Source of the DNA: a virus
Strand: one strand, 5' to 3'
Length of the DNA stretch: 50,030 nucleotides
Virus record (IMG/VR): IMGVR_UViG_3300030329_004005
Location: 1-50,030 of that record
Positions 1 through 50,030 of this stretch are shown here, in pieces. Position numbers and translations under genes: made by a program. Each line of letters starts with the position of its first letter. Within the stretch, counting starts at the first letter, position 1. The notes beneath the pieces are model-generated. The model was not told where the DNA came from. It did not search any database and saw only the letters and a list, made by a program, of their open reading frames with translations.

Positions 1-3000
1 GCTTGGAGCAACATCTACTCCTAAACCACCATCTGCAATGTTAACACCATTGTCAGTTAATTTAAATCTTACCCCACTATCAACATTGTCTGTTCCAATT
101 CTAAATTCATCAGCACCATCGTCATAGCCCATAGTATATTGAACTGCTCCATCGTTATAAAATTTAATTTCACAATCACTTCCATCAGGAGCATCCATTC
201 TAATTCTACAATCTCCAGAAGAAGTTTTTAAATCTAATACTTCTGCTGGAGTTATTCCAACTCCAAGCCCTGAACTATCTATTGTTACTCTATTGCTACC
301 ACCAGTAGAAAAACCTAACGTATTAGCACTAACTCTATACATACCAGTATCAGCATCATTATTAAACCTAAATGAAGGACTGCCTGCTGTACCATCTATA
401 CTTCCATATCCTCCATAAGAACTACATAAACCAGCTCCGTCTACTTGGAATAATAATGTACCACCAGTTAATGAAGTATCATGTTTTCTAATATCAAATG
501 TTTCAGAACCATCATTGTCATTACTATCTAAATTAATAGTAACATCATCAAAACTATTTATAATTAAATTATCACTATTACAAACAATAGCGTGGTTATT
601 ACTTGTCCCATAACTATCTCTATCCCAAGTAAATTGTATTTGTCCTACTCTTTGTATTGATGCACCTTGAGAACTACCATCGCTTCTTAACTCTAAATCT
701 CCATCAGCTTGTATAGTTAACATACGAGTTCCACCATTTGTAAAATCTATTGTATCAGAAGCACCACGATACATACCAGTATTTCTACTTGCTAAGAAAC
801 TATAAGAAGGAGCACCAACTGAACCACTTTGTACTAATGTTTGACATCCGTCATCATACGTATTAGTTTGCATATTCACAACTTCGGTACCTGGTAATGA
901 TGTAACTTCTGATTGGTCGTGATTCCAAGTAACATTAAATTTATTTTCACTAGGATAGTGTACCTCGGTAGCTACGTTATAGAAGTTGTTAGCCCAATTT
1001 TGATTTATATCATAATATAATTCGTATGTACAACTACCATTGTCAATTTCTCCATCACCAGCAGTTCTTTGTACTAATATATTGTTAATCCAATGTGCAC
1101 CATTAGAACGCATAAATCCACCATGTGATATTGAGCCGCTATCTAACGGATTATTAAACCATACAGACCAGTCAATCCAATTACCATGACTATTATCTCC
1201 ATTGTAAATTTTTCCACTTAAGCTTACTCCATTGTAATTAGCTGGACTATCATCTACTACAACTGTACAAAACTTAATATAAAATGTATTTGAACTTCCT
1301 GAATTTGTATGTCCATTACTTCTAACAGTAATGTGGTCTACTCCAGTCCAACCATTGTAATTAACTCTACCATCTGAATTAATTTGTAGTTTTACATTTC
1401 CATCTAATTTATGCTGAATGCTACTACTTGCTATAAGTATACTATCATTAGCACTATCATGATTTCTTTGTAAACTTAAATCTTCATCATAGGCAGTTAT
1501 AACACCGCTATCTACTGTAATTTGTTTATTAAAATAGAATTTACTTCTATCAGTATTAATATGCCCCCAACCACTATTAGCTGGTCCTAATTCTATGTAT
1601 CCATGGTCAGTTGTAAATCTATGATAATTTCCAGATGCCGCATGAAAATGCACTCTATCATCGTCTACATACATTTCTCCATAATCACTTGTATCTCCTG
1701 GTTGATATAATCTTAATTTATTATCATTTTGTAATTGCATAGCAAGTTCATCACTACCAGCTCTTGAAGTCCAGAATCTTAAATGTCCAGCTCTACCTCC
1801 AGAACTTCCATCTACGAGATAACCTGATATTCTTGCCATAGCTGTTGTTGAACTATCTTGATTATGCCCAAATGTTAGACTTCCACCATTACCAGCACTA
1901 GTGCCTTCGTTTCTTAATTCAAAAATAGGATTAGTATTATAACCCATTTTTGCATTACCACCTTCAGACATTAGGAACAATACTTTACTTGTTGTTCTAT
2001 TGTAAAAATATAATTGAGAACTATCTTGTTCTATACTTACTTCATCAGCACCACTTCTTTTAAATCTCATCATTTCATCGCTAGATGTAACTATGTCTAT
2101 ATTTTCATTTGCTATAATTTTATTAGCACCACCATCTATTGTTAGATAAGCAGTCGTTCCACCACTACCATCGTCAGAAGATAATATAATATCTTTATCA
2201 TTGGCATCATTAGTTATATATAAATCTCCTGTGCTATTTGTTAACCAACTATTACTTCCATTATGTCGCATATACATATCAACATCACTACCAACACCTA
2301 AATAAAGTCCATCAGGGACATAAATTAAATCATTAGTTCCCTCACTCCATACCATCATTTGTTGTCCACCTGCATATAAACTTACATTATCAGAAGAACT
2401 TTCTGTTATATAAGTATTACCTCTACCATCAAGATATATTTTATTAGTTGCAGGAATATCTATATCATTTTCAAATCTTGCTAACCCTGTTGAGGTAATT
2501 CTAAATGCTAAATCTGCTGTATCAACATCATAGCTTCCATTATAAACAGCGAAATTTCCAGTTCCATTATTATTTCCATCAGTCATTATGTTAACATGAT
2601 TGATAGATTGTAATGTAACCATATTAGTTGCTGCTGTTTGGTCATCATTAAGTAATAAAGTATTAGTATTATTTGATTTACCCTCTACTTCATCAACTGA
2701 TATTTTACCACCTGCTGCTACAGATAAATCTGTTCCATCAAAAGTAAGATTGGATTCTGTATCTATATTATTTGTTCCCCCATAAGTAAGAACACCATTT
2801 GCGGTTGTGCCATCTATTGTAATACCTGTTGATTTAATTTCTGAATATGCGAGTTTTCTAATTGCCCCAGATGTTGCTATTTCAACAACAAATAAATCTT
2901 CGTCCTCTGGCTCGCTTGACAAGGAAGTGCCAATTGCACCAATATCTATGCCTACTGTAGAAGAATAATTACCACTTGTAGTATTGGTTTCTGATGATAT

Positions 3001-6000
3001 TGCAATACCATTTGCCCCTGTTAGATCAACCCCAGTAATATCTCCTGTGTTTGTAGTATATCCTAATCCAATAACAAAGTCATATATTTGATCTCCAGTT
3101 GCAAGAGCTGTACCGCCATTGCTAACTGAAGCTGTTTTAGCTCTTACAGCATCAGAATTTAATTCAATGGTAGTATCGTCAACAGAAACTGCTAATGACA
3201 CGTCTCCTGAACTTCCTCCACCTGATAATCCATCCCCAGCTGCTACGGCTGTAATATCTCCAGAATTGCTTGTAAAACCACTATCATTATTAAAAATACT
3301 TAATCCTATTTCTCCTGCTGCTTTTCTTCTTGAATTGCTACCATCCAATACTACAAACTCATCTCCTGTAAGCATTCCTTCGGTCATATCAGTTAAGTCA
3401 CTACCATCGAAAGCCAATGTTCTTGAAGTAGTTAAATTACCACCTCCAGATAATCCATCTCCAGAAGCAATAGATATTCCACTATGATCTATATGTTCAT
3501 TAGCTACAAAATTATCAGCAGCATCATGATCAACTGTAAATGTTAAATCATATGGATCTCCATCTGTTCCATTATCTACATCAGTCCAATTTATATCAAT
3601 ACCAGAACCTTCTACAAATTTAACTTCTTTAGCATGAGATATAGTTACTTCAGTTCCGTCTCCATCTTCTAATTGAAATGTAGTAGCTTGGCTAGTATTT
3701 GTATAATTGCTTGAATGTATAGTTCCAGCACTCGATGCTGTCCAATCTATATGTTCATTTGCTACAAATCCAACTAACTTATCGTGTTCCCATAAAGCTT
3801 CTATTTCTGAAAATGCTTTTCTTTTACTTGTTGAACCATCAATAACAACAAATTCATCACCATCTACCATAGGATCTGTCATATCATCTAATTCTGTAGC
3901 ATCAAAAGTTAATGTAACCGATGAAGCTATATTTCCACCTCCAGTTAAACCTACTCCAGCATTAACTGCAACAGCAGTATGATCTATATGTTCATTGGCT
4001 ACAAAATTAGTAATTGCATCATGATCAACTGATATTGTCATATCATATTCATCAGATGAACTTCCATCAGAAATATCTGTCCAATCAGTAGCTACACCTG
4101 ATCCACCTAAAAATTTTACATATTTTCCATGAGATACAGTTACATCATCTCCATCGTCGTCTGAAATCACAAAAGTAGTAAGTTGATTTGTATTTGTATC
4201 TGTATAATTTCCTGAATGTATATTTGTTGAACCTTGATCTGTTGTCCAATCGATATGTTCGTTAGCTACAAAACCTAATAAGTTATCGTGATTCCATAAA
4301 GCTTCTATTTCTGAGAATGCCTTTCTTCTGCTACCTGATGAATCACTATTATCTAATACTAAAAATTCATCAGCAGCCACCATAGGATCTGTCATATCAC
4401 CTAATTCGGAACCATCAAAAGTTAATGTAACAGATGCAGATATGTTACCTCCACCTGATAATCCTACACCAGCGTTCACTGCTACAGCAGTGTGGTCTAT
4501 ATGTTCATTAGCTACAAAATTAGCTAAACTATCATGGTCAATAGTTCCTTGTGTTGCTGTCCCTATCGTTCCTTCAAGAGTGCCTACAACCAAAGTTCCT
4601 GCTGTATAACCTGTTCCAGATGTATTAACTGTCGTTGTTGGTGCTGCTTGTAAATCTTTAAATAACTTCCATTTCCCGCTATCATTTGCATCTCTAAATA
4701 ATCCTGAGTATAAATCTTGTGAACCTGAAGTATCATATAATCCATAAATTCCTATATCTACTGAATCAGCAGCATTATTACCTTTTGCTAATTTAATTAA
4801 TGGATCTTCTACATCTAATGTTGCTGTGCTTACTGTAACAGTATCTCCATTAACAGTTAAATCACCAGCGATAGTTACATCATCTGGTAATCCAATGGTA
4901 AATGTAGTTCCTTCACCAGCACTTCCTGATACTTCTATTTCGTTTGTAGTTCCTGTAACAGCAGCTGCATAGTTACCAATAGTATGTGATCCCAATTGGA
5001 TAAAATTATCTAATGATGTCTGACCTGTACCGCCTCTAGCTACACTTAATGTTCCTGTTGTTCCAGCAACTATAGGTAAACTTGTAGCATCAGATAAGTT
5101 AAATGCAGGTGTAGCATCTGAAGCACCTAATGCTAAAGTAATTCCACCATAACTAACATTATCAGATGCTAGTTTTGCAATAGGTATTTCATCATCATCT
5201 ATAGCAAAATTACCATAATCTAAATAATAACTTCCGTGTTGTCCATCTAATAAGTCAGAGTCAAGTCCGCTTGAAGCACCATCTACAGTTTTAATAGCTG
5301 TTAGTATTTCAGATGCTGATTGGTCTGCTGTTGCTCCATCTTCTACATTTAAATCGCTTCTTACTTCTGCTGCAGTTCTACCTTCTACTTCTGTTCCATC
5401 AATTCTAAGAAAATCATTATCTGCAACTGCATCATTAGCTGTTAAAACATTTCCATCACTAATACCTTTTGCTAAAGACTTTACAAATGCAAGGTTTGAA
5501 ACTTCGGAATCCATTAATGCACCTGCACTTGTTACATTTGCTGTATCTGTTACATCAGCACTTGCTTCAATTCCATCTAATTTAGTTTTTAATGTATTTG
5601 TAAAATTATTTTGTGTTAATCCACCATCTCCTACAGTATAGGTTGTATTCGTATCTGTTGAAGCAATTGTAACTGCTCCAGCACTTTCAGTGATAGTAAC
5701 ATTAGACCCTGCTGTGAATGCTAAAGTTTCTGAAGTAGATAAACTATTTCCACCTGCAGTTACAGGTCTCCATGTATTATCATTAGCAGTCATATCATCT
5801 ACTACCAAGTCAATAGTTCCGTCTCCATCTTGGTACTCAGCTGCAATTCTTGTTTCTGTATTAGAAGTAAACATTGCTCCAACAATATCTTGAACTAATT
5901 CAGTGCTAACATTATTGTCTACATATGCTTTAATTGATTGCTGAGTTGCAATTTTAGTTGCACTGTCAGAAGACATATCATCTTCGTCTAATACTGCAGT

Positions 6001-6396
6001 TCCACTAATACCAGTATTAATAACTGGGCTTGTTAATGTTTTATTAGTTAATGTTACTGAATTAGTTAAAGTAACATCTCCACTTGATACTAAATCTATT
6101 GTTCCATCACCATCTTGATAAGTAGCAGTAATATTAGTCTCAGTATTGCTACTAAACATAGCACCTACTGTATCTTGTATTGTTTCAGTTAAATCTATAT
6201 TTGCTGTACCGTCAAATGATACACCATGAATTGTTCTTGCTGTTGCCAATGCAGTAGCTGTAGGAGAAACAAATCCAGTAGCAGTTAATATATTATTATT
6301 ATCTGTACCATCATCGTATTTAAGATAACCGCCTTCTATAAAAACGAGTTTCTTATAAACGTCTTTTATTTTATTTGGCCCTGTTAAACTACCCAT
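1..6396 (-). CDS. Giant tail fiber / receptor-binding protein, C-terminus outside the window
   Basis: An ATG at 6396 opens a frame that stays open to the left edge, giving 2,132 visible residues; the C-terminus is missing. The composition is rich in Gly, Ser, Thr, Asn and Asp with few Cys or Trp, as in long trimeric fibers. The N-terminal part (MGSLTGPNKIKD) contains two copies of a segment with YQDGDGTIDLV. The middle has about 250-bp repeat modules starting NEHIDH or NEHIDW. The distal part has short motifs (TGMYR, LGVGI, SDGRVNYNG) typical of fibers that end in a chaperone domain of the S74 type, which would lie beyond the edge. The start overlaps the upstream 99-residue gene by 8 nt, indicating translational coupling. 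Role as the host-recognition fiber is inferred from size, composition and position at the end of the head-tail module. Confidence 0.8.
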   Translation of the reverse strand, partial: MGSLTGPNKIKDVYKKLVFIEGGYLKYDDGTDNNNILTATGFVSPTATALATARTIHGVSFDGTANIDLTETIQDTVGAMFSSNTETNITATYQDGDGTIDLVSSGDVTLTNSVTLTNKTLTSPVINTGISGTAVLDEDDMSSDSATKIATQQSIKAYVDNNVSTELVQDIVGAMFTSNTETRIAAEYQDGDGTIDLVVDDMTANDNTWRPVTAGGNSLSTSETLAFTAGSNVTITESAGAVTIASTDTNTTYTVGDGGLTQNNFTNTLKTKLDGIEASADVTDTANVTSAGALMDSEVSNLAFVKSLAKGISDGNVLTANDAVADNDFLRIDGTEVEGRTAAEVRSDLNVEDGATADQSASEILTAIKTVDGASSGLDSDLLDGQHGSYYLDYGNFAIDDDEIPIAKLASDNVSYGGITLALGASDATPAFNLSDATSLPIVAGTTGTLSVARGGTGQTSLDNFIQLGSHTIGNYAAAVTGTTNEIEVSGSAGEGTTFTIGLPDDVTIAGDLTVNGDTVTVSTATLDVEDPLIKLAKGNNAADSVDIGIYGLYDTSGSQDLYSGLFRDANDSGKWKLFKDLQAAPTTTVNTSGTGYTAGTLVVGTLEGTIGTATQGTIDHDSLANFVANEHIDHTAVAVNAGVGLSGGGNISASVTLTFDGSELGDMTDPMVAADEFLVLDNSDSSGSRRKAFSEIEALWNHDNLLGFVANEHIDWTTDQGSTNIHSGNYTDTNTNQLTTFVISDDDGDDVTVSHGKYVKFLGGSGVATDWTDISDGSSSDEYDMTISVDHDAITNFVANEHIDHTAVAVNAGVGLTGGGNIASSVTLTFDATELDDMTDPMVDGDEFVVIDGSTSKRKAFSEIEALWEHDKLVGFVANEHIDWTASSAGTIHSSNYTNTSQATTFQLEDGDGTEVTISHAKEVKFVEGSGIDINWTDVDNGTDGDPYDLTFTVDHDAADNFVANEHIDHSGISIASGDGLSGGGNLTTSRTLAFDGSDLTDMTEGMLTGDEFVVLDGSNSRRKAAGEIGLSIFNNDSGFTSNSGDITAVAAGDGLSGGGSSGDVSLAVSVDDTTIELNSDAVRAKTASVSNGGTALATGDQIYDFVIGLGYTTNTGDITGVDLTGANGIAISSETNTTSGNYSSTVGIDIGAIGTSLSSEPEDEDLFVVEIATSGAIRKLAYSEIKSTGITIDGTTANGVLTYGGTNNIDTESNLTFDGTDLSVAAGGKISVDEVEGKSNNTNTLLLNDDQTAATNMVTLQSINHVNIMTDGNNNGTGNFAVYNGSYDVDTADLAFRITSTGLARFENDIDIPATNKIYLDGRGNTYITESSSDNVSLYAGGQQMMVWSEGTNDLIYVPDGLYLGVGSDVDMYMRHNGSNSWLTNSTGDLYITNDANDKDIILSSDDGSGGTTAYLTIDGGANKIIANENIDIVTSSDEMMRFKRSGADEVSIEQDSSQLYFYNRTTSKVLFLMSEGGNAKMGYNTNPIFELRNEGTSAGNGGSLTFGHNQDSSTTAMARISGYLVDGSSGGRAGHLRFWTSRAGSDELAMQLQNDNKLRLYQPGDTSDYGEMYVDDDRVHFHAASGNYHRFTTDHGYIELGPANSGWGHINTDRSKFYFNKQITVDSGVITAYDEDLSLQRNHDSANDSILIASSSIQHKLDGNVKLQINSDGRVNYNGWTGVDHITVRSNGHTNSGSSNTFYIKFCTVVVDDSPANYNGVSLSGKIYNGDNSHGNWIDWSVWFNNPLDSGSISHGGFMRSNGAHWINNILVQRTAGDGEIDNGSCTYELYYDINQNWANNFYNVATEVHYPSENKFNVTWNHDQSEVTSLPGTEVVNMQTNTYDDGCQTLVQSGSVGAPSYSFLASRNTGMYRGASDTIDFTNGGTRMLTIQADGDLELRSDGSSQGASIQRVGQIQFTWDRDSYGTSNNHAIVCNSDNLIINSFDDVTINLDSNDNDGSETFDIRKHDTSLTGGTLLFQVDGAGLCSSYGGYGSIDGTAGSPSFRFNNDADTGMYRVSANTLGFSTGGSNRVTIDSSGLGVGITPAEVLDLKTSSGDCRIRMDAPDGSDCEIKFYNDGAVQYTMGYDDGADEFRIGTDNVDSGVRFKLTDNGVNIADGGLGVDVAPS
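3488..4560 (-). repeat. Imperfect tandem repeats of about 250 bp inside the tail fiber gene
   Basis: A recognisable start, encoding NEHIDH or NEHIDW, recurs near 3488, 3746, 3983, 4250 and 4496, with spacings of 258, 237, 267 and 246 bp. Two alternating module types make a higher-order unit of about 500 bp. The repeats stay in frame with the fiber and encode shared motifs such as VGLSGGGN, LTFDGSEL and RKAFSEIEALW. This looks like shaft duplication within the fiber. Confidence 0.75.
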
Positions 6397-6688
6397 TTGA
6401 TTCTATATCCTCATATGTTGGATTACTTGGTTGAGATTGATCTGCATAACTTGCATCACTAGGAATTGATACATCTGCATAACTTGCATCACTAGGAATT
6501 GATACATCCGTATAAGATGCATCACTAGGAATTGACACATCCGTATAACTAGCATCCAAAGGAATTGCTGTATCTGTATACTTAGCGTCTAAATTATCAT
6601 CAAATGAAAGAGCTAAACTATCAAAACTTTCAGCAATTGAATCAAAGGATTCCAGTCCAAAATGACCTTTTCTCCAAGTTTTTGCCAT
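6389..6688 (-). CDS. Small repeat protein next to the tail fiber
   Basis: A 99-residue protein, family not recognised. The N-terminal 35 residues contain Ser-Phe-Asp repeats (ESFDSIAESFDSLALSFDD). The remainder is an 11-residue tandem repeat of the form DASYTDVSIPS, about 4-5 copies, decaying at both ends. The acidic Ser/Asp/Tyr-rich repeats suggest an extended structure. It overlaps the fiber start by 8 nt, so the two are probably translated together; a fiber-attachment or fiber-assembly role is plausible but only inferred from context. Confidence 0.7.
   Translation of the reverse strand: MAKTWRKGHFGLESFDSIAESFDSLALSFDDNLDAKYTDTAIPLDASYTDVSIPSDASYTDVSIPSDASYADVSIPSDASYADQSQPSNPTYEDIESNG
6441..6590 (-). 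repeat. 33-bp tandem repeat inside the 99-residue gene
   Basis: A 33-bp unit occurs about 4.5 times. The copies at 6444-6476 and 6477-6509 differ by a single base, while the outer copies are more diverged, so the array expanded recently from the middle. The unit length is a multiple of three and encodes the 11-residue peptide repeat. Confidence 0.85.
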
Positions 6689-6691
6689 TTA

Positions 6692-6862
6692 TTAATTCCA
6701 GCGTTTGCCCATTAAATGGTCCATTGCTTGTGATAAAGTACTTTTTTGCTTTCTTTTAGCTAAATTCTTTTTTGCTTTGGCTTTAGCTGATTTTGCTTTT
6801 TTTGCAATCCCTGAAGCTTTCTTTGCTATTTTTTTATACCCTCTCTTTGGTCCTATTGCCAT
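6692..6862 (-). CDS. Small highly basic protein (56 aa)
   Basis: A 56-residue ORF with a strong ribosome-binding site (GGAGG, 4 nt before the ATG). The sequence is dominated by Lys and Ala (for example IAKKASGIAKKAKSAKAKAKK) and ends with a short less charged tail MDHLMGKRWN. It fits the gap between the 136- and 99-residue genes. It may bind DNA or act as a virion cement or core component; no family recognised. Confidence 0.7.
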   Translation of the reverse strand: MAIGPKRGYKKIAKKASGIAKKAKSAKAKAKKNLAKRKQKSTLSQAMDHLMGKRWN

Positions 6863-6873
6863 GATTCCTCCTA

Positions 6874-7284
6874 TTAGTAACTATGTTGTTTGATAGATCC
6901 AATTCCAGAAATTCTGCCTCTATTAGCAAATGTTTTTCCTTCCTTAATCCCACGTTCAAATCTTCTTTCAAAATATAATGCTTTATTTAACATATCAGGT
7001 TCTTCTTCATAACCATACTGTATAGCTTTATCTACTAAATACTGATGAAACTGTGTAGGTAATTCACTTTGTTCAGTCATAGCAGAAGAGCCTGAATCTA
7101 ATGTATTAAAATGATCTGCTTTTTTATAATAAAATAAAGTTATTTGATATGCAGCATCTGGAGAAGTAAATTTATTCTTTTCTTCTACCATAGGATCATA
7201 TTCTGCAATACCAATTGAATCTCTTTCAATCCACCATAAGTATTGTTTTCTAGTTCTGTCGTATACTTTATTATAATTTGGCAT
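6874..7284 (-). CDS. Putative head-tail adaptor/connector-associated protein
   Basis: A 136-residue protein between the head genes and the fiber genes. The C-terminal half has a pattern seen in phage head-tail adaptors: a Leu-Pro-x-x-x-His start (ELPTQFHQYLVDKAIQYGYE) followed by an alpha-helical ALYFERRFERGIKEGK segment. Its ATG overlaps the stop of the upstream 92-residue gene by one base (TAATG). Assignment as an adaptor is inferred from this pattern and from position after the capsid gene. Confidence 0.55.
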   Translation of the reverse strand: MPNYNKVYDRTRKQYLWWIERDSIGIAEYDPMVEEKNKFTSPDAAYQITLFYYKKADHFNTLDSGSSAMTEQSELPTQFHQYLVDKAIQYGYEEEPDMLNKALYFERRFERGIKEGKTFANRGRISGIGSIKQHSY

Positions 7285-7562
7285 TATGTTAAATCCCTAT
7301 ATTTAGGTCTACCAGCTAAACGATTGATTTCTTTTGTATTACCATCTGAATCAACCATATCAACTGATTTAATTTCTAAAATACTTTCTTTTAATCCATA
7401 ATAACGTTGATTAGCAACTGTATCAAATTGAGTTGCTTCATCTAAAATTAAGGTTCTTGAGCAAAACTCATCTGAAGCTTTATTAAGTAAATGAATAATT
7501 TCATTACTTCCTAAGTTCGGATGATGCTTCTTAACCAGGTCTATCATTTGCTGTAGCTTCAC
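7284..7562 (-). CDS. Hypothetical virion assembly protein (92 aa), GTG start
   Basis: A 92-residue, mainly helical protein beginning MKLQQMIDLVKKHHPNLGSN. I chose the GTG at 7562 because an AGGAGG ribosome-binding site lies 8 nt upstream, while the first internal ATG (7547) has none. It overlaps the end of the 291-residue gene by 32 nt. Position between capsid and tail-adaptor genes suggests a small connector or head-completion protein; no family recognised with certainty. Confidence 0.6.
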   Translation of the reverse strand: MKLQQMIDLVKKHHPNLGSNEIIHLLNKASDEFCSRTLILDEATQFDTVANQRYYGLKESILEIKSVDMVDSDGNTKEINRLAGRPKYRDLT

Positions 7563-8406
7563 TTGCTTGTCCTCCTGTTGCCATTCTTCCTACTATGTAA
7601 GGTTCTAAAAATCCTAATAATAATTCTGACATTTTTATATACTGGCTTTCATACCATTTATATTGTTCAGATTCTGATTGTTGTGCAACTGAATAAGTCT
7701 CTACATATGAACGTATTTTATCAGTTTGCACTTGTGCTAATTCTATATCTTCATCTGCTATAAGATCTCCTAATACATCAAACCATTTATCAAAATCTAA
7801 ATTATCTGCAGCAGTTGTTAATACCCCTGCTGTAATATCTGCTGTTAAATCTGTGCTAGCTGCTGCTGCATCTGCTACATTTGGCTTTGCAGAATTTACC
7901 ATTTTCTTTAATAAAATATTTTTAGCAGCATAAAAAATTACTCCATCATAAAATTCAGCAGGAAAATTATCTATAGACGAATCTCCCACCGCAACAGAAC
8001 TATCTGGAGTTATATGCCTTACTAAAGCACTCTGTCCAGCAGCAGGAGTTGGTATTACATTAAGAGTTCCATCAGATATATACCATTTAGGATCATATTT
8101 GCTAGTATAGTAAATACTATTAGCATCCAGATAATCTCCTGCACTTTCAACAGGAACTTCTACTGCAATTCTATTACGTGATCCATCATTCCTAGTAACA
8201 CTTACAATTTTTAATGCATTAGATGTACTCATAGTTGTAGGTGAATTATTTAATGTACTGCTTTGTGTTAATCTTTCAGCAACATTTCTATCATGCATAA
8301 CTATTTTAGTTATGTATTTTACACCATCTTTTAAGTACTTAGCAGCTTCAGTTGTTAAACTAGAAATACTACCAGTATATGCTTCTATGTCTGTTTGAAA
8401 ACTCAT
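7531..8406 (-). CDS. Putative head-tail connector / structural protein
   Basis: A 291-residue protein immediately downstream of the major capsid gene, preceded by an AGGAG ribosome-binding site. The N-terminus (SFQTDIEAYTGSISSLT) and the internal segment YISDGTLNVIPTP followed by FPAEFYDGVIFYAAKNILL resemble adaptor-like proteins that follow capsid genes in marine podo- and siphoviruses, where a beta-rich domain precedes a helical one. The C-terminal third is helical and rich in Gln and Glu. Function is inferred from position; the exact family is not certain. Confidence 0.6.
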   Translation of the reverse strand: MSFQTDIEAYTGSISSLTTEAAKYLKDGVKYITKIVMHDRNVAERLTQSSTLNNSPTTMSTSNALKIVSVTRNDGSRNRIAVEVPVESAGDYLDANSIYYTSKYDPKWYISDGTLNVIPTPAAGQSALVRHITPDSSVAVGDSSIDNFPAEFYDGVIFYAAKNILLKKMVNSAKPNVADAAAASTDLTADITAGVLTTAADNLDFDKWFDVLGDLIADEDIELAQVQTDKIRSYVETYSVAQQSESEQYKWYESQYIKMSELLLGFLEPYIVGRMATGGQASEATANDRPG

Positions 8407-8420
8407 TTTTCTCCTTATTG

Positions 8421-8446
8421 TGGGGGAGTATATTTCAACTCCCCCA
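8421..8446 (-). promoter_or_regulatory. Intercistronic hairpin after the capsid gene
   Basis: A perfect 9-bp GC-rich stem (TGGGGGAGT paired with ACTCCCCCA) with an 8-nt loop lies in the 52-nt gap between the capsid stop and the next start. In the transcribed direction it is not followed by a U-tract, so it is more likely an mRNA 3'-end protector or attenuator raising capsid expression than a full terminator. Confidence 0.65.
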
Positions 8447-8458
8447 TTTTAATTAGCC

Positions 8459-9907
8459 TTAGCTAAATTTCAATACAGTGTGTGTTTCTGGTAAAGAAAT
8501 TTCTAGACCTGCTTCTGTAAGAACCATGTCTTTTCTTCCGTCAACATCTCTGTTTTGAACGTTGGTAATAACTTGAGTATCACGTGATACACCATTGCCC
8601 ATTAATGGACGGTATGACACGTTATTCAAGTCAATCATGATCGCTGTATCTTCATGAATACCTCTGAACATTGGTTCCATAACGAAGTTTAGATTACCAT
8701 ATAGAGTATTAACTCTTGTTACATGGTGTCCAAATGCTCCTTTAACGTTCTGAACATCTAAGCTGTAAGGATTAGTTGATTCAGCATCGTCAGGTTGTGA
8801 ACCTAATGCCATGGTATTTCCTAAGAATGAAGATCCACCTAGTTTATTCAACCAAGATAGAACTTTTCTTGAAGCAAGAACTAGTTTTTCACCGCTGTTT
8901 CCAGATTCTGGTGCGAAAACATTTTCCATTGCATCAATAAAGTGATCATAATTAGCACTTGCATACGCAAATGTTTTTGTTTTACCATAGATCTCAGTGT
9001 AAGGTACAATACCCCATGTTCTACGAACTGGGCCTGTTGATGTAGAGTCATCTGACCCCATACCAAACAAGAATGCGTTTTCAAGATCCATCTTATGTTC
9101 CATAAGTTTTTCTTGATATACACGCATGTATTCATTACTTACACCACGATATCTAGTAGCAAGAGCTGTACCAGAGAATAATGGAACTGCAGTCTTAAAG
9201 ATCTGACAGTATCCTTCTCTGTTGTAGAACTCATCTGCCCAGCCTTCTGGATCTGTTGATCCTTCAGCCCATGCAGAACCAACTACTTGACCGTCACCAT
9301 CTGCTCTAAAAATTAATTTAGAAGCTGAAGCTTCAGTAATTTCTCCAGCTGTTGCTGCTTCCGCACCATCTGCTGAACGTGTTGGTTTTGCTACTACTTT
9401 TAAAAATGTACCTGCTACACGGGCAGCATCTGCATCTGTAGTCAGATCCACTCCTGTTACCTTGTAGTAAGCGATTGCTGCAGTTTCTGAACCTGCTCCT
9501 GCGTCACTTCCGTTTGCATCGTATTCACATTCGATTGCAAGGATTTGACCGACAAGAATAAAGTTCGGTTGTACTGCAGATGATACCTCTCTACCAAATT
9601 TATCATAAAGCACATCTAGATCAAGAGTTGTAACATTCCAATTAGAGTCTGTACCACTGTGTGCAGAGGTAGTGACTGGTGCTTGAACTTGGAAGTTACG
9701 TCTTTGCCATTGATGTCTTTGTTCTAAGAATTTAAATACAGGATCATCTGTAGGTTTCTTAGAAACTTTAGACAAATATGTGAAGAAAGGTGATTGTTGG
9801 GGTGCTAACTCAGCGATTCTTTCACCGAAGTTAAAGATTCGTCTGTCGACATTAATCGACGTTCCCTGAACAGCTTCCCCAGGATTGATACTATAAATAT
9901 TAGCCAT
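8459..9907 (-). CDS. Major capsid protein
   Basis: A 482-residue protein following the scaffold gene, with an AGGAG ribosome-binding site 10 nt before the ATG. The N-terminal region (FNFGERIAELAPQQSPFFTYL) and the closing segment (LTEAGLEISLPETHTVL) match the style of HK97-fold capsid proteins of P22-like and marine phages. The sequence is less AT-rich than the early genes, as expected for a highly expressed protein. No prohead protease gene is visible nearby, which fits a head built with a separate, probably uncleaved scaffold. The family call rests on length, position and residue pattern, not on a search. Confidence 0.85.
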   Translation of the reverse strand: MANIYSINPGEAVQGTSINVDRRIFNFGERIAELAPQQSPFFTYLSKVSKKPTDDPVFKFLEQRHQWQRRNFQVQAPVTTSAHSGTDSNWNVTTLDLDVLYDKFGREVSSAVQPNFILVGQILAIECEYDANGSDAGAGSETAAIAYYKVTGVDLTTDADAARVAGTFLKVVAKPTRSADGAEAATAGEITEASASKLIFRADGDGQVVGSAWAEGSTDPEGWADEFYNREGYCQIFKTAVPLFSGTALATRYRGVSNEYMRVYQEKLMEHKMDLENAFLFGMGSDDSTSTGPVRRTWGIVPYTEIYGKTKTFAYASANYDHFIDAMENVFAPESGNSGEKLVLASRKVLSWLNKLGGSSFLGNTMALGSQPDDAESTNPYSLDVQNVKGAFGHHVTRVNTLYGNLNFVMEPMFRGIHEDTAIMIDLNNVSYRPLMGNGVSRDTQVITNVQNRDVDGRKDMVLTEAGLEISLPETHTVLKFS

Positions 9908-9929
9908 CGTATTTCATCTCCTTCATTTG

Positions 9930-10817
9930 TTAAAATGGATTCTTCTTTCTAAAATTAGAAACCATAGAATCCATCATTTGATCTTCCGCTGATTTTTTTG
10001 ATGACTGCATATCTGCACCAGGTTGAATCCCAATAGGTTTAGGAATAGCTAACTTCTCTTGTCTTTTAACCATAGTGTTTTGTCTCATTTGAGCTTGAGG
10101 ACTTACCTGTTGTACTTCTTGAGTAACAGATGTCAAGTTCAATTGATGTAATCTAACGAGATTATCTAAAGATAATGATTCTGGAGAACTCATTGTATTA
10201 ATAAAGTCCTCAGCTTGCTCGTTAGAATAATTGTAGTTAGCTTGCAAATCATTTCGTAATTGTTGCTTTTGCATCAATTCTTTCTGTTCTGCTTGCTGTT
10301 TAGCTACTTGTTCACTACGTTGTGTTTCAAGAGATAGCATATATTCCGATAAATCATCCATATACTCATCCTTTTTGGTCAAGTATTTAGCTGATTCACT
10401 ATCTGGATCACTTAATGCATCGGTATGATCGTAATCAGATGGCTTTCGTGGTTTAATAGGTCTTTCTAATTTCACTGGCTCTTCTTCTACTGATTCTTCA
10501 GGTTTCTTTTGAGAAACTTGATTCATCATATTTGCCATTTGTTCTTTTAGAACATCTATTTCCACTTGCCTTTTATCAGATTGACTTTGCCAATACTGAA
10601 ATTGCTCTGGATCATCCTTTGGATCAATAGGACTTTGAACTTCAGATGCTTGATCTAATGCAGGTTCAGAAATTTCTGACTCATCTTTAGCTACAAATTC
10701 GTCTGAATTATCTCCAAATACCTGGTTAAATAGGTCATCTTCATTGATATCGGGTGTCGCAGTCGGTTCCTCTATCATCTCTTGTTCATTTTCTATTGCC
10801 TGTTTTTCTTCGTTCAT
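9930..10817 (-). CDS. Capsid scaffolding protein
   Basis: A 295-residue, strongly charged, Gln/Glu-rich and largely helical protein between portal and capsid genes. The start is the ATG at 10817 (MNEEKQAIENEQ), which has AAGGAG 5 nt upstream; an in-frame upstream ATG lacks such a site. The N-terminal third is very acidic, the centre (about 160-220) is a predicted coiled coil of the type YMLSLETQRSEQVAKQQAEQ, and the C-terminus is basic (FRKKNPF), as in scaffolds that dock to the capsid shell through a basic helix. The assignment follows from composition and gene order. Confidence 0.8.
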   Translation of the reverse strand: MNEEKQAIENEQEMIEEPTATPDINEDDLFNQVFGDNSDEFVAKDESEISEPALDQASEVQSPIDPKDDPEQFQYWQSQSDKRQVEIDVLKEQMANMMNQVSQKKPEESVEEEPVKLERPIKPRKPSDYDHTDALSDPDSESAKYLTKKDEYMDDLSEYMLSLETQRSEQVAKQQAEQKELMQKQQLRNDLQANYNYSNEQAEDFINTMSSPESLSLDNLVRLHQLNLTSVTQEVQQVSPQAQMRQNTMVKRQEKLAIPKPIGIQPGADMQSSKKSAEDQMMDSMVSNFRKKNPF

Positions 10818-10830
10818 TTTGTCTCCTTCC

Positions 10831-13134
10831 CTAACTTTCCTCTTCCATGGTCTCAAATACTTCCATGACGTTGGAATTCATCAGGTTTTTTTGAACATCT
10901 CCCAATCTAGCTTTATATAAGCTAGTTGCTGCATCAGCCTTATTAGCTTGTTGATCTAATTTCGTGCTGAATTTTTCTACTTCAAGGCGTTTCTTAGCAT
11001 TTACAGTTTCTCTATCAGCTGTTTGCAAGTCGCCTTTAACTTTCTTCAATTCTTCTTGGAGCATTTCTACTTGTTGCATTAGTTGTTTCATTTGTCCTGA
11101 ACGATTTAATACACCTTCAACATCTACAAGTTCTGATTTCTTAAGAACTTCAACTTGATCAATTAAGCCCATTTGATACATATCTTGATAAGTTTGTAAT
11201 AATGCCATTCTATTTGTTGGTAATGTAGAACCTGAAACAACTTTAATATCATATTTTCCTGCTCCTATATCATGATATTTCTTCACAGCTCCATTATCCA
11301 TTTCTTTATAGAAATTAAATCTTTCTTCTTTCTCTGTTCCATTTGGTTGTACTAATCTAATTACTTTTTCTTCAGTATAGATTTGTTGCATTAAAGGAAT
11401 TGCAACTCTTGCAACTTGATTTAATGCTTCTTCTATGTCATCTCTACGAGATTTAATTCTTCTTTGTCCAAACTCATCTACTACTAATGTTCCTCTATAA
11501 GTAGATGGTGCATTTGCTGTACTCCCTTGCATAAGTTCAAAAATACCAAACCCATACTCTAGATCATATTTAGCATCTGCTTCATTTTTATATAATTCAT
11601 TGGGAAGAGGCACGGGCCCTGCTACAATAGGTGCACCTAGTTCTGCGTCAAACTCAATTACGCTGGTTCCAGCTCTTCCCCACTCTTCCTCTATTTGACG
11701 AATATCCGCAGATCCTCTAGGAATTAATAGCTTAACATTTGTACTTGTACTTGCATGTGCTATAATCAAAGAACGTATTTTGTTGATATATTCCTGTAAA
11801 GGTCTAAATAGCCTTACATCAGACTCTGGATATGGATTTCTGTTATGTATATTCATCATTGGAATAATAGGATAATCTTCTGTAGGTAATATACGAGTAT
11901 ATAGTAAGTTGTCTCCAACACTAACTACCATCTTAACACAGCATTTTTCTATATCGTTTGCTGTTATTTGTTCCATACCAATAAGTTCTTCTGCAGTAAT
12001 AGGGGTTAATACAATAGTACTACCAGCTATGGACTCTCTAGTTTCCATTCCAGGAACTCTAATTGGATCTTGAGGTATTAAATTACCTGTTTCGTCAAAC
12101 TGAGGTTCAGGTATTTCAAAGTGATATATTGGACCGCTTTCTTTAATAAGACTAAACATTTCTTCAACAGTCCCTGTATCAAATATAATTGTTTCTTCTC
12201 CTGTAATTTTTCTAACTCTGATATACATTTTAGCTTTATATTGCTCATATTCGTCTTCCATAAAAAGAAATTCTCTATTAGAGAAAGGCTCAAAAACATT
12301 ATGATATACATGCATTTCTTTAGTATAACGTTCAATGAACTTACGTTTTGTATGTAAACGAGTATCTGAATCAGGACCAAATAGCTGTCCTTCTGTTGCT
12401 GCTAAATCTGTAGTAGGATAATCATCATTGTCATTAGGAGAAGCTTCAGAATCTAAAATAATATCCATATATTGAGGATATAATCTTTCAGCATGTTCGT
12501 CTGTTAAGTGTTTTGCTACAAGAATATGTGCAGCATCACGTGCATATATATCTTGAGAGTTAGGATCTATAAAAACATCTAAAGGATTAATTGATTTAAC
12601 ATACAATTCACCTTTACCCATATCTGCCATTGGATCTTGATATACTTGTAATACACCCATTCCGCCGACATAGTAGTCATCAATTGTTTGTTTTAACTGC
12701 TCATCTCCTGTAGATACTTCCCATACATATTGAAATAAGTCAGAAAATACTTTTGCTGTCTGTCTATCAGAATCTTCTCTTCCTGTAGAACGGAATTGAG
12801 GAGAATTATATGTTAATAAAGATTTTGCAGTTTCTACAATAGGATGTATACGATTAACAACAATAGGTGCTTGTCCACGAGATTCAAGAATTTCCTTCTC
12901 TTCATTGGTCCATTGTGCACCACCACGGAATTCTACAGCTTCCTGAAACTTTTCCGCCCATATTTCACGAGAAGACTTATATTCTTGAAATAATTCTAAC
13001 GTATGCTCAACTTCGTCTGGAATATCTGCTTCTTTATTTACAACTCTGTTATGATCGTAATTAAATACTTCTTCTAAATCAGCTAGTGATTGAGTTCTTG
13101 TCTTTGCTATCTTGTTTTGTATTTTCTCTGGCAT
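10831..13134 (-). CDS. Portal protein (P22-like, large)
   Basis: A 767-residue protein between terminase and scaffold. Segments such as EFRGGAQWTNEEKEILESRG, PIVVNRIHPIVETAKSLLTY and SINPLDVFIDPNSQDI are characteristic of the large P22-type portals that form the dodecameric DNA gateway. The C-terminal 130 residues contain a long coiled coil (QLMQQVEMLQEELKKVKGDL), matching the barrel helices of this class. The ribosome-binding site is weak (GAGAAG), and its start lies inside a short overlapping ORF, so its translation may be coupled to that ORF. Confidence 0.88.
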   Translation of the reverse strand: MPEKIQNKIAKTRTQSLADLEEVFNYDHNRVVNKEADIPDEVEHTLELFQEYKSSREIWAEKFQEAVEFRGGAQWTNEEKEILESRGQAPIVVNRIHPIVETAKSLLTYNSPQFRSTGREDSDRQTAKVFSDLFQYVWEVSTGDEQLKQTIDDYYVGGMGVLQVYQDPMADMGKGELYVKSINPLDVFIDPNSQDIYARDAAHILVAKHLTDEHAERLYPQYMDIILDSEASPNDNDDYPTTDLAATEGQLFGPDSDTRLHTKRKFIERYTKEMHVYHNVFEPFSNREFLFMEDEYEQYKAKMYIRVRKITGEETIIFDTGTVEEMFSLIKESGPIYHFEIPEPQFDETGNLIPQDPIRVPGMETRESIAGSTIVLTPITAEELIGMEQITANDIEKCCVKMVVSVGDNLLYTRILPTEDYPIIPMMNIHNRNPYPESDVRLFRPLQEYINKIRSLIIAHASTSTNVKLLIPRGSADIRQIEEEWGRAGTSVIEFDAELGAPIVAGPVPLPNELYKNEADAKYDLEYGFGIFELMQGSTANAPSTYRGTLVVDEFGQRRIKSRRDDIEEALNQVARVAIPLMQQIYTEEKVIRLVQPNGTEKEERFNFYKEMDNGAVKKYHDIGAGKYDIKVVSGSTLPTNRMALLQTYQDMYQMGLIDQVEVLKKSELVDVEGVLNRSGQMKQLMQQVEMLQEELKKVKGDLQTADRETVNAKKRLEVEKFSTKLDQQANKADAATSLYKARLGDVQKNLMNSNVMEVFETMEEES

Positions 13135-13243
13135 GCTTCTCTATTATTGTATAACCTTTTGGTACTTCTGTATGCAATAAATTGTTTAATTTTTCCTTAA
13201 ATGACTTACTTGTCATATAGTATTTAATTAGATCAATATGCAT
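13079..13243 (-). CDS. Small ORF (54 aa) overlapping the portal start
   Basis: A 54-residue frame beginning MHIDLIKYYMTSKSFKEKL, with AGGA 7 nt before the ATG. It fills the gap between terminase and portal and extends 56 nt into the portal gene in another frame. The second half (KHARENTKQDSKDKN) is overlap-derived, so the protein may be a genuine small gene or a leader peptide that couples portal translation. No family recognised. Confidence 0.45.
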   Translation of the reverse strand: MHIDLIKYYMTSKSFKEKLNNLLHTEVPKGYTIIEKHARENTKQDSKDKNSITS

Positions 13244-13261
13244 ACGATTATCCTAGTTTGT

Positions 13262-13291
13262 AAAATACGAAAAAAAAGTGGTATTTGTCAA
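13262..13291 (-). promoter_or_regulatory. Candidate sigma70-like promoter for the head genes
   Basis: A perfect -35 box TTGACA (13286-13291, reverse strand) is followed after 18 nt by TATTTT (4 of 6 matches to TATAAT) at 13262-13267. It lies directly downstream of the terminase gene and about 20 nt before the 54-aa ORF, well placed to drive portal, scaffold and capsid. Confidence 0.45.
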
Positions 13292-13298
13292 GGATTAT

Positions 13299-14783
13299 TT
13301 ACATTAATTTCCAGCTTTTTGGGGCATAATCGTAATAATCTTCCACATCTTCCTCTTCTTCTATGTCATGAACAGGTTTATATGCATTTTTGTTAGCATA
13401 GAAAAATCCATCTAATAAGTCATCATGTTTACCTCTAGGATACAATAATAGTTCATCTAATAGCGGTTGCATATTATCTCTTATATAAACTTTACCTTGT
13501 GCAAACAAAGGTTGCAAGCTTTCCAGCCTATAAGACTTAGATGTTCTTGGATTTTCTTTAATTTCTAACCCAGGAATAAATAATCCCAGTTCTTCTGACT
13601 TTTCTTTAATATATTGACGTAACATCTCCTGATATCCCACTGACTCAATTCTTGTTCTTGCACTATTGTATTCTACAAAATTATCTATAATAGCATCTGC
13701 CAATGCTAATGGAGTAGCCCGATTTCTATAATATGGAAGCACATATCTGTTGTTTTCAGCATCTATTGCTATATTAAACACAACAGAGAAGTCTGCCCCT
13801 CTTTTAGTGCTAGATGCTGGATCAACACCTGTAAAAATATTTACGGGTATTCTTTTATCTACTTTTTTTCCATTTATCTCTTTTAATACCATATATGGGT
13901 ATCCATAATCGTCTAAATCGTAATGTCCGTCATAATACTGAATATCTTCTTCTCTAAATAGATTTTCTTCATCACCTACAATTTGACATAGATATTCTCT
14001 ATAAAATACAGAAATACGATTAATACTTTCTAATTCTTCTTTTTTCTGAGCCAGTTTATCTATCGGCCATACTTCTGGCCATAAAGAAAGCTTTTCTTCC
14101 ATATCAGGTGCAAATGTTAAACTTTTCCACCCCTTCATATCCTTAAGTGTTTCTACTAAACAACGTTGGTGCTGCGGTGTACCAATAACACATACTCTTC
14201 CTTTGAGTGGATCCAAGGAAGGAACCCCAGATTGCAGCAACCAACGAAGGTTAGACTCCATTGCCTCTGCTGTCTTAGTATTGTTTTCATCTTCTGGATC
14301 ATCTAATATAATTAAAGTAGGACGTTGATTTCCATGTTTGATACCTCTAATCTGCTGTCCTGTACCCTTACATATGATAACTGAACCATCTTTTAACTCT
14401 ATTTCAGCATTAGACCACTTTCTTGCTGATTGCATTCCCCAGTATCCAAAAAAGTATCTGAACTCCTGGGAATAGTCTAATGTGTCTTTTATTGTCCCTA
14501 ACAACTTAGTTGCGTGTCCCTGTGTACGGGAAACTAGCACAATAACTTTTGGTCCTTTATCAAACATCAAATGAAATAAGGGATACACACCAGCTACGAT
14601 AGAAGACTTGGCATGTCCACGAGGTGCAATGATATTAATTTGACTTGAATCTTGATTTAACAGTTCTTTGGTAATTTCATAATGAAAGTTAGGAGAATTC
14701 TCACTAAACATATTAGGCATCACCATTCTGCCAAATAACAACATATCTTGTTGCATTTCTAGAAGTATCTTATCTTTATCCAT
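13299..14783 (-). CDS. Terminase large subunit
   Basis: A 494-residue DNA-packaging motor. The ATPase half has a Walker A-like loop APRGHAKSS at 53-61 and a Walker B LIILDDPED at 157-165. The nuclease half has TGVDPASSTKRGADFS, with D321 and D331 as likely metal ligands, and an Asp-rich HDDLLDGFFY near the C-terminus. The Gly-His-Ala-Lys-Ser form of the Walker loop is common in this terminase group. Its ATG directly follows the stop of the GroES-like gene and has no clear ribosome-binding site, so translation is probably coupled. Confidence 0.93.
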   Translation of the reverse strand: MDKDKILLEMQQDMLLFGRMVMPNMFSENSPNFHYEITKELLNQDSSQINIIAPRGHAKSSIVAGVYPLFHLMFDKGPKVIVLVSRTQGHATKLLGTIKDTLDYSQEFRYFFGYWGMQSARKWSNAEIELKDGSVIICKGTGQQIRGIKHGNQRPTLIILDDPEDENNTKTAEAMESNLRWLLQSGVPSLDPLKGRVCVIGTPQHQRCLVETLKDMKGWKSLTFAPDMEEKLSLWPEVWPIDKLAQKKEELESINRISVFYREYLCQIVGDEENLFREEDIQYYDGHYDLDDYGYPYMVLKEINGKKVDKRIPVNIFTGVDPASSTKRGADFSVVFNIAIDAENNRYVLPYYRNRATPLALADAIIDNFVEYNSARTRIESVGYQEMLRQYIKEKSEELGLFIPGLEIKENPRTSKSYRLESLQPLFAQGKVYIRDNMQPLLDELLLYPRGKHDDLLDGFFYANKNAYKPVHDIEEEEDVEDYYDYAPKSWKLM

Positions 14784-15038
14784 TTATTTATCTAATACAC
14801 AAAGAATATTGTTCTGACTCATAAATAGGACTTCTTGTTTTTCAATATCTTGAACTACAAAGCCTGGGCCAAACAATACTTTGTCATCTATGTTAACTTC
14901 ATCAGCTTTTTTGCCTTTAGCTACGACTATACCTACATTTTCCTGTATAACAATATCATCTGTTAAGATAATTCCTGCTTCAGTCTTATCTTTCTTAGGC
15001 TGTTGCTTGATTACTACTTCGTCTCTTAGGGGTTTCAT
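14784..15038 (-). CDS. Phage GroES-like co-chaperonin
   Basis: An 84-residue protein starting MKPLRDEVVIKQ, which matches the conserved N-terminal strand of the Cpn10/GroES family. It retains the order of Cpn10 elements: a mobile-loop-like segment KKDKTEAGIILTDD, then VGIVVAKGKK, then KVLFGPGF, ending in a short strand NILCVLD. It is slightly shorter than cellular GroES (about 95-97 residues). By analogy with T4 gp31, it would partner host GroEL to fold the capsid protein; here it sits inside the packaging operon. An AGGAG ribosome-binding site precedes the ATG. Confidence 0.85.
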   Translation of the reverse strand: MKPLRDEVVIKQQPKKDKTEAGIILTDDIVIQENVGIVVAKGKKADEVNIDDKVLFGPGFVVQDIEKQEVLFMSQNNILCVLDK

Positions 15039-15159
15039 CTTCTCTCCTTGGTTGTGTTTCTACTACTGTAACTCCCCATTCTGGGGCTACATCTTTTAAA
15101 ACTGCGAGCAACTCATCTAGATTTTGACTATTCCCCGATAACTTTATTATCTTTTTCAT
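14995..15159 (-). CDS. Small overlapping ORF (54 aa) between terminase small subunit and GroES
   Basis: A 54-residue frame beginning MKKIIKLSGNSQNLDELLAV with AGGA 5 nt before the ATG. It bridges the 89-nt gap and overlaps both neighbours (32 and 44 nt). The first 35 residues look like a compact alpha/beta unit (LAVLKDVAPEWGVTVVE), while the last 15 are basic and lie in the overlap. No family recognised; the ribosome-binding site and gap-filling position are the support. Confidence 0.5.
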   Translation of the reverse strand: MKKIIKLSGNSQNLDELLAVLKDVAPEWGVTVVETQPRREDETPKRRSSNQATA

Positions 15160-15910
15160 CTATATCCTGGGTTTTAGTTGCTTTTAACTTTTTAGTCTGT
15201 TTCTTGTAAGAATCAGCAATTTGATGCGACATATCTACCTCTACAGACTCTGTAACTTGTTTTGTTTTAGGAGCCATATCTAAAAATATAGACAGTTCTT
15301 TGGCACCACGGATCATATCAGAGCTACTTTCTTTAACCTTAGCTACATCTATAGCATCTTTTATAACATCTAATACATATCCTTCATCGACACCCTTTTC
15401 TACAAGGATCTCTTTCAACTTTTCTTCAATCATCTTTTTCACCTCTTTTAGCTTAAGTAATTTTTTTGCGGCGATTACGGGGTTTTCTTGATCAGGCCTA
15501 TACAACTTACCTATTTTATATAGATCTGGCTGTATACCTGCCATTTTGTAGGTTAGAAAGGCATCTACAGCAAGTTCTGCCCTAGCAGTTTTAGCTTCAA
15601 TCTCACTATAAGGCTTTGTAGACACCGTACAAAAGTTACCTGAAGCATAATGGGGTTCAAACTCTAATTTCCTTGTTTTCCCCAGCCATTGACGTCCAAA
15701 AGGGTATACCATCTCAGTATTTGTCTTGTATTCATTCCTCGATATACACTCAGAAACATACTTATCATCACTGATCCCATACTCACCTGGCTCCGTTTTC
15801 TGCCAAAAATTATAGGATATCCCTTTTTCCTTGGCTTCTGCCTCTGTATATATAATATATTCTACAGGTTGAAAATTATTTTTCTTCAGCTTCTTTGTTA
15901 TTCTTATCAT
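15128..15910 (-). CDS. Putative terminase small subunit
   Basis: A 260-residue protein just upstream of the terminase large subunit operon position. Residues about 125-215 contain a helical region with PVIAAKKLLKLKEVKKMIEE, VLDVIKDAIDVAKVKESSSD and RGAKELSIFLDM, the pattern of terminase small subunits that oligomerise and recognise packaging DNA. The C-terminal 35 residues are charged and probably flexible. The N-terminal 100 residues are less typical and may be an extra domain. It overlaps the 73-residue gene by 35 nt. Confidence 0.65.
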   Translation of the reverse strand: MIRITKKLKKNNFQPVEYIIYTEAEAKEKGISYNFWQKTEPGEYGISDDKYVSECISRNEYKTNTEMVYPFGRQWLGKTRKLEFEPHYASGNFCTVSTKPYSEIEAKTARAELAVDAFLTYKMAGIQPDLYKIGKLYRPDQENPVIAAKKLLKLKEVKKMIEEKLKEILVEKGVDEGYVLDVIKDAIDVAKVKESSSDMIRGAKELSIFLDMAPKTKQVTESVEVDMSHQIADSYKKQTKKLKATKTQDIDEKDNKVIGE

Positions 15911-16097
15911 TTTTTTCTTTATGTTCCGACAAAAATTTTATGAATTCATCTTTCTCCCCCTTCATCTCTATATAGAGGTCTAGGGCCTTATCGCCGTTGA
16001 AAACTTGCATCGTTAATACTTTCAATTCCGATAATATCAAACGTATAATATTCATTAATTCCTTTATCGTAGGTTTCTTCTGTTTACGCTTCGCCAT
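15876..16097 (-). CDS. Hypothetical small protein (73 aa)
   Basis: A 73-residue protein with GGAG 7 nt before the ATG. It begins with a basic patch MAKRKQKKPTIKELMNIIR, continues with amphipathic helices and ends in a Lys/Glu-rich tail. It overlaps the next gene by 35 nt. A coiled-coil or small DNA-binding role is possible; nothing specific is recognised. Confidence 0.6.
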   Translation of the reverse strand: MAKRKQKKPTIKELMNIIRLILSELKVLTMQVFNGDKALDLYIEMKGEKDEFIKFLSEHKEKNDKNNKEAEEK

Positions 16098-16181
16098 AAC
16101 GTTTCTCCTTTTCGTAATTAATTATTTATAATAATTAATGTATGTAATAACGTTTATATTAACGTTAATACCTTACACTCA

Positions 16182-16397
16182 CTAGTTTAGCTCACGATCG
16201 CTACGTAATAGAATCCCTAAATCTAAAGCTTCCATGATCACATTAATTTCAATTTCTGCCAACATTATCTCTTTGATCCTTTGCACTTCGGGAGATTTCG
16301 AAGAAACTGGTACTTTAACCCATTGTTCCCCATCCCACTTCTCCAGATAGTGTGAATCCATAATTTTTTTCATTATATCTTTTGGTAACTTTGACAT
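16182..16397 (-). CDS. Hypothetical small protein (71 aa), first gene of the leftward operon
   Basis: A 71-residue acidic, helical protein (MSKLPKDIMKKIMDSHYLE...). No family recognised. No ribosome-binding site precedes the first ATG, which lies only 7 nt from a candidate -10 box; either the mRNA is leaderless or translation starts at an internal ATG at 16373. An 84-nt spacer with an AT-only hairpin (10-bp stem) separates it from the next gene. Confidence 0.55.
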   Translation of the reverse strand: MSKLPKDIMKKIMDSHYLEKWDGEQWVKVPVSSKSPEVQRIKEIMLAEIEINVIMEALDLGILLRSDRELN

Positions 16398-16404
16398 TTT
16401 ATAT

Positions 16405-16433
16405 AATATAAGGCAATTTTTTCAAAAATACAA
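16405..16433 (-). promoter_or_regulatory. Candidate leftward promoter at the divergent boundary
   Basis: TTGTAT (16428-16433, reverse strand) and TATATT (16405-16410) are separated by 17 nt. This lies at the switch point between leftward late and rightward early genes. Transcription would begin almost at the first ATG of the 71-residue gene. Confidence 0.35.
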
Positions 16434-16454
16434 GTAGAATGTGTGTACTTGGTA

Positions 16455-16460
16455 TATAAT
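16455..16460 (+). promoter_or_regulatory. Candidate -10 element for the early arm
   Basis: A perfect TATAAT with no matching -35 box. A transcript beginning 6-7 nt downstream would start almost exactly at the 5' strand of the closing helix of the RNA candidate that follows, which is the main reason to list it. Confidence 0.35.
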
Positions 16461-16461
16461 C

Positions 16462-16690
16462 AACCCATACCACCTTGATATTCGTCAACAGGTTGTTTTT
16501 TCGTTGAAATTCTTCAACGAAAAGAAATTAGAGAAACAACGAAGGGCTGTCGTTTCTCTAATTTCCCACAACCTGCCTTGCGAACGAAAACAAAATGATG
16601 TCCGCAAGGTGCAAAGCATTGACGAATAACAAGGCGGTATAGGGTTCCCATGCCCTTACAGGGTAGCAACAATGTTGCCTTAATTTTAAT
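16462..16690 (+). ncRNA. Candidate structured RNA with nested three-way junctions
   Basis: This is a gene-free stretch with extensive complementarity. P0: 16462-16488 pairs with 16619-16646 (25 bp, two mismatches, one bulge). P1: 16489-16496 with 16568-16575 (8 bp). Inside P1 are P2 (16498-16508 with 16513-16523, 11 perfect bp, 4-nt loop) and P3 (16524-16537 with 16552-16565, 14 perfect bp). P4: 16576-16582 with 16603-16609 (7 bp). Helices abut with 0-2 nt junctions. The P3 loop (AAGGGC, 16542-16547) can pair with GCCCTT at 16652-16657. A weak terminator-like hairpin (GCAAC/GTTGC) followed by a T-rich run ends near 16690. Function unknown; it may be a stand-alone RNA or the 5' leader of the next gene. 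Confidence 0.7.
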
Positions 16691-16724
16691 TAACACCTAC
16701 ATATCGTAGGGAAAGGAATAAATT

Positions 16725-17186
16725 ATGTCTTCGCAATTTATTTCAGAAAGAGAATATTCATCATCATTCGTTCCAATGAATGGTTTGTTTGTATCAGCCA
16801 AGTTGTTGGAAAAGAAAGATGATGAATATGTTGAAACGAATTTTCATTCATCCTGTTTAGATGATGTATCCACAGGTTTAGGATACAAGAATTCTAAAAC
16901 AGGAAAACAGATGAAAGTTCAGGTTGTTGTTATTCATAGCAACCTGAAATCAGACTGTTTGGTTGATGAAAAGACTTTTCACTCTTTCATTGATGACTGT
17001 GATAGCATACTTGCTAAATCAATGCGAATGGTTAATCGTGAAAGATTACCATATGCAGTAGATGATGATAGCAAGCGCTATGATAGTCAACCTGTTGGCT
17101 TTGCCCAATGGAAAAAGGTATTGTTGGAAAAAGAATGGAAAGCATTTTCATTCGATTTGCAACAGTTAATGCCAACAGGTAAATAA
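16725..17186 (+). CDS. Hypothetical early protein (153 aa)
   Basis: A 153-residue protein, first coding gene of the rightward arm, with an AAAGGA ribosome-binding site 9 nt before the ATG. It starts MSSQFISEREYSSSFVPMNG and contains an alternation of strands and helices with a conserved-looking KVQVVVIHSNLKSDCLV segment. No family recognised. Its codon use is less AT-biased than the genes between 17.5 and 23 kb, and it is preceded by the structured RNA candidate, so expression may depend on that element. Confidence 0.7.
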   Translation: MSSQFISEREYSSSFVPMNGLFVSAKLLEKKDDEYVETNFHSSCLDDVSTGLGYKNSKTGKQMKVQVVVIHSNLKSDCLVDEKTFHSFIDDCDSILAKSMRMVNRERLPYAVDDDSKRYDSQPVGFAQWKKVLLEKEWKAFSFDLQQLMPTGK

Positions 17187-17198
17187 GTGTTTCTTGAT

Positions 17199-17226
17199 AA
17201 GGGATATCATTCGTTTGGTATCCCTT
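17199..17226 (+). promoter_or_regulatory. Hairpin after the 153-residue gene
   Basis: A perfect 8-bp stem (AAGGGATA paired with TATCCCTT) with a 12-nt loop, 13 nt after the stop codon. It is not followed by a T-run, so it is more likely an mRNA end protector than a strong terminator. Confidence 0.5.
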
Positions 17227-17281
17227 TGAAAGAAATCCAGGATTTAATACCTTACAATAGACATTTTGTAAGTTAAAAGAT

Positions 17282-17348
17282 TAATGGAATGTGAATGGCG
17301 CAAGTCCCAATACATTACCAGAGTGTGAGTCTTTGGCACATTCCATTA
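17282..17348 (+). ncRNA. Structured intergenic element with a 12-bp closing helix
   Basis: 17282-17293 (TAATGGAATGTG) pairs perfectly with 17337-17348. The 43-nt interior contains a 6-bp hairpin (CCAGAG/CTTTGG, one G-U pair). A T-rich run follows the 3' strand, so the whole could act as a terminator or as the 3' end of a small RNA. A 7-bp hairpin (CTTACAA/TTGTAAG) lies just upstream, near 17251-17272. Confidence 0.55.
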
Positions 17349-17385
17349 TAATTTTATTTTAATACTAATACTTTACAATTAATTT

Positions 17386-17483
17386 ATAGTGCGAAATGAT
17401 AAACAATGCTATACCTCTTTACAAAGTGAGTTAGTTATTTATTCATTTCATTGTTGTTTACCCTATTAATCATTTCGCACTAT
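17386..17483 (+). ncRNA. Structured intergenic element with a 15-bp closing helix
   Basis: 17386-17400 (ATAGTGCGAAATGAT) pairs perfectly with 17469-17483. The helix continues, after one unpaired base on the 5' side and 13 on the 3' side, with 7 bp between 17402-17408 and 17449-17455. The 3' strand ends 25 nt before the ATG of the next gene, so folding could affect its translation. Confidence 0.6.
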
Positions 17484-17507
17484 TCAATTAAAGAAAGAGA
17501 GAAAGAA

Positions 17508-17735
17508 ATGGATGATAGTTGGAACATTAAAAAAGAAAAACATTTAAATCCCAATAATATAATCTTTAAAGATATATCATATGTTAAATTATATTTAACA
17601 ATGAAAAAAGTAGATGATGAAATAAAAAAGACAAGAAAAGAAAATAAATCATTTACTATGCAAGATTATGCTAAAAAAGTTTTTAATTTAGGTTATAACG
17701 AAGAATTATTTAAACAGAAAAAAAGGGACAAATGA
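17508..17735 (+). CDS. Hypothetical small early protein (75 aa)
   Basis: A 75-residue, very Lys-rich protein starting MDDSWNIKKEKHLNPNNI. The start at 17508 is preceded by a purine-rich AGAAAGAGAGAAAG site; in-frame codons further upstream lie within the structured element. The body is helical (VKLYLTMKKVDDEIKKTRKE). Its stop overlaps the next start by 4 nt. No family recognised. Confidence 0.6.
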   Translation: MDDSWNIKKEKHLNPNNIIFKDISYVKLYLTMKKVDDEIKKTRKENKSFTMQDYAKKVFNLGYNEELFKQKKRDK

Positions 17736-17986
17736 TGATAAGTAAAGGAATAATAATTAATACTTTAACTAAAAATCAACAGTTATCAATAGCAATGATG
17801 ATAAACACTCTGAAAGTAAATTCAAATATTATGGTTAATCATAATAATTTAAAGGCAAGAGTATATGCTGAAATGGATATGCTTTCAGATGATATAATGA
17901 TTGATATAGATTTAAGTAACCTTGATGAATTGTTATTTACAAATGTAATGTCTAAAAGAAATTGTTTTAACACATTTGTAAATTAA
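17732..17986 (+). CDS. Hypothetical small early protein (84 aa)
   Basis: An 84-residue protein starting MMISKGIIINTLTKNQQ, with AAGGGA before the tandem ATGs and a 4-nt overlap with the previous gene. It is rich in Met, Asn and Ile, and its second half is acidic (MLSDDIMIDIDLSNLDELL). No family recognised. Expression in the same unit as the preceding gene is likely. Confidence 0.6.
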   Translation: MMISKGIIINTLTKNQQLSIAMMINTLKVNSNIMVNHNNLKARVYAEMDMLSDDIMIDIDLSNLDELLFTNVMSKRNCFNTFVN

Positions 17987-18006
17987 TAGGTATTGATTAA
18001 CCAAAG

Positions 18007-18220
18007 AAAGTGCAATTTAGTATAGTTATAAGGAATTAGCAGGATCATAGTGTATGGAAATACAGGTAGAATAGTAGAAACAACTCTAAAAGTCTACATT
18101 AATGTTAATTAAAATAGTTCCTTGTAATAGTGTATTTGCGAATTAAATTCACCAGAACATTGAAACATATTAGTATGGTTGGAATTCCCATAGGCATTGG
18201 AACTATACTAATTGCACTTT
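18007..18220 (+). ncRNA. Structured intergenic element with a 20-bp closing helix and a competing hairpin
   Basis: 18007-18027 pairs with 18201-18220 (20 bp, one bulged T). Inside, 18028-18035 pairs with 18118-18125 (8 bp, one G-U), enclosing a small GTAGA/TCTAC hairpin. The 3' strand 18201-18212 can instead pair with 18167-18178 (12 bp, one G-U), so two mutually exclusive folds exist. No convincing gene occupies this 263-nt gap. It ends 30 nt before the ATG of the 61-residue gene. Confidence 0.6.
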
Positions 18221-18249
18221 ACATTTTAAACTTATGAAAGTAGGTATAT

Positions 18250-18435
18250 ATGTTATATTATAATGATTATGTATATATTCCTAAACATAAACCAGAAATA
18301 GTTGAATTAATTATTAAGAGATTAGGCGGTAATAAGTCTAAATGGAATAAATACCCTGTTAATAGTCTTAAAAAACTACTTTGGAAATATGATAAAGGAT
18401 ATATAGTTAAGGAAAGGAATAGTAATGGATGTTAA
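18250..18435 (+). CDS. Hypothetical small early protein (61 aa)
   Basis: A 61-residue basic protein starting MLYYNDYVYIPKHKPEIVEL, with an AAAGTAGG ribosome-binding site 5 nt upstream. A helix (ELIIKRLGGNKSKWNKY) is followed by a second helix and a basic tail. The 11-nt overlap with the next gene suggests coupling. No family recognised. Confidence 0.6.
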   Translation: MLYYNDYVYIPKHKPEIVELIIKRLGGNKSKWNKYPVNSLKKLLWKYDKGYIVKERNSNGC

Positions 18436-18667
18436 ATACTATACAGAAAGAATATTACAACTATTTTTAAGATTATCTTTTACAATGTCTTTTGTAGTTG
18501 TATTAATAGTTAAATCATTGTTTTATCATTCTGATAATTCAATGTATAGTGATGATTTTAATATTTGGTTAACAAATTATACAGTTGAATTAGTAGATAC
18601 AGCAATAATTTTAACTGCAATAACTATAATATTAAAATTAATTCAAAAGTTAATCAGTAAATATTAG
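18425..18667 (+). CDS. Small membrane protein with two transmembrane segments
   Basis: An 80-residue protein with two hydrophobic helices, about residues 12-32 (LFLRLSFTMSFVVVLIVKSL) and 55-75 (VDTAIILTAITIILKLIQ), joined by a polar loop of about 22 residues. An AAGGAA site lies 5 nt before the ATG. Early expression and topology suggest an inner-membrane protein, for example one acting in superinfection exclusion or host takeover; a holin is less likely here because a holin is present in the late arm. Confidence 0.65.
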   Translation: MDVKYYTERILQLFLRLSFTMSFVVVLIVKSLFYHSDNSMYSDDFNIWLTNYTVELVDTAIILTAITIILKLIQKLISKY

Positions 18668-18699
18668 AGTAAATAATACCCTTCTATATTTACTTATAT

Positions 18700-18788
18700 A
18701 GTAATAAAGAATTAAGGATAATTGGTTAGGTTCCAACCACAATTAAGATAAATATATAATGTATTTATACCTTAATTCCTTTATTACT
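18700..18788 (+). ncRNA. Three-way-junction RNA element upstream of the zinc-knuckle genes
   Basis: 18700-18717 pairs with 18770-18788 (18 bp, one bulged C). Two hairpins lie inside: 18719-18727 with 18735-18745 (9 bp, two bulged bases, 7-nt loop) and a TAAATA/TATTTA hairpin about 18749-18767. The 3' strand ends just before the ribosome-binding site of the next small gene, so it could gate translation. Confidence 0.6.
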
Positions 18789-18805
18789 GAAAGGAATAAA
18801 TAATT

Positions 18806-18877
18806 ATGCCTCTATGTAGAATATGTAAGCAAAATCATACTACTAAATATCATAAAAAATATTTAGGTAGTAAATAA
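18806..18877 (+). CDS. Micro-protein (23 aa) with a CxxC...H...H pattern
   Basis: A 23-residue frame starting MPLCRICKQNHTTKYHKKY. C4 and C7, H11 and H16 could bind one zinc ion in a miniature finger. AAGGA lies 12 nt upstream, and its stop overlaps the next start (TAATG). Very short; kept because of the zinc-ligand pattern and coupling to a second zinc-knuckle gene. Confidence 0.4.
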   Translation: MPLCRICKQNHTTKYHKKYLGSK

Positions 18878-19050
18878 TGTTTAAAAATTGGATAGTTAAA
18901 CACATATTATATACACATAAAGATTTAAAGGAATGTTATGAATGTAAAAAACATTATATGTCCAGTTACATTCATAATAATTTATGTATATATTGTGAAC
19001 AAATTAATATAAGAATTGATAGTTTTATCAATGAAAGGAAATGGAAATGA
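18877..19050 (+). CDS. Small zinc-ribbon protein (57 aa)
   Basis: A 57-residue protein with two cysteine pairs, C20-x2-C23 (ECYECKK) and C37-x2-C40 (LCIYCEQ), spaced by 13 residues, with His27 and His34 between. This is a typical single-zinc ribbon or half treble-clef. It is coupled to the 23-aa frame upstream and overlaps the next gene by 4 nt (ATGA). It opens the transcription unit that leads into the ubiquitin-like cassette, so an adaptor or E3-like partner role can be imagined but is not shown. Confidence 0.6.
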   Translation: MFKNWIVKHILYTHKDLKECYECKKHYMSSYIHNNLCIYCEQINIRIDSFINERKWK

Positions 19051-19601
19051 ATACTTACGACTTAAAAGGAAATACATTAATAAATGGAAATCAAATTCAT
19101 CTTGTAAAAGCACTTCAAAAATGGAATGATGAAATCTTGACAATAAGAGAAAAAGAATTTGAATGGCAAGATTATCAATTTTCACCTAAATTAACAATAG
19201 AACAAAAGAATGAAAGATATATATTAAAGGAATTAGGTTTCCAAGGATTATTAAATGATGATAATCTTGATATATATAGAATGATAATGAAATTGCCTTA
19301 TAATACAGAATTTACTATTACTAAAAATGATATAGATAGTATATGGACAAGACAATGGCATTATGATAATCAAATGTTAAGAGTAGAATTTAAAAAAGAT
19401 TTTAAAAATTTAAATTATATAACATTAGTAAATTCACAAGTTTTACTATTTATGCTTAAAAATCCTGAATGTGAATTACTTGTAAGGAAAAAGCATAAAT
19501 ATTTTCATTTGTTATCACGACAATATGAAAGTGAAATAGAAACAGAAAGGGAAAATATAGAAAGAGATAATTCTTCTTCTAATGAAATTTTACCTTTTTA
19601 A
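19047..19601 (+). CDS. Hypothetical protein (184 aa) with an SSB-like C-terminal peptide
   Basis: A 184-residue, mostly helical, charged protein. The ATG at 19047 is preferred over 19041 because AAAGGA then lies 7 nt upstream and the start overlaps the previous stop as ATGA. Positions 45-65 and 85-130 contain mixed helices and strands without recognised motifs. The C-terminus is an acidic/Ser-rich linker followed by NEILPF, reminiscent of the acidic -x-x-I-P-F tip by which SSB proteins recruit partners. Upstream neighbour of the ubiquitin-like cassette; function unknown. Confidence 0.65.
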   Translation: MNTYDLKGNTLINGNQIHLVKALQKWNDEILTIREKEFEWQDYQFSPKLTIEQKNERYILKELGFQGLLNDDNLDIYRMIMKLPYNTEFTITKNDIDSIWTRQWHYDNQMLRVEFKKDFKNLNYITLVNSQVLLFMLKNPECELLVRKKHKYFHLLSRQYESEIETERENIERDNSSSNEILPF

Positions 19602-19621
19602 TATTAATGGAAGGAATGATT

Positions 19622-19912
19622 ATGGTAATAGATAGATATGATATAGGTTTAGAAAAGATTGAAAATGAAAATAAAGAAAAAGCATTAGCAAGATATTTGG
19701 CTAATGCTTTACTTAATGATAAAGAAATGCAAGAAACACATTTAGCATATTATATATTTCAATTATGGCAATATTCATATAAACAGTGTAATAGAGATAA
19801 AGAAACAATAGATAAATATAATTTAAAAGAATTTTATGCCAATTGTGTAAATAATAGATTGAATTCAACAAATAATACTACAAATGTAGTGAAGGGAAAA
19901 GAAAATGGCTGA
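19622..19912 (+). CDS. Hypothetical helical protein (96 aa) coupled to the ubiquitin-like gene
   Basis: A 96-residue helical protein starting MVIDRYDIGLEKIENENKEK. I chose the ATG at 19622 because GGAAGGA lies 7 nt upstream; two earlier in-frame ATGs sit inside or before that site. The centre (ARYLANALLNDKEMQETHLA then YYIFQLWQYSYKQC) resembles small phage proteins with a conserved helical pair, but no family is named. It overlaps the ubiquitin-like gene by 8 nt, so the two are translationally coupled. Confidence 0.6.
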   Translation: MVIDRYDIGLEKIENENKEKALARYLANALLNDKEMQETHLAYYIFQLWQYSYKQCNRDKETIDKYNLKEFYANCVNNRLNSTNNTTNVVKGKENG

Positions 19913-20132
19913 ACAGCATACTATAAGATTACTTAATGGAAGCGATACTTTTGAGAATACATTAGTTACATCAACAACTGTTGGTGCTTTAAGAACTGAA
20001 TTAGATATTCCAAATAGTGCTACTGTTAATGTTAATCAGGCAAGGGCTAATAACGATACTGAATTAGTTCCAAGTCAAGGTGCCGATTTTGCTGTTGTAT
20101 CAGTGGTATACAACAATAAAACAGGTGGTTAA
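19905..20132 (+). CDS. Ubiquitin-like (beta-grasp) protein ending in Gly-Gly
   Basis: A 75-residue protein with the expected order of a beta-grasp fold: strand 1 (HTIRLLNG), strand 2 (NTLVTSTTV), helix (GALRTELDIP), strand 3 (ATVNVNQAR), an extended acidic turn (NNDTELVPSQG) and a final strand (AVVSVVYNN) leading to KTGG. The chain ends exactly at Gly75, so no processing is needed before E1 activation. AAGGGA precedes the ATG. It is followed by genes for a JAB protease and an E1, the usual partners of a conjugatable Ubl. By direct count 79 of 228 bases are G or C (about 35%), clearly above the flanking genes. MoaD/ThiS-like sulfur carriers also end in GG; the neighbours with an E2-like motif favour conjugation, but this is inference. 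Confidence 0.82.
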   Translation: MAEQHTIRLLNGSDTFENTLVTSTTVGALRTELDIPNSATVNVNQARANNDTELVPSQGADFAVVSVVYNNKTGG

Positions 20133-20146
20133 ATAATAATAAATGT

Positions 20147-20177
20147 ATTCAGGTAAGGTTAATTGCCTTACCTGAAT
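20147..20177 (+). promoter_or_regulatory. Perfect 12-bp hairpin between the ubiquitin-like gene and its enzymes
   Basis: ATTCAGGTAAGG (20147-20158) pairs perfectly with CCTTACCTGAAT (20166-20177) across a 7-nt loop. It starts 14 nt after the Ubl stop codon and ends 15 nt before the next ATG. No T-run follows, so it likely protects or processes mRNA, allowing more Ubl than enzyme to be made. Confidence 0.7.
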
Positions 20178-20192
20178 ATGAAAGGAAAAGAT

Positions 20193-22145
20193 ATGTCTAA
20201 TCATAGTGTAAATTGGAATGAAAGTAAATGGAAAATAATACCTTTTGAAGAAAATGCTATAAATCCTTCTGAATTTATAGATAGTGTATTATTAGGTCCA
20301 CAAAAAAGTGTTTTAGAAAAAATAAAAATCTTTAATGATAACTACTATTACACAGCACAAATACCAAATGGTATTAATCCATTAGGTATTACTAATAAAT
20401 TTAGATTAAAATCAAAAAGTTCTGATACTATAAAAGCAATAATTCATTACCATTGTTTAGGTTGGAAAAAAGGAACTAATATAACTAATTTATTTAGACA
20501 ACCTTATGGACATTATTTTAGAAACATAGGTGGACAATATAATGAAATTGCAAGAGAATTATCAAATTTAAGATATGAAAATGCAACATTTCAGGATAAT
20601 ACAGAAATAACACGAAGAATAATTAAAGAAATTCAAAATAATATACAAGATAGAATAAGTAAAGCAAATGAAAAAGAAAATGTAGAAGTATTTTGTTTTT
20701 ATGAAACAAATGATAGTTTAACTAATATGAATTATAGAAATGAATATACTAATGATACATTTTTAACAATATATATGAAATTTTCAAATCAAAAAATGGA
20801 TATTTGGCAATCAGAGAATTTCATAGAAACTATCGATATACCAGGTAATATATGGATTAAAACAAAATTTAATTTAAGAAAATATATTACACTTCTTTTA
20901 GATACAGCACATAACTTTGATAAGCATACCATGAATGAAACATATCTTCACAGTGAAGAACATCTAAAAGAAGAATTATCATTTGATAAATATACTTATG
21001 ATAGACTACTTTCTTATAATAAATGTATTATGTATAAAAAAGAAGTAGTTAAACAATTAAATATAGAAACAAAAAATGGAAAAACAACTAAAAGTATATT
21101 AGAATATGATGATTGTTTAAAATATCTATTTGAATTTAATAAAATATATAAATTAACAACTAATAATAGTAGATATAGAATATCTTCAAGATGTATTAAT
21201 ATGTTAGGTTTATATGATGATAAATATTCACATATGTTTAATAATTATTCAAGAACATTCCCATTCATATCCAGAACTAATAGTTATAGTTCAAGTCAAG
21301 ATCATAAATTCGCTATTAAAGATAAAGTTTTTATGAATGATGAACTAACAAAAAAATTGTCTTGTATTAGTGATTTAAATACTAATAGAATGCAAAGTGG
21401 TTTTGGACATTTATGTGGCGGTAGTGTGCAATCTTCAATGGTTAATTCATTATCAGATATGGATTTTGAAAGTTTCTTTGTTCATTTTGAAAATTGGAAA
21501 ACATTCAATATTGGACATACAGGGCCATTAAATTCATTAGAAAATATGTTCTTTGGAATACCAGAAAAAAGAACTGATAAATTTAAGGAATTAATTACAC
21601 AAGATTTAAAATATAATGCCCAATCAGTTTGGCATTCTTGTGTATTTGATATGAATTTAGATAATTTCCTTAATATACAATCAGATGAACATATAATAAT
21701 AGATTGTCCAGTTATTAATAGTGTTAATGAATATGATGATGATGATAATCTTATTAATAAAGAATATGAAATTCGTCAATTATCTTTAAAGGAATCATTA
21801 GAAAGTGGTGGTAATCCTGATATCTATGAATTTGATGATTATGTCAATCAAGATATAAAAATTAAAGATAGTAATGGACAAATTAGATATGAACCATATG
21901 AACCATATTTTATGGAAATCTGTAAAAGATTTCTTGCAAAATATGATAATATGGATAGTGATTTTAGAAATAGTTGTCCTTTGTTTGAAAATATAGAACA
22001 AGTATTTGGATATATGAATTCAAATAAATTTAAAGAAAGACAACTTTCAATAGAATCAAAAGATGATGAAAAAGAAAAGGAAACAAGTCGTAGTAGAGAA
22101 CAAATGGAAATGGAAGAAATACAACGAATTGTTAGATCTTTATAA
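20193..22145 (+). CDS. Large cassette protein with candidate E2-like motif (650 aa)
   Basis: A 650-residue, very AT-rich gene between the Ubl and JAB genes. The ATG at 20193 is used because AAAGGAAA lies just upstream; earlier possible starts fall in the hairpin. No family is recognised overall. Residues about 400-450 contain GFGHLCGGSVQSSM followed by a helical segment and FNIGHTGPLN, which resembles the catalytic patch of divergent prokaryotic E2 enzymes (His-x-Cys-x-Gly, then a helix and an aromatic-Asn pair); C408 is the candidate active site, with H406 and H442 nearby. The C-terminal 60 residues are a charged helix. Its place in the gene order is the one occupied by E2 in Bil systems. 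Alternative: a scaffold or substrate protein of the system. Confidence 0.6.
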   Translation: MSNHSVNWNESKWKIIPFEENAINPSEFIDSVLLGPQKSVLEKIKIFNDNYYYTAQIPNGINPLGITNKFRLKSKSSDTIKAIIHYHCLGWKKGTNITNLFRQPYGHYFRNIGGQYNEIARELSNLRYENATFQDNTEITRRIIKEIQNNIQDRISKANEKENVEVFCFYETNDSLTNMNYRNEYTNDTFLTIYMKFSNQKMDIWQSENFIETIDIPGNIWIKTKFNLRKYITLLLDTAHNFDKHTMNETYLHSEEHLKEELSFDKYTYDRLLSYNKCIMYKKEVVKQLNIETKNGKTTKSILEYDDCLKYLFEFNKIYKLTTNNSRYRISSRCINMLGLYDDKYSHMFNNYSRTFPFISRTNSYSSSQDHKFAIKDKVFMNDELTKKLSCISDLNTNRMQSGFGHLCGGSVQSSMVNSLSDMDFESFFVHFENWKTFNIGHTGPLNSLENMFFGIPEKRTDKFKELITQDLKYNAQSVWHSCVFDMNLDNFLNIQSDEHIIIDCPVINSVNEYDDDDNLINKEYEIRQLSLKESLESGGNPDIYEFDDYVNQDIKIKDSNGQIRYEPYEPYFMEICKRFLAKYDNMDSDFRNSCPLFENIEQVFGYMNSNKFKERQLSIESKDDEKEKETSRSREQMEMEEIQRIVRSL

Positions 22146-22210
22146 TGTTAACTAAAATAGTAGAGTGGCTTTATAAGTCATTCTACTATTTATTAAAAAA
22201 AGGAAATGAT

Positions 22211-23104
22211 ATGCAAGAAACAGAATTTTATATTGATGAAAAAGATTGGAATAAAATCCAACAATATTGTCAATATGCATATGATAAACATAAATCAGAA
22301 ATAGGCGGTATGTTATTAGCAGAATTAGATAAAGATAATAACTATCGTTTATTTGAACCTACAATATTAAAACAAGAAATATCAATGGCAAATACTGTAT
22401 TAGATAAAGATGAATTAGCAAATTACTATTCGAAAATAGGTATGAAATATGATAATGTAAGATTTGTATGGTGGCATAGTCATCACACAATGTCTGCATT
22501 TTGGTCTGGAACAGATTTAACTGCAATTGATGAAATGGCTAATGGAACTATGTCATTATCATTAGTAGTAAATTTAAAAGAAGAATATAAATTTAGAGTA
22601 AATATATGGAAACCTATACAAACATTTGAAGACATTGAATTAAAAATTATTAGAAAAGATAAGAAAATTAATAAAAGTGTTAAAAAAGAAGTTGATAAAC
22701 TATGTAATACAGAAAAACCTGAAAAGTCTTGGAATAATACAAAACAAACTTCATTAGCATTTCCAGGTTATAGATATAAACCAGAAAAAGAAATATCATT
22801 AAATAAATCATATTATCAACAAATAGTTTCTAAAACAGAAACTATTCATCAGGATTATGAATTTAGTATGAAATCAAAAGAACAATATAAAGAATACAAA
22901 AATGAAGTAGTCAAAACAAATAAGATATTATCTGATAATAATGTAATGTATAGAATATTACTATTAAATAAAAAACAATTAGATGATACTGTTGATTGGC
23001 TACCAGTTGAAAGTGTAATTTATAATAAAAATACAAATTGTTCATTTGATGATATTATGATAGAATATCAATATGATATTAGACAAGAAAGTTGGGAATC
23101 ATGA
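22211..23104 (+). CDS. JAB/JAMM (MPN) metalloprotease, putative deubiquitinase-like enzyme
   Basis: A 297-residue protein. The ATG at 22211 has AGGA 6 nt upstream, whereas an in-frame ATG at 22145 (overlapping the previous stop) has none. The JAMM signature is complete: E30 in SEIGGMLLAE, then H89-S-H91, x7, S99, x2, D102 (WHSHHTMSAFWSGTD). This is the zinc site of isopeptidases that remove ubiquitin-like proteins. The region after residue 150 (charged, Lys-rich) has no recognised domain and may bind partners. Because the Ubl already ends in GG, this enzyme is predicted to deconjugate rather than mature it. It overlaps the E1 gene by 4 nt. Confidence 0.88.
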   Translation: MQETEFYIDEKDWNKIQQYCQYAYDKHKSEIGGMLLAELDKDNNYRLFEPTILKQEISMANTVLDKDELANYYSKIGMKYDNVRFVWWHSHHTMSAFWSGTDLTAIDEMANGTMSLSLVVNLKEEYKFRVNIWKPIQTFEDIELKIIRKDKKINKSVKKEVDKLCNTEKPEKSWNNTKQTSLAFPGYRYKPEKEISLNKSYYQQIVSKTETIHQDYEFSMKSKEQYKEYKNEVVKTNKILSDNNVMYRILLLNKKQLDDTVDWLPVESVIYNKNTNCSFDDIMIEYQYDIRQESWES

Positions 23105-23763
23105 TAGATAGTAGATACAGTGGAATAGTTAGTAATTTCAATGAATATACTTATCACATTTTAGGTTGTGGTGCTATTGGTAGTAGCACTGCAACTCAAT
23201 TGGTTCGTATGGGTGCAAATAAATTGCATTTATATGATTTTGATAAAGTATCAATTGAAAATGTAGGTGTATCAATGTATGATACAGGTTCTGTAAGATT
23301 AGAAAAAACCAAAGCATTATCAATAATATTAAAACAAATAAATCCAGAAATAGAAGTTCAAATACATAATGAAAAATTTAAACACTATTACCCTGAATTA
23401 AAAAGAAATGTTGTTGTATTAGGTTTTGATAATATGGAATATAGACTACAAGCAGTTAAGGAAGTATGTAAATTCAAAAATTGTGATTTCTTAATAGATG
23501 GTAGAATGGGAGCAGAACAGTTCCAAATGTATACATTCATTAATCCAACTGTTAAGAAATATGAAAAGTGTTGGTATAGTGATGATAAAGGTGATCCTGA
23601 ACCTTGCAATGCCAAAGCGACAAGTTATTGTAGCAATATGGCAGGAAGTTTTATATGCAATAGCATAAGAAAACTCATTACTAAACAACCTTACAATCCT
23701 ACTGTATTTTTTAGTTATCCTGATAATACAATAGAAACACCAAAAGGACTATCATTTCCTTAA
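23101..23763 (+). CDS. E1/ThiF-family adenylyltransferase, minimal form
   Basis: A 220-residue protein starting at an ATG that overlaps the JAB stop (ATGA). The Rossmann ATP site is clear: HILGCGAIGSSTATQL (GCGAIG 22-27), LYDFDKVSIEN (D46, D48, N54), K71 and GFDNMEYR (D110). The segment LIDGRMGAEQFQMYTF, then PEPCNAKATSYC and AGSFICNSIRKL, is typical of E1-like proteins found with JAB genes; C169 or C177 is a candidate thioester cysteine. No zinc-binding CxxC pairs and no C-terminal ubiquitin-fold domain are present. It should adenylate the Gly75 of the upstream Ubl. The Gln/Arg usually seen after the Asn motif is replaced (ENVGVSMY). Confidence 0.88.
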   Translation: MIDSRYSGIVSNFNEYTYHILGCGAIGSSTATQLVRMGANKLHLYDFDKVSIENVGVSMYDTGSVRLEKTKALSIILKQINPEIEVQIHNEKFKHYYPELKRNVVVLGFDNMEYRLQAVKEVCKFKNCDFLIDGRMGAEQFQMYTFINPTVKKYEKCWYSDDKGDPEPCNAKATSYCSNMAGSFICNSIRKLITKQPYNPTVFFSYPDNTIETPKGLSFP

Positions 23764-23791
23764 CAGTCCATAGAATTAAGTTGGCGGATAT

Positions 23792-23911
23792 ATGAATACT
23801 AAATGCAGGTTTGAAATACTAACCACGATTTTGACAATATTCGTCTTCTTAATTCTTAAAATATTAAAGAAAGCATATGAATACCATCCACTTACGAACA
23901 ATCTTGAATAG
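23792..23911 (+). CDS. Possible 39-aa single-pass membrane peptide
   Basis: A short frame after the E1 gene: MNTKCRFEILTTILTIFVFL followed by a Lys-rich stretch and a polar tail. Residues 9-25 form one hydrophobic helix with a positive-inside flank. The ribosome-binding site is only GGCGGA. It partly overlaps the 5' strand of the next structured element, so it may be fortuitous. Confidence 0.35.
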   Translation: MNTKCRFEILTTILTIFVFLILKILKKAYEYHPLTNNLE

Positions 23912-24007
23912 GAATAATGTGGATCAAGCATTGAACAATAATAAACGAATATTTTCCATATATTAATATATTAATATGTTCAATTTGGTATTTATATGCT
24001 TTTTTTA
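23865..24007 (+). ncRNA. Three-way-junction RNA element with a U-rich 3' end
   Basis: 23865-23885 pairs with 23987-24007 (21 bp, including two G-U pairs). Two hairpins lie inside: ATCCAC (23886-23891) with GTGGAT (23919-23924), and ATTGAAC (23930-23936) with GTTCAAT (23978-23984), the latter enclosing an 18-bp AT palindrome at 23960-23977. The 3' strand ends in seven T, so it could also terminate transcription of the Ubl cassette. Confidence 0.6.
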
Positions 24008-24016
24008 TTAAATAAT

Positions 24017-24151
24017 TTATATTCCCTTCATATAAAGCAGTTAAAAGGACTGCGTGGTAACCAATCCACCTTACTCTTTTAATAAATGTTATATGATATG
24101 CTTTAAAAAGTTGACTTGGTTGGCACTATATTAACTTTGAAGGGAATATAA
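24017..24151 (+). ncRNA. Three-way-junction RNA element before the recombination genes
   Basis: 24017-24030 pairs perfectly with 24138-24151 (14 bp, containing TTCCCTTCA/TGAAGGGAA). Inside are a nested stem-loop (24033-24039 with 24099-24105; 24041-24047 with 24076-24082; GTGG/CCAC 24054-24069) and a second hairpin (24108-24114 with 24131-24137, one G-U). No gene is seen here. It lies 10 nt after the previous element. Confidence 0.6.
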
Positions 24152-24186
24152 TAAATCCCTTGCTTTTCAATATAAAAACCCTTAAC

Positions 24187-24217
24187 TTACTTTTGCTTTA
24201 CTATAAAGTGAAGGTAA
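24187..24217 (+). promoter_or_regulatory. 14-bp hairpin with a 3-nt loop upstream of the recombination operon
   Basis: 24187-24200 pairs with 24204-24217 (14 bp including G-U pairs at four positions) across the loop CTA. It ends 13 nt before the AGGAG ribosome-binding site of the next gene. It could be a leader hairpin or, as a DNA hairpin, a polymerase recognition element. Confidence 0.5.
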
Positions 24218-24242
24218 ATTAAATAAGAAAAGGAGAAATTGA

Positions 24243-24836
24243 ATGGCAATTAAAATCCATGGAAAAGACTATGTTTTAGTAAACGAAAGACTGATGTCTT
24301 TTCTTTCAGAAAATCCAAAAGCGACAATAGAAACTCAATTATATGCCTGTAATCAGATTATTGATACTTCAACAGGAGATCCATGTAATGAGTATATTGT
24401 TTTAGCAAAAATATATCCTTTACCGCAAGACGAACCTGATATTTACTATACAGGATTGGCTGCTGAAAGGGATAACAATGGTTTCATTAATAAAACTTCT
24501 GCATTAGAAAATGCTGAAACATCTGCTGTAGGTAGAGCATTAGCATTCGCAGGATATGGAAGTGATGAAAGCATTGCAAGTGCTGAAGAAGTTGTAGTAG
24601 CACAAAATAAACAGAAAACATTTAACCCTACTGTTACTTCTTTAGATAAATTAGATCGTAGTATGAATGAATGTAAGTCCTTATTATTGTTAGACGATGA
24701 TTTCGTTAAACGATATAGGGCTAAAAGAACAGCTGGAATGACAAAAGTTCAGGTTCAAGAAACTCAATTATACTTCGATAAAATCATAAGTTCAAATAAA
24801 AAAGAAGGGGGAACGAATGACAAAAAATCCAAATGA
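24243..24836 (+). CDS. Putative single-strand annealing / recombination protein
   Basis: A 197-residue protein with AGGAG before the ATG. The segment TSALENAETSAVGRALAFAG followed by YGSDESIASAEEV is a widespread phage signature that I associate with ERF/Rad52-like annealing proteins, where a Ser-Ala-x-x-Arg-Ala-Leu helix lies in the core fold. The first 90 residues are alpha/beta (YVLVNERLMSFLSENP...). The C-terminal 60 residues are polar and probably flexible. It leads an operon with an SSB-like protein, primase-helicase and resolvase, consistent with a role in recombination-dependent replication. The family assignment is tentative. Confidence 0.5.
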   Translation: MAIKIHGKDYVLVNERLMSFLSENPKATIETQLYACNQIIDTSTGDPCNEYIVLAKIYPLPQDEPDIYYTGLAAERDNNGFINKTSALENAETSAVGRALAFAGYGSDESIASAEEVVVAQNKQKTFNPTVTSLDKLDRSMNECKSLLLLDDDFVKRYRAKRTAGMTKVQVQETQLYFDKIISSNKKEGGTNDKKSK

Positions 24837-25140
24837 TCTTACAAAACAAATAACAGATCATCATCGTTTATATGAAGCATGTGATATGATTTATACAAAT
24901 AAACTTGATCATACAATAGTTAATTTAGGCGATAAAGGAACATTCTTTATGATTAGAGCATTAGAAACTGGTAATGAAAATAACAGGCTTGTTCATAAAG
25001 ATACAACTTCACAATTAATAGATGATGCAATAGATGCTGAAAACTTTAGTCGTGAAGAATATTATAGAGAAAGAAACCAAGATCATTCAATGGACAATAT
25101 GCCTGTTGGTGATCCTACAATGGAAGGGGAGTTGACATAA
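24817..25140 (+). CDS. Hypothetical protein (107 aa) in the replication operon
   Basis: A 107-residue acidic protein starting MTKNPNDLTKQITDHHRLYE, with GGGGGAA 4 nt upstream. It overlaps the previous gene by 20 nt and the next by one base (TAATG). The N-terminal 65 residues look globular and the C-terminal 45 are polar and acidic. No family recognised; tight packing suggests function with the annealing and SSB-like proteins. Confidence 0.6.
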   Translation: MTKNPNDLTKQITDHHRLYEACDMIYTNKLDHTIVNLGDKGTFFMIRALETGNENNRLVHKDTTSQLIDDAIDAENFSREEYYRERNQDHSMDNMPVGDPTMEGELT

Positions 25141-25661
25141 TGGCAATTACAGGAACAAAAATAGAAAATAATGGATCATCTAATAAAGGATACTTTGTAA
25201 ATAAATGTAGAATAGTAGGTGCAGAACAATTAGAATCTCAATATAGTGATACAAGTATAAAATTAACTTTAGAAGATGATAGAAATCAATTTCAATATAC
25301 ATGTTTTATAAATCAAAACTATGAAAAAGATACTAATGGAGTAGTAACAGGATTAAAATTTCCTGATAATTTAAATACATTATATCTTGCAGCAAAAAAA
25401 GATCTTAATGTTTCTGATGTTGGAGAAGCTAATTTAGCAGAATTGGCAAATGCACAAGTTGCTTGTATTAGTTATGAATCAACAGGGAAATATAAAAGAG
25501 CAATATGGAGCACAATGTCATCATGGGAAGATACCGATAAACTTGAAGCAAAGTTTGCTGAACAAGTAGAAAAAGGATATCCTTCTAACTTTAAGAAACC
25601 TGAATCACCAAAAGTTATGGTTGGTAATGAAGCAGTTAAAGTTGATGATTTACCATTCTAA
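25140..25661 (+). CDS. Putative single-stranded DNA-binding protein
   Basis: A 173-residue protein with a beta-rich N-terminal domain (GYFVNKCRIVGAEQLES, IKLTLEDDRNQFQYTCFIN) compatible with an OB fold, a helical middle, and a C-terminal tip KVDDLPF, matching the acidic, Phe-terminated tail of SSB proteins. The gene lies between recombination and primase-helicase genes, where phage SSBs are usual. It would protect single-stranded DNA and recruit partners through its tail. The OB fold is inferred, not demonstrated. Confidence 0.6.
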   Translation: MAITGTKIENNGSSNKGYFVNKCRIVGAEQLESQYSDTSIKLTLEDDRNQFQYTCFINQNYEKDTNGVVTGLKFPDNLNTLYLAAKKDLNVSDVGEANLAELANAQVACISYESTGKYKRAIWSTMSSWEDTDKLEAKFAEQVEKGYPSNFKKPESPKVMVGNEAVKVDDLPF

Positions 25662-25921
25662 TGAAAGCAAAAGAGATTATCTTATTGTGGATAGAAAATA
25701 AATATCGTTCTACTAATAAATACTTTTTTAGTTTTGATTTTGAGAATGAAATTGCAAACTATGGTCGATTAGCACATCAAAAAGTACATACACCAAGTAC
25801 TTATTCAAGAGCATTTAGAGCAATTCGTTCAAGTAATGATTTAACTAAAAGAGGTTTAGAATTAGAAGAAATTGAACACACTAATAAAAAGAGTAAAGGA
25901 TGGAGAATCAAGAAAATATAA
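25661..25921 (+). CDS. Hypothetical small basic protein (86 aa)
   Basis: An 86-residue basic protein starting MKAKEIILLWIENKYRSTNK, coupled by a one-base overlap to the SSB-like gene and overlapping the primase-helicase gene by 22 nt. Residues 40-70 (HTPSTYSRAFRAIRSSNDLT) look like a recognition helix after a turn, so a small winged-helix-like DNA-binding protein is plausible. No family named. Confidence 0.55.
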   Translation: MKAKEIILLWIENKYRSTNKYFFSFDFENEIANYGRLAHQKVHTPSTYSRAFRAIRSSNDLTKRGLELEEIEHTNKKSKGWRIKKI

Positions 25922-27690
25922 TAGAAATAGTCCCAGGATTAATTACTAATCGTGGTAAAACTATGAATTTAGAAAATTACGATCAGTATATGAAGGACAA
26001 TTCATGGAAAGATGAATTATATAGATCCTATTATTCATTCGATAAAACATTCGAATCCCATGTTAAAGAGAATGGATCAGTCAAAGGATTTAAAGGTCTT
26101 ACATATATTGATCGTATTATCATAGATTTAGATAAGGGAGATATTGATGATAATTCTTTCAATGGATATGTATTAAATTGCATATCTGACATACTTGAAA
26201 AAGGAGTTATGGGGGAAGACATTAATATTTGGTTCTCTGGCACTGGATATCACATTGAATTATTAAATGTTTTTGGTTTACAGCCAAGTAAGGAATTGAA
26301 TGAAAAATTGAAATGGACAATGAAAAAACATTTTGATTTTGGAGATTCCATTTACGATAAAGCAAGAATAATTCGTTCCAATTGGAGTTTAAATAGAAAA
26401 ACAAATCTATTTAAAATCTGGATTCCTTTGCAGTTGTTGCATGAATTAACTTTTGAACAAGTTAAGAAAGCAGCAGAGTCTAAAGATAACTACATGGAGT
26501 TAGTTGATAAACATGAAAACTTTTTCGAAAGTTTGAATGATTCCAGTTATGTAGAACAACCTTATCTACAATCTATGATAGTAGCATCACCTACTGTTGT
26601 TACAAATGGCAATAGTCATAAAGCAGACGTTTCAACAGTTGTATCATGTATGCAACATGTATTCAATGAAGGGCCTGTAAAAGGCTCAAGAAACATGAAG
26701 GTAATGCGTATGTCCAGTTCTTACAAAAGAGCTGGCATTCCTTTCCTTGTAACATTAAATGGTATGTTAACATGGTCAAAAGATAGTATATCTGACGATG
26801 AAATAACAAGAACAGTAACTAATATATATGAAGAGAATTACCAATATGGTTGTTCAGATCATATCATGGCAGAATACTGTGATCCAAAATGTGTATACTT
26901 TAAAAGAAAAGATTATACACAAGAGATTAAGAATATTACACAATTAGAACAAAGTTTAAGAGATTATGTTAAAAATGATCTAACATCTAAATCAATTGAC
27001 TTATCTAGTATTTGGAATGTTCCTCAATACCATTTAAAACCTGGAGAATTAATAATTTTCTCAGGAGATACAGGGTTAGGAAAGTCTGCATTCGTGCAGA
27101 ATATAATAACACATTGTAAAAAAGATACATTGTTTCTATCATTAGAAATGAAAGAACAGTTAACATTTAGAAGATTTATTCAGATATTATTGAAGAAAAA
27201 TGAAAAATATGTTAGTAACTTATTTAAAACAGATCCTGATATAACATTTGAAGAAGATCTTAAGCATGTTAATATTATGTCTATAGCACCAAGAGTAGAA
27301 GCTATCAAAAAGGTAGTTGCAGAAATGGAACCTACTATATTGGTAGTAGATACTACTGATGAATTACAAGTTGATTTTGTAAGAGGAGAAATTGAAAAAC
27401 AAAATATCATTATAGATAATTTGAAACAAATTGCTCAAAAGAACAATATAGTTATTATTGCTATACATCATATGAATAAGATGAGTGCAGTAAATAATAC
27501 TATTAATGTTCATTCTCTTAAAGGATCATCTAATATAGTTCAAAAAGCAGACAAAGTTCTTGTAATCAAAGGAAATCGAAATGAAACAGTAAGAACAATA
27601 TGTTCTGAAAAATCAAGAGATGAAGCACGATTTGAAATGACTGCTAACTTTGATGGAGAAACAATGACTTTTTCACAAATTACATTTTAA
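25900..27690 (+). CDS. Bifunctional primase-helicase
   Basis: A 596-residue protein. The N-terminal half has archaeo-eukaryotic-primase-like motifs: IIIDLDKGD (D76, D78), WFSGTGYHIE (111-120, H118) and ARIIRSNWSLNRKT (155-168). A Cys/His group (CSDH...CDPKC, about 315-330) may bind zinc. The C-terminal half is a DnaB/RecA-type helicase: HLKPGELIIFSGDTGLGKSA with Walker A at 389-396, LSLEMKE, Walker B ILVVDTTDE (D484), IIAIHHMNK and SGSSN-like KGSSNIVQKADKV. It would unwind and prime the phage replication fork. The ATG at 25900 overlaps the previous gene; its ribosome-binding site is poor. Confidence 0.85.
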   Translation: MENQENIIEIVPGLITNRGKTMNLENYDQYMKDNSWKDELYRSYYSFDKTFESHVKENGSVKGFKGLTYIDRIIIDLDKGDIDDNSFNGYVLNCISDILEKGVMGEDINIWFSGTGYHIELLNVFGLQPSKELNEKLKWTMKKHFDFGDSIYDKARIIRSNWSLNRKTNLFKIWIPLQLLHELTFEQVKKAAESKDNYMELVDKHENFFESLNDSSYVEQPYLQSMIVASPTVVTNGNSHKADVSTVVSCMQHVFNEGPVKGSRNMKVMRMSSSYKRAGIPFLVTLNGMLTWSKDSISDDEITRTVTNIYEENYQYGCSDHIMAEYCDPKCVYFKRKDYTQEIKNITQLEQSLRDYVKNDLTSKSIDLSSIWNVPQYHLKPGELIIFSGDTGLGKSAFVQNIITHCKKDTLFLSLEMKEQLTFRRFIQILLKKNEKYVSNLFKTDPDITFEEDLKHVNIMSIAPRVEAIKKVVAEMEPTILVVDTTDELQVDFVRGEIEKQNIIIDNLKQIAQKNNIVIIAIHHMNKMSAVNNTINVHSLKGSSNIVQKADKVLVIKGNRNETVRTICSEKSRDEARFEMTANFDGETMTFSQITF

Positions 27691-27698
27691 GGATATAT

Positions 27699-28031
27699 AT
27701 GGCACATAAAAATAAAATACGTGGAAATAACCTTGAAAGAGAATGTGTTAATTTAGCAAAAGAAGAAGGGCTCTCTGCAAAGAGAGCCTATGCTTCTGAT
27801 GGAAGATCTTTAGGTAAATCTGAAGTTGTTGATGTCATTGTTGAAAATGTATGCATTCAAGCAAAAAGAAGAAAAAAAATTGCACAATGGTTATATCCTG
27901 ATTTCCATGGAGATGACGTAGACATGGTAGTAACAAGAATGGATAGAAAAGAACCTCTTGCTATACTACCATATAAGGAATGGCTTAAATTAATTAAACT
28001 GAAAGGGGAAGTAACGAATGAAGATCAGTAA
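27699..28031 (+). CDS. Holliday-junction-resolvase-like nuclease
   Basis: A 110-residue protein with the order of a PD-(D/E)xK fold: RGNNLERECVNLAKEEGL (E13), AKRAYASDGRSLG, then EVVDVIVENVCIQAKRRKK with D45 and Q54-A-K56. The N-terminal Gly-Asn-x-x-Glu-Arg and the Ser-Asp-Gly-Arg-Ser loop are common in small phage resolvase-like nucleases that resemble archaeal Hjc. Gln replaces the usual second Glu. It likely resolves branched replication or recombination DNA before packaging. It follows the primase-helicase gene by 8 nt. Confidence 0.7.
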   Translation: MAHKNKIRGNNLERECVNLAKEEGLSAKRAYASDGRSLGKSEVVDVIVENVCIQAKRRKKIAQWLYPDFHGDDVDMVVTRMDRKEPLAILPYKEWLKLIKLKGEVTNEDQ

Positions 28032-28188
28032 AGAAGAAATGAATGCAATAATGTCACTTGCACAAAAAATTATCAAAGAACAAGATAATTTAAAAAAAAG
28101 TGATAAAGAAATAATAAGAAGTTCAGAAGATTATCATGATATGACTGATTATATGGCACCTGAGAAATGTGAGGGATGCAATGACTAA
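28018..28188 (+). CDS. Hypothetical small protein (56 aa)
   Basis: A 56-residue frame starting MKISKEEMNAIMSLAQKIIK, with AAAGGGGAAG 6 nt upstream and a 14-nt overlap with the resolvase-like gene. It ends CEGCND with a CxxC pair. Helical N-terminus; no family recognised. Confidence 0.55.
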   Translation: MKISKEEMNAIMSLAQKIIKEQDNLKKSDKEIIRSSEDYHDMTDYMAPEKCEGCND

Positions 28189-28345
28189 AAATAAAAAGTC
28201 AGATAATTACTTGGATTTATTTAATCCAGGAGAACTCTTGGTAATAAAGACTGCTTTACTTAATTTTAGAAAAGCACCTTTTGTATCAAAAACAGAGTTA
28301 ATAATTATTGAAGAATTATTAACTAGAATTAACGAAGAAAACTAG
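28181..28345 (+). CDS. Hypothetical small protein (54 aa)
   Basis: A 54-residue frame starting MTKNKKSDNYLDLFNPGELL, overlapping the previous gene by 8 nt, with GAGGGATGCA serving as ribosome-binding region. The second half forms two short helices (KTALLNFRK, LIIIEELLTRI). No family recognised. Confidence 0.55.
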   Translation: MTKNKKSDNYLDLFNPGELLVIKTALLNFRKAPFVSKTELIIIEELLTRINEEN

Positions 28346-28357
28346 AAGGGAAATTAT

Positions 28358-28663
28358 ATGAATGATGAAGACTATTATAGTCTATTAGAAGGGATTAATG
28401 GTTCTGATGAAGGGCATATTATAAGTAAAGAAGAAGATCAATTAAGAAATTGGAAAAGAATAGAACATGGAAATGTTATTGGATGGGAAGATGTAGATGA
28501 AATATGGTGCACATCATGTGGATCAGCAGCAGATCCAAAATATCATAATCATATAACTATAGAAGATTATAAATTAATGGAAATAGTTGCTTATTGTCCT
28601 CATTGTGAAGATCACCATGAATTTGAACCAGAACTTGAGGAATGGGATGAAAAAAGAGTATAA
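28358..28663 (+). CDS. Small zinc-ribbon protein (101 aa)
   Basis: A 101-residue acidic protein with two cysteine pairs, WCTSCGS near residue 51 and YCPHCEDHH near residue 80, forming a likely zinc ribbon. AAGGGAAA precedes the ATG. The very acidic C-terminus (EFEPELEEWDEKR) suggests DNA mimicry or protein binding. A transcription-factor or nuclease-inhibitor role is possible; nothing specific is known. Confidence 0.6.
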   Translation: MNDEDYYSLLEGINGSDEGHIISKEEDQLRNWKRIEHGNVIGWEDVDEIWCTSCGSAADPKYHNHITIEDYKLMEIVAYCPHCEDHHEFEPELEEWDEKRV

Positions 28664-28844
28664 AGATAAAGATATTAATTCGATGATACTATTTCTTCGA
28701 ATTAATAAACATGCAGAAATACAATATATAGATAATGATAATAATAAAACTTTTTATGATTATATGTCAAGAAGCACTTTAACAAGAAACCAGTTAGTTT
28801 CAGCTGCTTTAGATAAAAACTGGAAAGAAGATTGGAGAAAGTAA
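28647..28844 (+). CDS. Hypothetical small protein (65 aa)
   Basis: A 65-residue protein starting MKKEYKDKDINSMILFLRIN; the ATG at 28647 is preceded by GAGGAA, while in-frame upstream starts lie deep in the previous gene. It overlaps that gene by 17 nt. The motif TLTRNQLVSAALDKNWKEDW near the end is helical. No family recognised. Confidence 0.5.
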   Translation: MKKEYKDKDINSMILFLRINKHAEIQYIDNDNNKTFYDYMSRSTLTRNQLVSAALDKNWKEDWRK

Positions 28845-29047
28845 TGAAAGGCCAAACTTATGATAAAAATAATAATCCTATAAAAAAGGATTTTAATATT
28901 GAACAAGATGCAAAATGGAGACAAGAAGCATTAGAGTGGTTTAATAAAAAATATGGAGCATGGTATTATTTTACTAGTGTTCCTGTATTAAAAAGAAAAT
29001 CATGGATAGAACAATTTAGAAAAGAATATAGGTTGATAGAACAATGA
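28844..29047 (+). CDS. Hypothetical small protein (67 aa)
   Basis: A 67-residue protein starting MKGQTYDKNNNPIKKDFNIE. Its ATG overlaps the previous stop (TAATG) with GGAG 6 nt upstream. It is rich in Trp, Tyr and Lys (WFNKKYGAWYYFTS). No family recognised; part of the same tightly packed early unit. Confidence 0.55.
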   Translation: MKGQTYDKNNNPIKKDFNIEQDAKWRQEALEWFNKKYGAWYYFTSVPVLKRKSWIEQFRKEYRLIEQ

Positions 29048-29229
29048 GTAATAATAAAGAAATATTAGATTTAATACAAAAAAGATTAAAAATTGGTGCA
29101 GTTAAGTATGGCGAACAAGTCCCGATCGATGGATCAAGAGATAATTTAACTGAATCCATTGAAGAAGCATTGGATTTATCGGTTTATTTAGCAGCTGTGC
29201 TATTAGAATTGAAAAGAAGGGAAAAATAG
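29044..29229 (+). CDS. MazG-like nucleotide pyrophosphohydrolase-type small protein
   Basis: A 61-residue protein with the compact pattern GAVKYGEQVPIDGSRDNLTE followed by SIEEALDLSVYLAAVLLELK. This Lys-Tyr-Gly ... Glu-Glu-x-x-Asp-x-x-Tyr arrangement is common in all-alpha NTP-pyrophosphatase (MazG-like) proteins of phages. It is much shorter than full MazG, so it may be a single-helix-pair module acting as an oligomer or may have lost activity. Last gene before the terminator. Confidence 0.55.
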   Translation: MSNNKEILDLIQKRLKIGAVKYGEQVPIDGSRDNLTESIEEALDLSVYLAAVLLELKRREK

Positions 29230-29240
29230 AAGGGTGTTTG

Positions 29241-29288
29241 AAAAAAATCGTTCGAAGATGATTGTAGATCTTCGGGCGATTTTTTTTT
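29241..29288. terminator. Bidirectional intrinsic terminator between convergent arms
   Basis: 29241-29259 pairs with 29268-29286 (19 bp including two central G-U pairs) with an 8-nt loop. The stem is flanked by A7 on the left and T9 on the right, so it can terminate transcription in both directions. It lies 11 nt after the last rightward gene and 57 nt before the end of the leftward giant gene. Confidence 0.9.
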
Positions 29289-29340
29289 GGTATGAAGGTG
29301 AGGGTAGAGGGAGAAAGTGGATTCTAGGGGTGTTTTCGTG
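29289..29340 (+). other. Purine-rich G-run tract at the convergence point
   Basis: In a genome of about 30% G+C, this strand has repeated G-runs (GG, GGG, GGG, GG, GGGG) separated by short A/T linkers. No ORF occupies it. The tract could fold as a G-quadruplex or mark a replication or packaging signal; nothing else supports a function. Confidence 0.35.
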
Positions 29341-29345
29341 CGTTT

Positions 29346-32300
29346 TTAGCGATTTTTGTTGAATTCTTCTAATTTTTCCTTGTCTTCCCAATATTTTTCT
29401 GCTTGTTTTGATTCTCTTGTCATTCTTTGCTGTAATCTATGAATTGGAAGCCCAAATAAATTTTCAGCAAACATTACAGGATTGTCAAGTGTCTTGAATG
29501 CACTTGCACCTAGTCTTCCAAAAGGTACACTAGCAGGAAGTGTATATTGCCAATATGAATCCCAATCGCCTGTAATCCCTGCTCTTATAGGACCCAATGG
29601 TAATCTTGCTGTAGGAGGTGTTACAACAGCAAGTGGTGATAAAGCAGGAACACCATATGGATTGTAGAATGCTTTTCTTTTTTCTTCATCATCACCATAT
29701 AGTAATTGAACAATATCTTCTAACCAACCAAAAGGTGGTGCTAATGCATGTTCAAATAATGAAGAAAAGAATACTGAAGCTAAACCTAATTGTACTACAG
29801 CAATATTAGTCATTCTTCTTAATCTTTTTGTTGCTTCCATATCTTTTACAAATCTTGCAGCATCTGCATCTTTCTTTGCAAAATGCCATCTTCTTAAAGA
29901 GTTCCAAGTAAATGGATGGAATCTTGTCATCATTTTACCTAATGGAGTATTAGCAACATGTGGTCTTCTAGTAGCATGATAAATAAATTGAGATCTTTCT
30001 ACAATCATTCTTGCATAGTCCCATACAAAATCTCTATTGATTATTCTATCTTTACCAAAAGGATCACCTGTTACATTCATTTCATTTAATGCTTTTTTAT
30101 ATGCAGCAATAGCAGTATGAGTACGTAATAACATTTCAGAATGTCTCATAAATAAAGCACCATGTTTTACAATAGCATCAGATACACCATGAATATTTGA
30201 TAATTCTAAAACTGTTTTATCTACTTCTTTTGCATATCGTACTGCAGTTTCATTGGTATTATTTAATAAAGAAGGATCTTCTATAAATTTTTGTTTCATT
30301 TTTTTATTTAAATCTCTAAAGAAGTTTTTTGCTTCAGCCCCTTTAAAACGAGCATCATAAAGTGTATCCTGTTCTATAGTACCAGAAATAATACCTTTTT
30401 GAGTCATAAGCAAGTTAACATCTTCTTTAGCAGATCTAGGATTTATTTTTTCTGTTGTAAATTGTCCAGGATTTCTTGGATCTGGTCTTTGAAATTCTTC
30501 ACCTCTTAATATATTTACTCTGTCTTCATGTCTAATACTTGATTTCCAATGATCAAATCCAACATCTCCAATGATATTAGCTTCACCACTATAAACATTA
30601 GTCATCCATGCTTTAGGGTGATATAATAAAGATAATAAATTATATTTACCTTCCCATCTTGCTAAAGTATTCATTGATGTTCTTAAAGCTCTTCTTCTTG
30701 TATCAATATCTTCAGGTAAATCTTTAAGATTGATAATTCTTCCTAATCCAAATTTTTTAGCCCTACGATTAAGCCATTCCATTGCATCTGTTGAAGCACT
30801 TTCACTAGTATAAAAAGCAGGATTTGTAGAAAAAGTATAATTCAATGGACGAACTGTATACTGTTTAAAGAAACCTATTTTATCAATATTCTTAGGATCA
30901 ACTTGTTCTTGAAGGTTTATAACTCTTTGTTCATGAACTTTTGATTCAAAGTTTGCTTTTACAGCAGCATCATCTGGTTTTGGACCCATTTTAAATACTT
31001 GGTTGTTTATCCAAGATAATATTTTTTGTTCACCTTCCATTTTGTATTTTTTAGGTGCTGTAGCAAGTCCTGCTCCTAATTCTCCTATTACTTTTATTTT
31101 TTTGTAATCACCTTTATTAAAAGTTTTAATAATAGTATTTATATCTTCTTGAACAAGTTTTTCTATTTTAGGTCTATCAGCATCAGTAAAATATGATTCT
31201 TTCTTTTTATCAGGTGACCATTTTGTTCTAACTCCTATTGCATTAGATAGTCCTCTTATTTCTGCAGATCCACCAGTTCCTTTTCTAGCATTATTATCTC
31301 CAAAGACCCATAAGGTATCTTTTGCTTTACCTACATATCCTTTTAAATTAGTTATTTTTTTTGCTGGTTTAAAGGGTTCTACTACTATAGGTTTCTTTTG
31401 TATTTTTTTCAACTCTTCACTATAAGCACGTTTTTTCATAGCATATTGATCACCTCTACTAGGTTCAACTGTTTTTCTTAATATATCTATAAAATTTAAA
31501 TCTCTTACATATTCACCAGATAATCCTTTTCTTACCATTGCTCTAATTCCATCTATATTAAAGCTAGTAACATCATTTCTAGTCTTAATTTTTTTCCCTT
31601 TATTAGTATATTCTATATTATATAAACTATCTTCATCATTTTGTTCTGCTAATCTTTTTAACATCCCATAATGGTATTTAGTATATCCAAATTGCATAGG
31701 ATTATAAAGAGTTTCTCTATTCATCCATCCTTTCTGTGCGATTTGAACATAATTAATCCAATTTTCAGACATTTGTCCTATTTCTTTATCTTTTCTAGCT
31801 AATCTTTGAAAATCTTTAATTGCCATGTGGTTAGCTAGAAGTACCATTCTTTGGATATTGATGCTACTCATAATTTCATGATATCTAAAAGGAACACTCA
31901 TTCGTGTATCTTTGTGAGGTAAAGGGAAGGCTCCTCTTCTCATCAAAGGCCCAAAAGCTCTTCCAGGAGTAGATTTAGTTTGATAAGAATCATACATTCT
32001 AATATCGCCTTCAACTAAGGTATTTTCACGTTCTTCTATTCCTTTAACTCCAAGTCTATTTATTTGAAATTGAAGTTGATCGTATAAATGTTGTTTAATC
32101 TCTGGTTCAGTCATTTCTCCTGTTTCTAATTTCTTTTTATAATAAGGACTAAGTTGATCCATAGAAAATTGTGGTAATACTTCTTTCCCATCTTTAGTAA
32201 CTTTCTCACCTAATATCCAAGGTTCCATAACATCTTTAGAGAATTTCTTAATATTTTCTATGTCTGCTTTAATGTTTTGATGTCCTGACTGATAAGCATA

Positions 32301-35300
32301 GGCATTGGAAGTTAAATTTTCACTAGTAATTTCACCTTGTAAGTCATAATCTATCTTATTTTCTCTTTCATATTTTTCGATCCATTCTTTTATTTTCTTT
32401 AAAGTTGGGCCTTTTGCTTTACTTACGTTTATAGGATTATCAAATTTATCTCTTGGCATTTTTTCCTGAACATAATTTAATTTATTTAATTCATATAAAA
32501 TCCAGTTCATATCTTGACCAGAGAATACATAGTCGTTTATCTTATCAGGTGGTAATGACTTATTATTAAGGACATAATTTGTTATATAATGTATTTTATC
32601 CATATTAATAAGTTTTAAACCTCGTTTAATATATAAATACTCTTTTAAATCTTTTACATATGCTCTATCTGATGAAATATTTTTTAATTCTGATGGAGGT
32701 ACCTTGTATTTTTTAGCATTACCACCTGCTGCACCATCAAGTAAAATTGCTAAAGGTCCTTTTTCTGTTATTGGGCTACCGTCTTTCTCTATCAACATAC
32801 CCTTGCTATCTCTTTTGATTGATAAAAAGTTAGAACCTATATATCTATCACGACCATCAGTATAAGCTTTAGTATGTGTTTTTGCCACAAGTTTTATCAT
32901 ACTATCTAAATTTACCTTTCTAGGCTTTCCATCTATATCTCTAACTATAAATTCCTCTTTCTTTTCTTTCATTTCTTTTTCAATTTCTATTTTATCTTTT
33001 TGTGCTTTCTCATATGCCTGATTATATATAAATTTACTAAGATCAAGTTCATTTTTTCTTGGATATTTACCATCATTATATTCACGTTCTGCTGTAGCAA
33101 TATCTGATAGCCTATCTTTATATTTACCAAAGACTTTATAATCATCTAATTTTAAATATGGATCAAGCATTGCGTCTTTATAATCCTCAAGATGAGGTTT
33201 TTGTTGAGCTGATAATTCTTCAATTTTCTTTGTATTGTTAAGAACTCTTTCAAACATTGAAGTAGGACTTAAAACTTTCACTGGAACTATTCTTTTAATA
33301 TCACCATCTTTTGTAGTAACATATTTTTCTGTCCTTATTGTTTTGGCAGTAACTGAATTTGGTCTTCCAGCTTGAATATATCTATGCATCTTTGTCATAT
33401 CATCTGGATAATTCCAAGCCCAATCTTTCCTTAAATAAGGATCTCTAAGAGTAAGTATATCTACTTCTTTATCTTCTTCCAATATCTTTGCAATTTTCAT
33501 ATCATTTGCACTTAATTTAAATTCACTTTCAAGATAATTTACAAACATTTCAAAGTCTTGTCTGGTCATATCTTTCATATCTTTGGCTTTCATATTAAGA
33601 TCGGATTGCATTATTCTAAACAAATCTAAATAATTTCCACTCCATCTACCATTTGTACTAACATGAAAATCTACAAATCTATCTTTTAATACTAAATCTT
33701 CTATATATGGCTGTTGTTTTGGAAACTTTTTTAAAGCATCTTTAGTGGATATCTGTTCAGCCATTTGAACTGGGAACATTTCTTCAACTACTTTATGTCC
33801 TTCTTCTGCAATTCTTTCATTTAAATTTATATCTTCTAAACTTTTTTGTATTTTTTCTGGTAATTCTCTTTTAACTTCTTTAACTGCTGCTTCTGATGTT
33901 TCATAAAACTTAGTAGTAAAATCCATATATCTTCTATAATTTTCTGGAGTAATAGACTTAACTCTGTCATTATTATTATAACTACCAACTATTTTTTTAG
34001 CATTACCACCTCTTTGTTTATATAAATCTGATAACTTGCTCTGAAGAGATTGATTTTGTGGATCTAATCGAAGCTCTATCTCTTTTTGTTCAATTAATCC
34101 TTGAAGTCTATCGTGTTCTTTATATAGACTCTCTAAATTTGTAGATTTTACTAAAGGATTATCTCTCAAAACTGGGAAAGCCAACCACCACATATCATAT
34201 AAATTGTCTATACTCTTTTTTAATTCAATTCTTTCGTTAGTTGTAGTTTTTATTCCTAATCTATCAAAAAATTCCAATGTTTTATCTTGTGCTCTTTTTT
34301 TATTTAGTCTGTGCAATACAGTTCTTTTAGGAGCAGTTTGTCCTTCTGGTAAGTTTGCTTCTATTTCTCCCAATTTAATAGCATTGTTTTCACGTATAGA
34401 CTGTCTAATTATTTCCATAGCTGGTTCTCTTAATCCATGTTTAGTCATTACTTCTCGAAAACCTTCGCTAGAATGTAATGCTAAATAGTTTGCTAAAGCT
34501 CTGTGTGTATGCATTCTAAATAATTCTGGGGTTGAACCTATCTTTTTAAGTTCTCTAGCTGATACGTGTGTTAAGAACAAATTATGATAATCTAAATCTA
34601 CGCCTCGTAATTCTCTCCCAATTTCACTATTGCTAATAGCTTTGGTAAGAGGTTCAATCATCTTAATTATAGATTCACTCTCTGGAAGTATTTCTGTAAA
34701 TTCTTTTGGATTAAGATTCAACTTACTAAGATTTTCTCCTAATATCTTCCAACCATCTTCAACCCCTTTATACTGATCCATATATCTATTAACAATTTCT
34801 TGAGCTGAAGGTTGATCAGGAATTCTACTTTCTTTTCCTCTTAATAATAGTTGAAAATTCTTTGTATCTGTTAAGAAAGGAATTTGTTCAACAATTTTAT
34901 CCCATGGAGTATCTACAAGATTCATTGGTTTTCCATCTTTTTTAAGATTAAAATGTTTAAGAAGTTGATTACGTAATATTTCACTATATCCATCAATTTC
35001 TTTAACTTTAACAGCATCTACAAGTTCATTAGCAATGATTTCAGAATCTCTATCAATTCTTCTTGCTCCCTTTTCTCCAGGTACTGCATTTGATATTTCA
35101 ACTCCTTCTCCAAAATCTGTTTTTCCTTGCTCAATTAATGAATGCATACGCATAAAAGCTTTTTTACCAACATCTGCCATACCCAAAGAAGAGAATCCTT
35201 TACCAGAATTCTGAGCTTGTTTAATATTTTCTAAAGGATTTAAAATATGATAAGATGTTGCTAGGTCAGCTTCTTTTACTGCTCCAGTTAATCGTGAGAT

Positions 35301-38300
35301 TTCATTATGATCATCAAAGCTTTTCATTACTTCAAAAGGATTATTATTTTTATTATGAGCAAATTGAACCTCTTTCCTACCAAAAGAATCATTCCATTCT
35401 TTACCCATTATAAATATATTTGCTTTATCACCATCATTATCAGCACCAGACATCATTCTTTTATTAAATGCATCTACTACTATAGATAATCCCTTTCTTC
35501 CTTCTATGTATCCTTTCATTTTCCATATTCTAACATTGCTTATAGAATTTACAGGATCTCTTTTACCACTAAATCTTACATTCTCTAATACTTCTTTGTA
35601 AGTTTCTCCAGTCTTTATAGCTGGACTATTCATTAACCAATTGGTATTATTGTCTCTCATTTCAGTTAAATTATCAAAATATTCTTTTCCTGTTAATACT
35701 TGAATTATATTATCCTGTTTATCACGAATTGGTACTTTTATTACACGAGCTAAACCTTCTGACATTAAAAATTCATCATGTTTTATATTGAATTTTCTTT
35801 CTGTGATAGGATCATATTCCCTTAAAAGAACAGTAGCAGAATGTTTTATTCTAGGACTATTCATTCTTTCAGTTGTATACAACTTCAAAGCTGCTTCTAC
35901 GAATGCTCCGTGCCTTGCAAGAGTTTGGTGATGATAGCCTGACATTTCTAATTGTTCTTTAGTCTCGTATAAATCTCTTAAATTAATTTCTGCAAGTTCT
36001 AACTCTGAATACATCTCTATCTTTTTTTGGAAATCTACTTCACTTGATAAGCTATTAGTTTGTTTAAATACCTGTTTAAGGATAGATGCAATAGATTGTG
36101 TATGTTCTTTTTTATAATAATTATTTTTTGTATAATCATTAAGTTGATTAATATTAATATCGTCTATATCTAAATTCTTTCTACTAAATGCTTTTCTATC
36201 ATTAACAACATCTTTTACAAACTTTCTATTTGCTTTCTCAGTTCCTTGCATATCCTCTACTAATAGCTTTTCTAACATATCCATGTCCATATTAGTCTTA
36301 GTAGCTAAGTCAAATATAGGTTTAGATATTCTTATGTTTCCTATCTTTGTAAAGTCTTCTTTAGCACCACTATTAACATATATATCATCTATTCTAAACT
36401 TATATAAATTATTTTCTTGTAGTTCTTTTGCTTTAAATCCTTCTGGATATGTTATGCCAGCTTCAATAGTATCTGGTTTAAATCCTTCTCTAAATTCAAG
36501 TTGATCTTTTTCATTTATTCTACCTTCTTTTGGAGTAGTCATATGATTTATCATTAATACATCATTATCTCTCATCCATTTAGCATAAGCTGGATCTGCA
36601 GCAACAAGCAAATGCTTTAAAGATATCTCTCCCTTTCCTGGATTGATAAAAGAAGGTATATTAATAGTAGTTTTAATACTACCGACATTTGTATTTTGTC
36701 CATCAATTTTAGCAATTTCTTTAATCATCTCAGGAACAGTTAAACTAATACCATCCCAATCTGCTTCACGAGAAAGAATTAATTTAGCTTCTTTAGGATT
36801 ATTCATGCTACCATAAGGGATTTTACCGTGTGTGTTCTTCATCCACACCATATTAGCAGAACCAGTGTTTGTTAAGCTATCTAAAGGAACATCCCATCTC
36901 TTATGAGACTGTTTCTGAAAGAACTCTTCCTTATATTGTTCCTTCCAGTATGGTTTCGACTTTTGATCTGCGTATTTTGAATAAAGAGCAAGCCAATCAA
37001 TCTGTAATTGTTCTAAATCAGTTTTTCCCGTCAGTTTATTTTTCTTTCCTACGCCCCCTTCTTCTCTGATTGCATTCCCTAATTCAAAATCGAACTCTCT
37101 ATCTCTTATTGTCAGAGCATCTTTTCCATCAACTGTTTGATATCTGAACCCTTTTGGCTGTAAAACAATTACATTTTTTACACCAGCCATAGCACCAGCT
37201 TTTGCCCCCGCTTCATCTGCTCCTGATTGTCCTCCAGTTCTTATTTCTTTTATATTCAATTTTTTCTTAACTTCAATTAATAAACTTGAGACATATCTAT
37301 CTAATGATTTTTGTGTCCAACCAGTGCCAGTTCTATCAGTAAATTTCATAAATTTATTAATACTATTACCAGCAATATTAAGTATTATGCCATCTTTTAA
37401 TTTTTCTTTTCCAGCATGTTTTACAATATGATCAACTATTTTATTAGTATGTTCTTTTAATGAAGTTGATGATGGATTAATTCCTATAAAAGAGTTCTTT
37501 CCATTTTCAGATTCTCTTGAAAACTTTTCAGTAAGTCTCATACCAGCACTTTTTGAATCAACAGATATACCAAGAGTAAAATCTGTAGGACCATTAGGAT
37601 AGCCATAACCTGTTGCATTTCTATAGGTTCTATTATGATATCTTTTTACAAATTCTTCTCTATCAGATTTATTTTTTCCTCTAAATACTTTATTAGTCTT
37701 CATATTGATTATCTTATTATTATTAAAATAATTCATCATAATATAAGGACTAATATGTTTTTCATTATCTTGAGTTAATTTTATTTTTTGAAATACCCTT
37801 GAGTTAGGATCGTATTCTGGATTACCTCCTGGAAAGAATTTACGTAATTCTTTAAAATAAGGCTTCATTGGTATTTCAATACCATAAGGTAGTTTTAAAC
37901 GTTTACTAAATGATGATATAGATTTATGAAGATCATTTTCTGCCCACTCTAGTATTGTTAATGGATTTTTATAATAGTTATAAGCTTTTTTACCAGATAA
38001 GTTTTTTCCATCAGTCATTCCCATGAATCTTAATCGCCATATATATTTCCCTACAACTGAATCTATCATTTCTTGACTAGGATTTTTCTTTCCTATACTT
38101 TTATCTTGTTCTCGTATTTTATTATATATAAATTTTCTTTGTTTTTTAGTTAAAGTATTTTTACCATCTGCCCTTAACCAAGGATATTTTAATAATACAA
38201 TTCTACCTGTATCTCCTTGTCCGCCATAAAATAAAAGTTTCTTTTTAGCAAACTCTGGAATTCCTTGTTTTTCCCAATATTTCATAGAAATAAAAGGTTC

Positions 38301-40712
38301 TCCTGCACTATTAGATGCTAATGGCGGTATATATCTTATTTGTTTTCCATCTGCAATTCCAACTCTTTGTATTATTTCTGAAGTGCCTTTTCCATATTGA
38401 GCATCTATTGTATTTTTAAATCTATTAATTACATTAGATGTTCCATCAGGTTCAGTCTCAGGCATTCTAGAAAGCTTAACTTCTTTTGTTTCAATTTGAT
38501 TAGCAGGTTTTTTAGATTCGTTTACTTTATTGTAAGTAAATTGTTTTTTAGTTCTACTGTTTGTTTTTGTATTAAATATCATTTCCTGTTGAAGAATTTG
38601 ACCAGTTCCTGGCCCAGTAATAAATTGATTAGTTACTACATTAAAAGAACGTCTAAGTTCTTTTGTATCAAACCTAGTTATATTTTTAGGATTTACCATA
38701 AATTTTGAAACTTGATTTAAAAATGTATTGAAATTTCCTTCTGCTCTTTCTACAGCTTTAATTAATTTAAGATTAGCTGCTGGAGCAGTTCCTTTAAATT
38801 CTCCTATCTCTACCATCGTTTCAGCAGCATTACGGAAACTGTGTGTTGTTATACTTTCAAAATCATTTGTAGAGTGTAATTGTTGATTTAAATCGATAAT
38901 AGAATCATTATTATATAAATCTAACATATGTTTAGTAATTTTATTTATATCATATTTACTTACATTATTTGATATTTCACTTAATTTAAGTTCTACTTCT
39001 CTTGGATCTAATTTATACCAGTCTACTTCCATGTTGGTTAATTCTTTTCCAAAGGTTGCACGCATTGCATTATAAAATTCTTCACTCTGAGGACCTTTAT
39101 CCATGTATTCTATACCCATTTTATCTGCAACCTTTTTAGTTGCTTTCATTGCAGCTTCCTGTTCTGCTTCGCTCATAGATTCAAAAAACAATCTTGGATT
39201 TGCATCAAAAATTCTATCTTGAGATCTACGAACAGAATCAAAGTATCTCATTATATATTCTTGAGAATTGGTTTCTAATTGTTTAAATTTAGGTAACCCT
39301 TGAACATATTTTTTAGCTCGTGTGGTATTCATAGTAGGTTTAATTAAATGAGATCTATTTATAATAAATTGATTAGCTCTAGTTCTCCATAATGGTTGTT
39401 CACCTGCAGAGAAAAACATACCTAATAATATTTCATATATCTGCTCTGGTAAAGGTAAATCATGTGAAGCAGTTGTTGCATATCCATATCCTGCACCAGC
39501 CATAGCTTTTAATAGTGTATCTACTTGTTGTTCTTTAATGTCAGCCATTCTTTGTGTTTCAGTTTTAGCCATTCTTTCTTTTTGGACCTTTGTATACTTT
39601 TTACCTTTTGTATACTGACGAAATCTATCGCTTTGTAACATCTTTGTTACAGCTGCATCACTGTATAGTTTTTCAGAATGTTGCCTTAGATATTTATCTG
39701 CAAAAGGTCTTGTCACTGGATTCTTCATAAGATTTGATACACTAACTGCAGTGCCAATCCCTCTAAACACAACACCTGCAATACCCATATGCATAGCACT
39801 TTCCATTGTTTGTTTCCATCCGCCTTCATTTCCTGAAGCCCAAGGGTGATTAGATGCAAACCCAGCTAGACCTAAATGAGCACCTCCATGTCCTAAATGA
39901 ATAATATTTCTAGCAATATTTGCACTCATTGCTCTTGATTGAATACCACGTGATACACCTAGATTTGTCAATGTTCTTTGTAAATTTTTCCTTGTTACCC
40001 CTGTGGTATTTTTTAATAATTTAGCACCTTTATCCATAAAGTGGTCAGCAAATTGCATAGGAAGAGAACGTATGCCATATAAAGGCTTTGTAGGATTTAA
40101 TGGATCCATCAGATCAACCATTTTCTTTTTATTACCATCCCACACTTGTAATGGTTTTCTAAAACTTTTTACCCCAGTTGTTTTTACTATTTTATTAGCT
40201 AATTTATGAGATGCCATCCTAGTTACATTTTGACCCTTCATTGCAGCCTTAGACACTGGGGATAAAATTTTACGTGCTGCAAGTCCTATTTTTCCAAATC
40301 TACTTGCAGCAACAGCTTTTCCGCCTGGAACAGGAGCAACCAAACCCAAAACTCCAATAATAATATCTGGGACAAATCCTATTAAATGGCCTACACTTCT
40401 AACTATTCTTTCACCGCTTGTATCTGCCTCTGGAGCATTAGCAACATTAAATGTAGTAAAACCTTCAAACATACCACCAATCATTTGATGTGACATTTGA
40501 AGTATACTAGTTTCACCATGTGCTAAATCTCTTTGAAATGGAACGTCTGCTTTCTTGAATTGGGATTCTAAATGATCAACATCCTCTTCTGTAAACATAG
40601 AAGGATTTTTTTCATACATAACAGCAGACCTATAAAGATAGTCTTCTGTAGTCATACGACCACTCTTTACAGCTGCTTCCAACTGTAATAATGTTTTATT
40701 CTGTGTTGCCAT
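29346..40712 (-). CDS. Giant internal virion protein with RNA-polymerase-like active-site motif
   Basis: A 3,788-residue protein, last gene of the second late block. Its place after two smaller internal proteins resembles T7 gp16, an ejected protein. N-terminal residues 108-130 and a C-terminal region about 3630-3655 are hydrophobic. Near 1718-1762, Arg-Asp-Pro is followed 38 residues later by ADNDGDKANIF (D1758, D1760, D1762), matching the spacing and form of the beta-prime R-x-P...NADFDGDQMAVH motif of multisubunit-type RNA polymerases. Two further alpha/beta modules are visible: EIRTGGQSGADEAGAKAGA (about 1080-1230), SLOG/YpsA-like, and LWVFGDNNARKGTGGSAEIR (about 3130-3210), a nucleotide-binding-like phage domain. 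Long coiled coils fill much of the rest. The simplest reading is a virion-packaged, ejected polyvalent protein that may include an RNA polymerase, as in crAss-like phages. Confidence 0.6.
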   Translation of the reverse strand: MATQNKTLLQLEAAVKSGRMTTEDYLYRSAVMYEKNPSMFTEEDVDHLESQFKKADVPFQRDLAHGETSILQMSHQMIGGMFEGFTTFNVANAPEADTSGERIVRSVGHLIGFVPDIIIGVLGLVAPVPGGKAVAASRFGKIGLAARKILSPVSKAAMKGQNVTRMASHKLANKIVKTTGVKSFRKPLQVWDGNKKKMVDLMDPLNPTKPLYGIRSLPMQFADHFMDKGAKLLKNTTGVTRKNLQRTLTNLGVSRGIQSRAMSANIARNIIHLGHGGAHLGLAGFASNHPWASGNEGGWKQTMESAMHMGIAGVVFRGIGTAVSVSNLMKNPVTRPFADKYLRQHSEKLYSDAAVTKMLQSDRFRQYTKGKKYTKVQKERMAKTETQRMADIKEQQVDTLLKAMAGAGYGYATTASHDLPLPEQIYEILLGMFFSAGEQPLWRTRANQFIINRSHLIKPTMNTTRAKKYVQGLPKFKQLETNSQEYIMRYFDSVRRSQDRIFDANPRLFFESMSEAEQEAAMKATKKVADKMGIEYMDKGPQSEEFYNAMRATFGKELTNMEVDWYKLDPREVELKLSEISNNVSKYDINKITKHMLDLYNNDSIIDLNQQLHSTNDFESITTHSFRNAAETMVEIGEFKGTAPAANLKLIKAVERAEGNFNTFLNQVSKFMVNPKNITRFDTKELRRSFNVVTNQFITGPGTGQILQQEMIFNTKTNSRTKKQFTYNKVNESKKPANQIETKEVKLSRMPETEPDGTSNVINRFKNTIDAQYGKGTSEIIQRVGIADGKQIRYIPPLASNSAGEPFISMKYWEKQGIPEFAKKKLLFYGGQGDTGRIVLLKYPWLRADGKNTLTKKQRKFIYNKIREQDKSIGKKNPSQEMIDSVVGKYIWRLRFMGMTDGKNLSGKKAYNYYKNPLTILEWAENDLHKSISSFSKRLKLPYGIEIPMKPYFKELRKFFPGGNPEYDPNSRVFQKIKLTQDNEKHISPYIMMNYFNNNKIINMKTNKVFRGKNKSDREEFVKRYHNRTYRNATGYGYPNGPTDFTLGISVDSKSAGMRLTEKFSRESENGKNSFIGINPSSTSLKEHTNKIVDHIVKHAGKEKLKDGIILNIAGNSINKFMKFTDRTGTGWTQKSLDRYVSSLLIEVKKKLNIKEIRTGGQSGADEAGAKAGAMAGVKNVIVLQPKGFRYQTVDGKDALTIRDREFDFELGNAIREEGGVGKKNKLTGKTDLEQLQIDWLALYSKYADQKSKPYWKEQYKEEFFQKQSHKRWDVPLDSLTNTGSANMVWMKNTHGKIPYGSMNNPKEAKLILSREADWDGISLTVPEMIKEIAKIDGQNTNVGSIKTTINIPSFINPGKGEISLKHLLVAADPAYAKWMRDNDVLMINHMTTPKEGRINEKDQLEFREGFKPDTIEAGITYPEGFKAKELQENNLYKFRIDDIYVNSGAKEDFTKIGNIRISKPIFDLATKTNMDMDMLEKLLVEDMQGTEKANRKFVKDVVNDRKAFSRKNLDIDDININQLNDYTKNNYYKKEHTQSIASILKQVFKQTNSLSSEVDFQKKIEMYSELELAEINLRDLYETKEQLEMSGYHHQTLARHGAFVEAALKLYTTERMNSPRIKHSATVLLREYDPITERKFNIKHDEFLMSEGLARVIKVPIRDKQDNIIQVLTGKEYFDNLTEMRDNNTNWLMNSPAIKTGETYKEVLENVRFSGKRDPVNSISNVRIWKMKGYIEGRKGLSIVVDAFNKRMMSGADNDGDKANIFIMGKEWNDSFGRKEVQFAHNKNNNPFEVMKSFDDHNEISRLTGAVKEADLATSYHILNPLENIKQAQNSGKGFSSLGMADVGKKAFMRMHSLIEQGKTDFGEGVEISNAVPGEKGARRIDRDSEIIANELVDAVKVKEIDGYSEILRNQLLKHFNLKKDGKPMNLVDTPWDKIVEQIPFLTDTKNFQLLLRGKESRIPDQPSAQEIVNRYMDQYKGVEDGWKILGENLSKLNLNPKEFTEILPESESIIKMIEPLTKAISNSEIGRELRGVDLDYHNLFLTHVSARELKKIGSTPELFRMHTHRALANYLALHSSEGFREVMTKHGLREPAMEIIRQSIRENNAIKLGEIEANLPEGQTAPKRTVLHRLNKKRAQDKTLEFFDRLGIKTTTNERIELKKSIDNLYDMWWLAFPVLRDNPLVKSTNLESLYKEHDRLQGLIEQKEIELRLDPQNQSLQSKLSDLYKQRGGNAKKIVGSYNNNDRVKSITPENYRRYMDFTTKFYETSEAAVKEVKRELPEKIQKSLEDINLNERIAEEGHKVVEEMFPVQMAEQISTKDALKKFPKQQPYIEDLVLKDRFVDFHVSTNGRWSGNYLDLFRIMQSDLNMKAKDMKDMTRQDFEMFVNYLESEFKLSANDMKIAKILEEDKEVDILTLRDPYLRKDWAWNYPDDMTKMHRYIQAGRPNSVTAKTIRTEKYVTTKDGDIKRIVPVKVLSPTSMFERVLNNTKKIEELSAQQKPHLEDYKDAMLDPYLKLDDYKVFGKYKDRLSDIATAEREYNDGKYPRKNELDLSKFIYNQAYEKAQKDKIEIEKEMKEKKEEFIVRDIDGKPRKVNLDSMIKLVAKTHTKAYTDGRDRYIGSNFLSIKRDSKGMLIEKDGSPITEKGPLAILLDGAAGGNAKKYKVPPSELKNISSDRAYVKDLKEYLYIKRGLKLINMDKIHYITNYVLNNKSLPPDKINDYVFSGQDMNWILYELNKLNYVQEKMPRDKFDNPINVSKAKGPTLKKIKEWIEKYERENKIDYDLQGEITSENLTSNAYAYQSGHQNIKADIENIKKFSKDVMEPWILGEKVTKDGKEVLPQFSMDQLSPYYKKKLETGEMTEPEIKQHLYDQLQFQINRLGVKGIEERENTLVEGDIRMYDSYQTKSTPGRAFGPLMRRGAFPLPHKDTRMSVPFRYHEIMSSINIQRMVLLANHMAIKDFQRLARKDKEIGQMSENWINYVQIAQKGWMNRETLYNPMQFGYTKYHYGMLKRLAEQNDEDSLYNIEYTNKGKKIKTRNDVTSFNIDGIRAMVRKGLSGEYVRDLNFIDILRKTVEPSRGDQYAMKKRAYSEELKKIQKKPIVVEPFKPAKKITNLKGYVGKAKDTLWVFGDNNARKGTGGSAEIRGLSNAIGVRTKWSPDKKKESYFTDADRPKIEKLVQEDINTIIKTFNKGDYKKIKVIGELGAGLATAPKKYKMEGEQKILSWINNQVFKMGPKPDDAAVKANFESKVHEQRVINLQEQVDPKNIDKIGFFKQYTVRPLNYTFSTNPAFYTSESASTDAMEWLNRRAKKFGLGRIINLKDLPEDIDTRRRALRTSMNTLARWEGKYNLLSLLYHPKAWMTNVYSGEANIIGDVGFDHWKSSIRHEDRVNILRGEEFQRPDPRNPGQFTTEKINPRSAKEDVNLLMTQKGIISGTIEQDTLYDARFKGAEAKNFFRDLNKKMKQKFIEDPSLLNNTNETAVRYAKEVDKTVLELSNIHGVSDAIVKHGALFMRHSEMLLRTHTAIAAYKKALNEMNVTGDPFGKDRIINRDFVWDYARMIVERSQFIYHATRRPHVANTPLGKMMTRFHPFTWNSLRRWHFAKKDADAARFVKDMEATKRLRRMTNIAVVQLGLASVFFSSLFEHALAPPFGWLEDIVQLLYGDDEEKRKAFYNPYGVPALSPLAVVTPPTARLPLGPIRAGITGDWDSYWQYTLPASVPFGRLGASAFKTLDNPVMFAENLFGLPIHRLQQRMTRESKQAEKYWEDKEKLEEFNKNR

Positions 40713-41338
40713 TAATAGTTAGCTCTTGGAAGTTTTCTTTGGCTTCTAATCGCTTCAGGGTCTGATTGTAATCTTTCAATCTCACCTTCATAAAATTCTA
40801 TATAATTATCTATTTTAGCAACATCAACATCTTCTTGTAGCCACTTCTCAGCTGTCCTGTAATTCTTTAAAGTTGAAATAGCTGTAGTAGCTTGATCTAT
40901 AGCTTGCTGAACACCTTCGCCATCTTGACCAAAGTAAGCCCAGGATTGTACGACATTTCCTCTATTGTCTTTATAGAAATCATGATTCACTTCAAAAGCA
41001 GCCATTGCTGTATCATATTTTTCTTTTCTTGCAGTATCTGTAAACCAATCCCATACTCCATAACCACTAAAAAACCAATTGTCGTGTTGACCATACTTCT
41101 CTGCTTGAGCAAAATCGATGTCTGCTGTTTCTGCTAAAAACCCTGCTTGTTCTGCTGCTATAGAAGCCTCAAACATACGGCTATCTTTAGCTATCTCTGC
41201 AGCATGTGATTGCAATGCTTGCTGATTAACAAGCATTAGAGCTTGTTTTTCTTCCCAAGTTGGTTCTGTTATTGTCTTTACAAGACCACTAAAAGAATCA
41301 ATAGCTTCTCTTAATGCAATTAAATTATCTCTATCCAT
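40712..41338 (-). CDS. Internal virion protein (T7 gp15-like position)
   Basis: A 208-residue, Ala/Glu/Gln-rich helical protein directly upstream of the giant gene and joined to it by TAATG. Residues 30-75 form a long amphipathic helix (QQALQSHAAEIAKDSRMFEA). A central Trp-rich patch (DNWFFSGYGVWDWFTD) may contact membrane or DNA. By position it corresponds to the second of three internal core proteins in T7-like phages; sequence similarity is not evident. Confidence 0.55.
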   Translation of the reverse strand: MDRDNLIALREAIDSFSGLVKTITEPTWEEKQALMLVNQQALQSHAAEIAKDSRMFEASIAAEQAGFLAETADIDFAQAEKYGQHDNWFFSGYGVWDWFTDTARKEKYDTAMAAFEVNHDFYKDNRGNVVQSWAYFGQDGEGVQQAIDQATTAISTLKNYRTAEKWLQEDVDVAKIDNYIEFYEGEIERLQSDPEAIRSQRKLPRANY

Positions 41339-41883
41339 TATTGATACCCTCCTAAATTAGCTTGTGTATTAATAGTTTGTGTTGGAACCTTATATCCACG
41401 TTCCATAGCCACTCTTTCAATATCCAATAAGCCTGCTTGCACATCTCTTAATGCACTTTCAGCTCCTCTTTGAATACCCCAGAATTGCTGTTTAGCACTT
41501 GCTTCTAATCCCATACCTTTTAATTGGTAATCTTTTTCTACTGCTGAAGCTGCTGTTTCTACTCCTCCTCCATAAGATAAATTAGATCTACCTACTTCTC
41601 CTATAGCACGAGTTCTATCAGCTGACCATTGATTCATAAGAGAATCTCTTTGAATACCTAATCCTTCTCTAGCATATTCTGCTGTCTGTGCCCATTCTTG
41701 TTTTATATCTCCAGCTGCACCCATTAATGAGGTTTGTGTTTTAAGTGCAAAAGCTTTTTCTCTTCTTCTTCTTTTTCTTTCTTGTCTTCTAGCTTTTCTA
41801 GATTGAAAGAATCCTGATACTAAACCTACTCCTGCAAACACTGCCTGTGCTGTTGTTGCTGCTGCCATCATTGCTCCTGGCAT
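41338..41883 (-). CDS. Internal virion protein (T7 gp14-like)
   Basis: A 181-residue protein with an N-terminal hydrophobic Ala/Val/Gly helix (AQAVFAGVGLVSGFF), a strongly basic stretch (KARRQERKRRRREK) and a long Gln/Ala/Arg-rich helical body. This layout is typical of the first ejected core protein of podoviruses, which inserts into the host outer membrane. It overlaps both neighbours by one base, forming a tight operon with the 208-residue and giant proteins. Confidence 0.65.
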   Translation of the reverse strand: MPGAMMAAATTAQAVFAGVGLVSGFFQSRKARRQERKRRRREKAFALKTQTSLMGAAGDIKQEWAQTAEYAREGLGIQRDSLMNQWSADRTRAIGEVGRSNLSYGGGVETAASAVEKDYQLKGMGLEASAKQQFWGIQRGAESALRDVQAGLLDIERVAMERGYKVPTQTINTQANLGGYQ

Positions 41884-42443
41884 TATTTACCCCCTTCATT
41901 ATTATCTAATGGAACAAACTCTAATCCTTCATCTGTAATACCATTTAAGGCATCTAACAAAGAAAAGTTTTCTCCTAATTTTAATCCTGCTTCTTCTAAA
42001 AGTGGATCAGGTTTATCATGTTCTGGCACCCATCCGTGACCTCCCTTTTCATCAAAGTCTTTATCTAGCTTATTTTCTATGCTATCTTGCCTTGCTTTTT
42101 CAGATTCCATTTCTTTTTGAAACCAAGGATCAACTTCTTTTGGTGCTCCATATAATTCCCCTGGTTGTCCTGTGCCTTCTAGCATAGGATCTCTAGGAAT
42201 ATTGAGTGAGTCCATAACTGCTTCTTTTTCTAAATTCTTTTGATACTCTATTTGATCAGCGTTAAGTATTTCATCTGTAACAGCTTCTTTTATTTCATCA
42301 TATAATATATTATTCTGCTGATATTCTTTATTTACAACGCCTTCTCTGTCTTTAAATGGATTTACTTTTCCATGAACTGCTGGATCATACACCTTCAAAG
42401 AATCAGCTACTGCTTTTAATCTATCTCTTTCTTTATTAGCCAT
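41883..42443 (-). CDS. Hypothetical virion-associated protein (186 aa)
   Basis: A 186-residue acidic, polar protein between lysozyme and internal-protein genes. It is rich in Glu, Asp, Lys and Pro with little hydrophobic core, so it is probably extended or a scaffold-like linker. It overlaps the lysozyme gene by 8 nt and the next gene by one base. No family recognised. Confidence 0.55.
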   Translation of the reverse strand: MANKERDRLKAVADSLKVYDPAVHGKVNPFKDREGVVNKEYQQNNILYDEIKEAVTDEILNADQIEYQKNLEKEAVMDSLNIPRDPMLEGTGQPGELYGAPKEVDPWFQKEMESEKARQDSIENKLDKDFDEKGGHGWVPEHDKPDPLLEEAGLKLGENFSLLDALNGITDEGLEFVPLDNNEGGK

Positions 42444-42945
42444 TCATATTCTCCTTTATTTTTTCTATAGCTTCTACAAAATCCTCCACTCTAACTGGTG
42501 TTTGCTCTTTCCAGTTAGAAGGTTCTTTATCAGGTGGATTCTTATATAATAATTCTTGTATTGCAGCATCGTATTGTTTGTTTTTTAAACATCCCCATGT
42601 AGCTGGAAATTTCTTATGCCAACTTCTACCTAATTGATAGTTAACAGATATTAGTGCTATTTTAAAATCTTCATCTATTAAGTTTAATGATTTCATTTGT
42701 TCACCTGCTCCATCTAAAGCTGTTTTAATATCTTCTTTAAACCAATCATCAATAACTCTCTTTGGTACTAAAGACTTTACAGGATATTTTTCCTGCTCTT
42801 CTTTAGTAAGAAGATGCCCAATACCACAAGTAGGCTTACCTAATATATCCAAGTAAACACTTTGTTTATATCCTTCTCTAAGCTTAATATGCTCAAAAAG
42901 CTTTTCCATAAAAGCATCTTTCTTTCTTCCAAACCAAGGTATCAT
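42436..42945 (-). CDS. T4-type lysozyme (GH24 endolysin)
   Basis: A 169-residue muramidase that hydrolyses the peptidoglycan N-acetylmuramic-acid/N-acetylglucosamine bond. The catalytic triad of T4 lysozyme is present: E24 in KLREGYK, D33 in YLDILG and T39 in PTCGIGHLLT. Further family features are VNYQLGRSWHKKFPATW and a C-terminal helix. An N-terminal MIPWFGRKKD extension lacks a signal-anchor, so export should need the holin. It overlaps its neighbours by 1 and 8 nt. Because it lies among internal virion genes, it may also act from the particle. Confidence 0.9.
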   Translation of the reverse strand: MIPWFGRKKDAFMEKLFEHIKLREGYKQSVYLDILGKPTCGIGHLLTKEEQEKYPVKSLVPKRVIDDWFKEDIKTALDGAGEQMKSLNLIDEDFKIALISVNYQLGRSWHKKFPATWGCLKNKQYDAAIQELLYKNPPDKEPSNWKEQTPVRVEDFVEAIEKIKENMNG

Positions 42946-43637
42946 TATAAAATCCCTGTGCCTTTAAAAGCAGGCATATTAACTACCTCTTTAGCTTTTT
43001 TTATATTTTCATCATCTGGTTTAGCATAGTTATCAGGATCAAATAAAGGGTTATAGTCTTTATTATCTTTTAAATTGTCATCATCTGATGTTTTTTCTTC
43101 TTTAACCAATTTATCTTTATCAACAGGTTTCGGAGGACCGTATACTTCATTACTATCTATTCTATCACTATAGTCTTTTTCTTGCTCATAAGTAACGTAA
43201 CTATCTTGCACTATACCTTGAAGTTTTGCAGTTACTGGTTGTGGTCCTACTACTTGAACAGTTTCTCCATTGGCATTAATTTTATAATTTGTAACTGATT
43301 TAGTTAATAATTCAACCAAATCATTAGGATCTGCTCCTCTTGATACTGCTCTATCAATTCTTCTTAAAGCTTGAGGCAATTTACCTTTTTTTAATTTTTT
43401 AGCTATTCTACGTGCTTTTCTATCTGTTTTAGTGGCTTTAAGTTCTTGAATGCCTTTAACCATATCAACACCAATTTGCCCTGCTTCCCAACCTGCTCTT
43501 GCTCCTTCAAATGCTGATGCTGCATCATACATAGCTCTATTAAAAGGATCGTTTTCAGCTTTCATTTGCTGATTATAAGCATCTTCAGCAACATCCTTAT
43601 CAAATTGTTTCATTATTAAATCTACTCTACTAGCCAT
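42945..43637 (-). CDS. Hypothetical virion-associated protein (230 aa)
   Basis: A 230-residue protein. The first half is helical with a basic patch (DRKARRIAKKLKKGKLPQAL), the second half acidic and probably disordered (KTSDDDNLKDNKDYN). The segment EGARAGWEAGQIGVDMVKGI is mildly hydrophobic. It overlaps the 94-residue gene by 8 nt. Likely part of the virion interior by position; no family recognised. Confidence 0.55.
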   Translation of the reverse strand: MASRVDLIMKQFDKDVAEDAYNQQMKAENDPFNRAMYDAASAFEGARAGWEAGQIGVDMVKGIQELKATKTDRKARRIAKKLKKGKLPQALRRIDRAVSRGADPNDLVELLTKSVTNYKINANGETVQVVGPQPVTAKLQGIVQDSYVTYEQEKDYSDRIDSNEVYGPPKPVDKDKLVKEEKTSDDDNLKDNKDYNPLFDPDNYAKPDDENIKKAKEVVNMPAFKGTGIL

Positions 43638-43914
43638 TATCTCTCTCCAATTCAGTTTTAAACCATTCTTTTCCTATTTTATGATAAGAATAATACTTAT
43701 CACCATCTTTTACAAGCTTTGTATCTCCTTCTGTTCCTTCACTTGGGGTAGGTTTTCTTTCAAATTTAGTGCTTACTGCTGCTTGTTGTCTTACTTCTGT
43801 TGCAATACTTCTAGCACTTTTACGCCCACCACCAAGACCTTTTCTATCCTTTTCAGGTTTAAGAGTATTAGTTAAGTTAGAATAAAAATCTGGTAATTTT
43901 GCTTCCTTTGCCAT
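43630..43914 (-). CDS. Hypothetical small basic protein (94 aa)
   Basis: A 94-residue Lys/Ser/Thr-rich protein starting MAKEAKLPDFYSNLTNTLK with a Gly/Arg-rich GLGGGRKSARS stretch and a C-terminal YYSYHKIGKEWFKTELER that could be a small SH3-like tail. Its ATG overlaps the nozzle gene's stop (TAATG). No family recognised. Confidence 0.55.
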   Translation of the reverse strand: MAKEAKLPDFYSNLTNTLKPEKDRKGLGGGRKSARSIATEVRQQAAVSTKFERKPTPSEGTEGDTKLVKDGDKYYSYHKIGKEWFKTELERDNG

Positions 43915-46382
43915 TATCTTATACTCTTCAATCTATATACTATTTGTATATCATTAACTTCAAAATTAGTTCTTTCAGAATCTGCTTTAACAAATTTTAA
44001 CCCAAATGATTTAACTCTTTTAAAGTCGTCATGAACATCTGTTGATACACTTCTAATTTTTATTTTAGCAGTTCTATATGTTGTATCATTAGTTCCTGAT
44101 AAAGTAACTAAATCATGTTCAATTGCTGATCCACCATCATTTGTATCTGTAAATCCTTTAACAACAATACCATCTCCATTTTTATAGCTTATATAAATAG
44201 TGCTGATATTTTTATCTTGATTTGGTAGATCCATAGTATATGCTGGTGTAGTTAATTCTAAACTAAGATTACTAGAACCTTCTAATAAACCAGCCTCAGG
44301 ATTCCAATAACGTAATTCTTGATTACTTCCAATTCTTTCATACCAAACTAATTTACCATCATTTAAATTAACTAAATTTGTAATACTATTGCTAGTGCAT
44401 TTAGCTTTCCCTCTAACAAAAGATAAAGATTTTAAATCAATTTCTAAAACATTGTCAGAACTTCCATCGTAAGAAGTATTCGTAACAATTAATGTTTGTT
44501 TTTCTGGAACATATCCCAATTGTGCATTATCATGGTAATAATCAGTTCCCCAGTCTTTTAATTTCTTTTGACCATTTTCTCCTATTGTTAAATCTCTCAT
44601 TGATTCACCGTCATATACAAACAAACCATATTTATTAAACCATGCTACAAAACCTTCTGCTTCAACTACATGATAATCTTTTTCACATCCTTTAAAATGT
44701 AAAGTTCCTTCTAAAAATTCAATATCTCTACTAACGTTAATGATATATAACGTATTACGTTTAAATTCAAGTAACTTACTTCCAACTGAAGCTAATTTAA
44801 CTATATCATCACCATCGTTTATTTCAACATCTAATCTTCTTTCAAATTCAAAATGATCAAATTCATTTACTAAAGATTTTAAAACAGTATCATTAGCTGT
44901 TTGTAGTTTATTATTAGTATCGTAATACATTATATTGCCGATATATGCTCTACGATTTATTATTGTAGAGGTTTTAAAACTTGTTCCAGCTCTACCCATA
45001 ACATTTCTATTTCTATCAATATGGGGCTCATCTGTTGGCAATGATTGAACATTTTGTATTCCAAGTATCTTCATAGCTGCAGAAGATGATGCACCCCAAC
45101 TTCCTCCTGTTTGATAAAAATATTTATCATTATCTCCAGTTCCTGATAAAGCTGCACATGTTCCATCTCCATCTTCATCATCGTGTGTAGTAAATCCAAA
45201 TGCAATCCAGTTATCGAATCCTCCAATTCTATATCCTTTTTCAAAATCAACTTCAAAGAATAAATACTTTTGTCCAAAGTTAGTTTGAACTGAAGATGTA
45301 TAATCTTCTGCTATTGCCCAATAGATATTAATACCAGTTTGTCTTGGATTATCTGGTAATCTTCCAATAAATGCATAATTAAATGTTTTTTTAGTATCAG
45401 CTGTTACAGTAGGTTGAGATATATACCCAACATGAACAAGGTCTGATTCTTGATCTCCATAAACATTAGAAGCAAATATTGCAATTCTTTTATTAGAAGC
45501 ACCAGTATATGCAAAAATACTAGCACCTGCATCATCACTAGTGTCAGTTGCAGGATCTAACCAAGCCCAAAAACCTAAAGTTCCATAACCTGTTGCAAAT
45601 GCAGAATGTCCATCTAAAGCATCTGATAAAGTTGCTAAAGTATCAGTCCCACTTGGAGTTATAGTATTTCCTGAAACAGTCCAACTTGCTATATCTTGAT
45701 TAAATACAAGTTCTGATCTATTTGCTAAGAAAACTGTAGGGGATATATCTTTAGTATCATATCCATAACCATCAGGAGTTTCTGTTGCATCTCCTAATAG
45801 TGGTGAAAGATATTGATTAGCTACCTTAAATCCATTAACTTGCTTAAGGATAAGAACAGGAACATCAGCTGCCACAGCTCCATAGGTAAAAACTTTATCA
45901 AGATATCCATACCATTTATTTTGATTTTGTGGACCTCCAGCAGTAACACTGTAATCATGTGCAGAAACTCTAACTTCACCATCAACTGCATAGTAATCAA
46001 CCTTTGCTGCTGCACTTCCATAATCAATGTCTGAACCAGTTTCATATGCTCCGTCTGTTCTATCAAATACTTTAACTTTTGTATTACCTATATCGTTAAT
46101 TAATAACATTTCGGTATTAGCCAAAGCTCCATCAGCTGGATCTCTATCTGAATTAAAATGAAATAATCCATTACCATGGTTAATAGCACTGGCAAACTGT
46201 TCTTCATCAGCACTGCTAACATGTGGTAAGTTTTTAACCGAACCTAATACCTTTAGAGTTCCAGGTCTTTCAACAGAAAATCCGTCAATAAGCTGGAACT
46301 CATTTACTAGTAAGTCTCTAGCATTGGTATTGTCGTTTAAACCGCCACTAAAATTTGTTAAGTTTAATACTTTTTTGGGCAC
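43914..46382 (-). CDS. Putative tail nozzle / tail tubular protein B-like
   Basis: An 822-residue protein starting MPKKVLNLTNFSGGLNDNTN and continuing LLVNEFQLIDGFSVERPGTL. The Asn-Phe-Ser-Gly-Gly-Leu-Asn start followed by an acidic Glu-x-x-x-x-x-(Asp/Asn) stretch is common in podovirus nozzle proteins and related beta-propeller structural proteins. The body is beta-rich and aromatic. It would form the tail tube tip through which DNA leaves. The alternative is another large beta-rich virion protein; the position before internal proteins favours a nozzle. Confidence 0.65.
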   Translation of the reverse strand: MPKKVLNLTNFSGGLNDNTNARDLLVNEFQLIDGFSVERPGTLKVLGSVKNLPHVSSADEEQFASAINHGNGLFHFNSDRDPADGALANTEMLLINDIGNTKVKVFDRTDGAYETGSDIDYGSAAAKVDYYAVDGEVRVSAHDYSVTAGGPQNQNKWYGYLDKVFTYGAVAADVPVLILKQVNGFKVANQYLSPLLGDATETPDGYGYDTKDISPTVFLANRSELVFNQDIASWTVSGNTITPSGTDTLATLSDALDGHSAFATGYGTLGFWAWLDPATDTSDDAGASIFAYTGASNKRIAIFASNVYGDQESDLVHVGYISQPTVTADTKKTFNYAFIGRLPDNPRQTGINIYWAIAEDYTSSVQTNFGQKYLFFEVDFEKGYRIGGFDNWIAFGFTTHDDEDGDGTCAALSGTGDNDKYFYQTGGSWGASSSAAMKILGIQNVQSLPTDEPHIDRNRNVMGRAGTSFKTSTIINRRAYIGNIMYYDTNNKLQTANDTVLKSLVNEFDHFEFERRLDVEINDGDDIVKLASVGSKLLEFKRNTLYIINVSRDIEFLEGTLHFKGCEKDYHVVEAEGFVAWFNKYGLFVYDGESMRDLTIGENGQKKLKDWGTDYYHDNAQLGYVPEKQTLIVTNTSYDGSSDNVLEIDLKSLSFVRGKAKCTSNSITNLVNLNDGKLVWYERIGSNQELRYWNPEAGLLEGSSNLSLELTTPAYTMDLPNQDKNISTIYISYKNGDGIVVKGFTDTNDGGSAIEHDLVTLSGTNDTTYRTAKIKIRSVSTDVHDDFKRVKSFGLKFVKADSERTNFEVNDIQIVYRLKSIR

Positions 46383-46512
46383 GACTTTTCATTCCTTTTT
46401 TTAGTTTAGTTTTTTTGCCTTTTTTAAGATTATGCATTCTTCTATCCTTGTCTATGTTTGTCTCCATCCAAGGATTACCTTTTAATGAATTTGTTGTAAA
46501 TATCTTACTCAT
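46348..46512 (-). CDS. Small basic protein (54 aa) overlapping two genes
   Basis: A 54-residue Lys/Arg-rich frame starting MSKIFTTNSLKGNPWMETNI. It fills the 122-nt gap between metallophosphoesterase and nozzle genes, overlapping the former by 8 nt and the latter by 35 nt. The basic second half resembles other small basic proteins of this arm. Ribosome-binding site weak, so moderate confidence. Confidence 0.5.
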   Translation of the reverse strand: MSKIFTTNSLKGNPWMETNIDKDRRMHNLKKGKKTKLKKGMKSRAQKSIKLNKF

Positions 46513-47272
46513 TACCGTCTATTATCTCTCCCCATACTGATGTTTTACCATCAAATATTTCTACTACTTCTACTTTAAATTGCTCATTGTCAAACCAATC
46601 AACAATAGCAAATGCATGAACCCAATTATGTAACCTACCTTTAAGCCACTTATTGTTTTCATGAGACATATCTTTTAAACATCCTAAAGACCAAGCTCCA
46701 ATAGTTCCGCCTAACTTAGTCTGCGTATGTCTTTGAACATCGTGAGTATGTCCATAAATCACGTTCTCCCCATATGTTTCAAGATGCTTTTTAGCATGAT
46801 ACATAGTTGCAAATGCACCATGGAAAAAAGTAAGCTTTCCAACTTGTATAGGAAGATTATATTCACTATACTTGTATCCTCTTTCTTTTATTTTACACGC
46901 TTTATAAAAAGAGTGATCAACCATATAAGGATACTTAGTAACAAAATTATCCAACCAGAGATCATGGTTACCTTGTAATAGATACTTTTCTTTACATCCC
47001 ACTTCTTTAAGGACTTCATCCCAAACATCTAATCCCTCGTTTACTAATTTTATATCTTCATTGATTAACGGTAATTGGTATTCTAATGGTGGTAATTTTT
47101 TATCTTTATACCTCCATGCTGATACTGATTCCCATTCACCAACATCTCCTAAATTTACAAATACATTAGGTTTTACTTTCTTAATTGCTTTAATTACACA
47201 ATTAACTGCAGCTTTATCCTCCAACGGATAATGCTGGTCTGGTATTATGATACCACGTTTTTTTACTTTCAT
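46505..47272 (-). CDS. Calcineurin-like metallophosphoesterase
   Basis: A 255-residue enzyme with all main metal-binding motifs: D12-x-H14 (IIIPDQHYP), D43 in NLGDVGEW, N102-H103-D104 in LQGNHDLW, H151 and G174-H175-T176-H177. The family cleaves phosphomono- or diesters using two metal ions. A GGGAGG ribosome-binding site precedes the ATG. It is encoded with the holin and structural genes, so it is expressed late; DNA-end trimming, RNA turnover or removal of a host signalling nucleotide are possible roles that the sequence does not decide. Confidence 0.85.
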   Translation of the reverse strand: MKVKKRGIIIPDQHYPLEDKAAVNCVIKAIKKVKPNVFVNLGDVGEWESVSAWRYKDKKLPPLEYQLPLINEDIKLVNEGLDVWDEVLKEVGCKEKYLLQGNHDLWLDNFVTKYPYMVDHSFYKACKIKERGYKYSEYNLPIQVGKLTFFHGAFATMYHAKKHLETYGENVIYGHTHDVQRHTQTKLGGTIGAWSLGCLKDMSHENNKWLKGRLHNWVHAFAIVDWFDNEQFKVEVVEIFDGKTSVWGEIIDGNE

Positions 47273-47280
47273 AAACCTCC

Positions 47281-47652
47281 CTAAGCTGATCTTTTAACTT
47301 TTTCTAGGCTGCGCATTCCCCCAAGCCCCAGCATACCAAAAAGTACGGTGGTTAGAGTGCCCATGTCAAACACAGGCAACTCTACTGGATTCCCACTAGC
47401 ATAGAATATAAAGGTTAATAAAGGCTGTATGATAAAGTGATATGCAAGTGCTGTGGAACAAACCCATCCTGTGAAAGGTCTCCAACCACTTACGAACTTG
47501 GACGTATGTCCTGCTTCTACTTTATTAACTTCGAGTTGAGCTTTGTTGATTTCATTAATCATCATAGCTTTCTCTTCTTTATCTAAGGTAAATCTATCAA
47601 CATTGTCTGATACTTTGTCAATTATTTTACCAACTATGTCTAATTTAGGCAT
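47281..47652 (-). CDS. Holin (3TM-type)
   Basis: A 123-residue protein starting at ATG 47652 with AAGGA 8 nt upstream; an in-frame TTG further up is less likely. The first half is a charged helix (DKEEKAMMINEINKAQLEVN). Then SKFVSGWRPFTGWVCSTALA leads into membrane segments (YHFIIQPLLTFIFYA and MGTLTTVLFGMLGLGGM). The Gly-Trp-Arg-Pro-x-x-Gly-Trp motif is a hallmark of the 3TM phage holin family. It would open the inner membrane to release the lysozyme. Confidence 0.8.
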   Translation of the reverse strand: MPKLDIVGKIIDKVSDNVDRFTLDKEEKAMMINEINKAQLEVNKVEAGHTSKFVSGWRPFTGWVCSTALAYHFIIQPLLTFIFYASGNPVELPVFDMGTLTTVLFGMLGLGGMRSLEKVKRSA

Positions 47653-47851
47653 CTTTACATTCCTTGTCGCAATCGTCAATTCCTTGTAAATATCCTTGTT
47701 TTCCAACAATCATTGATTTAACTTCTGACAATTTCATTTGTGAATCTTGTATAAGTTTCACAAGGTCATTATGTTGTTCTATTAAAAGATCTAGCTCTTT
47801 CATAGCTTTCTCTTTTAGATCTGGATTTACGTTTACTTCCTTTTTTGCCAT
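47645..47851 (-). CDS. Small coiled-coil protein next to the holin (68 aa)
   Basis: A 68-residue protein with AGGAGG before the ATG, starting MAKKEVNVNPDLKEKAMKEL. Residues 10-50 are one coiled coil. The C-terminus carries two cysteines (DDCDKECKDA). It overlaps the holin start by 8 nt. A lysis-regulating or structural role is possible; it lacks a membrane segment or lipobox, so it is not an obvious spanin. Confidence 0.6.
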   Translation of the reverse strand: MAKKEVNVNPDLKEKAMKELDLLIEQHNDLVKLIQDSQMKLSEVKSMIVGKQGYLQGIDDCDKECKDA

Positions 47852-47875
47852 TTGGCCTCCTGGTTATGATTTAAC

Positions 47876-47983
47876 TTATCGAACATCACTGTTCTTTTTT
47901 CGGTATCCACGAATTTTCTTTTCAAGATTCTTTAATCTTTTTCGAATCTTACTTTTCATTTTACCAAAACGTTTGTATCCCAT
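47876..47983 (-). CDS. Possible tiny basic protein (35 aa)
   Basis: A 35-residue frame starting MGYKRFGKMKSKIRKRLKNL, almost entirely basic and helical. It occupies the gap between the 156- and 68-residue genes. Ribosome-binding site weak (AAAGGG, 12 nt away). Similar in composition to adjacent basic proteins. Confidence 0.45.
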   Translation of the reverse strand: MGYKRFGKMKSKIRKRLKNLEKKIRGYRKKNSDVR

Positions 47984-47988
47984 GTATT

Positions 47989-48459
47989 CTATCTACCCTT
48001 TAGTTTTGTTCTATTAGGTAGTGCTTTTTTACGTCTAGCAGATTGCTTTTTAGCAGTTGCTCTATTTTTTTTCCAAGCAGATTTAATCCAACCTCCTATG
48101 CCTTTGCCTTTTTTAGCTGGCTTAGCTTTTGTTTTAGGTTTCTTCAATGCAGTAGAATATGATCTACCATTGATTTTAACTGTTTTCTTTCCTGCTTTTC
48201 TAGCTGCTGCGATCTTAGACTTAGTTGATTTAGCTCCTTTAGAACCTTTAGCGTATACTGGATAAGTACCACCTTTGGTCTTTTTCAATGCTTTAACATC
48301 TTTTTTACGAGTTATTTTTCTTCCAGTCTTCTTCTTTCTATCCGCTCTATTCGTCTGTCTTATAGACTTTTTTAAGGCTCTTTTCTTTTTTCTAGCCATT
48401 TTCTTTTTTTTCTTAGGTCTCCCTACTTTACTTCCATATGTGCCTGCTCCTTTTGGCAT
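47989..48459 (-). CDS. Highly basic histone-like virion protein
   Basis: A 156-residue protein in which Lys and Arg dominate (MPKGAGTYGSKVGRPKKKKK). It contains GGTYPVYAKGSKGAKSTKSK followed by AARKAGKKTVKINGRSYST, a motif I associate with small structural proteins of marine phages (Tyr-Pro-x-Tyr ... Ala-Ala-Arg-x-Ala-Gly ... Gly-Arg-x-Tyr). The rest is compositionally like a DNA-condensing tail. Probably bound to packaged DNA or the virion; not essential features for enzymatic activity are seen. Confidence 0.65.
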   Translation of the reverse strand: MPKGAGTYGSKVGRPKKKKKMARKKKRALKKSIRQTNRADRKKKTGRKITRKKDVKALKKTKGGTYPVYAKGSKGAKSTKSKIAAARKAGKKTVKINGRSYSTALKKPKTKAKPAKKGKGIGGWIKSAWKKNRATAKKQSARRKKALPNRTKLKGR

Positions 48460-48460
48460 C

Positions 48461-48589
48461 TTATGCTCCCTTCTTTTTGTTGCACTTGCATTTAGGTAAG
48501 TATTTACCTAACTTGTCCATATAACCATAGTGACATATTGACCAATACATCATGTTACCCATGATTAATCCTATTAAAAATTTTAACAT
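48461..48589 (-). CDS. Small membrane protein (42 aa)
   Basis: A 42-residue frame starting MLKFLIGLIMGNMMYWSICH. Residues 1-17 form one hydrophobic helix, followed by a Lys/Cys-rich tail (PKCKCNKKK). The second of two tandem ATGs (48589) is used because AGGAG is then 5 nt upstream. It may belong to the lysis functions by position. Confidence 0.55.
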   Translation of the reverse strand: MLKFLIGLIMGNMMYWSICHYGYMDKLGKYLPKCKCNKKKGA

Positions 48590-48810
48590 CATTTCTCCTT
48601 TTTTTTATTTTGGGATTTAAATCCTTGGGCTCTTGATCTTGCTGCCCCTTTTTTAATATTGGATTTAGCCCATTTTTTAAATTTTGATACATTAGCTTTT
48701 CTATTTTTTTTCAGCTGTTTCAAAATTGCCTTATGATTTTTTTGTCTTCTTCTCACACTACTTGGATTAAACCAGTTCGAAGGTGAATAGTCACTATATT
48801 TATCTGCCAT
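48589..48810 (-). CDS. Small basic protein (73 aa)
   Basis: A 73-residue Lys/Arg/Ser-rich protein starting MADKYSDYSPSNWFNPSSVR with an AGGAG ribosome-binding site. After a short aromatic N-terminus the remainder is basic and helical (KKWAKSNIKKGAARSRAQ). Along with the 156- and 35-residue proteins it forms a cluster of basic late proteins. No family recognised. Confidence 0.65.
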   Translation of the reverse strand: MADKYSDYSPSNWFNPSSVRRRQKNHKAILKQLKKNRKANVSKFKKWAKSNIKKGAARSRAQGFKSQNKKKEK

Positions 48811-48821
48811 TTTACTTTCTC

Positions 48822-49895
48822 CTAGTATATCAACCAGTTAAAACCAGTAGTTGCTTCATAGCTTTTGATATCATACATGTTAATATAACGACTTTGGATG
48901 AAAATTCCAAGCTTTTTATTTAATTTCCATCCTAATACTAAACCTGCATCATAGTCCATTCCATACTTAGCAGAATCATAATTAAATGAATAATCTGACA
49001 TTCCTTTATTATAAGGATATGCAGTAGCCCACATATGAATCCAACTGTTCTCTAGGTATTTATAATAATCCATTCCTATGGATAATGCTAATTCATGTTG
49101 ATATCCAAGATTACGAGCATACTCTTCATTGTAATCATCTACTATATCACCATATACTTCAGTATAGAATTGTTCATCGGTAGTAGCTACAAGATTTCCT
49201 TCAGCATCCCACCATAAATAATCGTAATACTGATAACCATATTGAGTATATTGCAACTCCCAGCTATCTGTATATCCTTTATCGTAAGCAAATAACCAAA
49301 AGGGGATATACTCACTAATGTCTATACCTTGTTCATCCCACCATAAATCAATAGGTAGGAAGTCTAAATATGCTGGATGTGATCTAGCTGCGATACCCAT
49401 AGATAAATCTAAATTACCTAAATTTTTTCTATATCTCATATCTATTGCAGCAAACTCTAAGTCTTCTAATCCCATTGCATCATAGTTAGCTTTAAATATA
49501 AATTTAGGTGCTAAATATCGTAACATATATTCATGGTTATCAAATTCTTCACCAAATTGTTTATGTTGAGAGTATTCTAATATATATTCCCAACCTTGTG
49601 CCATACCATTACCAATCATAACACTTTCATTGATAGGAGCTTCTTTCCCTGTATACCATACTTCAGGTTTATTCTCATAATCAAATCGTGCTAACTTTCT
49701 AATACCTAAAGTTAAAGAACCGTGATCTTCTAATTCTTCCTGTATTTCTTGTAAAGCACCATTACTTACTTGATAGGTTTGATCTTTTGTTAAAGGACTT
49801 GTTAAATTATATGCTCCATAAATAGTGCTAAACTTAAAAAAGTCTTGAGCACTCAAAGAGCACATTAACATTAATCCTACTAATAGTTTTTTCAT
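48822..49895 (-). CDS. Secreted outer-membrane beta-barrel-like protein encoded by the phage
   Basis: A 357-residue protein with a Sec signal peptide (MKKLLVGLMLMCSLSA, cleavage expected before QDFF). The mature part alternates aromatic and polar residues with many Tyr, Trp and Asp (for example YTQYGYQYYDYLWWD) and ends FNWLIY, as in outer-membrane barrels with a C-terminal aromatic. AAGGAGG precedes the start. A phage-made outer-membrane protein could block receptors against other phages or alter the host surface late in infection; homology to host proteins cannot be judged here. Its start overlaps the upstream partial gene (TAATG). Confidence 0.65.
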   Translation of the reverse strand: MKKLLVGLMLMCSLSAQDFFKFSTIYGAYNLTSPLTKDQTYQVSNGALQEIQEELEDHGSLTLGIRKLARFDYENKPEVWYTGKEAPINESVMIGNGMAQGWEYILEYSQHKQFGEEFDNHEYMLRYLAPKFIFKANYDAMGLEDLEFAAIDMRYRKNLGNLDLSMGIAARSHPAYLDFLPIDLWWDEQGIDISEYIPFWLFAYDKGYTDSWELQYTQYGYQYYDYLWWDAEGNLVATTDEQFYTEVYGDIVDDYNEEYARNLGYQHELALSIGMDYYKYLENSWIHMWATAYPYNKGMSDYSFNYDSAKYGMDYDAGLVLGWKLNKKLGIFIQSRYINMYDIKSYEATTGFNWLIY

Positions 49896-50030
49896 TACTG
49901 AAACCTCCTTAACATTATTGCATCAATTTCTTCTTTTATTTCTTTTTTAATATCGTCTGCATTTAATGCAAATGATAATCCTGCTTCCCATCTTTTAATC
50001 TCTTTACCCTTTTCAAACATAATTATTGTA
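49895..50030 (-). CDS. Partial hypothetical protein at the right edge
   Basis: A frame that ends at 49895 and is open to the right edge. The visible 41 residues from an ATG at 50020 read MFEKGKEIKRWEAGLSFALN and then a Lys/Glu-rich helix with IDAIMLRRFQ at the C-terminus. No ribosome-binding site is visible before that ATG, so the true start may lie outside the window. Coupled by TAATG to the outer-membrane-like gene. Confidence 0.5.
   Translation of the reverse strand, partial: TIIMFEKGKEIKRWEAGLSFALNADDIKKEIKEEIDAIMLRRFQ

Follow-up and report, generated by a model that had tools for sequence, protein, structure and literature searches.

Organization and conservation of the cassette

The window, which is the whole stretch of DNA analysed here, is the 50,030-base IMG/VR virus record IMGVR_UViG_3300030329_004005 from an uncultured phage. 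It encodes a large terminase, a portal, and a major head protein; therefore, its identity as phage DNA, as asserted in a preliminary description of the sequence, is certain. Four co-directional open reading frames on the plus strand between positions 19905 and 23763 encode a ubiquitin-like protein (Ubl), a large protein considered here as an E2-like candidate, a JAB/JAMM metalloprotease, and an E1/ThiF-family activating enzyme (Table 1). The coordinates and residues in the preliminary description are correct, as is the overlap of four nucleotides between JAB and E1, in which E1 starts at 23101 and JAB ends at 23104. Translation of the large protein from ATG 20193 gives 650 residues with the conserved cysteine at position 408, and from TTG 20163 it gives 660 residues with the cysteine at position 418. 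The JAB is 297 residues long when started from ATG 22211; an upstream ATG at 22145 is possible. Genes with replication-type matches, including a DnaB-like primase/helicase, are located downstream of the cassette, and it is on these neighbours only that its earlier placement in an early region of the phage is based.

Table 1 Positions of the cassette genes and associated features in the window
Feature	Position	Strand	Basis
Ubl, 75-residue beta-grasp ubiquitin-like protein, KTGG end	19905..20132	+	Alignment, AF2 model, Foldseek
Stem-loop, 13-bp, in the spacer between Ubl and large protein	20146..20178	+	Compensatory change in L006
E2-like candidate, 650 residues	20193..22145	+	Open reading frame, conserved Cys, model of compact relative
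Codon of invariant Cys of large protein (C408 of 650 / C418 of 660), C-x-G motif	21414..21416	+	Invariant in 55/55
JAB/JAMM metalloprotease, 297 residues	22211..23104	+	Active-site residues, profiles
Compact E1/ThiF-family activating enzyme, 220 residues	23101..23763	+	PF00899, conserved residues
Codon of candidate E1 catalytic Cys (C169 of 220 / C172 of 223), EPCNAKATSYC motif	23605..23607	+	69/71 loci

The stem-loop downstream of the Ubl gene was considered as a switch of stoichiometry and rejected, because similar stems follow other genes (14/48 vs 63/311, p = 0.19), and there is no enrichment after the Ubl over other gene ends of these phages. Elsewhere in the window, positions 29346–40712 of the minus strand encode a protein of 3788 residues with a DNDGD motif near residue 1758, which matches two unknown phage families and is perhaps a giant virion protein or an RNA polymerase-like protein.

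A scan with the E1 identified nine viral loci, and a scan with the JAB alignment yielded 317 relatives, 80 of which were kept. Removal of duplicates left 76 distinct viral loci, including the window. JAB and E1 are adjacent in all 71 loci with enough downstream sequence. Among the 46 loci with more than 3.5 kb of upstream sequence, the Ubl is present in 44 and the large protein in 45. The gap from the Ubl to the large protein reaches up to 3 kb, and the remaining junctions mostly overlap or abut. Pairwise distances calculated for the four proteins are correlated (Mantel r of 0.65–0.85, with none of 2000 permutations as high), which shows co-inheritance and not interaction. The dN/dS values of the window relative to its nearest relative, L006, are 0.19 for the Ubl, 0.17 for E1, 0.37 for JAB, and 0.84 for the large protein; the corresponding values for the pair L007 and L009 are 0.19, 0.06, 0.18, and 0.32. 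The Ubl, JAB, and E1 are thus under purifying selection (dN/dS 0.06–0.37), and the large protein evolves faster than the other three, although an alignment rich in indels may have raised its value of 0.84. The features of the cassette are not attributable to chance, because each is conserved across 50–76 distinct loci, and ends in Gly-Gly are rare among short open reading frames of the loci (25/2004, with the Ubls themselves counted in).

Bacterial ISG15-like (Bil) operons, which act against phages, encode a Ubl, an E2, a JAB, and an E1 in that order. Of the 45 complete phage sets, 44 keep the order of Ubl, large protein, JAB, and E1, in which the large protein stands where Bil has the E2. The viral ownership of a set in the order of a defence system, which had been singled out previously, is a conserved and selected property for the Ubl, E1, and JAB with a fourth protein that has an invariant cysteine. 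The shared order, and matches of JAB and E1 to PADLOC defence models, would agree with a Bil-like defence cassette carried as cargo to exclude competing phages. Such a role is highly improbable, since the cassette is not sporadic but kept in the replication module across the whole phage group and, in related form, in crAss-like phages, and since two scans with narrow patterns, which covered 84,980 species of bacteria and archaea, found no cellular cassette and returned just distant E1-type matches from Anaerococcus. The scans of these 84,980 genomes suggest that the cassette has no close cellular relative, rather than none at all.

Ubiquitin-like protein, protease, and activating enzyme

The window Ubl has the C-terminus NNKTGG followed by a TAA stop codon. 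When used alone in profile searches, it did not match any known family. In an alignment of 47 members, K72 is invariant and G74 and G75 are conserved in at least 90% of the sequences. The AlphaFold (AF2) model calculated from this alignment has a pLDDT of 86 and a beta-beta-alpha-beta-beta topology with a loose KTGG tail. Foldseek ranks Mth1743, ISG15, Caldiarchaeum ubiquitin, NEDD8, and SUMO at the top of its PDB matches. Although no E-value is better than 2.9e-3, the first 50 matches are ubiquitin-like proteins or complexes that contain one. The fold is thus confidently predicted to be the beta-grasp on which the earlier interpretation of the locus depended. WD40 proteins among the top matches of the Ubl profile are repeat artefacts.

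The K-x-GG motif is present in 49 of 50 distinct Ubls, including that of the window, and the Gly-Gly is thus terminal or placed where processing could expose it. Twelve of the proteins stop at the motif and 37 continue for 1–60 residues. The Ubl of L006 is 85% identical to that of the window and has the residues KIVVK after the Gly-Gly where the window has a stop codon. The open reading frame of one Ubl tail of 60 residues is under purifying selection (dN/dS 0.05), which identifies the tail as a real coding sequence. Because the tails differ so much from each other on a constant K-x-GG, they are best read as removable, and the tailed Ubls as probable precursors that require trimming. The pro-ubiquitin of Caldiarchaeum, in which nine residues past the Gly-Gly are removed by Rpn11 and the uncut form of which cannot be used by E1 (PMC5654768), is a direct archaeal precedent. 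Some relatives from the gut encode a small Ubl-like protein that lacks the Gly-Gly: L014 at positions 7031–7273, which ends in QKTENA, and L099 at positions 3134–3370, which ends in QKMDNALAA.

The JAB active-site residues E30, H89, H91, S99, and D102, the intactness of which had been claimed, are present in the window and invariant in all 76 loci (E52, H111, H113, S121, and D124 in open reading frame numbering), as is the JAB/JAMM signature E...H-x-H-x7-S-x2-D that they form. The protein matches the Pfam model Prok-JAB with an E-value of 2.5e-4, which is below the Pfam cut-off, and PADLOC JAB models with an E-value of 1e-8. Its best solved relatives are Caldiarchaeum Rpn11, which ranks first, eukaryotic Rpn11, and CSN5.

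The E1, which is 220 residues long when started from ATG 23101, contains the GCGAIG motif and D110 and matches PF00899 (ThiF) with an E-value of 8.8e-22, as expected from the preliminary description. Its best solved relative is UBA5 (E = 1e-18), the E1 of UFM1, ahead of MoeB and ThiF. The residues GCGAIGS, R39, D49, D51, N57, K72, and D113 (in the numbering of a 223-residue protein) are invariant in 71 of 71 sequences and R8 is present in 70 of them. The enzyme thus has the Rossmann ATP-binding module with conserved arginine, asparagine, lysine, and aspartate. C169 (C172 of 223) is present in 69 of the 71 loci, and crAss-type E1 enzymes also have a cysteine at this position. Because profile alignments to solved E1s end before it, C169 is proposed as a candidate catalytic cysteine on the basis of its conservation and position in the sequence.

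The same proteins could serve a sulfur carrier, in which the Ubl activated by E1 would become a thiocarboxylate donor, the large protein would use the sulfur, with a nucleotide or tRNA as a possible substrate, and JAB would free the carrier as the JAB of sulfur operons does. Members of the Ubl family weakly match models of ThiS, SAMP2, and MoaD rather than those of ubiquitin, the E1 matches the NCBIfam models of ThiF and MoeB, far below their cut-offs, and sets of JAB, Ubl, and E1 also occur in ThiS/MoaD operons for sulfur transfer (PMC1779556). However, most of the Ubls have tails past the Gly-Gly, the solved structures closest to the E1 and JAB profiles are UBA5 and Rpn11/CSN5, respectively, and the large protein does not match any known sulfurtransferase family. 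Furthermore, a scan of the four genes of the cassette and of six genes close to it gave no match to rhodanese, cysteine synthase, ThiG, or MoaE, so that the link to cofactor synthesis that would have spoken against conjugation was not found there. The tails, the affinities of the enzymes, and the absence of cofactor genes from the scanned neighbourhood make the sulfur carrier unlikely.

Large protein and its counterparts in crAss-like phages

The large protein alone does not match any known family apart from one weak unknown PHROG. It varies widely in length among relatives; its cysteine in the C-x-G motif is invariant in all 55 sequences, with [HF]P[YF]I before it in 48 of them and W...[TS]xP after it in 36. 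In a model of the compact relative from L085, which has a pLDDT of 82, a long helix is followed by strands between residues 160 and 252; next come the FPYI motif and the cysteine at position 272, and helices after that. According to Iyer et al., bacterial E2s have a conserved cysteine and a meander of four strands flanked by helices (PMC1779556), and both the order of the motifs and the predicted topology of the large protein fit this description. Identification of the large protein as a known E2 was unsuccessful: there were no E2 models of Pfam, NCBIfam, or PADLOC among the matches listed, and a Foldseek search of the PDB with the model gave no fold match and no solved E2. A Foldseek search of BFVD gave strong matches to six viral relatives; it also matched crAss-type proteins, one of them from cr128_1 (E = 3e-4), and, weakly (probability 0.33), a phage protein named Type II CBASS E2 domain. 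The large protein is therefore called E2-like for its proposed role and is not a proven E2, which makes it the weak link of the interpretation, and its C408 is a candidate acceptor of a Ubl thioester. In 20 of the 55 large proteins, including that of L085 (positions 5607–6995), the key cysteine is followed by a cluster YC-x(3-6)-C-xx-[RKH]-xx-C, which is perhaps a metal site and is degenerate in the window.

The E2 fold, unconfirmed by PDB Foldseek or family models, together with the wide length range and fast evolution of the large protein, leaves room for a pathway with no true E2, in which E1 would hand the Ubl to a cysteine or lysine of the large protein itself, switching it on or off, and JAB would reverse the modification. 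This is improbable, given the invariance of the cysteine in 55/55 sequences, the E2-like topology of the model, and the order of [HF]P[YF]I, cysteine, tryptophan, and [TS]xP, which mirrors that of E2s.

Searches of cultured phages by tblastn gave nothing for the Ubl, large protein, and JAB; E1 alone matched. In cultured crAss001, gp79–gp76 and, in relatives, their counterparts follow the gene order of the window, with a probable Ubl, a C-x-G protein, and a homologous JAB and E1. This set is present in crAss001, other crAss-like (Steigviridae) phages, and Flavobacterium phage Fpv2. The E1, annotated as ‘thiamine biosynthesis protein’, is homologous to the E1 of the window family with E-values of 1e-27 to 1e-37, and the adjoining JAB, annotated as ‘metalloprotease’, with E-values of 5e-7 to 6e-12. 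The protein with the invariant C-x-G is positioned upstream of JAB and is preceded by the Ubl candidate, in which a long tail comes after a Ubl-like N-terminus and a conserved K-x-[KRS]-SG. When scored with the Ubl profile of the window family, the crAss candidates occupy the top eight ranks among 410 open reading frames, each weakly (E of 0.1–0.8), and the profile–profile comparison gives a P-value of 0.0005. Unlike the window Ubl, the crAss candidate ends in K-SG-A fused to the long tail. In type II CBASS, a terminal glycine or alanine serves conjugation, and the terminal alanine of cGAS can stand in for glycine (PMC10097602). The C-x-G proteins do not align with the large-protein family by sequence, with non-significant profile–profile P-values of 0.18 for the whole length and 0.01–0.03 around the cysteine, and are linked to it by Foldseek in BFVD (E = 3e-4).

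The cassette is not peculiar to this phage: the 76 viral loci show its spread in a group of uncultured phages, and crAss-like phages have an altered form of it. Membership of the window virus in Crassvirales is not supported by its terminase and capsid matches. The searched papers on crAss001 and on the diversity of crAss-like phages contain no mention of ThiF, ubiquitin, or JAB. The crAss-like sets have further peculiarities. In cr106_1 (L103, positions 725–1928), a gene for an HNH endonuclease is located between the Ubl, which ends in KSGKF, and the gene for its C-terminal tail. The Ubl tail of L002 (positions 2286–2963) and its homologues ends in a conserved S-x-x-EI-x-x-[ML]F, which resembles a docking peptide, and overlaps of tens of bases are common between the reading frames for the C-x-G protein and for JAB (L002, positions 4298–4359).

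A putative phage pathway of ubiquitin-like conjugation

The cassette is not a demonstrated member of the Bil, CBASS, or PRTRC systems. The likeness to Bil rests on gene order, and the phage cassette differs from Bil in being phage-borne and in having a large E2-like protein from a family without a database match; among the PADLOC matches listed are JAB and E1-E2 models only. Type II CBASS with Cap2 and Cap3 has in common with the cassette an E1, a JAB, and an E2 cysteine, for which C408 is the candidate in the phage, and the window E1 matches Cap2 structures. By contrast, E1 and E2 are fused in CBASS, whereas E1 and the E2-like protein are encoded by separate genes in the phage, the modifier is cGAS rather than a dedicated Ubl, and no nucleotidyltransferase was found in the cassette. 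The operon of Caldiarchaeum subterraneum shares a pro-ubiquitin tailed past the Gly-Gly, a JAMM protease (Rpn11), and an E1, and structures from this organism are among the best matches of the window JAB and Ubl; however, the phage cassette has no RING E3, and its E2-like protein has no sequence relation to known E2s. Membership in PRTRC was rejected. Weak matches to PRTRC_A of JAB (E = 0.0017) and to PRTRC_ThiF of E1 (E = 0.0052) from the PRTRC system of mobile elements fall far short of the cut-offs for TIGR03735/03736/03737 (18 vs 101.8 and 16.1 vs 144.75 bits), the Ubl and large protein do not match PRTRC models, and no match to PRTRC_B was found in the window. The text matches to ‘PRTRC’ in papers on Rhizobium tropici refer to the plasmid pRtrCIAT899. 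The lambda-like tail assembly proteins TAPI, a Ubl, and TAPK, a JAB, show that phages can encode a Ubl together with a JAB (PMC1779556); they belong to tail genes and are accompanied by neither an E1 nor an E2-like protein, in contrast to the phage cassette. No report of a phage cassette of this kind was found in searches of an open-access library.

The cassette probably encodes a pathway for the conjugation and deconjugation of a Ubl by the phage. This reading is favoured because of the KTGG tail, the invariant sites of JAB and E1, the nearness of these enzymes to Rpn11/CSN5 and UBA5, the cysteine conserved in 55/55 large proteins, the linkage of the genes, and the selection acting on them. 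Where a tail is present, JAB would trim the Ubl to the K-x-GG end; the window Ubl is already made with a Gly-Gly end. E1 would adenylate the terminal glycine and then take the Ubl onto C169, from which it would pass to C408 of the large E2-like protein. The large protein would attach it to lysines of a target that it selects itself, and JAB could remove it again. We infer both these reactions and lysine as the acceptor. The lack of an E3, the lack of an E2-model or PDB fold match of the large protein, and the Ubl-like proteins without Gly-Gly in L014 and L099 count against the pathway. Of the conjugation system claimed in the preliminary description, the set of Ubl, E1, and JAB with a fourth protein containing an invariant cysteine stands, and that protein, for which there is no fold match in the PDB, is a candidate E2. 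A target at the phage–host interface of early infection is favoured, because the cassette has replication-type neighbours and its E2-like protein evolves fast; early proteins of the host or of the phage both fit.

The broader proposal, a virus-specific Ubl conjugation with its own E2 family that is common to uncultured phages and human-gut crAss-like phages and modifies host or phage proteins in replication, has somewhat less than an even chance of being correct. The chemistry would be of a known kind; what is new is that a virus owns the whole set, that the E2-like family lacks a database match, and that there is a link to crAss-like phages. Tagging with ubiquitin-like proteins is known from eukaryotes and bacterial defence, and to date its bacterial form is recognized chiefly as an anti-phage weapon. 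Phages encoding the whole chemistry would reverse this picture. The pathway would give a function to the conserved crAss genes labelled ‘thiamine biosynthesis’ and ‘metalloprotease’, and would bring a new E2-like family, together with simple Ubl precursors, into accounts of the origin of ubiquitin systems. Named bacterial hosts are on record for crAss001, DAC17, and Flavobacterium phage Fpv2, all three of which are culturable; the Bacteroides phages crAss001 and DAC17 would provide a cultivable natural system for asking what viruses tag.
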